From assembly GCA_022605425.2 (NCBI GenBank), contig JAKIMF020000001.1, positions 64,501-128,500 on the forward strand: a stretch of 64,000 nucleotides of DNA, written 5' to 3'. This document shows, one piece after another, positions 1 through 64,000 of the stretch. Each line of letters opens with the position of its first letter. Position 1 is the stretch's first letter. Below the pieces are notes generated by a model. That model saw only the letters and a program-made list of their open reading frames with translations, ran no database searches and was not told where the DNA came from. Position numbers and translations under genes: made by a program. The stretch is from Hamiltosporidium tvaerminnensis. Lineage: Eukaryota > Microsporidia > Dubosqiidae.

Positions 1-436
1 AGTGTATGCGATTACAAAAATTCCTTGTTCATACTTCTGTGATATAATTAATCTGACAGATATTCCATGCCTTATACTTATTTACTTATTTCAGGCTACT
101 TGTGCCTCCCGGTGTTGAGTATCAGCTATTCCTTATAAAACTTGTAAATATATTTCTTTACGAACCCGATTCAGAAAGTCTAATTTCACGGTTTAAAACA
201 CCAAATCTGAAATTTATCTAGATTATTAAAAGTTTCATTGAAATTTTTATTGCACTGACCAAACTTTAAAACTTCGGCAAATAAATGTTTAGAAATATTA
301 ACTTTTGAAAAAATCATCTTTGGTTATCCTTCACATTAGATAAATTGTTTTGTAATCTAATTTTTATAAAACATTCGAGCAATTTCAAACAGATTACATA
401 TTAAGAGTTTCAATTATATTATTAAAAAATAATTGT
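1..436. other. gene-free AT-rich stretch
   Basis: No open frame, RNA gene or repeat was recognised before the first SINE-A copy. The last 12 bases before that copy, 437-448, are its target-site duplication. Confidence 0.5.
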
Positions 437-448
437 ATGATACAACAT

Positions 449-1174
449 AAGTGGAGGGAGGATAACCATAAAAAACTTTCTGCTTGGCAATGAGTGTGTG
501 AAACTGGCGTGAAGATCATTGTTTGGATTTTTGGTGGAAATACAACCACACTATATCTTCGGTTGTTCCATGGGAGTTGTTATGAGGAGGTGAGGTCTAA
601 GAAATGGAGAAACTTTTTCTACGAATTTATTTGTAGTTTTTTATGTAACCAGATTGCAGACCGCAGATGAACATGTAGGTAATTGCCATGTAAAAGCATG
701 GAAACCTAGCCTTTCTCACTCGGGTTAGAAGACTTAGCGCCTGGGAGATATAAAAATAAAAACCATTTAAAGTCAGGAAAGCTAAGTAGCAGGTTATACC
801 TATATGTCTGACATTGCACTGTCTAAGTGAATCTCATGTAAGTCTCTGAAATATATCTTAGCTAGAAGTTTATTGGGTTCAGAAAGTGTAGAGTAAGTGG
901 GAATGCTGTATAGTCTTGGGGGAGCCCAGGGGGCTTCGGCCTTCGATCACACTCCATGCAACGGACATTAACGAACTCCGGGCAACTGCCTCGCCTATTA
1001 TTTAGGTTCTACATACCTGGTAGATGAAAGGCTTTGGGACGTAGGTATCGCAGGGATTACCGATGGAGTGTTGGGGTAGCAGTCATTTATGTTAAACCTA
1101 GAACTGCGTTAATGTCATGAAAACAAATATAACACTTGCCACTGTTTTAAAAAAGATGTGATACTTTTAAATAA
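449..1174 (+). mobile_element. SINE-A copy 1, non-coding retroposon with 12-bp TSD
   Basis: This is one of six copies of a roughly 720-bp dispersed repeat that begins near GGGAGGATAACC and ends near GATGTGATACTTTTAAATAA. It is flanked by the direct repeat ATGATACAACAT at 437-448 and 1175-1186, which shows it was inserted as a unit. It is richer in GC than the surrounding DNA. Candidate RNA hairpins are 619-636 (7-bp stem), 686-701 (5-bp stem CCATG/CATGG) and 915-930 (6-bp stem, GGAG loop). No reading frame is kept open across all copies. It belongs to subfamily A1 and is very close to the copy at 57974. Mobilisation by the resident LINE is inferred, not shown. Confidence 0.85.
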
Positions 1175-1186
1175 ATGATACAACAT

Positions 1187-2656
1187 CGACTATTAATTTT
1201 TTTTACAATATATATTCATATTTAGAATTTTAATCATGATATTTATCACATCAAACAAATTAAGCCAGTTCGTTAGATTTTGTCGATTATCCTTTATATT
1301 TTAGAACCACAAATTTAGTCGATTCTTTTATTAAATATTTTGATTTCAATTTGGCTAGAAAAAAAAATTATACTTTATTTCAATGATAAGCCTAGGTTAT
1401 TTTTTTAAAAGTCATTTTTAAATGTAGTAATAAGAGCTTTCTTTAACATAAATATGTTCTTATACTTCAAAAACAAAAATAAGTTATTCAAAGGATAAAT
1501 TTGGATTATTTTCGCATTAAGATTTTCTATAATAGGGCTTAGCCTGTTTGTCTATTATTATTAATTATAAATCTTTGAATCTTCTTGGTCTGACTATTTT
1601 TTTGAATGAGGTTTAGCATGTTTGTCTATTATTATTAATTATAAATCTTTGATTTATCTTGGTCTGACTATTTTTTGAACGTATTCCATATGAATTTTAT
1701 ATTTTTAATAGATTGACCTATCTGTTTAATATATAATGTAAAGCCTGTTCCTAAACTTTTGTTTTTTAACCGCAGTTTTTATTCGTGACTAAAGAAAAAT
1801 GAAAAATTTTTCTACCAAAAAAGAACTTAAATTTATTAGCTATATAAGTTAAGCGATGATAATTTAAGTCGGATTAGAATTTGAAGATTGATTTCTAATA
1901 AAATATTCCATTTAATTATGAACTATTTCTTCGAATTATAACTTTAAATTCATTTTAGAGTCTATTTTTCGTTTAAACCAATTTTCAGAGTTTTTGACTA
2001 AATTTTTTCAAACTCAAAATAATATTTGAATACATATTTTGCGAAAATGAAATTCCTGCGATTATTTTAGTCTTGATATAAATTTTGCTGATCTTACTCA
2101 GTTTTTTAAAAAAATTATGCTAATCTACTTAGAATATTATACGAACGGATGTTTTTTTATTATAAATATCTTTTTTTAAATTAAATGAAATATTTGAAAA
2201 TTATGTTTTCAAAACGTGATATGGTAATAACTATCAACACTGTTTAAGAATTATAAATTGATGAAAGTATTTTTTTAGAGGTTTCTCTATTTCTTTCACC
2301 GAAATTTTTAGCCAGCAAATATATCAAATTAAGTCTTTTATTTTCAATTGGAAGGTTTAGATAATTTCGAGTAAATTTAAAAAATTCTGATCATACAAAC
2401 CAAACTATTTATTTTATTACTTGAATTTACATTTTCGAAAAGATAATTAAATCATTAAAAAATTATTGTAATTTATCGCAATCTATCGAACGCGAAATAT
2501 TAAATAAATTTCTTAATTTAAAAAAGTTCTATAAACTTTTGGGTATTTTTGCGGATAAATATGTTTTATGCTGTATAATCATTATATAATTTTTAATTGT
2601 TTTATCGTTAATTAAAAATAGATTTTATATATATAAGAAATGATTTTACGGCCTGA
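1187..2656. other. gene-free AT-rich stretch
   Basis: No coding or RNA gene was recognised. The only structure seen is the two-unit 74-bp direct repeat listed separately. The last 100 bases are very AT-rich and probably hold the promoter of the gene starting at 2657, but no specific motif stands out. Confidence 0.5.
1535..1682. repeat. two-copy tandem repeat, about 74-bp unit
   Basis: The string TGTTTGTCTATTATTATTAA recurs at 1545 and 1619, and the following TAAATCTTTGA and CTTGGTCTGACTATTTTTT also recur in register. This gives a 74-bp period with two units. It lies in non-coding DNA and no function is apparent. Confidence 0.75.
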
Positions 2657-5044
2657 ATGATCATAAATTTCGATTTTAAGAACATAGAGAAGTCATTTTT
2701 GAAGAATATAGACAATTGGATATCAATTTTAGTAATTTACCTTTTATTATCGGTAAATTCAACCACGGTAAGCTTCTTTGTTATAAATGAAGAAAATTGC
2801 ATTTCAAATTTACTTGTAAGCGATTTGACACTAGAAATGATATTTTTTTCAAATAAATCGGTTGAGTGGATAACTAATGAAGGAAAAATAACAATTTTTA
2901 AAAATAATATTGTACGGTATGAGTCTACAAATACAGAAACAAAATATTACAATCCCAGTATTTTGGCGATACCTTACAAAAATAATATGTTACTCAATTC
3001 CAAATACATAAAAAATAAATTTGAATTAGAAAAAGCAAATATTAGAATATTTTTCAAAGATGTTTCTTATTCTTCTTTGCTTCTTTTTCTTAAGTTGGTG
3101 AATGAACCGGATTATATCGTTAATCAAATAAAAATAGAAGCATTTATGGATATATTAATAATTCTTTCTATACTGGATATTGATAGCTCTAAAGAAAGAA
3201 ATATATTCTTAAAATATATATTTTTAAATGTAATATATGGAATGCAAAATATAAATTCAATTTCCACAATTGAACAATATTGTGCTAATTTTAACGGTAA
3301 TATCGTAAAAAAGTCCGTCTGTATAGATTTATTTGTCTTACTTATTGGTATTATTACATTCAATGATAAAACAGCGCAACAATTTATTGTTTTCTCAGAA
3401 AAAACTAATCTAGCATTCAAGTATGTAGATCTATATTCTGACACTTACAGCATCATAAAAAAAAATGAGAATGATAAACTTTTTCTTAGACTAGATGATT
3501 TCAGCATTGATAAATTATGCAAAATAGCTAGGATAGATTATTTGCTGAAATCATATGGACTCTTATTTAAGATTACCAAACTAGATCTTCTTTATATAAT
3601 TTTTCAAAAAGAAGATACTTACACAAAAGCCTTTGCACTTCTTTCTGATATAAATTTTAAAACAGAAAAACTTTATGTTCATTCCATTAGGAATACAATG
3701 AAGCTATTTTTTTGGAAAAATTTTAATCAACTTACAAATGAATTGAAAGTATTAAAACTGAGATCTAGTTTTAAAGCGGAAGAATTGATAAAAATGTTAG
3801 ATCAGTGTGTTAAAATAAAGAAAATTACATTGTATACCAATATAATGAATGTTGAAATATTAAGTATTATGATAAATTTTTCTTCGAAAAATCCAAGCGT
3901 CTCTTTCAAAGTTTTTTGTTTAATTTTTGGATTTTTAGATATGAATTTTAGCATTTTTGAAAGTATTACGGATAACATTTGTGTCTATATTCATATTATC
4001 AAATTAGGATCCGAAATAATAAAAATTCCTACTGAATTACTTCCATTCTTACATAAATACAAGCTTGAATACGAATATTCTGAAAATTTTAAACCATTTA
4101 TGTGTATCGTGCTTTTAGAATGTTCTAGATTTAAATACTTTGATTTCGATTATAGCAAACATTCATCACCTTTCAAACTTGAAGATTCATTTTTCACACC
4201 TCTAAGATATTTAGACACCATGAAATATTTTTCATTAGAAAATATTATTATAAATGATGAATTGCTTATGTTTGTTCTCGAATCAGCTACAATTAAAACC
4301 TTAGAAATTACTAACTTTGTTTGTAATTATGATTTCAAACACTTCTTAAAAAACAAAACACTGAATCACAATTTAAGATCAATCAGTCTGACCCACTCAT
4401 TATCCAAAGTTGATTCAAATCTTATTTTATGTTTTGAAAGATTTTATGGCATTTCTCATTTAAAATTACAAAATATAGATTGGATTTCTTCGAAAACTAA
4501 AAGTTTTCACGAATATATATTTAGACTTGTATCATATAAAGATAATAAAATATATCTGAAATGTTTAGAAATTGATGAAGCATTGAACAACAATAAAATG
4601 TTCAATAATTTGCTTTTTCTATCCGAAACATATGGTTATACAAATATTAAAAAGATCGAATATCGAGTATATGAGATCTCAGAAATTGAATATTCCTTTT
4701 TTAATCAAATGACTAAATTAGAGAATATTTTTATTGAGGTTCGAAATACAACAGCTTCAATAAATTTTAAAAAGCTTTTTTGCAATATTGAATTGTTCAA
4801 TACTATAATATTAATATCTATACATGTCAATAGAATTTTTAAAGAAGACACAGGTATATTTAAAAAATTTAAATTCTTGGCTATTTTATACTTCGAATTC
4901 AAAATTCTTGATTTTGATACGATTTCAAATATCAAAAAAAGGGATTTTAAAAATATACAGATTCATATTAGTCCTAATCGGGCCGAAAGATCTGTTGAAA
5001 TAAACAATTATCTTGATTCGGAATTCAAAATAAATTTTTCGTGA
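2657..5044 (+). CDS. large leucine-rich, probably secreted or membrane-anchored protein
   Basis: An uninterrupted 795-residue ORF with an ATG start. Residues about 22-45 form a hydrophobic segment (ISILVIYLLLS) that could be a signal peptide or anchor. The rest is rich in Leu, Ile, Phe, Asn and Lys. From about residue 500 to the end there are irregular leucine-rich repeat spacings of the LxxLxL type. No catalytic motif was recognised. It shares architecture with the broken gene at 26675-29103: a hydrophobic start, a segment near residue 160 (ILIILSILD...) that parallels LLIFLSVFD in the other, then irregular repeats. Both are therefore probably members of one paralogous family. Large leucine-rich families are common in microsporidia and are often thought to act at the host interface, but no function can be read here. 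Confidence 0.75.
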   Translation: MIINFDFKNIEKSFLKNIDNWISILVIYLLLSVNSTTVSFFVINEENCISNLLVSDLTLEMIFFSNKSVEWITNEGKITIFKNNIVRYESTNTETKYYNPSILAIPYKNNMLLNSKYIKNKFELEKANIRIFFKDVSYSSLLLFLKLVNEPDYIVNQIKIEAFMDILIILSILDIDSSKERNIFLKYIFLNVIYGMQNINSISTIEQYCANFNGNIVKKSVCIDLFVLLIGIITFNDKTAQQFIVFSEKTNLAFKYVDLYSDTYSIIKKNENDKLFLRLDDFSIDKLCKIARIDYLLKSYGLLFKITKLDLLYIIFQKEDTYTKAFALLSDINFKTEKLYVHSIRNTMKLFFWKNFNQLTNELKVLKLRSSFKAEELIKMLDQCVKIKKITLYTNIMNVEILSIMINFSSKNPSVSFKVFCLIFGFLDMNFSIFESITDNICVYIHIIKLGSEIIKIPTELLPFLHKYKLEYEYSENFKPFMCIVLLECSRFKYFDFDYSKHSSPFKLEDSFFTPLRYLDTMKYFSLENIIINDELLMFVLESATIKTLEITNFVCNYDFKHFLKNKTLNHNLRSISLTHSLSKVDSNLILCFERFYGISHLKLQNIDWISSKTKSFHEYIFRLVSYKDNKIYLKCLEIDEALNNNKMFNNLLFLSETYGYTNIKKIEYRVYEISEIEYSFFNQMTKLENIFIEVRNTTASINFKKLFCNIELFNTIILISIHVNRIFKEDTGIFKKFKFLAILYFEFKILDFDTISNIKKRDFKNIQIHISPNRAERSVEINNYLDSEFKINFS

Positions 5045-7199
5045 TTGTAGTAACTTTTTTTTGAAATAAATTTTTATCAAGACCTATAAATTTTGCTTAT
5101 ATTCTCGTTCTAATAAAGAGATATTTTTAATAGTATAATGACTATATAAAAATTCAAAATCTTTTATACAAAAAATTATCTAGAAAATACTTTATAAATT
5201 TTTGAATTGTATTATATTTCTTGTTACGGTATACAGCCTCATATCTTATTAGATGTATTATGTTCTTAAATGTGCTTCATGTATCTCTTCCACTTATATT
5301 TATATCAATGGTTTTTATTTTCGCTTTATATACCACAATCTTGATATTCTGGTTCTGTTATATCTGCAACTTCATTTGTATAAATCTTTCCCCAATTTAA
5401 AAGATAAATTTTATATTTTCTTCGAAATACATTCTCTACAATAATTAATTGAATAATTTTGGACCTGAATACTTGCCAATTAACCATAGTGAATCCGATC
5501 AGAACTATTGAAAGGTACCGCAGTATATTCAAATATAAAAATTTATCAAAAAAAGTTTAAAATGCTTACAAATATTTGGCTTCTCAATTTTTAACATCGC
5601 TCTCCAATAAATTCAAATATCAAGCAGATTTGTTGTAAAAACATAATTGTTTTAAATCTAGGCTACATTGCGTTCCAAGGATAACAAAAAAAACCATTTA
5701 AAAAATCTATAATATGATTGAATTCATAAATGATGTTTTATGTAAGCCTGATAAAATAAAATTGCGAGCTTAATTCTATGCAGAGACTCCTTTCTGAAGC
5801 ACTAAACGGCTTAACACCATAAAATATCGATACTATAACCGAAATCTAGAATGGTTTCTAGCAGCTCCTATTAATTTATTAGATGTTATCTTTATAAGAC
5901 TCAGTCATGTCATTTCCTTTCTAAATCGATTTCCTTCTTCATATTTTTTTATTATAATATGCTTTTATACCGATGTAATCTCTCTAAATATCAAAATTTA
6001 TTCTAGTCATATAGTGATATCTGGTGTAGATACACATTTACATAGTTTTACTTATAAAATCAAGTCAAGATATATTTACAAAAGAAATTCAGATCATATA
6101 TTTGTAAAATAGACATAGTTTAAATAGAATATATCATATAAAAAAAAATTCATATATCAAAAATTAATATTTGATCATATATTAAGTAAATAAAACAAAT
6201 AACCTAGTCTTATACTATTCAAGAAGTTATTTGTAGATATATACAAATTTGTATGAAAACAATATAATAAGATTACACTGTTTAGAAAAATGAGATTTAA
6301 TTGCCCATAATTATCTCCCATAAAAGATTCATTGGCTGATATAGTAGTCTAATGATATAAAAAATATAAAAATGTCATTTGAAATATAAACTACTGATAG
6401 TAACATATACATTGTATTATAAAGAAGATAGTACCACTATTCCCAGGCTCAATATAATCCTAAGATTACCACGATGAATAAGAGTATGTACTGATATGCA
6501 TATTTATTCATTAAAAATTCATCAAACAAATAAATATCAAAGTATGAGACAATATTTTTTTTTCTATTTCGCCTTAAGTAATAATTAGATAAATTTCTGC
6601 CACAAATTCTACCTGTTGCTCGAGTTCATAGGCTGAACTCATTCTAAAGACATAGAAGTAGAAATAAAGTATTATATATGGTTATAGGCATTCTAATAAA
6701 CAAATTTAATCTATTTAATTGTATTACAAAGAGTATATTTATATAGATTGTCTAACCAATATCCTAAAATTTGTTCCCCAATGAAATAATTTTTTTTTCA
6801 TTAAAAATAAATTTAACCCCTGCACTGATTTCTAACTTCTTCTTTAAGAAACATTTATTGTTATAATACGAAGATATTAAAATCTAGCACAATTACTTTG
6901 TAGTGGTACATGAAATAAAAATGTGTCATATAAAGTACAAAGATGAATGACAATGCATAATTTCATTAAACATAAATACCAAGAAGAAAGTAATAATCAA
7001 CCACCCTTCAAAATTATTGACTTCAAAGTTCAGGATAAATTTAAAATTGAAAGCTTTATATAAAAAATATAAAAGAGAAATCAGAAATAGGGATATTACC
7101 AGAAAAAAAATGAAAATACTAAACTCAGTAGCTATATGACATATTAACTTGAACTAATTAAATTTTAATATTTACTTCCATGTATAAATATATTTAAAA
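5045..7199. other. gene-free AT-rich stretch
   Basis: Only short open frames without recognisable domains occur. No tRNA, tandem array or member of the dispersed repeat families was seen. Confidence 0.5.
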
Positions 7200-7505
7200 G
7201 CAGGGCATTCGCACACAAGGGATTCGTAAAGTAATTACTTCATGATTATATCCGAAGGAATACGGATGAGATTCATCCATTCATTCATCCTCGGCACTAC
7301 AGCCCTGCGAAAGCCTTAGGCTCCTTCAGTAATAGCGACCACCGGTCTTTTTCCAGTGGGTTTGTATACTTTTTCGGGTTTCGTAACAAGGTGGTTTTGA
7401 AAGGTGGGTTGTTAGTCCTAAGGCCAACCCCAACATGGAGGATTGATCCCTTTTAGTCGCGTCTTACGACAAGCAGAGAATACACCAAGCCAATTATGTT
7501 CTCGA
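7200..7505. repeat. GC-rich dispersed-repeat-like element, resembles animal genomic repeats
   Basis: A sharply bounded island that is much richer in GC than its flanks. Landmarks are CATCCTCGGCACTACAGCCC near 7287, TTTCGTAACAAGGTGG near 7378, a hairpin made of GGGTTG and CCAACCC around 7405-7430, and CCCTTTTAGTCGCGTCTTA near 7448, which contains a small GTCG/CGAC stem. From memory these strings resemble a repeat widespread in arthropod and mollusc genomes, but that could not be searched. No protein is encoded. The base composition suggests recent acquisition, possibly from the host animal. Orientation is unknown. Confidence 0.5.
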
Positions 7506-7584
7506 CATAGTGAGTAAAATGGGGAGATTAAAGACATTTATTCCTTTTAAATCAATACATAACCAACTTTAGGGTTAGAAGTCA

Positions 7585-8045
7585 CATAGTTCAAGAAATG
7601 ATTTAAAACGAGTATGTGGAGATATGAGCGGAGACCAAATATAAACAGATTTCAAAAGTCGAAATAAAAAATTAAATATATTTATTTTAGACTTAAGCCT
7701 AAATAGTACAACCAATTAAAATAGTAATTACTTCCCAAGATTTACTTCAAATCATTGAAACAGAGAAACCTAAGAAGTATGACATATTAGCAAATGAGTT
7801 AGTTCTTATTTATAAAATTAATGTTGAGATAATTTTTTGTGTCATTAAAGTGACGGCTTTGTGACGAAATACCATAAGACGTATCTTAAAAGACCACAAA
7901 TATTCATAAATGTAGACACACACATACACTTTATATTACTCAAGAAGACAGTCGAAATAATTTCCTTTGATCGAAAAAGAAGATATTTTGTGGCAAAACC
8001 AAATGCCCAAGAAGTCCGAGAGAGCGTCTATGAGTGTCATTGAAG
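7585..8045 (+). pseudogene. decayed fragment of the R2-like LINE (endonuclease end)
   Basis: Conceptual reading in several frames matches the C-terminal endonuclease region of the LINE at 10981-14787. Shared stretches include ITSQDLLQIIETEK-like sequence near 7730 and LKRPQIFINV...VEIISFD near 7885-7970. Stops and frameshifts separate the pieces, so it is not functional. The sense strand is plus. About 220 bp downstream lies a SINE-B copy in the same orientation. Confidence 0.75.
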
Positions 8046-8267
8046 GTGACCAAATAGATAGACAATAAAAAAGCCCTTTAATGCAAGTAAAGAACGAGTA
8101 AATTGTGTTTATTATAAAAGAAAAAGTAAGATATTTCCTTATTTTATTATGAGCAATTTAACACACTACAAACTGCAAATAAATGTTAAAGAAGACTTGG
8201 ATTTAGAGGGAGAGAATTAACTGGTCAAAACGGCGAAAAATATAATTTGTGGATGAGAATTTTTTTG

Positions 8268-8490
8268 GCTGAAGAGAGCAAACCACATCAGAAACCATCT
8301 GCTTGGCAATGAGTGCTCATAATTGGCGTGAAATTCAATATTGCTATTTTCGTGAGATATAAACCACATTAGATCTATAAGCCAATCCCCTATAATCCCC
8401 GAGTTACAACAGATTAAAATAAACAAATGGTAAATTCCCAGTTGCTCATCTTCGATACGAAGAGGTAAAAGAGGAATTGCATTATTAATA
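8268..8490 (+). repeat. SINE-B copy 1
   Basis: A member of a short dispersed family seen four times here. It contains CCATCTGCTTGGCAATGAGTG and GGCGTGAAATTCAAT, which match the 5' module of SINE-A, then ATATAAACCACATTAGATCT and CCCCTATAATCCC, which are specific to SINE-B. The downstream boundary is uncertain. It ends before the proteasome gene. Confidence 0.65.
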
Positions 8491-8739
8491 AGAGAATCTT
8501 TGAATAATCCAAGCTCAATTAAATTAAATCTTTCCACGACCAGACATCCCCACAAAAAGCAATTATAAATTATAAAAAGTATTTTTCTCGCAAAATCAAA
8601 TATTTCCCTATTTTTTGCATTCCACTGATCCTTACTTCTCTATTCATTCTTTCCATTATTTATTTAACAGTAATTCTTCCATTTTTAATTTTCCTTTCCT
8701 TTCATTCCTTAATTTTTATATTCAAATTAAAAAATACAA

Positions 8740-8742
8740 CCC
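8740..8742 (+). promoter_or_regulatory. CCC start-proximal motif of the proteasome gene
   Basis: CCC directly precedes the ATG at 8743. A CCC-like signal just upstream of start codons is known from microsporidian genes with very short leaders. It supports the chosen start. Whether it acts in transcription here is inferred. Confidence 0.5.
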
Positions 8743-9456
8743 ATGAATCACGAACTCGACCATTCATTTACAGTCTTTTCAAGCGAAGGTAAACTAAAAC
8801 AGTGTGACCACGCACTACAAGCAGCACTCAACGGTTCATTATCGGCAGGTGCATCTGCATTCAATGGTTGTGTATTATCAAGCCTTAAAAACCTTCCACT
8901 TCTCGTACGAAGTGAACTGATATGGAAAGTCAACAGTATATGCCCGACAATTGGTATAACATATGCTGGTCTCCAACCAGATTACAGAATACTCTACGAT
9001 AAAGCTGTACGTATGGTAGAAGTGTATAAAGATGCATACGGTAGATACCCATATCTTGATGTATTTGTCCATAATTTTTGTCTTAAAATACAAGAATACA
9101 CACAAAAAGGAGGACTTCGTCCATTTGGTGTCATGATTCTCATCTGTGGACCAATTTTACAAAATGATACAATTAAACCTGCTTTGTACCAAATCGATAC
9201 CAGTGGTTCTTTTCAAATGCTTAAAGTAGGAAGTGTAGGTAAAGATTCAGACAATGCTCGTAAGTTTGTAGAAAGAAGATTAGAAAGTGTAGATGATAAT
9301 ATTTTTAACTGTGTTGGTGCCATAAGAGAATTTGCTGGTTTTAGTATTGGACCTACCAATGTAGACATCGGTGTTTATTTTTCAGATAAAAATGTTTTTA
9401 AAGTTTACAGTCGAGAAGAAGTAAATGAAGTGTTTGATTCTATTTTAGTAAAATAA
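8743..9456 (+). CDS. PRE8: 20S proteasome subunit alpha type-2
   Basis: A 237-residue protein, about the usual length for alpha subunits. The N-terminal alpha signature is recognisable (HSFTVFSSEGKLKQCDHAL, residues about 7-25), although the family's usual start of this signature, YD/R, is modified. YAGLQPDYRILYDKA (about 67-81) and QEYTQKGGLRPFGVMILICG (about 116-135) match alpha-2 better than other alpha types. The subunit forms part of the outer ring of the 20S core, which gates access to the proteolytic chamber in cytosol and nucleus. The start is fixed by the ATG preceded by CCC. The frame is intact with no intron. Confidence 0.92.
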   Translation: MNHELDHSFTVFSSEGKLKQCDHALQAALNGSLSAGASAFNGCVLSSLKNLPLLVRSELIWKVNSICPTIGITYAGLQPDYRILYDKAVRMVEVYKDAYGRYPYLDVFVHNFCLKIQEYTQKGGLRPFGVMILICGPILQNDTIKPALYQIDTSGSFQMLKVGSVGKDSDNARKFVERRLESVDDNIFNCVGAIREFAGFSIGPTNVDIGVYFSDKNVFKVYSREEVNEVFDSILVK

Positions 9457-9818
9457 AAAGAATTTTATGTGAGATAATTTGTTTTTTTAAGATATAAATT
9501 TTGTTTTTTAAGGATATAAAATTGGTTCTTTAGTGATATAAATTTTGTTACTCAGTAGTACTAACTTAGTCTTTCAGGATACAAATTTAGGATTTTAAGA
9601 TTTAATTTTATGTCTCGGTAACACAAATTTATACTTTTAGTATTAAAACTTTATTTCTTATTTTCTTGATTTTATAAAATTTCATATAAAGATTAAAATT
9701 ATTAAGTTAGAAATACAAATTTATTTCTTATTTTTATATTCTCTTTCCTCCACCCTTTCGCCTCTCTTCCTTCTAAAAAAAATTCTATTCCCATCCCCAA
9801 TTTCAAGTAAAATAAATT
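9457..9818. other. intergenic, AT-rich 3' flanks of two convergent genes
   Basis: AT-rich DNA between the convergent proteasome gene and the small membrane protein. The first 200 bases contain loosely repeated GATATAAATTTTGTT-like strings (9470-9610). No gene was seen. Confidence 0.5.
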
Positions 9819-10085
9819 TTATTTTTTTTCTTTCTTTTTCAACCCAAAGAATATTAACAATGAATTTTCATATTCTTCATTTCTTAAAAAAAACCATAAA
9901 AAATACAAAAAAAAGACAAAAAAAATTAAAATTTTTCTCAAATTTTTTCTTTCAATCATATAACCAACACCCAACATTAAAATCATAATAAACAGATTTG
10001 GTTCTATAAAATACTGAATATAACCTAAAATTAACAGTAAAACCAATTCAACCAAAAGTTTCAAATTATTCTTCAATTTTGACAT
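9819..10085 (-). CDS. small hydrophobic protein, about three membrane segments (hypothetical)
   Basis: An 88-residue ORF with an ATG start. Predicted hydrophobic segments lie at about residues 9-27, 30-43 and 51-67, followed by a charged tail ending in KKKEKK. This resembles an ER-type membrane protein with a C-terminal dilysine-like end. No family was recognised. It faces the proteasome gene tail to tail. AT-rich DNA easily yields hydrophobic ORFs by chance, so its reality is uncertain. Confidence 0.4.
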   Translation of the reverse strand: MSKLKNNLKLLVELVLLLILGYIQYFIEPNLFIMILMLGVGYMIERKNLRKILIFFVFFLYFLWFFLRNEEYENSLLIFFGLKKKEKK

Positions 10086-10197
10086 TTTTTTATTAAAAAA
10101 TTTTAATATTTAAATAAAATAAATTTTTTTATCTTTGTCACTCCTTTATTAAATAAATATTTTTATCTTCAGAAAAATAAAATTTAAAAAAAAATAA

Positions 10198-10916
10198 TTT
10201 ATTTAAAAGTATCACATCTTTTTAAAACAGTGGCAAGTGTTATATTTGTTTTCATGATATTAACGCAGTTCTAGGTTTAACATAAATGACTACTACCCCA
10301 ACACTCCATCGGTAACCCCTGCGATACCTACGTCCCAAAGCCTTTCATCAAGAAGATGAGTAGAATATAATTAATAGGCGAGGCAGTTGCCCGGAGTTCG
10401 TTAATGTTCGTTGCATGGAGTTTGATCGAAAACCCGAAGCCCCCCCAAGACTATGCAGCATTCCCACTTACTCTACACTTTCTGAACCCAATAAACTTCT
10501 AGCTAAGATATGTTTCACAGACACTTATGGGGTCCACCTAGACAGTGCAATGTCATACCAACAGGTATAACCTGCTACTTGGCTCTCCCGGCTTTTAATG
10601 GGTTTTATTTTTATATATCCCAGGGGCTAAGTCTTCTAACCCGAGTGAGCAAGGCTAGGTTTCCATGCTTTTACATGGCAATTACCTACATGTTCAGCTG
10701 CGGTCTACAATCTGGTTACATAAAAAACTACAAATAAATTTGTAGAAAAAGTTTCGCTATTTCCTATACCTCTATTACTCATACAACCTCCCATAGAATA
10801 ACCGAAGATATAGTGTGGTTGTATTTCCACCAAAAATCCAAACAATGATCTTCACGCCAGTTTCACACACTCATTGCCAAGCAGAAAGTTTTTTATGTGG
10901 TTATCCTCCCTCCACT
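10198..10916 (-). mobile_element. SINE-A copy 2, with 15-bp TSD
   Basis: A full-length copy on the minus strand. Flanking direct repeats TTTAAAAAAAAATAA lie at 10183-10197 and 10917-10931, although the A-rich target makes them less decisive than at copies 1 and 6. It belongs to subfamily A2: it lacks the short AGCCCA-type insert before the CTTCGG motif and has its own sequence around 10345-10375. It sits just beyond the 3' end of the LINE, in the same orientation. Confidence 0.8.
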
Positions 10917-10980
10917 TTTAAAAAAAAATAAAATAAAAAAAAAAATAAAATAAAAAAAAAATAAAATAAAAAAAAAAAAT
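10917..10980. repeat. A-rich simple repeat between SINE-A and LINE
   Basis: Runs of 8-12 A separated by TAAAAT. A very similar tract lies at the other end of the LINE (14791-14925), so this may be the target sequence duplicated when the LINE inserted. Confidence 0.7.
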
Positions 10981-11024
10981 TTTTATTTAATAAAATTCTG
11001 GGTTAAAATATTTTTTACCATTTT

Positions 11025-13085
11025 TTACATGTTTTCTTCTACCTCTTTAACCACTTTTGTCTCTTCTTCCAAATCCGACTCTTCATTTATGTTATTGGTC
11101 GGTTCCTCTAAAGTGGTTCCTCCTTGTAAAATAAAGGGGGCTTTATATTTTGGTTTAAAATTTTTGGCACCATCTTCCTCTGTTTTCGCTTCTTTTAAAG
11201 GGGGTATTGGTTCCTCATGCATCTCTGATCTCATAATAACACCCATTGACGCTCTCTCCCAGCTCTCTTCGGCATTTAGTCCTGACTCAAGTCCTCTTCG
11301 TCGATCAAAGGAAATAGTTTCGACTGTCTTTTTAAGTACTATAGACTGAATGTATGCTTCTACATTCATGGGTATTTCTAGTCTTTTAAGATGAGATTTA
11401 TGGTATTTTGTCACAATACCGTCCCAGGTCATCACATAAGGGATTATCTCAACACTACACTTATAAATAAGGCCCAACTCATTGGCTAGCAGGTCATACT
11501 TCCTAAGTTTTTCAGTTTCAACTATTTGAAGTGAATCTTGGGAAGTGATTCCTACTTCAATGAGTGTTATCTTATTCTTCTTCTTATCTAAAATAAATAT
11601 GTCTGGTCTGTTATTCCGAATTTTAACATCAGTTTTAATTCTGGTGTCCACTCTTATCTCTGCATACTCATTATCAAGAATTTCTTGAACTGAGTGGCTC
11701 CTTATTCGTTTTGAAGACTTAAAATTATATCTATTTAGAAGGAGAAGGTGTAGGCATCTAACCACTTCATTATGCCGTCTAGTGTAATCATGGCCTAGCA
11801 TTTTTTCACATCTAGTTGCTAGATGATCCACAGTCTTACCAGACTTCCCGCAATGTTGACACACACCATCTGCTCCCCAGAATACATTTCTATCCTGGAT
11901 ATAGCAGAACACAGCTTCATTTCGTGGCCTAATATTTCCTCTCTTTAGCCATCTTGAAGAGTCACTAACACTCACAAGCTCATTTTTCCTTGCATTATAT
12001 AACTTTGAATGGAGTTTTCGTTTTTCTATTTCGTTATATAGTTTTGCAAGTTGAGCTTCTTCTAAACTTTTCTTAGTGACTTCTTCTGCCAACCTGTACT
12101 TTACTTTTAAGAAGCCTTTTATTAGTGCAAGATGGGTTTTATTATTATTCTCCACCTTGAGGATTGCTGCTCGTCTAGTTGATATTTCTTTACTTTTTTC
12201 CAGACAATCCAAGAGTTGCAGAAGCATATGTTCGCTTCGCAACTCAACACTATGTAGGCCTCTTCCAAGTTCTGTTCTAGGAAGATACAACCGCTCTTTA
12301 CATCCTGGGCGGAGATGTATCTTATTTTTAACCAACACCGCACGCACTGCATCATCTAACTTAGAGAAGTCAGCTGGTTCAAGTCGAAGTACTCCTATGT
12401 GGTAGTTGATTAACGATATCGCATGTTGATTGATTGCAGAAAATAAATTTTTTGCATTTAATCTAGTGTGACAAAGTCTTTCAACTCTTGATATAAGTTT
12501 GCTCTGTACTTCTTCAAATGAGCTACGTGTTGGGATTCCTCTGCTATCTTCTATTATTCCTAAATATTTGTAAACACTAACACCTTCTAGAAGAGTAGCA
12601 GTATCTTCACAACACGTATCATTTGTGGCTGACTTCTCTTTGTTGATCTCTAAGCCAATCACCTCTAAAAATTCCTTTGCCTCGCCTGTCATAGCACTCA
12701 ATGTGGAGCTGTCTTTTGCAAGGAGCTTAAGATCATCAATAAACAAGAGATGATTAGTAGAATGGGATTCTGCATCTGTTTGTACTGTCACTTTTGTGTA
12801 TTTTTCATTAAGCTTTCGGCTTAATGGATCCATACACAACACAAACAACAATGGTGACAAACTATCTCCTTGCAGAATCCCTCTATCAATCTTCTTGCTC
12901 ATGATTTTTTCAGGCCCTACTGATATATCAATTTTCCATTTTGATATAATTACCTTAATAAATTTCAGGATCCAATCAGGTAGATTAAGGTTTTCAATGC
13001 ATTGAGTTAAATAAGCATGATCTATTGAATCATAAGCTTTTTTAACATCAATCCATGTTGCCTTAAGATTGTTTCCGTACTCTTT
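11025..13085 (-). CDS. LINE polyprotein, C-terminal part: RT core, zinc knuckle, endonuclease
   Basis: Downstream reading frame of the LINE protein. It is open from about 13085; the first in-frame ATG is at 12902, but that lies inside the RT and is not a real start. RT motifs in order: WIDVKKAYDSIDH (motif A, about 13045-13007), ILQGDSLSPLLFVLCMDPL (motif B), HLLFIDDLKLLAKD (motif C, FxDD). The knuckle CQHCGKSGKTVDHLATRC fits CX2CX8HX4C. The endonuclease motif is RPDIFIL...ITLIEVG. All catalytic aspartates of RT are present. The C-terminus is acidic. The protein would nick its target and prime reverse transcription there. The separation from the first part is one extra A. Confidence 0.85.
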   Translation of the reverse strand, partial: KEYGNNLKATWIDVKKAYDSIDHAYLTQCIENLNLPDWILKFIKVIISKWKIDISVGPEKIMSKKIDRGILQGDSLSPLLFVLCMDPLSRKLNEKYTKVTVQTDAESHSTNHLLFIDDLKLLAKDSSTLSAMTGEAKEFLEVIGLEINKEKSATNDTCCEDTATLLEGVSVYKYLGIIEDSRGIPTRSSFEEVQSKLISRVERLCHTRLNAKNLFSAINQHAISLINYHIGVLRLEPADFSKLDDAVRAVLVKNKIHLRPGCKERLYLPRTELGRGLHSVELRSEHMLLQLLDCLEKSKEISTRRAAILKVENNNKTHLALIKGFLKVKYRLAEEVTKKSLEEAQLAKLYNEIEKRKLHSKLYNARKNELVSVSDSSRWLKRGNIRPRNEAVFCYIQDRNVFWGADGVCQHCGKSGKTVDHLATRCEKMLGHDYTRRHNEVVRCLHLLLLNRYNFKSSKRIRSHSVQEILDNEYAEIRVDTRIKTDVKIRNNRPDIFILDKKKNKITLIEVGITSQDSLQIVETEKLRKYDLLANELGLIYKCSVEIIPYVMTWDGIVTKYHKSHLKRLEIPMNVEAYIQSIVLKKTVETISFDRRRGLESGLNAEESWERASMGVIMRSEMHEEPIPPLKEAKTEEDGAKNFKPKYKAPFILQGGTTLEEPTNNINEESDLEEETKVVKEVEENM

Positions 13086-14787
13086 ATTTCAGCGCAATAT
13101 TCAGTAGAGCCTGCTCTTTCGCTCCCTGCACACCTCTTACCGCCCCTAATTGGTTCTCTGCAAGCAACCCTCGCCTTTCCACTTCAAGTTGAACGACCTT
13201 TGTTACACACTTTGTCGTTAACTTATAGAGGTTGGACATACAAGTGATTGGCCTGTAGTCAGAGCCTCTTCGTGGAATTCCTTTCGGTATCAAATACGTA
13301 AGCCCGCAGTAAAACCAATCAGCTTGAGGTGTTCCTTCTAAACATATAACTTTCACAATATCATAAATATATTTGTGAAGAGTTGTAAGTTTCTTAATGA
13401 AAAAATTGTAAATACCATCAATTCCAGCAGCTTTCCAATTAGGGAGCCAATTAATGATATTCACAAATTCATCAAGTGAAGGAAACGTGGTCGGATGATT
13501 ATCTGATACAAATGGAATCAAATAATCATCGTACGTGACTGTGTCATCATTTTTGTTCCACATTGTAGACCAAAAACTCACAATTTCATCACGGCTAACC
13601 ACATGCTCGGATTCCAAACGCTCAGATAACCCACGATAAAATCGACCTCGGAAAAGCTCAAACATACGATTCTCTTTTCGGAATTGCTTCCTACTTTCAT
13701 GCATCGTAATTTTTTTCTCGTAAACATTCAAAGACTCATTCTTCTTAACTAAAGCCTCAGAAAGATCAGTTACGCTGCTCAAGTTTAAATTAAACTCTCG
13801 CATGATTTTCTTAAGGCTCTTCGTTTCCGAAGTGGAGAGCTTTTCCTGCTTACGAGCCTTCTCGAGAAGATCTTTGGAAAGTACTAACTTAGAAATTTTA
13901 CTTTCTATGTTTTCCTTCCAAGCGGATCTAGGCTTTTCTTTGCGTGTTGCCTCGTCATAGCATACCTGCGCAGCTTGCATGATATACGCGGCTTCCGTAA
14001 TTGACTCAGGTACATGAGCTCCTGCATATTCACCGACTACTCGATTAATGAGATCCAGAACTTTACTATCAACCAATTCATTTGGATGTTTTCTAGTTCG
14101 GACCACTACTTTTCCAATTTCGTTCTCAGAGATTTCTTTGATTTTACTCAAGAATTTATCTCTCAGGTTTATGTACTCCGTGGTGTCGGTCAAGGTGCAT
14201 GTATCAGCGAGACAAGTGGCGATTCTACGTCGCTCTCCATTCTCTTCTGATTTTACATCCTTTCCCATCTCACTTTGTGCCAATTTTTTTAACACTTCGA
14301 GAGTTTCAGTGCAGCCGAATTTCTCATTATAGTACCTGTGAAGCTCTGTCCAGCCATTTCTTGGCATTCTTTCAAACCTTGTCTGTACTGCAAAAAAAAC
14401 AATTCGAGGCCATTCCTTCGGGTCGGCTGTTACGGAATCGAATATCGTCCGCAATGCCATTAGCCTGTTACCTTCCGGAATAGCTAGAGTACAGGGGCTT
14501 GTCATGTCGTACGATGGCTCGCACGCAGAGACTTCAACCGAAGAGGGAACTGGTGCATTAGGCGAAGGTAAGGTGTCAAGCCCACTATTTTGCATTTTAC
14601 TGCATGTTTGGCTTGGTGGTGGAGGTTTTATTGTTGTGTAGGAGGAGGAAGGTAGGGGAATCGCCGGTGGGTGTAGCTTACATTTTTGTATCTCACTATC
14701 ACTCTTTTTCACCTCATCAGCGTCGTTTGCAGCCTTTATTTTGGTATTATTCGATATTTCGCTGCTAACATTTTTCTTTCTACCCAT
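13084..14787 (-). CDS. LINE polyprotein, N-terminal part: proline-rich region and start of RT
   Basis: The start is taken at the ATG of MGRKKN (14787). The frame stays open further upstream only through a homopolymer tract that would encode poly-Phe. Residues about 35-75 are rich in Pro and Ser (KPPPPSQ). A Lys/Glu-rich, probably helical, region follows. RT begins with NWKAAGIDGIYNFFIKKLTT and DYRPITCMSNLYKLTTKC (motifs 1-2). It ends at a TAA at 13084-13086, preceded by AAA. Dropping one A there joins it to the RT core frame. No N-terminal CCHH fingers of the R2 kind were seen. Confidence 0.8.
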   Translation of the reverse strand: MGRKKNVSSEISNNTKIKAANDADEVKKSDSEIQKCKLHPPAIPLPSSSYTTIKPPPPSQTCSKMQNSGLDTLPSPNAPVPSSVEVSACEPSYDMTSPCTLAIPEGNRLMALRTIFDSVTADPKEWPRIVFFAVQTRFERMPRNGWTELHRYYNEKFGCTETLEVLKKLAQSEMGKDVKSEENGERRRIATCLADTCTLTDTTEYINLRDKFLSKIKEISENEIGKVVVRTRKHPNELVDSKVLDLINRVVGEYAGAHVPESITEAAYIMQAAQVCYDEATRKEKPRSAWKENIESKISKLVLSKDLLEKARKQEKLSTSETKSLKKIMREFNLNLSSVTDLSEALVKKNESLNVYEKKITMHESRKQFRKENRMFELFRGRFYRGLSERLESEHVVSRDEIVSFWSTMWNKNDDTVTYDDYLIPFVSDNHPTTFPSLDEFVNIINWLPNWKAAGIDGIYNFFIKKLTTLHKYIYDIVKVICLEGTPQADWFYCGLTYLIPKGIPRRGSDYRPITCMSNLYKLTTKCVTKVVQLEVERRGLLAENQLGAVRGVQGAKEQALLNIALK

Positions 14788-14790
14788 CCA

Positions 14791-14925
14791 TAAAAAAAAA
14801 AAAAAAAAAAAAAAAATAAAAAAAAAAAAATAAAATTTAAAAAAAAATAAAATAAAAAAAAAAATAAAATTTAAAAAAAAATAAAATAAAAAAAATAAAA
14901 TAAAAAAAATAAAGAGAAACAAAAG
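14791..14925. repeat. A-rich simple repeat at the 5' end of the LINE
   Basis: Long A runs broken by TAAAAT and TTTAAAAAAAAATAA, matching the tract at 10917-10980. It may be the second half of a duplicated target, or a slippage-prone region. Confidence 0.65.
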
Positions 14926-15042
14926 GAAGGATATTAATTTTAATAAAAGGTATTAGAGAAATAAGAAGAGTTGAAGAATACAAAGCAGAGAAATTTATAA
15001 AATAAAAAATAAATTAATAAAAATATAAAATAAGAAGAAATA

Positions 15043-15057
15043 AACCCTAACCCTAAC
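15043..15057. repeat. short telomere-like CCCTAA repeat
   Basis: AACCCTAACCCTAAC, about two and a half CCCTAA units, lies between the LINE 5' flank and the 3' end of RPL10. It is too short to be a telomere. It could be a chance match, a healed end or a transposon footprint. Confidence 0.5.
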
Positions 15058-15106
15058 AAATACAACAATAATACAAAATACAAGAATAAAATAAATTAAA
15101 TTTATT

Positions 15107-15760
15107 TTATATGGCTTTTGCCAAATTACTAGAAAACTCTTCCAAACTACCCTTATCACGTATAATACTAACATGCAATCCTTTCGAAATAAGTTTTCCT
15201 TCGTCTTTAAGTTTTTCAAATTCTTCTTTTTTAATTTCTGTAAATCCAAACTTACAACTTTCTTTAATTTCATGTTTTCCAGGGAATTTATGCATGGCAC
15301 GTTTTAAAGCAACAAATGCATGATTTTTTAAATTTTCTTTTGTTCGAATACTGATGAGTGGTTGACCGAAATCTACACGGGCTACTCTTCCGTAGGGCTT
15401 ACCAAAAGAACCACGCATACCTGTTTGTAACCGATCTGCACCTGCACAACTCAACATTTTATTTATACGTATTACGTGATAAGGATGTATGTTTATACGA
15501 AGATGAAAATTATCTTTACCTGCATGTTTAGCCATGTACTTGTTAGCAGCTATACGTGCTGCTTCTAAGGCTTCTGAGGATATTTGTTCGCGTTCACGGG
15601 ACAAAAGATGGATTGAGGCTGGAAAATCTAAGACTGGAGCTGCTCTTCTTCCTAAATCGAATATCATTATTTTAGAGTCCGGTACACCTCTACAGTAACG
15701 AGATTTTATGTAGGGTTTGTTTTTACAGTATCTGTAACATCTGCCTGGTCTTCTTCCCAT
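15107..15760 (-). CDS. RPL10: 60S ribosomal protein uL16 (L10)
   Basis: A 217-residue protein of normal length for the family. It begins [17 protein letters not shown] and carries the L10e signature [16 protein letters not shown] (about residues 113-128). It sits in the large ribosomal subunit near the peptidyl-transferase and P-site region and joins late in 60S assembly. The ATG at 15760 is preceded by CCCTCA, so a CCC motif lies 4-6 bases upstream. The frame is intact and there is no intron. Confidence 0.96.
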
Positions 15761-15763
15761 TGA

Positions 15764-15766
15764 GGG
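15764..15766 (-). promoter_or_regulatory. CCC start-proximal motif of RPL10
   Basis: On the coding strand the leader reads CAAACCCTCA before the ATG. This matches the CCC-like signal described upstream of microsporidian start codons. Confidence 0.5.
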
Positions 15767-16360
15767 TTTGAAAAAAATAAAAAATTTATTTTGGAAAAAG
15801 AAAATATTTGGAAAAATAAAAAATCTAGGAGAAGAAGGGATTAGAAAAGGAAACAGAAAAGGTTTTTTGTAAGAAAATATTGGTTTAGAAAATGGATTAT
15901 TAGTAGGGTTTTAGAAGGGAAATAAAATTTGAAAAAAAAATTACCGATGAATTTTAAATGTGAAATTTTAAAGAAGAAATTACATGTTGTTGATAAAAAA
16001 AAATCAAAAAGTTTAAAAAAGCTAATAACTGAATCAATGAATAAAAACTTATATCGTATCAATATTTACTAGCAGATTAGTTAAAATAGTATATTTATGT
16101 TTGAGTTTGATGCTTATAATTCAAATATAAAAAGTTGAAGTGAATTGTAAATTATTTTTTTAATTTATATAATTACGATGAATAGAATATTTGAAACGTT
16201 TTATAGGAAAATTTTGCTATAATTATGTAAAAAGAGATGAGATTTATTCTTTAATTAAGGAAAATATGACTTGCACAGGTGTATAAAATATAGATATTGG
16301 TTAAGTAATTTCTACATATAATTAAGTTGGTGATTTTAATATTTATTTTGGTTTCTATAT
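15767..16360. other. AT-rich upstream region of RPL10
   Basis: No domain-bearing ORF was found. The DNA holds the RPL10 promoter region and then featureless AT-rich sequence up to SINE-A copy 3. Confidence 0.5.
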
Positions 16361-16364
16361 TTTT

Positions 16365-17085
16365 TAGAAGTATCACATCTTTTTAAAACAGTGGCAAGTG
16401 TTATATTTGTTTTTATGACATTAACGCAGTTCTAGGTTTAACATAAATGACTGCTACCCCAACACTCCATCGGTAACCCCTGCGATACCTACGTCCCAAA
16501 GCCTTTCATTAAGAAGATGAGTAGAATATAATTAATAGGCGAGGCAGTTGCCCGGAGTTCGTTAATGTTCGTTGCATGGAGTTTGATCGAAAATCCGAAG
16601 CCCCCCCCCAAGACTATGCAGCATTCCCACTTACTCTACACTTTCTGAACCCAATAAACTTCTAGCTAAGATATATTTTAGAGATTTACATGGAGTCCAC
16701 CTAGACAGTGCAATGCAATAAAACAAGTATAACCTCCTACTTAGCTTTCCTGACTTTTAATGGTTTTTATTTTTATATCTTCCGGGTCCTAACCTAAGTC
16801 TTCTGACCCGAGTGAGCAAGGCTAGGTTTCTATGCTTTTACATGGAAATTACCTACAAGTTCAGCTGAGGTCTGCAATCTGGTTACGTAAAAAACTACAA
16901 ATCAATTTGTAGAAATAGTTTCGCCAGCTCGAGATCCCTCCTTCTCATATAAACTTCCATAAAACAACCGAAGATGTAATATGGTTTTATTTCCACTAAA
17001 AATACAAGCAATGATCTTCACACTAATTTCACATAATCATTATTAAGCAGAAAGTTTGTTTGGTTATCCTCCCTTTACTCCTAAG
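16365..17085 (-). mobile_element. SINE-A copy 3, diverged
   Basis: A full-length but older copy of the same repeat on the minus strand. It shares the subfamily A2 features of copy 2, including loss of the insert before CTTCGG. The 7-bp hairpin persists as CTACAAA/TTTGTAG. No convincing target-site duplication remains. Confidence 0.8.
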
Positions 17086-19168
17086 TTATATAATTAATAT
17101 TTTTAATATATCAAGTCTGTGTTGAACAATAGGATTAAATGACCTTGCGTAAATTATGAATTTCAAATTAAGAGTCCGGAAAGTTACATAATTATTGGGG
17201 TTATTAACCGGTCGGGCCACATAAGAAACAGTTTTTTCGAAGAAAAAAATTCCTCACATATTTTTAAATTAAAGAAAAAGACTAAGCCCTATAAACCACG
17301 AAGAAGAAGCAGAAATAGCATGCCTTCTTAAAATTTAAAACCAAAAAGATTAAATCTCTAATAATATGTTTTTATATAAATGCTTTGAGCTTTTAACATA
17401 TTATTTTTAAGAGAGCTCAGAAATTAGATATTTTTGACTAAAATCATACGCGTAAAAGCCCGAAAAAGGCACCGTAATAAATTAATGACAGATGAATTAT
17501 ATTCTGGAGTATAAATTTGAGATATTGCAACTACATATCTCATTTTTTGCTGTAAATAAAATAGAGTCTGATAATAAGGTGTAAATATTGTTTAATATAT
17601 AAGAAGCTGTGATAAACATGCGAGTGCAAAATTACTTGTGAATAAAGAGAATTGAAGCCTAGAAGTATTTCAGATACTTGCTTTGTAGTATTTATTAAAA
17701 ACTTTTGAGATCTTTCTAAAATTTTAAATGAATCTAAAAAAATGACTAAAAATGGTTTATAAAAAAATCATTGTTAAGGAGCCCTCTGATGACCTGTATA
17801 AATTCATATTATTATCAACTCATTTGATACATCTGTGACTAAAAAAGTTGAACTTTTTAAAAATTTAGTTTGCCTAAATTTTAGTTATAATTTCTATTAT
17901 ATTTAGAATACTGCCATATTTTTCTAGAAGGTAGCTAAGTTTGAAATACGTCTCTACAAAGAAGATCGTATTTTGTTCATAGTTCTTATGTCATGAATAT
18001 ATTTGTTAAGTTTAAATCTGAAAGACATGTGTTTAGATATTTTTTATATCCTGGTACCTCTTATTGGTTTGAATATGATGTAAATCGGTAAATTTCTAGA
18101 AAATATATTCATTTTTCGATCATGGGTCTCCAAATCACGGCTTAGATACAATTTTCATCTGGCCCGTGGCCAAATTTTTTTGCCTGTTACGATTTTTTTT
18201 TAAATTAGAAAAAGTAAAAAAATATAGATTCATTATAGAAAAATAATTGCAATTATAATTATTAAAGCATGAATATGCAATCCAAAGAGGATTCATAGAG
18301 TTTTTATTATTTTTTACTATAAATTATTTTTTTATTGTTTTATACTAAAAAATCAAAATGAAATTACAAAAAATATTTTGCATTTTATCTATGAGATTGA
18401 TTTAGTTTGAATTCTTCGGTAATAATTTGTTTAGATCATGGGTTTTATCTACTAGTATAAATCACCATTAACAACTTTAGATTCTTGTCCGTTTATTTAG
18501 AACTGTAAATTTTTTTTGAATTCTTCAGCTTTGAGAATGCTTTTGGCACAAATAGGTGATAGAGCTGAAAGCGGAAAAAAAGCCTTGAGAAAATTTACGT
18601 TCGTTATAAAACTGCACGACTGAAAGACTCTTATAAAATTAAGCAATTCATTTTTATAACTTAACATAGAAGTTTTGTCAATATAGATGTTTATTTTTCG
18701 GAACATCTATATGAAACTTTGAAAATTTGATTTAAAAATATTTATAGTCAAAGTCTTAGAAATATTTTTCACCATTGTGACATAAAAAGTAATGAGTTCT
18801 TGGCCCATGAGATTTTTTTTAGAAGTAGTTTGAGCCCGCGAGACAAAAAATTAGAGACAAGTTGTCTTTAAGATACAAAAAATACTTATGTTGCATCTTT
18901 GTATCAATAATAGACATACACAATTGAGTTTAGGTTCTATCAAGCTTGGATTTCATTAATTATTTTCTTAACGAGATTAATTTGATTAAGATTGAAAGAA
19001 GTCTGGAATATAAACTATTAGACTAGCTTTAAATTTCAAACGCATTATTTTAATATAAAACTAATGAATTACATAAATTTAAATCCTAAGAAAAATAGAG
19101 ATGAAAATAAAAATGAGTTTAAATCGAATTAAATAATTATAAGAAGATAGCAAAAAATTTCAGATAAT
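17086..19168. other. gene-free AT-rich stretch
   Basis: No gene, RNA or dispersed repeat was recognised. Short open frames such as 18497-18706 lack domains. Confidence 0.45.
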
Positions 19169-20902
19169 TTATCCAGAGAAAACTCTAAACCAATTTCTTA
19201 GATTATGAAAACATATTCTATGAAAAGCCAACTTAAGAATTTGTTGTAAACAACACGCAGAAAATTGAAGCAGCTCGTCAATCTTAAATTCCTTTTCATA
19301 CCCACTTTTTTTACTATAAAGAACGCAAGTTTCTTCGCTTCCTTCTAAAAAAATTTTAATAGCCTCGAACTGAAAAACTATAAACTCATATTTGCCACCG
19401 CAAAGTTTCTTTATAGTTCCTATTTTAATGATATATTCCGATAATCTGATATATAGTTCCAAGATGCTTCTTTTTACAGTTTCATCAATGTTTTGAAAAA
19501 AAAAATCGGTATATCTTTTCTTATTAGCGACTGATGGTAGTTTATGTAAAATACATATCATCATTGCGTCGAGATTGAGGAATATACTCTTAATTAAATT
19601 TTCGTTCATTAAGAATATAACATCATTCAAAATATTTAATTTGTGATAATAAAACAAGGAGTTATCACCTAGCCTATTGCCTACAAAACCATAATAGATC
19701 GTTTTTTCAAGCGTGTACATTAAAGAATAGATTAAATTATGTTCGATCGATAATACAAAGATCTTTATAACTTTCATAAAACATTTTTTTAAATGTTGTT
19801 TTTTCTTCAAATACCATCGACGTTCTTCATGGTGATTAAATTTATCTTCATTTTTGGATTCTTGATTATTATATCTCTGTTGAATTTTATCTACAATTGG
19901 ATTGTTTAAAAGTAATTTTAAATTCAAAATAGCCTTAAAATAATCGCCATTTTTCAGTCGAATAGAATCAATTTCTTCTTTAAGTCTAAATTCGAAAGAT
20001 ATAAATTCTGGTAATATAAAAAATATATAATTGTTTTTTTTGTCTAAAATTTCCAAAATTGTCTTCTTCCAATTCGTAATAAAATTCGATGAATAAAGTC
20101 GATCCCAGTCTGGTAAACAGAATAAAGGTGATATAGGGTTGACTGAATAAATACATATCTTGGCTTCATAATCACGGTACTCCAATTTTAGTTTTTTGTA
20201 ATCATGTTCAAAATTTTCGACCGAATTTAATTTTTCTACTTCTATATTCATCTGAAAAATAATATTTGCGAATTCTAAATCAGTGAACACAGTAAAGATA
20301 AAATCGGGATTCTGATTATCTTGTTCCCTATAAATACTTTCTAAACTACCAAAATGCTCATTTTCTAGCAAAAAGAACCTGTAAATTTTGTATATTAGAA
20401 TCAAACATTTTTTAATATTCAAATATAAATTTTCTACATCGACAAAATCAGTAAGTATCTCTTCATGCATATATTTAAAACTAAAAGCAGTTGTTTTTTT
20501 GTTTTCATAGAGATTCTTTTTAAGGACTTCAAAACTACAATAAACCTGATATTCGTATTTCGATAAAATATATGTATAACGTTCGATATTTGAGATTGTC
20601 AAATATTCATAGTGTAATTCAAAATCTTTTAGAACTTCATCTAACCTAAATTTTATTTTTTCCCTTAGAGGCATATCGTTCTTCAATCGCCTGGAATGAA
20701 TATCTTTAATGGGTTTTTTTGAAGCAAAAGAACCATCAAATCTTGCCATTGTATTTTCAGTATTTGGTATACACATAGGCTTCCATTCGCTAATATCGGT
20801 ATTCTCAATAGTTTCTACATCAATATTTTCATCCTCTGATTCAATAAACGAAGCGTTTGAACTTAAGCCGAAAAGAAGCAACAATATAAAACCCAACAAC
20901 AT
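19169..20902 (-). CDS. secreted protein of unknown function
   Basis: A 577-residue intact ORF with an ATG start. The first 18 residues (MLLGFILLLLFGLSSNAS) form a clear signal peptide, followed by an acidic stretch. No further membrane span or known motif was recognised. The mature part is rich in Lys, Glu, Leu and aromatic residues, probably mostly helical, with scattered cysteines in the C-terminal 100 residues. It may be exported to the host or spore wall, but this is inferred only from the signal peptide. It stands alone in gene-poor DNA. Confidence 0.75.
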   Translation of the reverse strand: MLLGFILLLLFGLSSNASFIESEDENIDVETIENTDISEWKPMCIPNTENTMARFDGSFASKKPIKDIHSRRLKNDMPLREKIKFRLDEVLKDFELHYEYLTISNIERYTYILSKYEYQVYCSFEVLKKNLYENKKTTAFSFKYMHEEILTDFVDVENLYLNIKKCLILIYKIYRFFLLENEHFGSLESIYREQDNQNPDFIFTVFTDLEFANIIFQMNIEVEKLNSVENFEHDYKKLKLEYRDYEAKICIYSVNPISPLFCLPDWDRLYSSNFITNWKKTILEILDKKNNYIFFILPEFISFEFRLKEEIDSIRLKNGDYFKAILNLKLLLNNPIVDKIQQRYNNQESKNEDKFNHHEERRWYLKKKQHLKKCFMKVIKIFVLSIEHNLIYSLMYTLEKTIYYGFVGNRLGDNSLFYYHKLNILNDVIFLMNENLIKSIFLNLDAMMICILHKLPSVANKKRYTDFFFQNIDETVKRSILELYIRLSEYIIKIGTIKKLCGGKYEFIVFQFEAIKIFLEGSEETCVLYSKKSGYEKEFKIDELLQFSACCLQQILKLAFHRICFHNLRNWFRVFSG

Positions 20903-21638
20903 AATTTACGAAGGAATCCATTTAATCAAATATATTAAGTAAGATATTAACAAATCAAAATATTTTTATCTTAGCAGTTAAACTGGCTTTAAATTGTTCT
21001 TTATACAATACAGAACACCTATTATATTCTTTTTTTAATTAAAAAGATTTTAATCTCAGATATAATTTATAAAAATTTTGATGTTTTTGTAAACTCTGGT
21101 AAATTATTTAATTAGGTTCGGGCAAGTAATTTAGAATATTAAGTAAAATAATGACTTCTACTTTGAGTTACACTTCCATGAAAATATTGAAATTCTTTAG
21201 TTTTTTAGATATTTCTAGGAGCTATGAGTTTACATGATACACTAATATGACCACCAATAATCTTCTGCATCATTCTATGACATAATACAAAATCATTTTG
21301 ATATATTTTTCAGTTTTTACAGATTGTTCAACTAACTTGGTTTTTCTTCATATTAGATATATCCAGAATATATAGTTTAAATTTTGCCGAAAAAGGACTA
21401 TTTTATGTTTAAATAACATTTTAGTTCCCAATATGGTTTTTAAGATTAATTAAGCCACAAATATACATTTTAAATACAATTATTTCGTTTGAATTTTATG
21501 ATATTTGGGCAATAGCTATTCAAATATAATCTTTATACACTCTGTAAACCATTTTTAGATCCATTTTTCGGTTTTATTTTTGTAATTTTCTCATCATGTG
21601 GAGGCAAGATAACTATATTTAAGACTTTCAGCATTAGT
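20903..21638. other. AT-rich upstream region
   Basis: Upstream DNA of the secreted protein gene. No gene or repeat was recognised. Confidence 0.45.
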
Positions 21639-21639
21639 A

Positions 21640-21840
21640 ATGAATGGATACAATTCGTATAGAAATCATTTCTTTCATTGTGATGGAGTATAAACCACAC
21701 CAGATCTATAAACCAATCCTCTATAATCCCAACTTACAACTGATTTTAAGAAACAAATAGAAAACTTTCATTTGTTCATCCTCGAAACTGATAGGTAAAA
21801 GAGGAATGAAATAAGTAAGTAAGCAATTCTCTCATCCTGG
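21640..21840 (+). repeat. SINE-B copy 2
   Basis: Shares GGAGTATAAACCACACCAGATCT, CCTCTATAATCCC, TTCATTTGTTCATCCTCGA and AATAAGTAAGTA with the other SINE-B copies, especially the one at 49905. The 5' module is weak here. Boundaries are approximate. Confidence 0.6.
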
Positions 21841-22894
21841 ACAAAATATAAAATATTCGATTTCAAAGAAGCTTTACCCTTCAAATAATATCGTGAGGGA
21901 AAAAAACCAGCAGCCGAATCTAAATACCTATCTAAAAGCATCCAACACCAAGTAAAGAATACATATAAAGTCTCCGATCTTATCATCAGAAAATCCGTAC
22001 TTTAGGGTCTTGTTTTGAAAACTCTACTTCATTGTTTTATCTTTTCTAAGCTTTAGCAATTCCAAAGAAAATTCCAAAGAACTCATTTTAAGACTAAAAA
22101 TTTATATGACAGATAGGTCAATATTTAAAATAGCACAGGTTGATCCAAAAATATATTTAATTGTTCTTTTGAGAATTAAAAATTACGTTCGGCATGATAC
22201 ATAATAAAGCCTTACAGAATTAATAATATTATAAAAAAAAAGTTTTCTCATTCATTTACTTTGAAATATTAAACAATCCGTTTTTTCTGTCATTTACTTT
22301 TAAATATTCAAAGAATTAACTCTATGGTCACAAAATGTTAAACTAACGTCGTATTTATAGCAAAAGCAATAGATAATCTGTGTTTACATTTTTACTTTAT
22401 CCCATGAACGTTGACTCCAAACAAATATTTTTAAAAATTAATTGAAGTATGAAAATAAAGATTTATAAATGATTCTACTAATTGGAAACTTCAGAAGCTC
22501 TACATAAATACAAAATTATAGATGCATTTTGGTTTTATATAAACAGCTGTTATTACAGACACTTAGTGTATATATTTTTTTAGTCGCCTGTCGTATCATA
22601 CATGTACAGCATGCTGTGGTTTATTTATCCAATACTTTTTCTTACAGTTAAGCACATAATCAAAAAGTGAATTAAAGCTTCGAATTTTTGTAAATGCGTT
22701 ATGCACGCCTTTGTTTTTACTAGTTAAGCTATCAACTTAATAAAAACCTTTCATATTTAAGGAGTAAGGAACTTACCAACAAGTGTTCGAACCCGAACAT
22801 TCAGAATCAAATTTGACCGTCCAATCACAAGACCCTTGGTACTGAGCATGTTGATAGAATAAACAAAACTATGCATTAAATTAAATTCTGTTGG
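21841..22894. other. gene-free AT-rich stretch
   Basis: No gene was recognised. A tRNA-B-box-like string GGGTTCGAAC lies on the minus strand near 22793, but no tRNA fold is possible there. Confidence 0.4.
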
Positions 22895-22897
22895 TGC

Positions 22898-23125
22898 AAA
22901 ACTAAAAGTTGGAGGAAGGATGACCCCATAAATACCATCTGCTTGGCAGCAGTGTATACATTTGGTATGAAGATAATTGCTGCTGCCATTATGTTGGAAT
23001 AAACCACAATGGTTCCAAAATATAATCTCCTATAATATCGAATTACAACTTATTTAAAGAAACAGATGAACAAAATCTATTCGTGCATCCTAAACTCGAA
23101 AGGTAAAAAGGAATAGAAAATAAAG
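22898..23125 (+). repeat. SINE-B copy 3
   Basis: Starts GGAGGAAGGATGACCCCATA, similar to the SINE-A start. It has CCATCTGCTTGGCAGCAGTG, a GGTATGAAGAT variant, GGAATAAACCACA and CTCCTATAAT. The 3' part, with CATCCTAAACTCGAAAGGTA, matches the other SINE-B copies. Confidence 0.65.
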
Positions 23126-23534
23126 AAATTTAAAATAAAAGTTTAAATAAAATGCTTGCAATCAGTAAGCGCTTTTTCCGAATGGGTAATTCATAAGATG
23201 AAATCAAAGAAAAATACCAAAAAAATTATATTTTAATTTCATTTACAAAAAACAGATTAATATATTTAGATTCACGAACACAAGGTGGTGATTTCATACT
23301 AATCAACTAGAATGGCAAGAACAACTGATTATTATCATCCTTATATTTATAAGATGATATGATAATTGTATGTATCGAATACAAGAATAAGGCAAGCGTG
23401 AAAAAAAATTTGATGTTCTTTTACACAAAAATGAAAACAATATGGCAAAAATGGCTATTTTGAAATACTATGCTTCCTCTTAGTTATAGATTTGATAAAC
23501 TTGAATATCATTCATCGGCTTTAAAGCTAAAAAG

Positions 23535-23625
23535 ATCTCGAAATGACAATATTCATAATTTTTTCTTCAAGAAACTTACAACTCTTCATAAATATTCATT
23601 TGATACCTTGAAAGTATCTTTAAAA
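23535..23625 (+). pseudogene. short LINE fragment (RT region)
   Basis: Encodes NFFFKKLTTLHKYSFDTLKV, matching NFFIKKLTTLHKYIYDIVKV in the LINE RT. Nucleotide identity is high over about 60 bases (AAGAAACTTACAACTCTTCA is shared). The flanks do not match. It is a very short relic. Confidence 0.7.
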
Positions 23626-25379
23626 AGTGAGTTACATACAAATTTGTTTTCTACATTTCTATATATAAATTCCAAAAAAAGAATACAATGTCAAGAGACA
23701 ATATGTGTAACATTTCATATGAATTTATAGTATAAATGCTAATACATATCTATAAAAGTAGTTATATTTGAGAAAAAAATCGAAACATATATTTGGACAC
23801 TGATAGGACCAATATTAAAAACGAAATATAAGGTGCATCTTTTCGAATTTATACAAGTTTAATGTTGAATAGCTCGTAAAAGTTTACTTATCAGAAAAAA
23901 ATCTTTATATTGCATACATTTGCATTTGATAAAATGAACAATATAAACTCTCATAATATAAATAGGGTTTTTAAACAAAAAAATATCAAATTTGAGATCA
24001 AATTTAAGTTTAAAGACAGTGAAAATGATGAGAAACAAAACAATGGGAAATAATTAGAAAAGCTATAGGTTTGTTCTTTTTGTCTCGTATAATATTCCTT
24101 AAGCCACAAAAAACATTAAAGAATTAACAAATATGGCATTGCGGTTACAAAAATATTCCATCGCTCTTATAATTTCTTATCAATATCCACTTCAAATTTT
24201 AATTATGATCAAAAGCCAAATGACACATTTTACATCACACGAAATTATTCTTAGTTTTAAAATATAATCCAAAAAAAGTAGGACAGCCAAAACGTATTGA
24301 TGACTTAGTAACGGGTATTATCAAAATGCTTGTATAACGAAGAGATAAAATTTGAATTTTAATATTTTATAAATAAAACATACCTGAAGCCCAAAACACA
24401 GGCTTTATATTCGTAAAACTTCAAGGAAACAATTTCTTAAACGTAATTACGCTATTTTTAATGTCTCATTCAAGTTAATTCTCACGCTTTTAGAAAATCA
24501 AATATAAATGTTAGGATTTAGGATTAAAAATATTAAAAAGTTTAAAAACACCGCAGTTTTATTTGTTTATATTCAATTTAAAATGACCACAACAAAAATA
24601 TCTAAACATGAAGTTCTTTACAGCACAATGTAGAATTCCCAGAGTTATATTTCCACACTTAAAATCTTTTTATAAACCGATTGAATTATATTTAAACTCT
24701 ATTCGACGAGATTTTTTAATTTGATAATGTACTGACAATCCTCAATGGACATTTATTTTAAAAATAATATTAAAGTTTCGTAAAAATACTTTACTGTTAC
24801 AAAACAAGGAAATCGGTTAATTTGATTAAATTTCAATAATTATTTGTAGCAAATAGACCTAATATGCCTATTCTATTTCAGAAAAAAATATACGCATTTG
24901 AATTTTATAAATTAGATCCCAAAAATTCATGAATTTAAACTAAATTTATGAAATTAAAAGAAAATGGCAATTATAAATTTCTCAGAACATTTTAATCGCT
25001 GATAAAACAGAAACAATTTTATAAATAAATGTTTCAAATATTATATTACTTACATCTAAATTAGTTTTTATATTAAATATATAAATAAATCCAAATTGAA
25101 CAATTCGTATTTATTAAATATATTAATAAAATCTAAATTGCTCGTTTTCTTATGAATATATTGAGTAAATTAAGCTTATTTGTTTTTTAATAAATATATT
25201 AATAAATCAAATTAAATATTACCAATTTATAGCTACAGAAGTTTATGAAAGTAATCTTTGAACAAATGATTGAATAACCAATGAGAATCATATCTCTGAC
25301 AATTATATCTGAAACTTTTTTTGTATTAAAGATGATCAATTAAAAATAAAATATAAAAATATATTTTTTATATCTGAAA
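23626..25379. other. gene-free AT-rich stretch
   Basis: Nothing recognisable was seen on either strand. Confidence 0.4.
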
Positions 25380-25547
25380 ATGGAGGAAGAAGGTTCAAAA
25401 GATAACAAAGTGTTTGATGATACAAGTAACTTAGAAGTTGTCAGCAGTGCAGAGATTGGAAGGAATAAGAAAAAAGACAAAAATACAAAAAAGAAAACTG
25501 TTATTATTACAGGAAACAAGAGTGGTAACAGCAATCCGGAAAGATAA
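25380..25547 (+). CDS. small lysine-rich ORF (hypothetical)
   Basis: A 55-residue ORF from an ATG. The N-terminal half is acidic (MEEEGSKDNKVFDD), followed by a basic stretch NKKKDKNTKKKTVIIT and a Gly/Asn-rich end. It stands out because it is richer in GC than several kilobases around it. No family was recognised. It could be a real small protein or chance. Confidence 0.35.
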   Translation: MEEEGSKDNKVFDDTSNLEVVSSAEIGRNKKKDKNTKKKTVIITGNKSGNSNPER

Positions 25548-26674
25548 AAAATAAAACAATTATTTTTTACAATAATTACCGTTTTTTACGTTTCTTTCAA
25601 ATTTTAAACCAAAATATTTGTTTAAATGTGAATTTATTTGAATAATTTAAGACAGTTTTTAACTTTTTATACGTTTTAATAATTTCTTAATATAGAATCA
25701 ATTTAAAAAATTTAAATATAAAATTTATTTCGAATATACTTGTAATTTCATTAAAAAAGAGAACTTCAACTTTAAAATATATAAGATATATTTTGAATAT
25801 ACTTGTACTTGTTCATTAAATATGAGAACTTCAACTTTAAAATATATAATATATATTTTGAATCATAAAGTTAAATTATTCTTGGTTCTTTAAGATTTTA
25901 ATAATTATTTTTACAGATTAAAGATTAAATTATATTTGTTAGATTTAAAATTAAATTGAATGTAAAAGCTGTTAAACCTCGATTTGTAAGGATTTTTTTA
26001 TTTGATATCTTGTATAGAATCTTGAATTTCGATATTTTGATTGAATAGAAGATTAATTTAAAATAAACTTAAAATCTAGCCAATGTATTAAGTAAAAAGG
26101 CACATGAATATTATTTTTTTTTCATATAATTGCTTCACAACTATCAGATTTACTAATGATATTTAAATAATCAACCAACTCCAGATTTTAGCTAAAATTC
26201 TTTAAAATAATTTATGAATTTCAGATATAGCAAAACTTGAAGATAATATTAATTTCAATTAATTGTATTATACAGAATGATTTATTTTTAAAAACATGTC
26301 TTTATATTAGAAAGAAATAGAAGCCTGGTCTAGTTTGATATATAGATATTCAGTGGTATTTATTTATAGATTAAAAATTGTAATTTAAAAAAAAGTCTAA
26401 AGATAAATATTTGATGCTCTAATAGTAACAAGATTAAATTTAAATTAATTGGAAAATATTTATTCAAATTCGTTTTTATTTATATTTTAGAATAAATTTA
26501 TAAAGAAACTCATAAATATAGAAACCAAGAATATTTTTAAACAAACAAATTGGGAAGTAAGGTTTAAATTTACTTATAAAACTTGTATTTTGACATTTTT
26601 GAAAAATATAATTTTACTATTTTATTTTCTGTTTCTATGATATCTAAATTCCAAGATTGGAGAGAAATATTCTT
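25548..26674. other. gene-free AT-rich stretch
   Basis: Only the 66-bp direct repeat listed separately was seen. The rest is the 3' flank of the broken leucine-rich gene. Confidence 0.4.
25731..25862. repeat. two-copy direct repeat, about 66-bp unit
   Basis: GAATATACTTGTA followed by GAGAACTTCAACTTTAAAAT and TATATTTTGAAT occurs twice in register. It is non-coding. Confidence 0.65.
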
Positions 26675-29103
26675 TTAGAAAGACATATTGTTTGATATGA
26701 TCTTCATTTGATAAACTAATACGAGCAGAGTAAGAGAAGGAAAGTTATTTGAGTTGAAAAGCCAAATATTAGATATATCTAAATATATTATAGAAAGCTT
26801 TAACTTTGCAATTTTTTTGAGAGAAATAATGAAACTTATATCAGGTTTTTTCAATGGAATATAAGTGACATTTAAAGAAAGCAAATTTTTGAGGAACGAA
26901 GGATTTTTCATATTACTTATACAACAGTTATTTAAAACACAACCTGATATATTTATGGATACAAGTGATCGCATATTTGAAATAATTTGCATATCTTTTA
27001 GATATAAATCAGTATTCGAAATAGTTAATTTTTTTATTTTACTACAAATTGTGCTATATCCTGAAAAATTAGATTTCATAAGATCAATTCCTGAATTGTA
27101 AATTTTTAGTTTTTCAAGTTTTGCAAAAGAATCAATCGCTAGAGAAAAATTCTTTTCCGTATCTTTTGTCGAATGAGGTTTTTCTCTTAAAAAAACATCT
27201 CTCGGAATTTAATTTACTACTTTTTAACAAACAAAACCTGCATTCTGTTATTTCCAGATCCACCAAGTTTTTCAATTCTAATATAAATTTCAAATCTTCA
27301 ACCGAAATAGAAACATATTTTAATTTTAGTACTTGTAATCTCGTTACTAACGAAGTAGAACCCAAATCTTTAAAGCTACATCCTTCAAAGCGACAATCAT
27401 CCAATACCAAAGATTTCAAACCAGCATTTCTTAAAATATATCTCACACAAAAAGTATTTATAAACAAACCGAAAAATTTGATTTCTTCCAAAGAATCATT
27501 CATTTTCATATTATAAGTTCGTGGTAAAAATAAATTTACGTATCCGTTTATCACTATGAATTTTAATATTCGTATTTTCTTTAACAGAAAAACAAAATCA
27601 AATGCAAAAACCAAATTTTCTCCGGTAATATCATGAATTTCAAATCTAGTTAAGGAATCAGTACATTTGCAATATTTCATACCAATGTAAAACTCCTTCG
27701 CTGATTCTATGACAGTAAACTTTTTAAACACAATACTTTGCAAATTTTTTAAATCTAAAATACTTTTCCAATAATTTTTTGTTATTCTAACCGATTGAAA
27801 ACAGATATCTTTCAAAGTCTGATTTGAATTGTAGAGTTCATGTAAACATACATGACAATATTGTAATCCTTCGAATTTAATTTTTATACTTTCCAGTGAA
27901 TTATGTTCTAAAAGCCAATTATATTCCATTTCCCTTAAATTCATGTTTATAAAACTTATATTTTTAAGATCTTTGCTTATTTTGTGCCTAAGCATTTCAA
28001 ACAACACTGCAAATTTGCCTGAAATAGAAATCAAAGTAATTGAAGTGAAAGAATTTATAAAGAAAATACTTCCATAAATTTTTCTAAAATACCCAAGCGG
28101 TATATGAATGCCACACAATATCAATAAATTTATATTTAAATATTTCAATATCTTATCTAGAAAATCAAAAAACATAACATCTGATAAAAGTTTTTCAAGA
28201 ATTAACAAAGTTTCAAAATCTAAAATCACAAATGAAAAGTCTTCAGTAGAAAGTAATTTACTTTTTACGTGTTTATTCTTACAAGCACTCAAAATAAAAC
28301 ATTTACCGCATTTCCTCACATTCAAAGTAAAAGTATTAAAAATACAAATCATTAAATCTTCGATAAAAAGCTTCGACACATTTTTTCCCAGCAAAACTTT
28401 ATCTATATTTTGATTTAAGAATCCCGAAAAATCTATTTTACACGCAAATAACTGATTAATCAGATAAAAAACAATAATTCTCACATTTTTTGTATTTCTA
28501 GCATCAAAAACACTTAAAAAAATAAGTAAATTCAACACCAACTCATACATTTCATATTTTTTCGCATTCATAACCAGAAATACTCAATTTAAAATATTTC
28601 GATAAATATTTATCATCAAAACGCGACATTCCCACCGTAACAGAATCAAACGCAGAACACATCTTTAAAAAATATAAAATATCGTGATTTACAGATACAA
28701 AGCCTCTACAATAGCTTTCTAACCGAATAGGAAACAAACACCTGTCAAAATACTCAAACACCACAAATTCCCTTAATTTATACATAAATACACTATTTAT
28801 GACCAAATCAGACTCTTCAATCCCCACACACCCCTCTTCAGTATTATTCATATATCTTTCCTTACAAACACCACTCTTCATACCTACACACCACTCTTCA
28901 TTATTATTTGTAAATCTTTCCTTACAAATACCACCTTTAGATAAAACACACCCCTCTTCACCATTATTTATAAATCCTTTCATATCATAAAATATGACAC
29001 AATCCTCCTCCAATACACCCAAATATCCATACCCACTACATACACATCCACTAATAAACACCCAAATTATACATTCCAAACATATAAACCGAACAATCAC
29101 CAT
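26675..29103 (-). pseudogene. leucine-rich secreted protein gene broken by two frameshifts
   Basis: Three adjoining open frames in order on the minus strand: 28552-29103 (183 residues, signal peptide, then a Cys/Glu-rich segment with an imperfect repeat around EEGCVG...KERYMNN), 27132-28571 (479 residues, irregular leucine-rich repeats) and one ending at 26675 (first ATG at 27079, but open from further upstream; more leucine-rich repeats). The first break lies in an A/T run at 28557-28562 and the second at 27189-27195. Removing one base at each restores a continuous frame of about 800 residues, like the intact paralogue at 2657-5044. Either the gene is decaying or the assembly has homopolymer errors. 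The N-terminal repeat segment lies in AACACCC-type minisatellite DNA (28810-28990). Confidence 0.75.
28810..28990. repeat. minisatellite-like repeat inside the leucine-rich gene
   Basis: ACACCCCTCTTCA and CTTTCCTTACAAA recur with a roughly 60-bp period, three times. In the coding frame it gives repeated NNxEEGCVG and GxCKER blocks. The ACACCCCTCTT core links it to the minisatellites at 29.7-35.4 kb. Confidence 0.6.
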
Positions 29104-29669
29104 CTCTTTCTATATATGGGTTCATAATTATTGCTATATCTTTAAATTAAATTAATTAAAATCTTTAAAAAAATGTAAGCGATTATAAAGTTTCATAAAA
29201 TTAATCTAAAAATTTGAAAGATTAAATTATAAAATAGAAATATTTTACTTAAAATGAATTTAATCTTACAACAGGATTTATAATATAAATGTATTGTAAT
29301 TTGTCTACGTTTAGATAAAAACAATCAATTTAAAAAAATATATTTCTTCCAACTATTCCATTGATGTAAACAGTAAAATATAATTGATCAAAATATATTA
29401 AATATGTATTTTATCTCCATCTCTAAACCACAAATAATATAGCACCAATTTCATCAATAACTTATTTTTTTAATTAATTTAATTAGCATTTTGTCCCATT
29501 AATAAAAATAACACTGATTTAATTTACTTTATATTTCTTATTTTTTAACAAACTTTTTACCCTTTAAATAATTACAAATCTTTTAATATTTTATTTCCTA
29601 AATAATAAAATAAATAAAAAATAATTACATTTTAAAGCCATATAATCTTATTTTATATTTTTTATATAA
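29104..29669. other. AT-rich upstream region of the leucine-rich gene
   Basis: A TATATA box-like stretch lies just upstream of the start on the minus strand (29112-29118). Otherwise nothing was recognised. Confidence 0.4.
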
Positions 29670-30125
29670 GCACCCTCTTAATTATGAGTATAGTAGTTAA
29701 CACCCTCTTAATGATAAGTATGTATATTAGCACCTCTTATTTGCTAGAAGTTTTATTAACACCCTTTATTTGATAGTAGGTTTCTTGACACCCTCTTAAT
29801 GATTGTAGTAGTTAACACCCTCTTAATGATTAGTATGTATATTAACACCCTATTAATCTTGAATATTGTAGTTAACACCCTATTAATCTTGAATATTGTA
29901 GTTAACACCCTATTAATCTTGAATATTGTAGTTAACACACTCTTATCCACTACTCTCATAGTTAACACCCTCTTATCCACTACTCTCATAGTTAACACCC
30001 TCTTAATAACACTTCTTATAATTAACACCCTCTTAATAACACTTCTTATAATTAACACCCTATTAATAACACTTCTTATAATTAACACCCTCTTAATAAC
30101 AATTCTTATAATTAACACCCTCTTA
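29670..30125. repeat. AACACCC minisatellite array, plus orientation
   Basis: Roughly 15 units of about 30 bp carry TTAACACCCTCTTA or TTAACACCCTATTA with changing spacers. Several adjacent units are identical (for example, three with ATCTTGAATATTGTAG). It lies directly 3' of the bromodomain gene on the opposite strand. Confidence 0.9.
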
Positions 30126-31541
30126 TTTAACTACATTTTCTCTACATATATCTAACACCCTTTTATACAACACATCCACAGCAATATCAACAGCCATTTT
30201 ACTTACCCTTTTAAAACCCACCTTACCAACCTCAATGACAAACAAATCCCCAATAACACTCTTAACACACTCTTTATCTAAGAAAGATACTTTTAAATTC
30301 CTTTTCCCTTTAAAATAAACCCCCCCTTTAAATTCCTTTTGAAATCCCCATTTTATTTCTTCCAATCCAATCATATTTTTATATTTGTTCAGAAATAACA
30401 CCCCTACCTTACTTACATCACTCTTAATATAATTAACAGGAAAACTATTGCACAGAAACTCACCATCCCACATAGGTATTAAAGGGGTGTTATTTGTATG
30501 GTGTGTTAGTAAAGGGGTGTTATTGCCAATACTGGTATTTAAAGGGGTGTTAATACTAGTACTATCATTTAAAGGGGTGTTATTGCCAATACTGTTATTT
30601 AACGGGGTGTTAATACTAGTACTATCATTAACACCCTCTAACATATCCTTATCATTAACACCCTCTAACATATCCTTATAATTATCTATACTTTCATATA
30701 AAAGAGTGTTATTACACTCTCTACTGTAATAATAACCCATCATTTCACCAGTCCTCCCATAACACCAATACTCCTTAGGCCTAACATGGTGATAAGTATC
30801 AGTACAGTTATTAACAGGGTGATAAGTATCAGTATTGTTACTAACACCCTCTAATTTATTAAACCTATCAATAACACCCTCTTCTACCCCCCTACTATCA
30901 ATAACACCCTCTACTACCCCCCTACTATCAATAACACCCTCTTCTACCCCCCTACTATCAATAACACCCTCTACTACCCCCCTACTATCAATAACACCCT
31001 CTACTACCCCCCTACTATCAATAACACCCTCTACTACCCTCCTACTATCAATAACACCCTCTACTACCCCCCTACTATCAATAACACCCTCTACTACCCT
31101 CCTACTATCAATAACACCCTCTATCCCAACCCCTATACCATTGTACTCTAACACCTTATAACATAACTCCTTCATTCTACAACAATACTCACTAAAAATA
31201 TTATTACAATTATATTTAAAACAATTTCTCCAAACAAGTTCTAAATCATTATAAAACCCTTCTACACTATAATTATTTATCTTTCTACTTATAAGTCCTA
31301 AATCCATTGGTTTACTTATTATTTTTAAATAGTCAGGTGCTTCTTTTTTACTTACTTTTTGTAGGAAAGGAAGAGAATAGGGTGTGTTTGTTTTTAAGGT
31401 GTAAAGGATTGCTTGGTATTTCCTTATCGGTGGTATTAACACTTCTTTTATAAATTTTGTTTTTTCTACTGAAGAACATAAAATTTTAATAGAAAAAGGA
31501 ATTTCTTCTTCTAAGTCATCAGGGGAGAGAAGAGAGTACAT
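30123..31541 (-). CDS. bromodomain protein, SPT7-like, with minisatellite-encoded linker
   Basis: A 472-residue ORF with an ATG start. Residues about 30-135 form a bromodomain: PDYLKIISKPMDLGLISRKI and WRNCFKYN, where the Asn (about 111) is the expected acetyl-lysine contact. Residues about 140-345 are low-complexity repeats from the minisatellite (VVEGVIDSRG eight times, then NNTPLN blocks). The C-terminal 115 residues are again non-repetitive and end in a helical basic region that could be a histone fold as in SPT7. SPT7 is a SAGA co-activator scaffold; that assignment is inferred from order and length, and GCN5 is unlikely because no acetyltransferase motif is seen. The coding-strand leader reads ACACCCCCTTA before the ATG. 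Confidence 0.75.
   Translation of the reverse strand: MYSLLSPDDLEEEIPFSIKILCSSVEKTKFIKEVLIPPIRKYQAILYTLKTNTPYSLPFLQKVSKKEAPDYLKIISKPMDLGLISRKINNYSVEGFYNDLELVWRNCFKYNCNNIFSEYCCRMKELCYKVLEYNGIGVGIEGVIDSRRVVEGVIDSRGVVEGVIDSRRVVEGVIDSRGVVEGVIDSRGVVEGVIDSRGVEEGVIDSRGVVEGVIDSRGVEEGVIDRFNKLEGVSNNTDTYHPVNNCTDTYHHVRPKEYWCYGRTGEMMGYYYSRECNNTLLYESIDNYKDMLEGVNDKDMLEGVNDSTSINTPLNNSIGNNTPLNDSTSINTPLNTSIGNNTPLLTHHTNNTPLIPMWDGEFLCNSFPVNYIKSDVSKVGVLFLNKYKNMIGLEEIKWGFQKEFKGGVYFKGKRNLKVSFLDKECVKSVIGDLFVIEVGKVGFKRVSKMAVDIAVDVLYKRVLDICRENVVK
30478..30670. repeat. AACACCC minisatellite inside the bromodomain gene, inverting direction
   Basis: AAAGGGGTGTTA units (minus orientation) at about 30480-30612 flip to AACACCCTCTAACATATCC units (plus) at about 30631-30670. 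All remain in frame and encode NNTPLN and DMLEGVN blocks. Confidence 0.85.
30871..31110. repeat. 30-bp minisatellite, 8 units, inside the bromodomain gene
   Basis: Eight nearly identical 30-bp units (ATAACACCCTCTWCTACCCC + CCTACTATCA). Each encodes ten residues, so copy-number changes keep the frame. The near identity suggests recent expansion. Confidence 0.95.
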
Positions 31542-31544
31542 TAA

Positions 31545-32035
31545 GGGGGTGTAAGGGTTAGTAGTGTTAGTAGGAGGGTGTAAGGGTAAGTAGTGATATT
31601 TAACACCCTGTTATATAATGGTAGTATTGTTTAACACCCTGTTATATAATGGTAGTATTGTTTAACACCCTCTTATATATTAGTATCGTTGTTATACACC
31701 CCTTTAAACATTACTAGTATATTTGTTTAACCCCCTTTAAACATTACTAGTATCAATAACACCCTTTAAGCATTACTAGTATCAATAACACCCTTTAAGC
31801 ATTACTAGTATCAATAACACCCTCTTATATAATAGTATCGTTATTTAACACCCTTTTAATTACTAGCATTGTTATTTAACACCCTCTTAATTACTGATGG
31901 TGTTATTTAACACCCTATTATCCACTACCTATATTATTTAACACCCTCTTAGTTAAAAAGTATCAATAACACCCTCTTATTTCCACACCATATAGTTAAT
32001 ACCCCTTTATCCCCACACCATATAATTATCACCCC
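31545..32035. repeat. AACACCC minisatellite, upstream of the bromodomain gene
   Basis: Starts with two GGGTGTAAGGG units on the opposite strand near 31545-31585, then plus-orientation TTAACACCC units with 20-35-bp spacing. It fills nearly the whole space between two divergent genes. Confidence 0.9.
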
Positions 32036-32157
32036 TGCTACACATGTTTTATATTTAATTTAAAAGTAAAACACTTATGAAACAGTTACAGTAATTAAAA
32101 CCCCATTGGTCCTTACTGTAACACATAAACTATATAAAGACACAAAAAATAATTTTT

Positions 32158-32628
32158 ATGTCTGAAAATCAAAACCAAGACGAACAAGGAAATAACGGTG
32201 AAGGAAAAAATTGGCTTAAAATTATTTTAACAATAGTTCTTGTAATTATAGGTATTTCTATACTAGGATTTATAATTTATTATTTGATGGTTAAATATGG
32301 CAGTAGTTCATCTGCAGGAGGAGCAGCCTTAGCCCCTAAATCAAAGGGAAGTACTAAGGAGGGTAAAGAGAGTAAAGAGAGTAGCAGTAAAGATAACAGT
32401 TCTAAGGACAATGGTAAAGATAAAGAAAGTGCACTCATAGGTGAACCGCTTAAACAGTCAGCTGAGAGTATGGCTTACTCTTCTTTCCATCCTGAGTCTA
32501 ATATAGCCTCTAAGGAGGAGAAGAGTGAGAAGAAGAAGAAAGGAGCTAAGAGTGCTTTACATGAAGGGTTTGATATTAAAAATGACTTGTTTGCTCAAAA
32601 AGAAGTATATCAGCCAGGAAGTGTGTGA
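32158..32628 (+). CDS. small single-pass membrane protein (hypothetical)
   Basis: A 156-residue ORF with an ATG start. An acidic, Asn/Gln-rich N-terminus (about 17 residues) is followed by one strong membrane span at about 20-45 (IILTIVLVIIGISILGFIIY), then a Ser/Lys/Glu-rich, probably disordered tail. No signal cleavage site or family was recognised. The composition is clearly coding compared with the surrounding repeats. It diverges from the bromodomain gene across a minisatellite-filled intergenic region. Confidence 0.65.
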   Translation: MSENQNQDEQGNNGEGKNWLKIILTIVLVIIGISILGFIIYYLMVKYGSSSSAGGAALAPKSKGSTKEGKESKESSSKDNSSKDNGKDKESALIGEPLKQSAESMAYSSFHPESNIASKEEKSEKKKKGAKSALHEGFDIKNDLFAQKEVYQPGSV

Positions 32629-32689
32629 GAAGGGTTTAAATAAAAATATTAAGCGTTTAAATTTTATTGTAAGAATATAGGGTTATTTA

Positions 32690-33090
32690 TAAGAGGGTGT
32701 TAATTATTAGTAGTGTTACTAAGACCCTCTTATATAACTTTAGTGTTATTAAGACCCCTTTATATAACTTTAGTGTTACTAACACCCTTTATATACCTTT
32801 AGTGTTATTAAGACCCTCTTATATAACTTTCGTCTTACTAAGACCCTCTTATTCATTACTACTGTTAGTAAGACCCTTTATATAACAAATACGTATCTAA
32901 GACCCTTAATCCAACACTACTATAAATTATCACCCCCTTATCTAACTTTAGTGTTATTAAGACCCTTTATCACACACTACTGTTAGTAAGACCCTCTTAT
33001 ATAACTTTAGTGTTATTAAGACCCTTTATATAACAAATACGTATCTAAGACCCTTTATCTAACACTACTCTTACTAACATCCTTTTATTT
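32690..33090. repeat. minisatellite variant AAGACCC, between two genes
   Basis: Units TTAAGACCCTCTTATATAAC and TTACTAACACCC with 20-30-bp spacing. AAGACCC replaces AACACCC in most units, so this is a local subfamily that spread in place. It ends about 25 bp before NOP10. Confidence 0.85.
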
Positions 33091-33115
33091 TCTATTTCTC
33101 AAATGCCCTTTAAAA

Positions 33116-33277
33116 ATGCTTTATCATTATTTAGAAGATAATATAAGAAAATATACACTTAAGGAAAATAACAATACAATACAGTCACATCCTTGTAAGT
33201 TCTCACCAGTTGATGAATTATCTGAGTATAGAGTTGTTATAAAGAAAAGGTTTAAAATAAAACCGTTTGAGGAATAG
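33116..33277 (+). CDS. NOP10: H/ACA snoRNP subunit NOP10
   Basis: A 53-residue ORF that is easy to miss. It reads MLYHYLEDNIRKYTLKE, then SHPCKFSPVDELSEYRVVIK and KRFKIKP. These match the NOP10 pattern of an N-terminal YxL...YTLK ribbon, a HPARFSPDDKYSRHR-like middle and a KKRF tail. Length is near the family norm of about 60. NOP10 binds the pseudouridine synthase CBF5 with GAR1 and NHP2 in H/ACA particles that modify rRNA. The start is the second of two nearby ATGs; the first (33103) is in another frame and stops after 12 codons. Confidence 0.9.
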   Translation: MLYHYLEDNIRKYTLKENNNTIQSHPCKFSPVDELSEYRVVIKKRFKIKPFEE

Positions 33278-33284
33278 AAGGATA

Positions 33285-33450
33285 GGATAAGAGGGTGTTA
33301 GTTATTAAGGTATGTGGATAAGAGGGTGTTAGTTATTAAGGCATGTTGATAAGAGGGTGTTAGTAATAAGGGGTCATATTAAAAGGGTGTTATTTATTAG
33401 GTGTCTTATTAAGAGGGTGTTAATAAGCTACTAGTAAATAAGAGGTCTTA
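33285..33450. repeat. AACACCC minisatellite, minus orientation
   Basis: Six units of GATAAGAGGGTGTTAGTTATTAAGG type, the reverse of the array upstream, begin immediately after NOP10. Confidence 0.9.
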
Positions 33451-33549
33451 ATGGACATATATATTTATTTTGTTGTTATTTTAATAATAAAGCTATTTAA
33501 GTCTTTAAACTATAAAAATTTATTACTAACCTGTTTGTAGTACGTACTT

Positions 33550-34015
33550 ATGTTAACACCCTTTATATAACAGTACTTATGTTAAAACCCCTTTACATAA
33601 GTATACCAATAATTAACACCCTTTGAGTAACTATCCTAGTAATTAACACACTTTAAGTAACTATACTATAAATTAACACCCCTTTACACGAGTATACTAT
33701 AAACCAACACCCCTTTATATAACTATACTATAAACTAACACCCTTTACATAAGTATACCAATAATTAACACCCTTTAAGTAACTATACTATAAATTAACA
33801 CCCCTTTACACGAGTATACTATAAACCAACACCCCTTTATATAACACGCATTAAACCAACACCCCTTTAAGTAACTATACTAATAATTAACACCCTTTAC
33901 ACAACTATACTATAAACCAACACCCCTTTATATAACTATACTAATAATTAACACCCCTTACACAAGACTACTATAAACTAACACCCCTTTACATAACTAT
34001 ACTAATAATTAACAC
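33550..34015. repeat. AACACCC minisatellite, plus orientation
   Basis: About 17 units of AACTATACTAATAATTAACACCC(C)TTTA type with 25-30-bp period. It abuts the 3' end of the RAD17-like gene. Confidence 0.9.
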
Positions 34016-34016
34016 C

Positions 34017-34418
34017 CTACCCACCTCTTCCCCTCCCCTTTAAATAATAAGGAGATTTAAAACTATAAAAACACTTTGGTTTTAGCTTTTCTATACCCAT
34101 AACACATATAACATTACATAACACCCCTTCACTATAACAATCAAATAAAGATAAATTATCTATAATAACACCCTGTTCTCTTATATCAGTAAAATATAAA
34201 TAATTTTCAAATAAATAGTCTTTTATTTTATTTTTAAAAAATGAAATATTATTTAATATTTGAAGTGCTTTATTATCAGAGGGATTGTCAATTATATCTG
34301 GGTTTTGTTCTTTATTATCTAATTTGTCTTCTTTATCTTCTTTTTTATCTTCTTTTTTATTTTCAAATTTTTTATCTTTTTTCTTCTTGTTCTTGTCTTT
34401 ATCTTTTAATTTGTCCGA

Positions 34419-34451
<33 letters not shown>

Positions 34452-35129
34452 GTAGTAAAATATTTTGCCTAGGAAATGATAAAAGGATAGAGAGGTGTTA
34501 TAACAAGAGAGTATGTTTAAAGGGGTGTTATTAATAGGTAGTATGGTTAGAGGGGTGTTATTGATATTACTGATAGCTAAAGGGGTGTTATTACTAGACC
34601 TCTTACTAACACCCCTTTTACTACACCTCTTACTAATACCCCTTTTACTTACCCTTCTATTAACACCCTTTATATCACACACCTGTTCACTAACACCCCT
34701 TCTACTTACCTCTTCAAAAATACTGAGTGAGTGTAAATTAGGTGTTACTAAATTATACTTAGATAATAGGGTGTTAGTTGTATATAAAAACTTAACAAGT
34801 ATACTACCTTTAACACATTTACTAAGAAAATACAAATTACGGGTTTCTATTACTATATTTAAAGGGTGGGTGTTATTCTTAAGAAACTTATTAAAGTCTT
34901 CTAACGTGTCTATATCTGTATGGGCTATAGTATTGGTAAATAAGAGGGTGTTAGTGTAAGTAGAAGGGTTAGGGAAGTAAAGGGGTGTTATTTTTAAGGA
35001 GTGAAGTGTTTTATATAAAATATGGGTTTTTCCTGTGCCGGGTGGTCCGTAAAGTATTATTGGGGAGGTTAAACGGTATTGAAGAGCTGATAATAGATTC
35101 GTGGTGTTCTTTTTATGGATATTTAGCAT
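34017..35129 (-). CDS. RAD17: RAD17/RAD24-like checkpoint clamp loader, compact
   Basis: A 370-residue ORF with an ATG start. Walker A GPPGTGKT lies at residues 28-35 and a Walker-B-like LNIVIETRN at about 90-98. The later motif SLSFYHFLGKIFYY is characteristic of RAD17 (compare SLSLFHALGKILY), followed by a segment resembling RAD17's NYxxF...xxDIL region. The protein is part of the clamp loader that puts the 9-1-1 clamp on damaged DNA. It is much shorter than animal RAD17. A middle block (about 145-215) is encoded by the minisatellite (RGVSKR and NNTPL units), and residues about 227-237 are an Asp-Arg dipeptide run from a TCGGTC hexamer. The coding-strand leader is ACACCCCCTTTAAAC before the ATG. 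Confidence 0.7.
34510..34700. repeat. AACACCC minisatellite inside the RAD17-like gene
   Basis: GGGGTGTTATT units at 34518-34590, then the opposite orientation TAACACCCCTTTTACT up to about 34700. Frame is kept in both directions. Confidence 0.85.
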
Positions 35130-35149
35130 GTTTAAAGGGGGTGTAAGTA

Positions 35150-35440
35150 AGGTATTATAAGAAAGGAAGAAAGAGGGAGTAGGATAGAAGGGGTGTTAGT
35201 ATAGTAGATGGTATGGAGAAGGGTGTTAGTGATAAGGATATGTTAGAGGGTGTTATTTCGAAGTAGACCTAATTAAAGGGGTGTTAGTGATAAGGATATC
35301 TTAGAGGGGTTTAGTTTAAAGTACCTGTAATTAAAGGGGTGTTAACTATTAGACTGTCAAGTTAAAGGGTGTTAATATCAATACCGTGTTTAAAGGGTGT
35401 TAATATCAATACTAATATTTAAAGGGTGTTAACTATTACA
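35150..35440. repeat. AACACCC minisatellite upstream of the RAD17-like gene
   Basis: About nine AAAGGGTGTTA units in minus orientation fill the 5' flank of the gene. From 35441 to 35971 the DNA is AT-rich with no supported gene; an ATG-less open frame ends at 35576. Confidence 0.85.
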
Positions 35441-35971
35441 CCGTTAATTCATTACTTAAAATCCATTGTTAAATCTAATTTTAAATTTACTTATAAACCA
35501 ATTAAAGCTTATCTTATCAAAATATATTCTAAAGATAAGATTATCAGTAAAAAGATTAAACCAATTATGTTTTAGTGATATTTTATAAAAAATAGATAAA
35601 ACAGAGAAAATATATTAAATTAATGGAATATAATTAGAATTATAACTAAGAAGTAATAAATTTAAAGAGTAATTTAAAATTAAGAAGATAATTGAAATTA
35701 GGAGGTAATATATCTAAGGAGTTACTTATATTTAAAGAGTAATTTATATTAAATCTTATCTTTTAAATTAAGTTTTTTAAAAATTGAGATTTTAATTGGT
35801 CTTTTTACTATCATTTGTTTATCTTATCTAACAAAGTGATGCTATATTATAAATTAAATGATATATCAGATACCAGTAATAAAATATAAGATATATCAAA
35901 AGTAATATTTCTAAAACATGATTTGTTCAAAGATCTTAGAAAATACTAAAACCGAAAGAACAAAAAAGTGA

Positions 35972-36415
35972 ATGCCGCCGTATTTTCATAGACGATTACA
36001 GAAAGAAATAAAGACTCTGATAGAGGATCCATTAGAAAATATACGGTTAGTTGAATTTAAGGATATTCGTAATCTTAAGCTTGAGATAACAGGATCGTCA
36101 GGTACATTATATGAAGATGAAAAGTATATTCTGTCTGTAAAAATACCCGAATCGTATCCTATAGACTCACCAGAGGTAATCTTTAGCAATACGGTACCTT
36201 TAAATGAACATGTGTATTCCAACGGACATATATGTCTCTCCATACTTTATGATCAATGGTCACCTGCACTTACCATTAAATCAGTGTGTCTTAGTATTAT
36301 ATCTTTGCTTTCAAGTGCCAGAGCTAAAAAGAAACCAGCAAATGATAAATTATATTGTCGAATATCTCAAAATAGATCTCCAAAATCTTTTAAATGGGAA
36401 TATGAAAGTAATTAA
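35972..36415 (+). CDS. UBE2W-type ubiquitin-conjugating enzyme E2
   Basis: A 147-residue UBC fold protein. The active-site block EHVYSNGHICLSIL has its catalytic Cys at residue 88, followed by WSPALTIKSVCLSIISLLSS. These match UBE2W (UBC16 in plants), which lacks the standard HPN tripeptide. UBE2W transfers ubiquitin to protein N-termini rather than to lysines. The missing HPN Asn is therefore a family trait and not damage. The N-terminus PPYFHRRLQKEIKTL fits helix 1. The leader is AAAAAGTGA before the ATG, with no CCC motif. Confidence 0.85.
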   Translation: MPPYFHRRLQKEIKTLIEDPLENIRLVEFKDIRNLKLEITGSSGTLYEDEKYILSVKIPESYPIDSPEVIFSNTVPLNEHVYSNGHICLSILYDQWSPALTIKSVCLSIISLLSSARAKKKPANDKLYCRISQNRSPKSFKWEYESN

Positions 36416-38342
36416 AAATGTTTTAATCTTTGTAAATTAAATATATAAATTCTAACAATATGATTAGATAAATATAAATATGGGTTCTTTCATGATTCTA
36501 AAACGATTGGCTGTGGAAAATGCACAAAATAACTTCATTTAATCTCATTTAATTTGTTTAAGATTTTATTTAAATACAAAAATTAATTAAATTATTATCA
36601 AATATTTAGTATTATGATTAATATTTCAAAGGAATGGAATAATATTTGATAAAGAATAATTCTATATTTATGTCGTTTTACCTACAAATATCGTTTATTT
36701 AAATACTAAATTTAATCTAAATTTCTACCAAAAATTCATTCAATTAACAAAATTTGTGTTCAAAGAAATATTTTTACACTTTATAGTAATTTAAATAAAC
36801 AATATATTTAAAGTAAAACTCTTTCAAATATATTCTAAAATACAATTTTGTTTCAAATTTTAGAAAGTGAAATTAAACTTTTTTTTAAAATAAATAATCA
36901 AAAACATGAAAAATTTACTTTTTCTAATCTTTAAATTCATGATTGAAAATTTTTTGTAATTAAATTTGAGAAAAAAAACTACTTTCAAAAATAATTTGTT
37001 TATCAATTTGTTCCAAGGTTTACCAATTCTTTTTGGTGTTTACTAGTTCTTTCTAATATTAGAGTTTATTTTTAACTTACTTAAATTAAATTTCTATATA
37101 AGTCCAATCCACCTTTTTCATAATTAATGTTTTGCAATATAAATCTAAAGATGAATGAATATTTAATTTCATTCTATAATAATGAACCATTTATTCATAA
37201 TAGAAGTGATATTATGATTAAGAAATATAGAAAGGTTTCTTTGTTATGTCTAGAATATAGGTTTATAATTAAAATATATACTAAATATCAAATTTGTTGA
37301 GAAAATATGCATGAATATAAATTTTATTATAGCAGTTTAGATTTACTGTTTATATTTTACTTTCCTCCTTCGATCTATAATCTATAAACGGCCAAACCTA
37401 AATATTATATTTATTATCAGTCAAACGGTTGATAAATATCACAACAATTCTTTATCAGAAGCCAATTTTGCATCATGTGATGTATTTTTTTTTCCGTATT
37501 TTAATTCATAAGAATATTTAAAGGTAAGAAATGAAACATTTTATTCCAAATCCATAGCAGAAATCAAATATCGAATTCTAAAGTTTTTTTATATTTAATA
37601 TAAATTAAGGTATTTCTTGTTAAAAAATCCTCATTAACTTATCAAAACATTTTAAAATTTAGATTCTAAAGTATCCTTAAAAAATAATTGATTTAGCATT
37701 TCGCTTAACCACTTTTCTATAAATTCATTTTAGATAAGAAAATAAATGAGATAAGACAAAAAAATTGTGTAAAATATATTTTACAAAGGTATACTTCATA
37801 CTTCTATAGCTTGAAATTAGGTAAAGATCTTATTATAAATAAAATCTTTAAATAATTCCTTATGTGATGACTTGGAACGGTATTGTGATAAAAAACCAAT
37901 AAAATAATAAATAAAAACAATATGTCATTGTTTTAAACAAAACATAAAAATTTGAATTAATTTAGAAAAATACAAAAGATTAGGATGATATCGTTATAAA
38001 AAATTCGAAAGTAGAATCACAAGAACCAATCTAGTTTTACACACAGTAAGATATGTAAGAAAAGCAAATATGAAAGATCTAAAGTGATAAAAAAGAATAG
38101 AAAATAAGCGAATATAAAGACATAATATTACATAAATATAACCCTGAGAATTTACAGCTAACGAAACATAAAATAGTGCTTCTAACGAAAGCACACATAA
38201 GAGAAAAAAATTTACTATATTTACAACCGAGTTAATCTTATATGTTTAAACCTACTGTTTTCCTTTTTTATTTGAATCATCATCTGTTTTTCATAGAAGT
38301 ATATAAACTTAATTATTTAAATTAAATAATGTTTAGATTATT
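36416..38342. other. gene-free AT-rich stretch
   Basis: No gene was recognised. A roughly 45-bp LINE scrap is listed separately. Confidence 0.45.
37850..37900 (+). pseudogene. very short LINE scrap (endonuclease region)
   Basis: CTTATGTGATGACTTGGAAC followed by GGTATTGTGATAAAA matches the LINE segment encoding YVMTWDGIVTK (minus strand, about 11400-11445). It lies about 440 bp upstream of a SINE-A copy in the same orientation. Confidence 0.6.
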
Positions 38343-39062
38343 TGGTGGAGGAAAGTAACAAGATAAAAAACTTTCTGCTTAGCAATGATTATGTGAAACT
38401 GATCGGAAGATCATTGTTTGGATTTTTGAGTGGAATAAAACCACACTACATCTTCGGTTGTTCCATTTTAGCGTGTTTGAGGGGAAGAGGTCTAAGAAAT
38501 GCTGAAACTTTTTCTACAAATTTATTTGTAGTTTTTTATGTAACTAAATTACAGACCGCGGCCGAACTTGTAGGTAATTTCCGTTTCAAAACATGGAAAA
38601 CTAGCCTTACTCACTCGGATCAGAAGACTTAGCAGCTGGAAGATACAAAAGTAAAACCTTCTAAAACCAGGAAAGCTAAGATGCAGGTTATTTCTGTTGG
38701 TATGACATTGCACTGTCTAAGTGGATACCATGTAAGCCTCTAAAATATATCTTGGCTAGAAGTTTATTGGATTCTGAAAGTGTAGAGTAAGTGAGAATGC
38801 TGCATAGTCTTAGAGGGGACTCAGAGTGGAGTTTGACTTACGATCACACATCATGCAACAGATATCTACAAACTGCTGGCAACTTTCTCGCCTATTAATT
38901 GAGTTCTACATAGCTTTTAGGTAAAAGGTCTTGGGACTTAGGTATCACAGGGGGTACTGATAGAGTTTTAGGGTAGCAGCTATTTAATTAAACTTAGAAC
39001 TGCGTTAATGTCATGAAAATATAACAATTGCTACTGTTTTAAAAAGATATGATATTTTTAAA
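38343..39062 (+). mobile_element. SINE-A copy 4, diverged
   Basis: Full length, moderately diverged, subfamily A1. The hairpin CTACAAA/TTTGTAG is conserved with a compensating A-U for G-U change. The second hairpin has decayed. No target-site duplication was seen. A fairly long open frame here (TTG start) only reflects the nucleotide conservation. Confidence 0.85.
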
Positions 39063-39922
39063 TTCAGAAATTGAGCATAACAAGTCTCTAATTTATAATT
39101 TGATTATCTGGATCTAATCTGTAGAATTTTACTTTATACTTTCTTTATCTTCCTCTAATCTTTTATATCTTAAATTAATACTTGGTTATCTCAATTTAAT
39201 TTTCTTCTAAATCTTTCGGATAATTAATTCTATAACAAAATTTTATCTTAAAATAAATCTTATAATTTACTTTTGATTCATTGATTGTTACAAATATAAA
39301 TTGTTGTTAATTCAATGAATTTTTTTTAGAAATAAATTTTGTATTAAATTGTTTCATTAGAAAAACTAGGGGGTTAATAATTTTTACTATTTGTTTATTT
39401 GATAATTAACCTATAAATGTTAAAGGAAACGATGAGGCAAATATTCTTAACTTGTAATTTTATTTTCTTTCCAATCAATTTAATATACTTTAATCTTTTT
39501 TAAAAATAATTTTTGATTATATATCTTCTTCGCATCTTTTCCTATTTTAATGCAAGAAATTAATTAAAAATTAATTAAAAATGAAACATATTTTATCAAG
39601 AATACTTAATTATCGAGAATAATGTTGATTAAAAGAGGAAAAGAACAAAATAAAAGAATAAAATAAATAATAATTGTTGGTATGAATGTTAAAAACAATA
39701 TAAATACTTCTCCTATAAATCATTATGTCATTTTTATGTATATTACGTGGTATAAAACCGGCGAATTAATTAAATTGTAAATTTCTTAAAAAGGATATTT
39801 GTATAAAATCATTTAATTTTAAAATATTTTTTAGATTTTATTGGTAAAAAATATTTTACAACTTTTCTTATCAGTTTATCGTTTTTATATTCTTTAATAG
39901 AAAAATTGTATTCAGAATTAAG
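39063..39922. other. AT-rich upstream region of the first GATA gene
   Basis: No gene or repeat was recognised. Confidence 0.45.
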
Positions 39923-41110
39923 ATGCACAATGATGAAGAGAAAAAAAAACTGTACAGTCAATTTAAAGCGACACTGTGTACCGATGATTCCTTAATTAAA
40001 ACGCGAGAGAGTAATTATATATGGCGAATCTGGGGATTATCAGACTTTAACCATGAAAGGTTTCTATCTGTTACCAATCTATCTACTGATTATTTAAATC
40101 TTTTAGATAGATGCGATTTAATATTTGGTTATAGCAATATATGTGGAGCTAACAAAGGTTTTAGAAAAGAACGAATAATTGAGAACACAAACTTAAATAA
40201 AGACTTTGATGAGTTTTTTTTGAGAAATATAAAACAGAAGAATGAAAATAAGCCGAAAGATGACAGATTTGAATATAAACGAACTTTTATGTCAAAGATT
40301 CCAAAAAATAAAAACATTTTCAAATCAAACAAGAAGAATCTTACGAAAGCCGAAGAGAGAAGTCTATTGAACCGAAAAAAGCAATACGAATCTGTTACGG
40401 CACATGAAAGTTTCTATAGATACCCTTCGTCCATCCAAGAGCCAGAAAAAAGCGACCCGGAATTTTCTTCACCGGCAAATAAATACACTGGTCCGAAAAA
40501 TTATACAAGAATACATGTTGGCGACGACTATCCATATGGTAAAGACAGATATTGCCGTGAGAATTACGATCCTTACGTCTGTAACTATAAAGATCAGCAA
40601 TTTTCCGAAATGAACCAAGAAAGATTAAGAACTCATCGCGATATGGAAAGCGGATATTTATACAACAACACGGAACCAGGATACGAGCTCTACAAACCCG
40701 ACAGTAGATTTGGAGCGAATATTGATAAAGAAGAACAGCCATTCAATTTAAATGATGCTTGTACCGAATTCAATAAAAATTACTCGTCATGGTCACAATT
40801 ATATTCTGCAATGAACAATATTGCAAATACCTCTCGACAAGGATCAGATTATTCGGTTCAACATAGAAGCTTTCCTCAAAAAATGTATTATACACCTACG
40901 GATGTGTCCTACCAACACGGAAATATTCCTATTTGTGCAAATTGTCAAACAAAAGAAACTTCATTGTGGAGAAGATTGAATGGAGAAGTTGTTTGTAATG
41001 CGTGTGGTTTATATTTTAAAATGCATGGCGTGAGAAGACCTATCACCTTGAAGACAAATTTTATAAAGAAAAGAAGACGCATTTCTAAAAGAAATTCATC
41101 CTTGGAATAA
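39923..41110 (+). CDS. GATA-type zinc-finger transcription factor
   Basis: A 395-residue protein with an ATG start. A single GATA finger lies at the C-terminus (residues about 338-361): [31 protein letters not shown], then a basic tail KKRRRISKR. Spacing is CX2C-X16-CX2C, one residue shorter than the common fungal/animal X17. The N-terminal 330 residues are polar and Tyr/Asn-rich with no recognised domain. It probably binds GATA motifs in the nucleus; targets are unknown. It converges on a paralogue with 183 bp between the stop codons. Confidence 0.88.
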
Positions 41111-41293
41111 AGTTAAAATATTTTGTTTCTTTTGTTTTTTGTTAGTTGATTGAAATTTTTAATTTTTGTTTAATATATTTTGATTTTATTAATTTATCAT
41201 AGAAACGATTTTTATAATGTAAAGATTAAAGATCGTTTATTTACATTTTGTTAACTCATATCTATCTAAATTATACAAATTTGCAATAAAATG

Positions 41294-42730
41294 TTATCTT
41301 GGGGCTCGCTTTCTTCTTCTTATATTATCTGTTTTTAAAAAATTTGGTCTTCTTACTCCGTGCATTTTATAGTACAAACCGCACGCATTACAAACAAACA
41401 TTCCTTCAAATCTTCTCCATAAAGAAGTTTTTTCTGTTCCACAGTGAGCACATACATTTTTCTGTGTTTGCACAACAGTAGTTATTGGATTTCTTTGCAT
41501 GGTAGGTATTTCTCTGTTTTTTTTTCTTTTTATGAGCCTACGAATTGCATCCCATTTTTCTATGGTATTAGGCATTCCAGATGAGGAAAACTGCGGTTCC
41601 ATCTCACATTCCGAATCGTGCATATTCACATTCATATTCATACCCATGTTCATGGCCATATTCATACCCATATTCATAGGCCCGTTCTCTATTCCTGGTA
41701 TGGGAATTGTAGGATTTCGAATCATTGGTAAATTAGTATAATTCATCTGTTGATGAATCAAATTAGGATTTCCAAAATTCATAAAATTTGTTGGAATATT
41801 ATTACTCTTTGGAATCGACACCCCAGGCGTCAAAACAGTAGACGAGTCTTTCCTAAATCTATGCCGCATTTCTCGACTCACATGTCCTCTATTATTAAAA
41901 CTTGATATTGCACCTCTAAATCTAAAATCTAGAAGTATACTTTCGACCGCTCGCTGATCGATATGATTGCTGTCGAATTGCTGCATCATCTCATAATTAG
42001 TATACTCTTGCTCCTTTATATTCTGTTTATTTAAGAAATTATTATTATTGTTATTGTTGTTTGGCTGAATGTTCATGTTGATTGTATTGTTTTGATTAAA
42101 ACAATTGTTTATTTTTTGTTCTATCGGTGAAAGATCTGCTTTATTTTTGAATAAATCTTGAACTTCCAGATCAGAGCAAATTTTGCTTGAAGTAGTATCA
42201 TACAAACCATTTTTTGGCAATGAACTGAATTTTTTTTCTTCATTTGTTTCCAAAATATTTTCCAAAGTATCAATGTTGTCATTTGTCTCTTCTACTATTT
42301 TTTCACTTTTCTGCTTATTTATTACTTCTTCTTTTACCTCTATATCTGACGGAGATAGATTATTTGTCCTATTATCAATTCTATTTTCTTCAGAGACTTT
42401 TTCATGAATAGAAAAGTTATTGAAATAAAAGTTTGCATCAAAATTTATTTTTGGAAATTCCTTTTCAAAATTTTGTATTTGTTTTTCACTTAAAGTTTCC
42501 CCGCCTGCACAAATATTTGTCTCATTATTTATTGAATATTTATTGTAAACAAAATGCTTAGATTCCAAATCCTTGCCATTCGAATTAACCATTTTAGTAA
42601 ATTTTTTAAACATTTCAAGTTTTTCATTACTAATCTCTAGCCTTTCATTTGTTTTATTCGCTAATAGTTCTTTATCTATTTCTATCTCCTTCTTTGGCAC
42701 AACTTTGTCGTTATCAAAGAAAAAAACCAT
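41294..42730 (-). CDS. GATA-type zinc-finger transcription factor, paralogue
   Basis: A 478-residue protein with an ATG start. A C-terminal GATA finger (residues about 427-450) reads [31 protein letters not shown], with a basic end RRRKRAPR. The same unusual X16 spacing as its convergent neighbour points to a local duplication. The N-terminal region is Glu/Lys/Asn-rich, with an Asn run near residue 225 and a Met-Asn-Gly repeat ([14 protein letters not shown]) around 355. These low-complexity runs probably form by slippage. Confidence 0.88.
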
Positions 42731-45348
42731 TCGGTTTACTACAAAACAGTATATAAATAAACAAATCTATAAATCACCGTACTTGTTTTAATATTTGTTT
42801 TAAGTTTTTCTACCAGCAAATTATTTCTGCTAAATATATCATCTCATCTCCATCCATACATTCTAATCACTTGTCTACACCGATCTATACACGTCAATCA
42901 CCTTGAAACAGTCTCTCGTACCAAATCACATACAAAAACGGCTTTTTTTTCTATCAAATAATTTTTATCTGAAACAATAATTAATTAATCATAATTGCAA
43001 CAGTTGTTATATCAACCAATTTCATATTGGATTGGAAAATCGGAACATGTTTCACTCAGAAGATAAGATATTTCAATAACTGCTAATTAATTCACAACCA
43101 TTTCTTATTTCTGTCCATAATTTGTCTGCTTATGACCCAATAAATATTTTCCAAATATTTATATTTCCGTTACATTGAAGGATTTCTAAAAATCTTTAAT
43201 TTCTCAAATATATATGCAGCTACTAAAATTATTTGTTCACTAAAAATCAAACGAAATATTTATTCTTCAAAAAATACCTATAAAATAAAATCATTCCATT
43301 TTTAAAAAAATAATCAATTTACATCTAAACATTCATTATCCACAAAAGAATCGAATTAAAAACACCGAAGAATTTTCATTTTCATCGGTTTTCATAAAAT
43401 TTTTGATAAACTCATTTGTGAAAACGAAGAAAGAACTTTTTATGAAACCATTGATCAGCTTCTCGAATACGATTGCTCTGTTTTCATTTATTTTTAGCAA
43501 CAAATGGTAGAAACTATAAATTTAATGAAAGATTTGTCTACGATTCACTCAAACAAATACAAGGCTTATAATCTATTAGTATATGAATAAAATACAAATT
43601 TAGTTAAAGATTTGCATTCAATTTTATACATTCAAAAGTCTCAAAATTTGTACTTATGTAAACACAAATTTATTAAAATATTTATTTTCTATTCGATCTA
43701 AACAATAGAATTTCAAAATTTGTTAACAAACAGAGTACAAATTTATTAAAATATTTATTTTCTATTCGATCTAAACGAAAAGAATTTCAAAATTTGTTAA
43801 CAAACAGAGTACAAATTTATTAAAATATTTATTTTCTATTCGATCTAAACGAAAAGAATTTCAAAATTTGTTAACAAACAGAGTACAAATTTATTTTTTG
43901 AATTATTGCATTGAATTCTTTTAATGACAAAAAATCACTTGCAAAACAACAATTTTTATCAAAAATATTATTTAATCATTGTATTTAATGTTCTAACGAT
44001 ATATTTTACTCTCCGACATATAAATTTGTGTAAAATTTATAATTCTAATGACAAAATTTAATCTTCAAATTACAAATTTGTTAATTATTTTATAAATCAA
44101 GCAATTTAGATTTTAATTTTTTTTTTTGTGAAATCTTAATACCTTTTCTACAAGCTAATAAACTTTATTTGGTATTAAAAATATGAAATTCAATGAAGAG
44201 TTTAAGAGCTTTAATTTAGTATGAAATTTCTATTCCGTGCTAAAAGTTTTTTTTTGAATTTTTATATTTAATTTTAAACAACCATAAAGCTTTTATTGCA
44301 GATATTTCCCTTATTTTCGTTAATCTGTTTTTAGATTTGGAAGTGTCGAAGAGTCAAAAATAATTTAGAATTTTTTAATCGCAGTGGTTTAATCATTAAA
44401 ATAAAAATTTGATGAACTTCACAGAAGATCTTAGCCTGGTAAGGAGATAATCTATCTAATCACCTTTTTTTTTTATCAAATATTTATATTTTAATACTAT
44501 CGTGAATCGAACGGTCGATTCTTAGTCAAGTAAAAAGTAAAATCATTGGAGAATCTTGATATCCTTCTTCGTAAATTTTTAGACAAAAGAAATGTCTCAT
44601 ACTGTGACTTTGTAGTATCACCAACCATATAATTTATCATAAAAATTAATTGATCACACGTACTTTACCCAATGAAATATAAGAATATTTCTTACCTTAC
44701 ATTGTTCTTTAATCAGAACAGGTACCTCATGTATTTGTAAATATAAAAACCAAATTTGAGCTCTTCAAACAACTACCAAGGTAATATCTGTAGTGTATAT
44801 TTTTTTATATCGACGAGTTCCTTTATCGATATAGAACTTTTTCTTATCAATTTCATTTATATTAAATTTCTTTTTAAATTACTTAAAGAAATAATTAAAT
44901 ATATTTCTATTTTAAGAAAAAGTTAAAAATAGCCTGAATCAAAGAGATATTTCTTTCGATACTAAAATAGAATAAAACTAAAATTGCAAATTAGCAAAAT
45001 CAATTCACATTTAATTCCTTCGAATTGATATTCATACATTTAGCTCAATATTATAAACAAATTATTTCTATATTATAAAAATAGAAAACAATTAATTAAA
45101 TATTTAAATCTTAAAACAAACTTGATATTTCGCAAGAAAAGTTTTAAATTAATAATATATTTGAAATTTTAAATTGCATAAATTAATTAGCTGATTGCTT
45201 ATCAAGAAACAATAATTGGTTTCCTAGAAGGAAAACATTTATTAATTTTCTTAATCAACCACTCATCTTCTTTGAAGATAATTTCTTTGAATATTATTGA
45301 TCAACAAAAAGGAGTACGTTGTATTTGTAAAATATATCTTTTATTTTT
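42731..45348. other. AT-rich intergenic region with one tandem repeat
   Basis: Upstream of both the second GATA gene and the DHHC gene. Apart from the 74-bp repeat at 43664, no gene was recognised. Confidence 0.45.
43664..43896. repeat. three-copy tandem repeat, 74-bp unit
   Basis: ACAAATTTATT recurs at 43664, 43737, 43811 and 43885, with CTATTCGATCTAAAC and AAAATTTGTTAACAAACAGA in register. The second and third units are identical. Non-coding. Confidence 0.9.
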
Positions 45349-46048
45349 ATGATAATGAAAACTGTCCAAAGAGTTATCGTTGCATTTGAATATATTTTAA
45401 TTACAACAACAGTTTGTTACATATTTCTTTCTCTTTACGATACTCTAAAAGCAAAAGGATATATCACGAAAGCTATATTGCTATATTTTCTTTTGGTTTC
45501 AAGTTACTACTATCTAAGCATATTAAGTAAAAAAAGACGTTCATATTTTGCCAAATACAGAGATAAAAGGATTGTGCAGAAAATGCAATAAATTACGATG
45601 CACAAGAACATTTCACTGTGATACTTGTAATTTGTGTTTTTACAAGAGAGATCATCACTGTCCATGGCTGGCAAAATGTATATCCTCTTCTAATTACAGA
45701 GAATATTACTTCTTTATATTATTTACTGTCATTTATTTGTCTTTAAAGGTATTGTGTGGATGTTTGTACGTGAACCAGATTGTTTTTCTTAATAATTATT
45801 TATTAACGATTCTGTCTTTTTTCTTTATTTGGACAAATTTTTTATTGTTCATCGATAAAACGAGTATAGAATATTATAAAAGTAGGAAAAGATTGAATGT
45901 TTCTCGTTATTTTTGGCAAGAAATAGATTTTGGCGTTTGCTTTGATAGACTATATGAAGTGCTATTTGATAGAGAGATTATGAATGTCCTTATAATGTTT
46001 TTTCCTTTTCTACAAAAAAGAACATCGATTATAGAAGGAAGTATTTAA
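45349..46048 (+). pseudogene. DHHC palmitoyltransferase gene with one frameshift
   Basis: The first frame (45349-45591) gives two membrane spans. The second (open from about 45548 to 46048) gives the DHHC cysteine-rich domain CRKCNKLRCTRTFHCDTC, then RDHHCPW, the catalytic motif, then NYREYYFF and two more spans. Both overlap at SYFAKYR/YLPNTE around 45544-45550. Removing one T from the TTTT at 45546-45549 fuses them into a roughly 230-residue enzyme with the normal four-span layout and all catalytic residues. It would palmitoylate cysteines at Golgi or plasma membranes. Listed as broken, but a sequencing error is quite possible. Microsporidian introns are rare and no good splice signals are seen. 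Confidence 0.75.
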
Positions 46049-46346
46049 AATAAAAGTTTATTGATTAGAAGTTTTGATATATTTAGAATGTTTCATTGAT
46101 TTTTTGGTTCTATTCAAGATATTTTTATTTTCTATTCCTATTAGACCAAAAGAAGATGATATTTTTCAAATAAAATGACCAATACATATATTTATACAAC
46201 TTGGATCATTTTATTTGTACAGTTAAAAAGACATTCTTCTAAATTAATGATTAAAAAATAGACGTAGCGTAAGTTTGTTTATTATGACTTTACAGTTACT
46301 TAGTAAAATTACTTAAACAAAGACAATATCTAGTTTAAAATATATT

Positions 46347-47070
46347 GGTGGAGAGAGAATAAACAACAAAAAACATTCTGCTTGGCAAAAAGTATGGGAA
46401 ATGAGTGTGAAAATCATTCTTTAGATCTTTCGTGGGATCCAATCCACCATACATTTTCGGTTGTTCTATGGGGTTTATATGAGAAGCAGAAGGTCTTCAA
46501 TGTGGCGAAACATTTTCTACGATATTATTTTGTAGTTTTTTATATAGACAGATAGCAGATTGCTGCTGAAATCGTAAGTAATTGCCATGTAAAAGCATGG
46601 AAACCTAGCCTCGCACACTTGAGTTAGAAAACTCAGGATCTGGGATACATTAAAACGAAACCATTTAAAACCAGGAAAGCTAAGTAACAAGTTATACCTG
46701 TTGGTATGACATTGCACTGTCTAGGTGGAACCCATGTAAGTCTCTAAAATATATCTTAGCTAGAACTTTATTAGGTTCAGAAAGTGTAGAGTAAGTGGGA
46801 ATGCTGCATAGTATTGGATAAGCCTAGAGCGGATCGAGCACTACAATCACTTTCTATGCAACGGAAATTAATGAACACCGGCAACTTACTCACCTATTAA
46901 ATAGATTCTACATACCAATAGATGAGAGGATTTTGAATGTATGTATCGTAGGGTTTACCCATTAAGTTATAGGGGTGCATTTATTTATTTATTTTAAACC
47001 TAGAACTGCGTTAATGCCATTCAAAAATTATAACACTATCTGATGTCTTTAAAAGGTGTGATATTTATTA
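46347..47070 (+). mobile_element. SINE-A copy 5, most diverged
   Basis: Recognised by GGTGGAGAGAGAATAAACAA, CATTCTGCTTGGCAAAAAGT, the strong match TGCCATGTAAAAGCATGGAA and CTAGAACTGCGTTAATG near the end. Subfamily A1, with many small changes. No target duplication was found. Confidence 0.8.
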
Positions 47071-48235
47071 ACAAAAAAATAAATATATGTGAGATTCTTA
47101 AAATAATCATTCGTATCTTTCTTATCAATTTGGTAATTCTTCAGCAAGATCACATTATAACGTGATACATTTATAAAATAATGTTTTAATTTAATCGTGT
47201 GAGCTTTCAAAATCCCAAATCTATTGAGGCCTTAATATATATGAGGTTTGCTTGAATTTTTGATTGTTTTACCAAAATCAAAGGCACCAGAAAAAGTACC
47301 AAGTACAACTGTATTAATATAAGAAATTTACATGTATTTCGACCAACTCTATTTCAAATAAAATATTTTACCTGCAATACCTTGATAGCGAAATATACAA
47401 GGCAAATATATTTTCATCTTTGAGATCAGCAGTAAAAATAAAATTAACTAGTAAAAATTATCATAAATTTCAAATCATTCAGTTAATAGATCATAGGAAT
47501 CCAAGGGAATGAATCGGGTATTAAAAATAGGCTCTACACCAAAGTATTTCTTATTTTTAATTAAACGCCCAAAAAAAGTAACTAAGATATTAATTGACTT
47601 ATTATGTTGATTATGAGGAGCTACACATGAAATTTTCAATAAGACTTAAGAAATATTATCATTTTCCCTTATAACTACAACTGGTTTACTCAACCAATGC
47701 CAGGTTTCAATCGAAATAGGTATTCAATTATTTTGCCGATTATAGCAAATTTATTTTTCAATCAACATCTATTTGAACCAGATAATGCTCCCTTCTTATA
47801 ATGCCAAAAGTTGTTGCTTAAAAAAGTTATTCATTTACGCTAAGTTTTTTCGTTATCTAGCGATTAAAATTACTTAAATATATGTATTTCAGTTAAATGT
47901 CAAACTCATCAAAAAAACCATTCCAAAACAACCAAAAACTTCACATAAAACTCCTAAACCATTAAGATATGTCAGTTTTAAATAAAAAATCCATTTATTC
48001 ACTTTACTTCCTTTTAAAGCCATTTTTTTATTTTTTAAGAGATAGAAATAACTAGGAAATAGAAAACATTCATCAAGAAGTTAAAAAGAAAAAAAACAAT
48101 GAAAAATATTACTCTAAAAGATATAAAAGGTATATGTTAAGAAATGGAGTTTTAATCATTCGTTTTGTTTTCAAGGCGCGATAATTCCTCATAATGCGGT
48201 TTTTTTAACACAATTTATCTATTAATTTATCGGCG
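47071..48235. other. gene-free AT-rich stretch
   Basis: Nothing recognisable. Confidence 0.4.
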
Positions 48236-49640
48236 CAGTTTCATCCCATTAAAAAGCCATCACAGCCACTTCTAGCAAACTCTTTACAAAGACTTTCACC
48301 GTAGAAGCCAACTACTTTACATTTTTTGGTCCTTTGATTGTCGTCGAAATCTCTCTTTAGTAGCATCATGTCACCAAGATAAAATTTTAAGCGAATGAAG
48401 TGCTGTATATCGACATCATTTATTTTAGGTTCTACATATTTTTCTGGTTAATTAGTGAGACCGTTAGAAAAATATCATTTTTATTAGATACATCATTCTC
48501 GATATCCACTTGATTTCCAAATATCATTTCAAACTTTGATGTGTATTATCAAGATAATCCCTTAACAACTTGTGTGATTTGCCTGAATACGGTTTGGGAA
48601 ATCACACAAACGGTTAACATAATATTTTACTAAAAAAAATGAGGTGGCTTCTTTGTCCCACCCTTTTTCAAGAAGTAAACCACAGAATGGGTTAATTCAG
48701 AGCTTATAGAATATTATGTATTAATTGCCTCTTCTTCGTATTTAACAGCATTTTTGCCTATACGATCCCTAAACGCTTCCATTTGGGTTTAGTTTATTGC
48801 TCTTCTCTAGGTTGAATAATAGCAAAGCACAATTTTTTTGCATAAATATACCCATCTTTTTTTGGCAAAATCCTTTCAAATTTATAGCAAGCTTGAGTAT
48901 AATTGTCTATTTGCTTTTCTTAACCTGTCTTTAATTTTAACGGTGGTTTGCTCTTACGGAAATAAAAGAAATATTGGGATCATCACAAATTTGTTTATTC
49001 GTCTGTTTACAAACCCCCTCCCGTTATCTGTTCGTAGAATACTAGGCGCATCTTCGAGAAAAATAAGATTATCAAGCGCATTTGCAATACCAGCTACTGA
49101 CTTTGTTTGCAATGGTACCCCAAATAAAAAAGTAGTGCGTACATCTAATATGTGTAGGATCCATTCATAGCTCTCATTATCTATCAAGTACTCCCGCATA
49201 TCAACAAGATTATCTGAATTCTTTCTATGAATATTTTGCAGTTATCGTCTGGATTTAATCTTTTGTTTCTAAGGTTGATAATGCTGACAATATTGGTCTG
49301 TTTTAACCAATAATTCTGTTCTAGTATATTTAAATCGCAGAATTTTTTTATAATTTTCTGGTGCATTGGTTTAAGTCAAATAGAACTGGGGGACGTATAG
49401 AAACAAAAATATTAGGTGGCGCTTCTTTATCAGAATCCGCTAAAACTTCTTAATGATTCTGTTAACCTTCGTCGTATATACCTTAGCACTTTCGATGTAT
49501 GTATCTGCCTTTTTTCAAAACCAACTTTTCTGATTACGATTCATATTGAATGATAAATTTCTTTAAATTTTAAAGTTTCTTAGGTCCTTCATTTCCATAT
49601 TTGTCACAATCCACTCCATTTATACAAAAAATTTTACACG
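48236..49640 (-). pseudogene. retroelement integrase remnant (Ty3/KRBA2-like)
   Basis: On the minus strand, 49199-48954 encodes a decayed integrase core: DVRTTFLFGVPLQTKS and LRTDNGRGFVN, the DNG motif around the second catalytic Asp. Further along, about 48410-48240 in another frame, comes GDMMLLKRDFDDN followed by KKCKVVGFYG, which resembles the C-terminal GPY/F-like domain of integrases. Stops and frame changes occur throughout. No reverse transcriptase or LTR was found, so only the integrase end survives. It could come from a Ty3/gypsy element or a Ginger-like DNA element using the same integrase. Confidence 0.65.
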
Positions 49641-49904
49641 TTTAAAAAAAAATATATTTTTCCCTCAAAAACATGAATATAAACCGAAAAAATAGAACAC
49701 TCACCAGAAGAAAGTTTTCAAAAAACATTTTGATTAAGTTAAATTTATTTACGATTTTTTTAAATTTGGTTGTGGAATAGGATTATACAATAATTCAACA
49801 GAAATTACCAATCTTCGATATATGAGTATTTATAAAATAACCTATCAAATGACCGGGATTTATATTTCATGATTAAATAGAAAAGATTTAAGATTTGAAG
49901 AAAT

Positions 49905-50125
49905 ATTTACATACTTACTTATTCCAGTTCACTTGTATCTCACGGTGTCGAGGATGAACAAATGAAAATTTTCCATTTGTTTCTTTTAATATATTTGCCC
50001 TGAGATTATAGGGAGTAGACATATAGATTTAATGTTGTTTATATCCCATCAAAATGGCATCAATAATTTCTCTATCAATTCCGACATTCATTGCCAAGCA
50101 GCTACTTTAACGTAGTTATCTTTCT
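49905..50125 (-). repeat. SINE-B copy 4
   Basis: On the minus strand it reads CTGCTTGGCAATGAATGTCG, ATATAAACAACATTAAATCT, CCCTATAATC, TTCATTTGTTCATCCTCGA and AATAAGTAAGTA. It is closest to the copy at 21640. Confidence 0.65.
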
Positions 50126-50959
50126 TTTACCTTGAAGAAAGTATTTATTATTGTTGAAGAGAATCATTGACTGTTGATTTATATAAAAACCAATTTAAGA
50201 TCAAACAAATTTTTTTATTAAATGCTTTTTACATGCTGTAACTATGGTATATATTTCCATATATATTTCACAAAAACATAATTTGCTTATCGAGAACAAA
50301 TTTAAATATTATTTACGTTAAAATATCTCATTTGAAATGTTTTTATAGGAAAAAAATCCGTTGTAAATAGGTGCTATGTTCCTTTTATATTTGGTTTGGT
50401 TTTTGTATCCACTTCTTTTAAATCAGCAACAAGATCTACTTCTGGCAGATGTGAAAAGTCATGGCTTGAAATAATTTCGAAATTTTCGCACATACAATAT
50501 ACATGCATATATACCAGGTAAACCAAGTATATTCAACAATACATTGATTTCATAGCAAGACTTAGATTTGTGGTATATTTCATTGCTATAAATTAGCCAT
50601 GTCTACCCGAAAGTCAGCATTATTCTAATATAAAATAACCTCTAGCATACCCTTATTATTTATTTCAAATAATAGAAATTTATGTTTAGAACGAAAGAAG
50701 TACCTTTTGATTTCTTTTTAAAGATTGGAAAGAAAATTAACTGTCTTATAAATTTGAATCAAAACCTTTCTTTTCTAATATTTTTTTACTTTGAATTTTA
50801 TTAGGATTCTTTTTTATTTGATCGTATAGTTTAAATAACAGTTTCTTAACATTTTAAAGAAGCCGCACATCTTTTAATCTGAAAATAGGTCTCCGCGCCT
50901 AATAAAATTGTTTCGATTTCGTTACAAATTTTTTCTTTAATATAAAATTTGTACATTTT
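50126..50959. other. gene-free AT-rich stretch
   Basis: No recognisable content before the LINE remnant. Confidence 0.4.
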
Positions 50960-52290
50960 ATGAACCACAGATGCATTATGGGCAGTATAGGTAAAAAAAT
51001 ATGATACATCTTTGGCTAGGATGTAAAGAACGTTTGTATTTTTCTATAACAGAACTCGAAAGAGGCTTACATAGTGTTGAGTTGCGAGGCGAACATATGC
51101 TTCTGCAACTCTTGGATTTTCTAAAAATGCAAAGAAATATCGACCAGACAAGCAGCAACTTTAAATGTGGAAAATTCTAATAAAACCCACCTTGCATTGA
51201 TAAAATGCTTCTTAAAAGTAAAGTATAGGTTGGAAGAAGAAGTCCCTAAGAAGAATTTAGAAGAATCTCAATTTGCAAAACTATATATCAAATAGTAAAA
51301 CGAAAACTTAACTAGAAGTTATATAATGGAAGAAGAAATGAGCTTGTAAGTGATAGTGAATCTTCAAGATGGGTAAAGGAAGAGAACATTAGGCTACGCA
51401 ATTTTACAGAGCTCTGCTATACCCAAAATAGAAATGTATTCTGAGAGTAGAATATATGTCTACACCATAATAAATTTGGTATAAATTAGATCATCTGACT
51501 ACTGGATGTGAACTAAATGTCACACCATGACTTATCAGACGGCATAATGAAGTAGTCCATATCCAGCACCTTCTTTTCTTAAATAGATAAAAATTTAAGC
51601 TTTTAAAACGAAATAGAAGCCATTCATTCAAGAAATTTGTCAAAACGAGTATGCAGAGATAAGAAAGAATACCAGGACCAAAATCGATGCCAAAATCGTG
51701 AAAAATTTCCTCTATATAGTTATTTTTATAAAGAGAAAAAACAAGATTACACTTATCGAAGTAGGAATAACTTCCCAAGGTTCACTTCGAATAGTTGAAA
51801 AAGAAAAACTTAGAAAGTTGACTTGCTAGCTAATAAGCCGGGTCTTATTTATAAGTGCAATTTTGAAAAAATTCTATATGTGATGACTTGGAACGGTATT
51901 GTATCAGAATACCATAACATTTATCCTAAAAGACTGTAGATAACCATAAATGTGTATGCAAAATCCGGCAGATAGTGCACAAGAAAACAGTCGAAACAAT
52001 TTCCTTCGATCGACATAGAGGACCTGAGTCGGGAGAAATTCTGAAGAGAGCTGGGAAAGTGAGTCAAAGGGTGTTATAAATTAGTCAAGATGCCCGAGGA
52101 TCCACCACTTCCTTTAAAAGAATGACGAAGATGAGGTTAAACACCTTAAACAGAACATAATTCACCACTTATTTTGAAAAGAGGAACTACGTTTGATGAA
52201 CTGATGATAAACATAATGAAGAGTCTGATTTGGAAGAAGTTGCAACCCTGGTAAAAAAGGTTGAAGAAATGATAAAAATTGTAAATACAT
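50960..52290 (+). pseudogene. old 5'-truncated LINE copy (post-RT to C-terminus)
   Basis: Nucleotide and conceptual-protein similarity to the LINE runs colinearly from the region encoding CKERLYLPRTELGRGLHSVE to the acidic C-terminus. The equivalents of HMLLQLLD, THLALIKGFLKVKY, ITLIEVGITSQ and MTWDGIV are recognisable. Many stops and shifts. It starts after the RT active site, so it was 5'-truncated or has lost its front. The plus orientation is opposite to the main LINE. Confidence 0.8.
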
Positions 52291-52299
52291 TATATCTCA

Positions 52300-54015
52300 G
52301 CAAATTTATTGAATTAAATAAATCAGATACATAAAAATATTATTTTTTAATCATGACTTCACGGTTGTTGCAAGTTTTTTCATAAATTGTAAAACAAGGC
52401 TCAACTTTTAAAAGAGATACAAGTAAAACAACATCTGCATTTAAATTATTGCTTGCTAACTTTTTAGGCATAAAAGTGATCAAAACATAATTTCACATAA
52501 CATGGTTGTAGTAAATGCTAGAAATAACTGCAATGCTTCTTTTGACATCTGTAGATACGTTCTAATTGTGTATTTTAGCCTTTTTTTATTTTTATTATTT
52601 AGTTCAATTTGAAAATGTTCTAAGTCTCGCATTCATATCAGAATGTCTTTTTTAAAATTACTAAGTATTCCTCATATCTAGGTCATATAGAAATGAAATC
52701 AAGCCATTTTTGAGTTTTGGTAATATTTCCGCAAAACAACATCCGTTAAATGATTTGAATAATAATTTCAATGTATTGTAATGTCGGGTAAAATCGTAAA
52801 TTTTTCATTTTTTCAACAATTAAGTCAGGCAAGGGAAAGTTCACGAAATTTCAAAGTCAACTCGATGTACCCAAATCCCCAGTTTTCCAATATAATAATG
52901 ATAATTTTTAACTAGCTTTTATATTTATACCAAGGTCTTGGATTAGTATATTCAATTCATTCATGTAGCTATATATATTTATTAAGTAGGCTAGTCTCGG
53001 AATAGCGTACATATTTTCGAAATCCTTTACTAACTCGCAATCTATATTATTCAGTAACTAAATAAATTTTCTCTGTAATTTAAAAACTTAGCCTAGCAGG
53101 TAATTTTTAGAAAGCCATTCTATTTCAATGAATATAGAAATTCGTCCATGTATATATCTTATTCAATTTATTCAATTATTAGGTTAAGATTTATAGCCTT
53201 TTGGGTTGTTCTCCAAGCAAAAACATGACAATATTGAATTAAATCCCTTATTGTAACTTGCGGTATTTACATTTTTATGGATGAGAAAAATTCAGCAGGT
53301 TTACCAAACACTGCCGGGTCTCGGTAACAATATTCAACCAATGACATTCAAGGGTAATTGATAGTAATAAAATAATTTATGTGATTGAAAAATTAAATAT
53401 CTCTCGCAGTCTAATTCAGTAACTCACAACTTATAAAGTACCTTATTGTTTATTTGTTTTATATATCGTACAAATATCAGCGGCTGGCCGCAATTATACA
53501 CATCAGCTAATTCATTTAATTCTAACATATTTTTAGTAGACAAACTTCTGTGTCATCGACTTTCACCAGTGAAATATCTTTACTGAGATCTTGAATTCGG
53601 ATAAAATGTATTGTTAAATATCTGAGTTCGCAGCATTATATTATGGGCTTTGGAATCTAATACTATTTGTGCCATTATTAATCAGCAAATTTATTTTTCC
53701 TCGACGATTTTCTGATGTTTTTTCTTTACACACAGATGGAACTCTTGATAAAACGCTTCTAACAACGGCTTTTAAGGTGCCTACTTTTATAAGTTTGTGA
53801 TAGTACTACCAGAATTAAATCGAGCTTTTTACTTCCGACTATTCATGCTGCATATCTTTACTACCATGTAGATTGTTAAAATGCTCTAATAACTTTGATG
53901 GTTTGAGATGTTGTTTGAAAATATCTTGAAACACAAAATGCATCGAAGTCGTGGCGTACCATCTTTTTCAGTTCAAAGATGATTTATATGGCATTATACC
54001 CATCGTTCCATGGTT
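52300..54015 (-). pseudogene. hAT-family transposase remnant, BED-finger type (ZBED5/GTF2IRD2-like)
   Basis: Read on the minus strand with frame changes: DGTPRLRCILCFKIFSN then HLKPSKLLEHFNNLHG (about 53970-53870), a BED-like finger as in ZBED5-type proteins. Next come EWLSKNYLLG and KLQRKFI (about 53130-53060), matching the conserved RWLSRG...F.LR block, and LAYLINIYSYMNELNILIQ (about 53000-52940), matching the AYLADIFxHLNxLNxxLQ block. The order and spacing fit a complete transposase of the hAT superfamily. Multiple stops show it is dead. This lineage is common in animals, so transfer from the host is possible. Confidence 0.65.
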
Positions 54016-57000
54016 ATTTCCAGGGATAGATGAGTTACACATAATCGATTACATCGTTATTGGATAACATAAAAACTTTTACAGGATATAATTTTAATTA
54101 ATGAGGAAATTACTTACGTTTTTATTATCGATATATCCCCTCAGCATAAGTCACAGATATATAAAGCCCGTATAAATCAGTAAGTAACCTTCACACTCAG
54201 AATTAGAAATACCTACACGTATTCTTCTCAAAAAGGTTTTTGACTAAGTGTCGAAGGCATAAATAGCAAACCCAGACAGGGATTTTTGAGAGAGTGTTTT
54301 CGGGTTTAGTAATCTTTAGACTATTTCGCTGATACATACCGGAGCTTCGAAGAGCCCGACTGTCTATATGTGTGTTGGGAGTCTTAGGCATAGCAACAAA
54401 ATATATATTTCCTATATTTTTTTGTTTTATTCTTAATCTTTGTAAATTTGTATTTTGTTGCAAAAAACCTATAACTATATTTTATGTATAATCTTAAATT
54501 TTTAAGAAGGTATTCCCCTGCATTTTCATAAACAGCTTCCGACATCCCGGTTTAAAACATCAGATTTATTTATTTATATCTTTACTCGTAATTTCAAACA
54601 GAAATTATCAAAGTAAATATTAACACCTTTAGCCTAAATTTTTTCTTATCTTTTATTCTAATAATTTATATGGCTTATATTGATATTTTAGCCTTTGTTT
54701 ATAAATTTAGGCTAATTAATAAATGAACATTCATATTCTTAAACTTTCAATGAATAACATTGAACAAGAAAATATATAGACCAACAATCCTATTTATGTT
54801 TTTTTCCTACTCCTAATTCAAACATTACAAACCCATTCTTCTTTTACTAGCAGGTTTCTATTTGAAAGTTAAGCATTTATTAAAATTCGTATTTTTAATT
54901 ATTATTCTCAATGGAGGTTCTTAATATAAATATTTGTTATGATTCTACATCAAATATAGGGCAAATTGGTTAATTATGTTTCATTAAGATTTAATATTCA
55001 AAGAAAAAAATAATAAATTCCTTCAATGATGAATATCTATACCACTTACACATATAGGTATAAATATAAAGCAGCAATATTTCTTATAATAAATATTTAA
55101 TCGGATGTAAAGATTGTTTTCTTGACCAAAAGATCCTACATTTTATAAATTCGTAAAATATATTGAATAATTAAAAGAAAAATTGTTAAATAATAATCCC
55201 AAAATTTTTCTTAACAGCTGATTATCTCCATTGTTCATATGATAAAAGAAAGATTCATAACTAAATCAATACACTATTACGTAGATATCATGTAAATATT
55301 GAAATATTTTTTTTATTTGTATATTGATTTATTTCTCAAAACAGAAACAAAATACATAATTAATTGCCATACTGCAGAATTATACACGAATTTTTGTCAT
55401 TTTTTTTGATTGGTTAGGTTCGCTGTCAAACGCAATATATCGTAATCAAAGGATAAAGACTGTACCGGCCTGAAATAGAACTGTGCAGAAATCTTAGAAT
55501 ATAGCAGATATAATGTTAAGTTTAGAAATCACTGAAAGTGACTGTTCTATGAAAATTCATAACTAAAAAGTGAAAATTAATAGTTAGAACTTCAAATGAA
55601 AATGAGTAAGTACAAATACGATGCAAATATTTATTTTATTTCTGTTTTTTTGGATTGTTGCACCCAAAATATAGTAGTTTTTCTATTGAAGAGTTTTTAA
55701 GTTACTTCCCAGAAGATTTAATGATATTTTTTGTCTATCAAAAAGCAAAAATTTCTTACAAATTGATTCAAATTAAACACGTTAAAAACATACATGGACG
55801 GCATATGTCCTTATACTATGAATTAATTTGTAATGTACTCGCCCAGTATCCATGATACGCCTGGATATCTAAAAATCCCAACCAGTCTTCGAATAGAAAA
55901 CAGCTTCCTCATCTGGTAAAATTTTTTCGAATAGAACACCGATAAGGTACATAATGAAATAAGAAATAAGACTTTTGACTAATAAATCAATACAAGAAAA
56001 ATGTAAATTTAAATATATCTGCAAATAAGATCGATTTTAGACATAAGGGCTTTGCTTAAAATTCAAATCTATAGTAATTTATGTTTGTAATTGTCTCTTG
56101 AATAAAAATTACTAGATTGCATAAATTTCTGTTTTGATGCTGATTACATTTTAGAAAGCAAACTATCATGAAAATTATTTTTGAATTTAACAATTTTAAA
56201 ACAGTTTTCAAGCGCTTAATAAAATTTAAAAAGTCACTTATTTAGCAAAGCCGTGTTGAACAATCATTTGTACTTAAAAAATTTCAAAAAACTCAATCTG
56301 TAAGGTTTATCGAAACAGGGATATTATATATTAATGTAAAATATTTTTCTAATGAAAAAAAGTACGAATAAACATATATCATCTCTTTCAAAAAACTTAG
56401 CACTTCAAAACCCGTAAATTTCAAATCCTATGTATTTCTCCAAAATATTAATATATTCTGATCGACAACATCTATTTTGTGCACACAAATCGAACAAAAC
56501 ATTAGATTTCTTTGTAGTATATTTATAAACGGCGAATCAATTGGGAAAATATGTGCAAAGTGATCGTATAAATATAAATTTAAATCTATTCTTACAAGTA
56601 ATTAATTTTATATTCTCAAATTCTTTCGGTTAAATCTTAAATAATAGTCAAATTAATAATTCTTCAGGCAAGAATGGGCATCAAAAATAGATAGAAGAAA
56701 TGAAAAAGTTATTAATTCAATTTAAACCTTTCATATTATAAATTAAAACCGGTAAGGTGTGTTATTAAATGACAGGCAAAGTCATTTTCGAAATATAGAA
56801 AAATGTTTTTTGCTTTAATTTGTTAATTCAAATTTAATTATTTACCATTAATTGTATAAGCTAATAAAAATTATAATAAGAATAAGTTTAAAAAAGAAAA
56901 ATTGTACCATTTTGAGGAGAAAAAAGTCTTCTAATTATATTCATTATAAAATACGTTGCAAATTTGAAAAAAAATTAAGTATAAAAACAAAAAATTAATA

Positions 57001-57750
57001 TAAAAATATAGTTGTTTTGAAACTGATCTAACAAATTATGCTCTTTTTGTTAGATAAAGCAGAAATTTCATATCTATTATTGAAACTAAAAACAATCTAA
57101 ATCTTTATGATAAAGTTTGTCTATGAAAAATAATAATAGTTCGCAAAATTTATTATTCAAAAGTGATTCATATATTTAATATTATATTATATAAATATGT
57201 ATCATTCGATAGAAATACTAGAAACCAATTGACAGTAAAATTATAATTATAAATAAAGCTAGGTAAAAAATTTTTAATTTAAATTTAAAATTCAATGTAT
57301 ATTTTAGGAAAATGAATGCAGATCAAATTTGGTTATGAGTTACGTTTACAAAAATAAGACATGAAGCATATAATTTCACACGTATATAAACATTTGACTC
57401 AAATAATTACAATCATAAAAAACATAAAAAATATAAATTATTTATGATCCTGAGCGCTTGAAATGAAATTTGCCATAAATTTAACCTAGACTAGGAATAT
57501 TTCTATCGAATACAAAAAAATTCGTACTAAGTGAGCAACACAAGCCCTGTAATGCACATGTTTAGCTTTTTTTTAAAACTATACTTCAGATATACGAGAA
57601 GCAATTATTAATAATGAATGAATGTAACGATACTAACAAAAAGTAAGATGAAAGTGAATATCAAACCTTTTTCAATTTATGGGCAAATGAATGATACAAA
57701 TTTCGCATGCATAGAACTTGCACATAAATCATGAGAAAAGACATTTGAAA
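54016..57750. other. gene-free AT-rich stretch
   Basis: No supported gene. Open frames such as 54203-54463 and 55655-55855 show no domain. The first may be an unrecognised transposon tail. Confidence 0.4.
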
Positions 57751-57778
57751 TTTATAAATTTATAAATTTTATAATTAT
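57751..57778. repeat. 28-bp target-site duplication, left copy
   Basis: Perfectly repeated at 57932-57959 on the other side of the LINE fragment. It starts TTTATAAATTTATAAA and ends TATAATTAT. Confidence 0.9.
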
Positions 57779-57931
57779 TTTATTTAATAAAATTCTGGGT
57801 TAAATATTTTTTACCATTTTTATATGTTTTCTTCTACCTCTTTAACCACTATTGTCTCTTCTTCCAAATCCGACTCTTCATTTATGTTATTGGTCGGTTC
57901 CTCTAAAGTGGTTCCTCCTTAATTTTATAAT
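57779..57931 (-). mobile_element. 5'-truncated LINE copy, about 150 bp, with 28-bp TSD
   Basis: Holds only the last roughly 140 bp of the LINE (from the region encoding the acidic C-terminus to the tail). It is almost identical to 10982-11124, so it is recent. The flanking 28-bp direct repeats are identical. The short stretch AATTTTATAAT at 57921-57931 is not LINE and may be filler at the truncation point. It defines the LINE 3' end and shows that the element moved by target-primed reverse transcription. Confidence 0.92.
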
Positions 57932-57959
57932 TTTATAAATTTATAAATTTTATAATTAT
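57932..57959. repeat. 28-bp target-site duplication, right copy
   Basis: Identical to 57751-57778. Confidence 0.9.
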
Positions 57960-57973
57960 ATTTTAAAAAGAAA

Positions 57974-58700
57974 GGGAGGATAACCACATAAAAAACTTTC
58001 TGCTTGGCAATGAGTGTGTGAATCTGGTGTGAAGATCATTGTTTGGATTTTTGGTGGGAATACAACCACGCTACATCTTCGGTTGTTCCATGGGAGTTGT
58101 TATGAGGAGGAGAGGTCTAAGAAATGGAGAAACTTTTTCTACGAATTTATTTGTAGTTTTTTATGTAACCAGATTGCAGACCGCAGATGAACATGTAGGT
58201 AATTGCCATGTAAAAGCATGGAAACCTAGCCTTGCTCACTCGGGTTAGAAGACTTAGCGCCTGGGAGATATAAAAATATAAACCATCAAAAGCCAGGAGA
58301 GCTAAGTAGCAGGTTATACCTGTTGGTATGACATTGCACTGTCTAGGTGGACCCCATGTAAATCTCTGAAATATATCTTAGCTAGAAGTTTATTGGGTTC
58401 AGAAAGTGTAGAGTAAGTGGGAATGCTGCAAAGTCTTGGGGGAGCCCAGGGGGGGCTTCGGCCTTCGATCACACTCCATGCAACAATCATTAACGAACTC
58501 CGGGCAACTGCCTCGCCTATTAATTAGGTTCTACACACCTGGTAGATGAAAGGCTTTGGGACGTAGGTATCGCAGGGGTTACCGATGGAGTGTTGGGGTA
58601 GCAGTTATTTATGTTAAACCTAGAACTGCGTTAATGTCATCAAAACAAATATAACACTTGCCACTATTTTAAAAAGATGTGATATTTTTAAATAAATAGG
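57974..58700 (+). mobile_element. SINE-A copy 6, with 13-bp TSD
   Basis: Full length, subfamily A1, and close in sequence to copy 1. Flanked by TTTTAAAAAGAAA at 57961-57973 and 58701-58713. It lies one base past the LINE fragment's right duplication, so two independent insertions hit the same spot. The 7-bp and 5-bp hairpins are intact. Confidence 0.9.
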
Positions 58701-58713
58701 TTTTAAAAAGAAA

Positions 58714-61700
58714 AGTTATTGATGAAGATTAAAAATGCTCTGATGTAATTTAAGTTGTAAATAGCGTAAGTGATATAATTGATAAAAATACTTACCGTTT
58801 ATAAAATATTAAAATAGCTCATTTTAAGAATTATTTTTACAGTTATCAAATAAATTGTTTAAAGTATAGATTCGAAAGTTTAATGGAAACTAGCGCATAT
58901 GCCAGAAATTTAAAAATAGATAAAGATAAAAAGTATTGTTTTTAAATGAAAAAAACTTTACTCTCTGCTTGAATGTAAATTATTTAAAAAAAATTGCCAT
59001 GAAGTCATCAACTCGATTTAAGAAACAAAATTATTAAGAACCATGTGTTTTTAATTTGATTCGTATATTTCGCAAGTATCTGCGCATAAGAAATTTATTT
59101 TATATTTGCTTACATTCAATTTAAAAAAAATGTTACAAATGTACAGAAAAAAACCCCAAAACTTAATGTAAAAGCAAGCTATTTTAATCTATAGAAAATA
59201 ATACCTTTAAAAAGGAATATTCGAGTTCTAGTTAGGTACTATTTATTGCAAAATAGAAAAGTTTCTCTAGGCTGACAATCAGGCATTTCAAAAGAAAGAT
59301 TGTAAAAGTCAAAATACAAAGGTTCAGGTTTTATCACTCATAGATTCAGTACGTTCAAAGAAAAAACATAAGAAATTGTCAATATACAGGTAAAACCATG
59401 TCGTTAATTGAGAAATTCAAAAATCTCTAACCTAATCTGGCATGCTACAAATTTTAAGTTTATATTTAAAGGTATTTTTCAATGTTTCGTATGCAGTTGC
59501 CAGTCGAATAGAACATAGAGTTCTTATGCGCCTTTTGGTGTTCGATAAGGTTAAATGCTTTGATTATTAACCATTTTTAGCCCTAAATGGAACACAATTT
59601 GCCTTTAGAAAATAGAAAGATTACCAGAAAAGAAGATTTTAAAGAATCAATTACATATCCGTTAGCTTCATAGAAAATGCTTTTGTTAAGAGAAACAGAA
59701 GTTTGGTTATTAAAAAAACGTGATATTCATTTTTTAATCAAATTTAAGAACTCATAAAATTAACAATAACCTAAATCCATGAAATTTTCAAAACCCTTCT
59801 CTAATCTGTTCATAATAAATCACATAGTATAAATTAAAAGTACAAATTTCAAATACAATTTAGAAATAAAAAAAATTATATTCATATTCTATCTATTACC
59901 TGAATCCATCGCATTACATGTAATTGTGACATGAAATTTGGTAAGTAATAAAAGATAAAACATATAAAATAAACAGGAATTAAAATTTTATACAAAATGT
60001 ACAGTTTCAACAATAAAACAATATTTTAGCAAGATTTTATTTGATTTGATTTGCCTTCGAATTTATGCTGAAATTGTTTTTTCTTGAATTCTATGTAAGA
60101 GGAAAAAGAATGTTCATATTAAACCTGGATATTTCCCAGAATATTGCCGACTTGCTTCTTTGTAATATTTCAAAAAAAATTTGAATATTTTTTTTGATCA
60201 AGTGAATTTATAGATTTCGTATTCTAATTTGCATTTACGAATGTGTAGACGTGTTTATACCACTTGAAGAACATTATGTAGAGCGACTATGAATTAAATA
60301 AAACAAATATATGCTTTTTAATAAAAATGCACGTTTATTTTGCTTGCTATAATGTAAAAAACTTAACATTATTGATTAATTTTTTCATTCATGGTGATTG
60401 TATAATTAAACAAGAATTTTCAAATTTTCTCGATTGAAAGATTGATTTTTTATATTTAATGCCTTTTTGCATATGGTACAAAAAACATATTCTAAGTTTT
60501 TTAAAAATTGTCCGAAATTATGTGATTACTAACTTAAATAATCTGTTTAACGCAATTTTGACATATCATATTTTCATATTTAAAAACCAAAAAGAAAAAT
60601 AAGAAGAATTAATCTGTAAGATTTCTAGATACATTTAAGTGTAAGAGTTATCTGTTTTATCGCAATATGTGGTTAAAAAATGTTATCGCTTATCCACCCC
60701 ATATGCATCAAAAGCGCAAACGTCTTTTTCTTAAATTTTTTAAATTAAAGGATTTAAACCGTGGTTCCAACAACATTAAATAATAGTAAAATTTATCCTT
60801 TTTTTTAGCATTGGAATATATAACTTATCGAATTGTACGCTAACTAAGATATTGCTAAGCTTAAAATTTGCTTACATGCTATTTAATCAAGATCGAAAAG
60901 ACGCGGGAAAATATATATAAATTGTCGGACCCATATATGGAGTTTACTTATATAAGGCACCAAAAAAATATTTTTATCCTTTTATTAATAAAAATCTAGA
61001 TGCTAATTTTTTTTTGCTGAACTCTCATTAAGGGTTTGATATTTTTTTATTCATTTATATAGTTTTAGAGGGAAATTTGATTCGCAAAATTCATTTAAAG
61101 TTATTTTAATTATGTTAGAAATAAACAGTATATAGTTATTGTAGAGTGGAGCCACATTTACTATTTTTATTTGTAAAATAGTTGCTATGAGGTATCTAAG
61201 TGCTTATCTTCGAATTAACGAAGATTCTGATTTTCATTACTACTGTATCGTATTTTATCCAAGAGATGTGGTACTTAGTTGAAAATACTTTGATAATCCA
61301 TTGATACGAAGAAAAAAAACGAATAGCTAAAGAAAAAGAAAACTTTTTAATTACAGAAAGGTTTGTTCTGATAGTTCTAGAATTTTTCAAGAAAAGGTTC
61401 AAGAATATTAAAAGATATATGTAGAGACATCTAACAAGGCTTTAAAAACATAATAATATTTGTTTTATGTTCATTTTCTATATTACATCATTGTTTAATC
61501 ATTTGTTTTGTTCACTAGTCTTTTTCATTGCTTTTTTTCGAATTTTTTTTTGCTTCTTTTCGTTTCTTCTCTTTAAGCTTTTTCCTCACCTTATTTTTCT
61601 TTTTTGTTTCATTGTGATTCAAGCATAGGTTTTTATAGGGGTAAACTCCACATATGATATCGATAATTATTATAGATCTTGAAACTATATAGTTTACATA

Positions 61701-64000
61701 TGTGCTAGAGCTATCCCATTTCGTTTATTACAAAAAGCATAGGTGCAATCACTTCATTAATTGCGCAATGTGAAAACAAACAATCGAAATATAAATTTCA
61801 ATTAGCAAGTCAAAATATACCTTGAAAACAAATATTTTTAAGTTTCAATCGAATTTATTTTTAATTTGTGAAATTAAGTAAAGTTTAATAGTCTAAGAAA
61901 TAATTGACTCCTGTAATATATAGTTCGTTAGAAAAACAGCTTCTACAAATGAGAATTAAGAAAAAATATGAATATTAGAAGATTAAAACTTTCATTTTTT
62001 CACATAGTATCTCGGTATGATTAGAACAAGATATGAGACAATCAGAAATATGTTATGCATTGCAAGATACTAAGTTCGCGTTAAATTGCCTCTAAAAGAA
62101 ATTAGTTTTTGAATACTTTAATCTTAAAAAACTCTAATTCCTGAATGTTTAAAATCGATCGATTTCAAGTTTTAAAAATAGAGCCAGAAAATCAACAGAA
62201 TGGTCTCAACAAAACAAAACCTAATTAAATCGTAAAAAACTATAAATATAAATTAAAATGTAAAATCCTACTTTAGTGTTTAAATTTTTTAAAAAATATA
62301 AGTTTGTATTTTAAACATAGAATTTATTTTCCAAGCACAATATAGGATCAGCTGAAAATAAATGATTTTGATCCAATTTTTCTTTAAACTTGCTTATATA
62401 TTAAGGAAAATATAATAAAATATTTGGATAATAAATGAATCGGAAATAGAAGTTAAACAATTTTTATTTAAAGTGTCTGTCTCTAACGATCAAAACAAGG
62501 TTTTTACTGATTTTTAAGCCATATCAAAGTAAAGTTGTTTAACAACATTGTTTGAAAAAAATATATAAGTATAAAAAATTGCTAAAATATATTTTCATAT
62601 TATACGTTATGTTTACTTATAGCTTGCTTTCTATAGAATTGAAATAAAGTAGATTTAATCAAGCCATAATGCCCCAATATAAACTTGCCAAAACAGTACA
62701 AAGTATAGATAGATTTACGTTCTCAAATTGAATTATATGATTACCGCGAACCAATGTTTTTCTACATAAATGATACAGAATAACATAAAAACTTATCATT
62801 TGATTAAAAAGTGTAAAAAAACAAAATTTCAAAACAATTGGTTTCGTATTATATAATATTCGGTAGTATATAGATGAATCAAATAAAGTTTTTAGTTTTA
62901 AACCCGAACTTTTTTAGTTTAACACCTTATTTATATCCTAGACCATATTATATATTCTAGGCATCAAACTACGGAGGATTCTCAAAATTTCTTATCGTAT
63001 TATATTTTTTTTTAAGTTATCGTCTACTAAATATTTCTTATACAATAATTAACGTATAATAATTTCTACAAAAATCATTTTTCCATAAGTACGATAGCTC
63101 TGGCATTTTGAATACGAATCGATAAAGCTCTAGTCCAAGCAATATTTGAAACGTTCACATACTTTTATGAAAAAACGAAATGCCATCTTTGAAAATTCAG
63201 TATTTGCCACAAATATAAAACCCCTATTGTATATTTAAGATTTTATAATTTTTTTATTTTTAAAAATTTTTATCGCTCTTAAATGAATTTTTTAGACTTA
63301 AACAATGTTACATACAAATAAGTTTTAAATTACCAGAAAAACTTATTAGATCCTAAGTTACAGGAGCTTAAAAAAAAAGCATTCTATTATTCTAATCTAA
63401 AAAATATACCAAATAAAACCATATACAGTTCTATAAAATCTCGGTCAATAAACAGTAAATTTAAGAATATTGATAAATAACTTTAAAAGATCTGATACAT
63501 ACTACAACCAAATCATTTTTTTTGAAATATTTTATAAATGCAGGATAATTATGAGAAAAGTTTGATTCTTTATAGAAATTTCATAATATTCAAGCGATTT
63601 CTACTTAGGTTGTCTCAATACCGAAAAAAAATATCAATTAAAGTAAAAGTTGCTGGCTTTTATTTCGCTAAATTTTTGCTACTAGCTCATATTTTTATTG
63701 CATGCCTGAATTTCACATCAAATTAGCCTAATTTTCATTATATGATGTCAGTATTTCTATTTGGCAATAAAGAAAATTATATGTGCTACTACATCTATTT
63801 ATGTTTATTTCGCTACTGAGAAACTCTTTAAAATCATTTCAAGTTAATAGAAGTTAAGGAATCTAAACGAGAATTATGTTTGTCTTTGAATCAAAAACTA
63901 TTTGCGAGATTCTATAGTTTCTAGACTGCCCAAACATGATCGATGCATCGTTGTACTACAAAGAGAAAATTCACTGTCGCATTAAAATTTTCAAAACTTC
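58714..64000. other. gene-free AT-rich stretch
   Basis: More than 5 kb with no supported gene, RNA or repeat family. A Lys-rich open frame without an ATG lies on the minus strand near 61495-61730; it is not called. Confidence 0.45.

Follow-up and report, generated by a model that had tools for sequence, protein, structure and literature searches.

The 64,000-bp stretch of DNA analyzed here (the window), from Hamiltosporidium tvaerminnensis, a microsporidian parasite of Daphnia, contains an island of short tandem repeats that occupies both noncoding DNA and open reading frames (ORFs) (Table 1). A direct scan of the window detected AACACCC 60 times and its complement GGGTGTT 27 times. Eighty-four of these cores lay within 28.8–35.45 kb (58 on the + strand and 26 on the − strand), and the scan list gave 10 same-orientation runs, i.e., 9 switches. 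The three remaining cores were found at 9966, 11238, and 52069, compared with ~2.9 expected from base composition in the whole window. The original prediction that AACACCC is confined to the island in this window and changes orientation repeatedly was thus borne out. Array coordinates were determined using TRF, and most periods were 27–33 bp or multiples thereof; the proposed tandem periodicity was real, with typical values of 27–31 rather than 20–35 bp. The boundary placed at 28.8 kb corresponds to a different 60-bp repeat, the AACACCC arrays proper beginning at ~29.66 kb. Similarly, of the three genes into which the island had been suggested to run, two (30123–31541 and 34017–35129) carry the arrays, while the third (28552–29103) is reached only via the 60-bp variant. 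The AAGACCC block described at 32.7–33.1 kb was real, and spacers were uniform inside arrays and dissimilar between them, as had been noted.

Table 1. Repeat arrays and ORFs of the island (window coordinates)
Feature	Position	Strand	Remarks
60-bp repeat, 2.8 copies, ACACCCC/ACACCA	28812..28981	-	in ORF 28552-29103; left-edge outlier, related-looking
Noncoding array, 30-bp period, ~15 TTAACACCCTCTTA-type units	29663..30125	+	reaches 3' end of bromodomain ORF
Bromodomain ORF, 472 aa	30123..31541	-	bromodomain at residues 46-112; PF00439, E 1.1e-14
Coding array, 30/60-bp period, AAAGGGGTGTTA units	30510..30629	-	TRF
Coding array, 27-bp unit TAACACCCTCTAACATATCCTTATNAT	30623..30684	+	antisense to ORF; read as NDKDMLEGV
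Coding array, 30-bp period x 8.6, 97% matches	30865..31123	+	read as EGVIDSRGVV
Noncoding arrays, 29-33-bp periods and multiples	31599..31951	+	flanked by two divergent ORFs
ORF of 156 aa	32158..32628	+	one membrane span by eye
Noncoding array, variant core AAGACCC, ~30-bp period	32711..33085	+	TRF
Noncoding arrays, 30-31-bp period	33285..33426	-	orientation reversed
Noncoding array, 30-31-bp period x 15.3	33554..34017	+	flanked by two convergent ORF ends
ORF of 370 aa, P-loop AAA-type N-terminus	34017..35129	-	Pfam matches all below cut-off
Coding arrays, 30-bp (-) then 27-bp (+)	34494..34714		TRF, core scan
Noncoding arrays	35191..35432	-	upstream of AAA-type ORF; TRF array 35220-35432

The later part of the bromodomain ORF carries in-frame 9/10-residue repeats that are products of the core arrays, and the AAA-type ORF, one of whose sub-cut-off Pfam matches was to the RAD24 helical bundle, contains repeats of both orientations. 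The direct scan found no core inside the 156-aa ORF. The 27-bp coding unit is common to other islands, and a 24-mer present at 30629 and 30656 has an exact copy at 35232 on the opposite strand.

The original observation held, but its scope proved too narrow, since the core is not restricted to this island. TAACACCC occurred at 6,178 places genome-wide compared with 275 for the reversed control, in clusters rather than everywhere at a similar density, and tandem pairs at 20–28-bp spacing numbered 2,162 versus 0 in the control. Among the 100 pairs listed, at least 13 clusters, delimited at 15-kb gaps, lay on contig C1 alone, ruling out that the window island is a unique or centromere-like feature. 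One 24-mer matched 114 genome places with up to 2 mismatches (0 in the control), and the 100 of these that were listed fell into at least 35 clusters spread over 15 of the 17 contigs. Recurrence of spacer units in unlinked islands was far above the control: 24% of 233 distinct coding units and 10% of 213 noncoding units matched another island within 2 of 17 spacer bases, compared with 0.8–0.9% for shuffled units. An assembly artefact is unlikely and was dismissed as an explanation, as the same kind of repeat occurs in proteins assigned to each of the two Hamiltosporidium species and derived from assemblies with short as well as long contigs. No ends of a discrete element, such as those of a MITE or other transposon, were seen by eye in the arrays, whose lengths are variable. 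The islands are not uniform in content. In loci L018–L028, 18 of 53 arrays had fewer than two ACACCC, some of them being core variants; islands thus also hold core-less arrays, and regional effects may be partly responsible. A second, telomere-like repeat also co-occurs in the islands.

To compare core and spacer, units were aligned to the consensus of their own array, using TRF arrays of period 24–43 with at least 3 copies. Because the array consensus had to contain AACACCC, AAGACCC, or AAAACCC and most islands were chosen from core matches, the following values apply to arrays selected for the core. In 27 noncoding arrays, the core was 95.9% and the spacer 86.8% kept, the core being higher in 25 and lower in 2; in 42 arrays within ORFs, the values were 95.9% and 89.7%, with the core higher in 34 and lower in 7. 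The same alignment of 15 hand-picked noncoding arrays gave 95.2% and 83.8%. Pairing of neighboring units gave the reverse (63.2% core versus 70.3% spacer in noncoding and 59.3% versus 71.3% in coding arrays); this procedure, in which the offset maximized spacer identity under a loose cut-off of 9/15 bases, was set aside because many "lost" cores were intact cores displaced by one base. The conserved block spans ~13 bp, about TAAcACCCyyTWA, and is longer than AACACCC: T precedes and YY follows the core in 27/27 noncoding arrays (two of which have one common consensus), and neither was a selection criterion. Within the block, conservation was weaker at +2 and +7/+8. Altered cores were also amplified, with AAGACCC in two islands and AAAACCC in units of locus L011 and in the consensus of L019, indicating that the exact core is not needed locally.

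In-place flipping of the core was also considered. In coding DNA, 58 C-type cores had a G-type core within 150 bases; the spacers fitted better in direct alignment in 35 cases and in inverted alignment in 19, with 9 and 0 close fits, respectively. The corresponding noncoding values (n = 14) were 6 and 8, with 0 and 3 close fits. These numbers are too small to rest a conclusion on, and frame selection could account for the contrast between coding and noncoding DNA.

In-frame arrays were found within conserved genes encoding a bromodomain protein, PI4-kinase, CPSF, and a methyltransferase, and, by name, helicases and RNA polymerase subunits, among others. In 13 ORFs scored for frame reading, of which 4 lacked a Pfam family, the heptamer was read in six ways (xGV 143, NTx 34, xHP 28, xVL/WVF 25, GCx 6, and xTP 4). 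Codon use in 12 of them was nearly invariant, with GGT GTT for 125/144 Gly-Val pairs at the repeat spacing and CAC CCY for 38/38 His-Pro pairs, compared with a 31% share of CAC among His codons in 14 control ORFs. Some spacer codons were equally fixed (Ser AGT, 39/39 at one position), and others were not (11/19 at the next). Core spacings were divisible by 3 in 141/155 cases within the 13 ORFs versus 94/165 outside, the latter excluding L020 and L026. The six readings across frames and strands, together with the fixed codons, indicate that the family has a common descent at the DNA level and was copied as DNA. The H. tvaerminnensis PI4-kinase (1,809 aa) contains 21 repeat motifs, whereas, among ten other PI4-kinases chosen from at least 120 listed, nine had none and one had a single motif.

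The family is apparently genus-specific. Among the related proteins found, 11/12 in one case and 46/47 in another were named Hamiltosporidium, and the single exception both times was the ORF of the window itself; no named relative came from outside the genus. When 27 H. magnivora sequences were compared with 35 from H. tvaerminnensis, only two cross-species protein pairs were retained after filtering. The orthologous Mon2-like pair had 1 gap in 678 aligned residues, so that this array, almost unchanged in length, does not appear hypervariable on that scale; the VPS13-named pair had 6 gaps in 332 aligned residues.

The reading we favor, although we give it only about an even chance, is that the island is one of many loci of a core-sharing minisatellite family found in this genus only, which would spread through recombinational copying, undergo local amplification, and have a recombinogenic core and frame-filtered coding copies. 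A unit would consist of the ~13-bp block and a freely evolving, G-poor spacer, mostly 27–42 bp in total (observed periods 27, 29–31, 36–39, and 42 bp). Units may grow locally in tandem by slippage or unequal exchange, and ectopic recombinational copying, for example gene conversion or template switching, may carry pieces from one island to another in direct or inverted orientation. Insertions into genes would persist only if they kept the frame and brought in no stop, so that conserved proteins would acquire 9–10-residue repeats, presumably tolerated under weak selection. The core would stay intact because it promotes the process, most likely as a protein-binding site where recombination or breakage starts; such a role has long been proposed for the cores of human core-sharing minisatellites. 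The original prediction that a short core spread and was then amplified locally fits the array-specific spacers, the better-kept core, and the units common to unlinked islands, and its suggestion of gene conversion or protein-binding sites may hold; it had missed the thousands of genomic copies, the in-frame arrays in conserved genes, and the extended block. As to the fold-back signal that it also considered, TAA...TTA gives no more than partial dyad symmetry, in 16/27 noncoding consensuses. More tentatively, the 13-bp sequence might be a selfish, self-propagating site: breakage or recombination would be promoted by a cellular protein bound to it, each repair event would tend to add or transplant further copies, and the site would have expanded through noncoding DNA and into the coding regions of conserved genes in one microsporidian genus, whose proteins were lengthened in the process.

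Other explanations place selection elsewhere or dispense with it. The arrays could be clusters of target sites at which a DNA-binding protein performs a cellular function (chromosome organization, origins, insulation, or transcription), with selection for binding preserving the core. The ~13-bp block, the partial TAA...TTA dyad symmetry in 16/27 noncoding consensuses (manual count), and an average of one cluster per 150 kb on C1 among the listed pairs are in line with this, but it seems unlikely: in the loci seen, arrays had no constant position or orientation relative to ORFs, being present within coding sequence, in intervals where ORFs diverge or converge, and beyond the 3' ends of ORFs; periods of 27–42 bp had no helical phasing; and variant cores were amplified. 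We likewise doubt that these are neutral minisatellites, in which an ancestral repeat was seeded widely and extended by slippage, core conservation reflecting descent and array choice. Arrays were indeed selected for the core, amplification also affects broken cores, conservation extends to several spacer codons, and a small effective population size via vertical transmission has been proposed for H. tvaerminnensis (PMC12449221). Nevertheless, the noncoding core departed from the consensus only about one-third as often as the spacer (4.1% versus 13.2%), and C bases were kept in 94% of cases in the core versus 74% in spacers (15 hand-picked noncoding arrays), the genome having a GC content of 27%.

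That the core is an amplified CCC-like, start-proximal transcription signal is improbable. CCC or GGG signals close upstream of starts are described in microsporidia (PMC2803860), TTACACCCCC lies immediately upstream of ATG in two infested ORFs, and AAACCC or CAACCC precedes ATG in some others. Many array copies, however, are located within ORFs, in the gaps where ORFs converge, or at distances of hundreds of bases from starts rather than within ~15 bp upstream of ATG, and in the clear non-island cases, uL16 and the ORF at 8743, CCC occurs without the TAACA part; promoter arrays were rejected on these positions. Selection for the repeats as protein sequence, e.g., as flexible or variable repeats, is scarcely credible. 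Although 9–10-residue peptides such as NDKDMLEGV and NNSTYEQQGV recur in many proteins, one DNA motif is read six ways, the identical kind of array occupies noncoding DNA, and many hosts are, by domain or name, conserved intracellular proteins. The six readings led us to reject it.

Jeffreys-type vertebrate minisatellites are unlinked, hypervariable arrays of ~10–60-bp units with a short conserved core and array-specific spacers, for which recombination was proposed as the driver. Several properties of core-sharing minisatellites were found here: the same short core at unlinked loci on many contigs, tandem arrays of such units (periods 24–42 bp, 3–22 copies), array-specific spacers, and a core better kept than the rest of the unit. 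Unlike in vertebrates, the core sequence is different, and the cores number in the thousands, many of them placed in frame within conserved genes; the likeness found is one of sequence, with hypervariability and recombination putative in Hamiltosporidium. Rickettsia palindromic elements, from an intracellular parasite, are likewise small and occupy noncoding DNA and gene frames, but these are bacterial, single, and palindromic, whereas the Hamiltosporidium repeats are tandem arrays with spaced cores. In the same organism, as Octosporea bayeri, in-frame species-specific insertions of 15–57 aa were reported in 14 conserved proteins, remaining in mRNA by RT-PCR (Corradi 2009, PMC2784321); like the present arrays, these lie in frame in conserved proteins, and the accessible text of that report describes no common DNA motif, two-orientation repeats, or noncoding counterparts. 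PARCEL repeats (PMC2996958) also encode tandem peptides, have DNA dyad symmetry, and are mobile within genomes. PARCEL is, however, a 25-residue amphipathic protein motif across many distant taxa, whereas the present repeats encode 9–10 residues in several frames, also occur in noncoding DNA, and belong to one genus, all named protein matches being Hamiltosporidium.

The multiplication of a ~13-letter motif into thousands of spaced copies, both between genes and within conserved ones, suggests that the target of whatever acts here is the DNA sequence and not the proteins it encodes. A DNA-level process, not protein function, would build large in-frame repeat stretches into conserved eukaryote genes, making it a concrete contributor to the length of some proteins in a large-genome microsporidian. 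Since the motif is defined (probe form TAACACCCTTTTA), it is open to binding and recombination tests, and the long-standing proposal that a minisatellite core promotes recombination becomes testable in a small fungal-type genome.

A direct scan of the window detected 84 copies of the AACACCC core at 28.8–35.45 kb (58 on the forward and 26 on the reverse strand, in 10 orientation runs) and 3 copies outside this island, against ~2.9 expected from composition for the whole window, bearing out both the many orientation switches and the absence of such blocks from the rest of the window that had been described in the original prediction. TRF resolved ~10 arrays, most with a 27–33-bp period, and the AAGACCC variant array proved real on inspection. 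The left edge, however, had been placed at 28.81 kb, where a different 60-bp repeat lies; the true arrays begin at ~29.66 kb. We searched the whole genome (21,638,905 bases, 17 contigs) of this microsporidian parasite of Daphnia, whose published assembly is given as 21.64 Mb in 17 contigs in the available text of PMC10542269. TAACACCC occurred at 6,178 exact places compared with 275 for the backwards-read control pattern, indicating that the core is not confined to the window island. TTAACACCCNTTTA occurred at 399 places and tandem core pairs 20–28 bp apart at 2,162, both versus 0 for the control. When pairs were grouped with a 15-kb gap, contig C1 showed at least 13 clusters among the 100 pairs listed. 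All 17 contigs were also examined over their first 10 kb, where TAACACCC was sparse: one carried a full array (22 copies), one had five scattered copies, three had one and twelve had none, one of these twelve being covered in part.

The repeats also lie within conserved genes. In the window, they occupy a bromodomain ORF and an AAA-type ORF, and the latter also holds simple repeats adjoining the core arrays (GTCTCG x5.5 and TCTTTTTTATCT-like runs). Repeats were not found in the window ORFs outside the island encoding uL16, a proteasome-like protein (by eye), two GATA proteins and UBC. A Pfam scan of repeat-bearing ORFs from other islands assigned a family to 7 of 10. The domains were CPSF_A, PI3/4-kinase, Methyltransf_8, DSHCT and helicase-C; a Mon2/Sec7 DCB and an RSE1-type propeller matched below cut-off. 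By eye, an ORF at L036 (contig C5) resembling the largest RNA polymerase subunit contains repeats of the same kind. When a Hamiltosporidium magnivora repeat protein was used as the query, 47 of the 7,997 candidates scored matched; 46 were Hamiltosporidium by name and the remaining one was the window's own ORF. Their names included ubiquitin-activating enzyme, PrP8 domains, RNA polymerase subunits, VPS13, Snf22, ski2 and histone deacetylase. The H. tvaerminnensis PI4-kinase (1,809 aa) contains 21 repeat motifs. Of ten other PI4-kinases hand-chosen from 120 listed, by name eight microsporidian and two from elsewhere among the fungi, nine contain no such motif and one contains a single copy. Eleven of the 21 motifs fall within stretches missing from nearly all of these proteins, and 8 of the other 10 belong to a series of 10-residue repeats left unseparated by the aligner. 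In-frame insertions kept in the mRNA are described for 14 conserved H. tvaerminnensis proteins in the accessible part of Corradi 2009 (PMC2784321). No mention of the AACACCC motif family was found in the available portions of that paper, the 2023 assembly paper (PMC10542269) or PMC12449221, nor did any title or abstract start listed by searches of openly accessible papers concern it.

Features located in the window and in an unlinked island (L020)
Feature	Location	Strand	Basis
Bromodomain ORF	window 30123–31541	−	Pfam scan, E 1.1e-14
AAA-type ORF	window 34017–35129	−	Pfam matches below cut-off
Simple repeats in AAA-type ORF	window 34419–34451 and 34308–34382		TRF
AAGACCC array, 37-bp period	L020 243–484, contig C4		TRF and consensus
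Ribosomal protein	window 15107–15760		best PDB match 6zu5, from a microsporidian ribosome
Two ORFs together resembling a non-LTR retrotransposon, A/T-rich tracts near ends	window 11025–14922	−	RVT_1 (Pfam) in the one scanned
Large ORFs, some leucine-rich-repeat-like	window 2657–5044, 19169–20902, 26675–28571		by eye

The large ORFs flanking the island possibly represent a lineage-specific gene family; the one scanned (27132–28571) gave no Pfam match. Several window ORFs have a CCC-like tract directly upstream of the ATG (starts 31541, 35129, 15760 and 8743), and such a tract near start codons is described as a microsporidian transcription signal in the available text of PMC2803860. Upstream of the two repeat-bearing ORFs (31541 and 35129), the sequence is TTACACCCCC, close to the repeat core.

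Reading frames and codon usage showed that the repeat family is copied as DNA. Among 13 ORFs with repeats, of which 4 lacked a Pfam family, all six readings of the heptamer were found (xGV 143, NTx 34, xHP 28, xVL/WVF 25, GCx 6 and xTP 4). Codon choice at the core departs from that of 14 control ORFs: repeat-spaced Gly-Val was encoded by GGT GTT in 125/144 cases (GGT 42% and GTT 40% in controls), His-Pro by CAC CCT or CAC CCC in 38/38 and the Thr of Thr-Pro by ACC in 13/13. Because codons are fixed at several spacer positions too (Ser AGT 39/39 and 28/28), though less so at others (for example, 11/19), the results point to units that share a common ancestor over their full length, and not to peptides that converged. 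Core spacing was a multiple of three in 141/155 cases within repeat-bearing ORFs, compared with 94/165 outside, a count that leaves out loci L020 and L026; the commonest spacing was 30 bp in both.

Units also move between loci. One 24-mer, present twice in the bromodomain ORF (30629, 30656) and once in noncoding DNA in the opposite orientation (35232), occurs at 15 exact places genome-wide in ~10 clusters. With at most 2 differences in 17 spacer bases counted as a match, 24% of 233 distinct coding units and 10% of 213 distinct noncoding units matched another island, compared with 0.8–0.9% of shuffled spacers. The variant AAGACCC core was found beyond the window too, in the unlinked island L020.

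Islands contain a second in-gene repeat, in which telomere-like CCCTAACCCTA units are followed by TGCATAAACA and which is translated as NPNPTLTLNKCIN-like peptides. Over its first half, this repeat corresponds to the C strand of TTAGGG, given as the H. tvaerminnensis telomere repeat in the available text of PMC10542269. This companion occurred at 43 places genome-wide versus 0 for the control, in 13 clusters, 10 of which were examined at the sequence level (L019, L021 and L025 chosen by core, L029–L035 by companion). AACACCC was above expectation (~0.1 per locus) in all seven companion-chosen loci (37, 17, 18, 34, 30, 22 and 4 copies). As a lead only, an origin of the islands in break repair would fit with insertions of this telomere-like kind.

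Core and spacer conservation were compared by taking each TRF array (period 24–43, at least 3 copies) with AACACCC, AAGACCC or AAAACCC in its consensus and aligning the array to its own consensus. For the noncoding arrays, 27 in number, the seven core positions matched at 95.9% (1529/1595) versus 86.8% (4676/5385) for the remainder, the core exceeding the spacer in 25 and falling below it in 2; in 42 arrays overlapping an ORF of at least 130 aa, the values were 95.9% (1624/1694) versus 89.7% (4668/5205), with 34 and 7 arrays, respectively. An earlier, cruder comparison pairing neighboring units had given the opposite direction. The conserved site extends beyond the 7-bp core: among the 27 noncoding consensuses, one of which is common to two arrays, T directly preceded the core and two pyrimidines followed it in all, followed by T in 26, with A at +11 in 22 and lower conservation at +2 and +7/+8. 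A hand count gave a partial dyad TAA...TTA in 16 of the 27, and spacers were G-poor on the core strand (C 529, G 205 among sampled noncoding spacers).

Since the core is better kept in DNA without a coding role, in an AT-rich genome, its preservation requires a reason. Our first choice is that the core itself acts as a site stimulating recombination or breakage; next come a site bound by a protein for some other role, and a core that looks preserved through descent plus selection bias. Broken cores amplify locally (L011 and the AAGACCC arrays), so an exact core is not required for every step, and since the islands contain other minisatellites besides core arrays, some regional property may contribute. 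The data are most simply explained by a family of minisatellites with a shared core, whose arrays would grow in place by tandem duplication, with short pieces transferred between loci in either orientation; within genes, events that break the frame would be eliminated by purifying selection. Between the two Hamiltosporidium species, a Mon2-like pair differs by one gap, 8 residues long, over an alignment of 678 residues, and a pair named VPS13 by six gaps over 332, suggesting that the arrays are still changing, though not fast.
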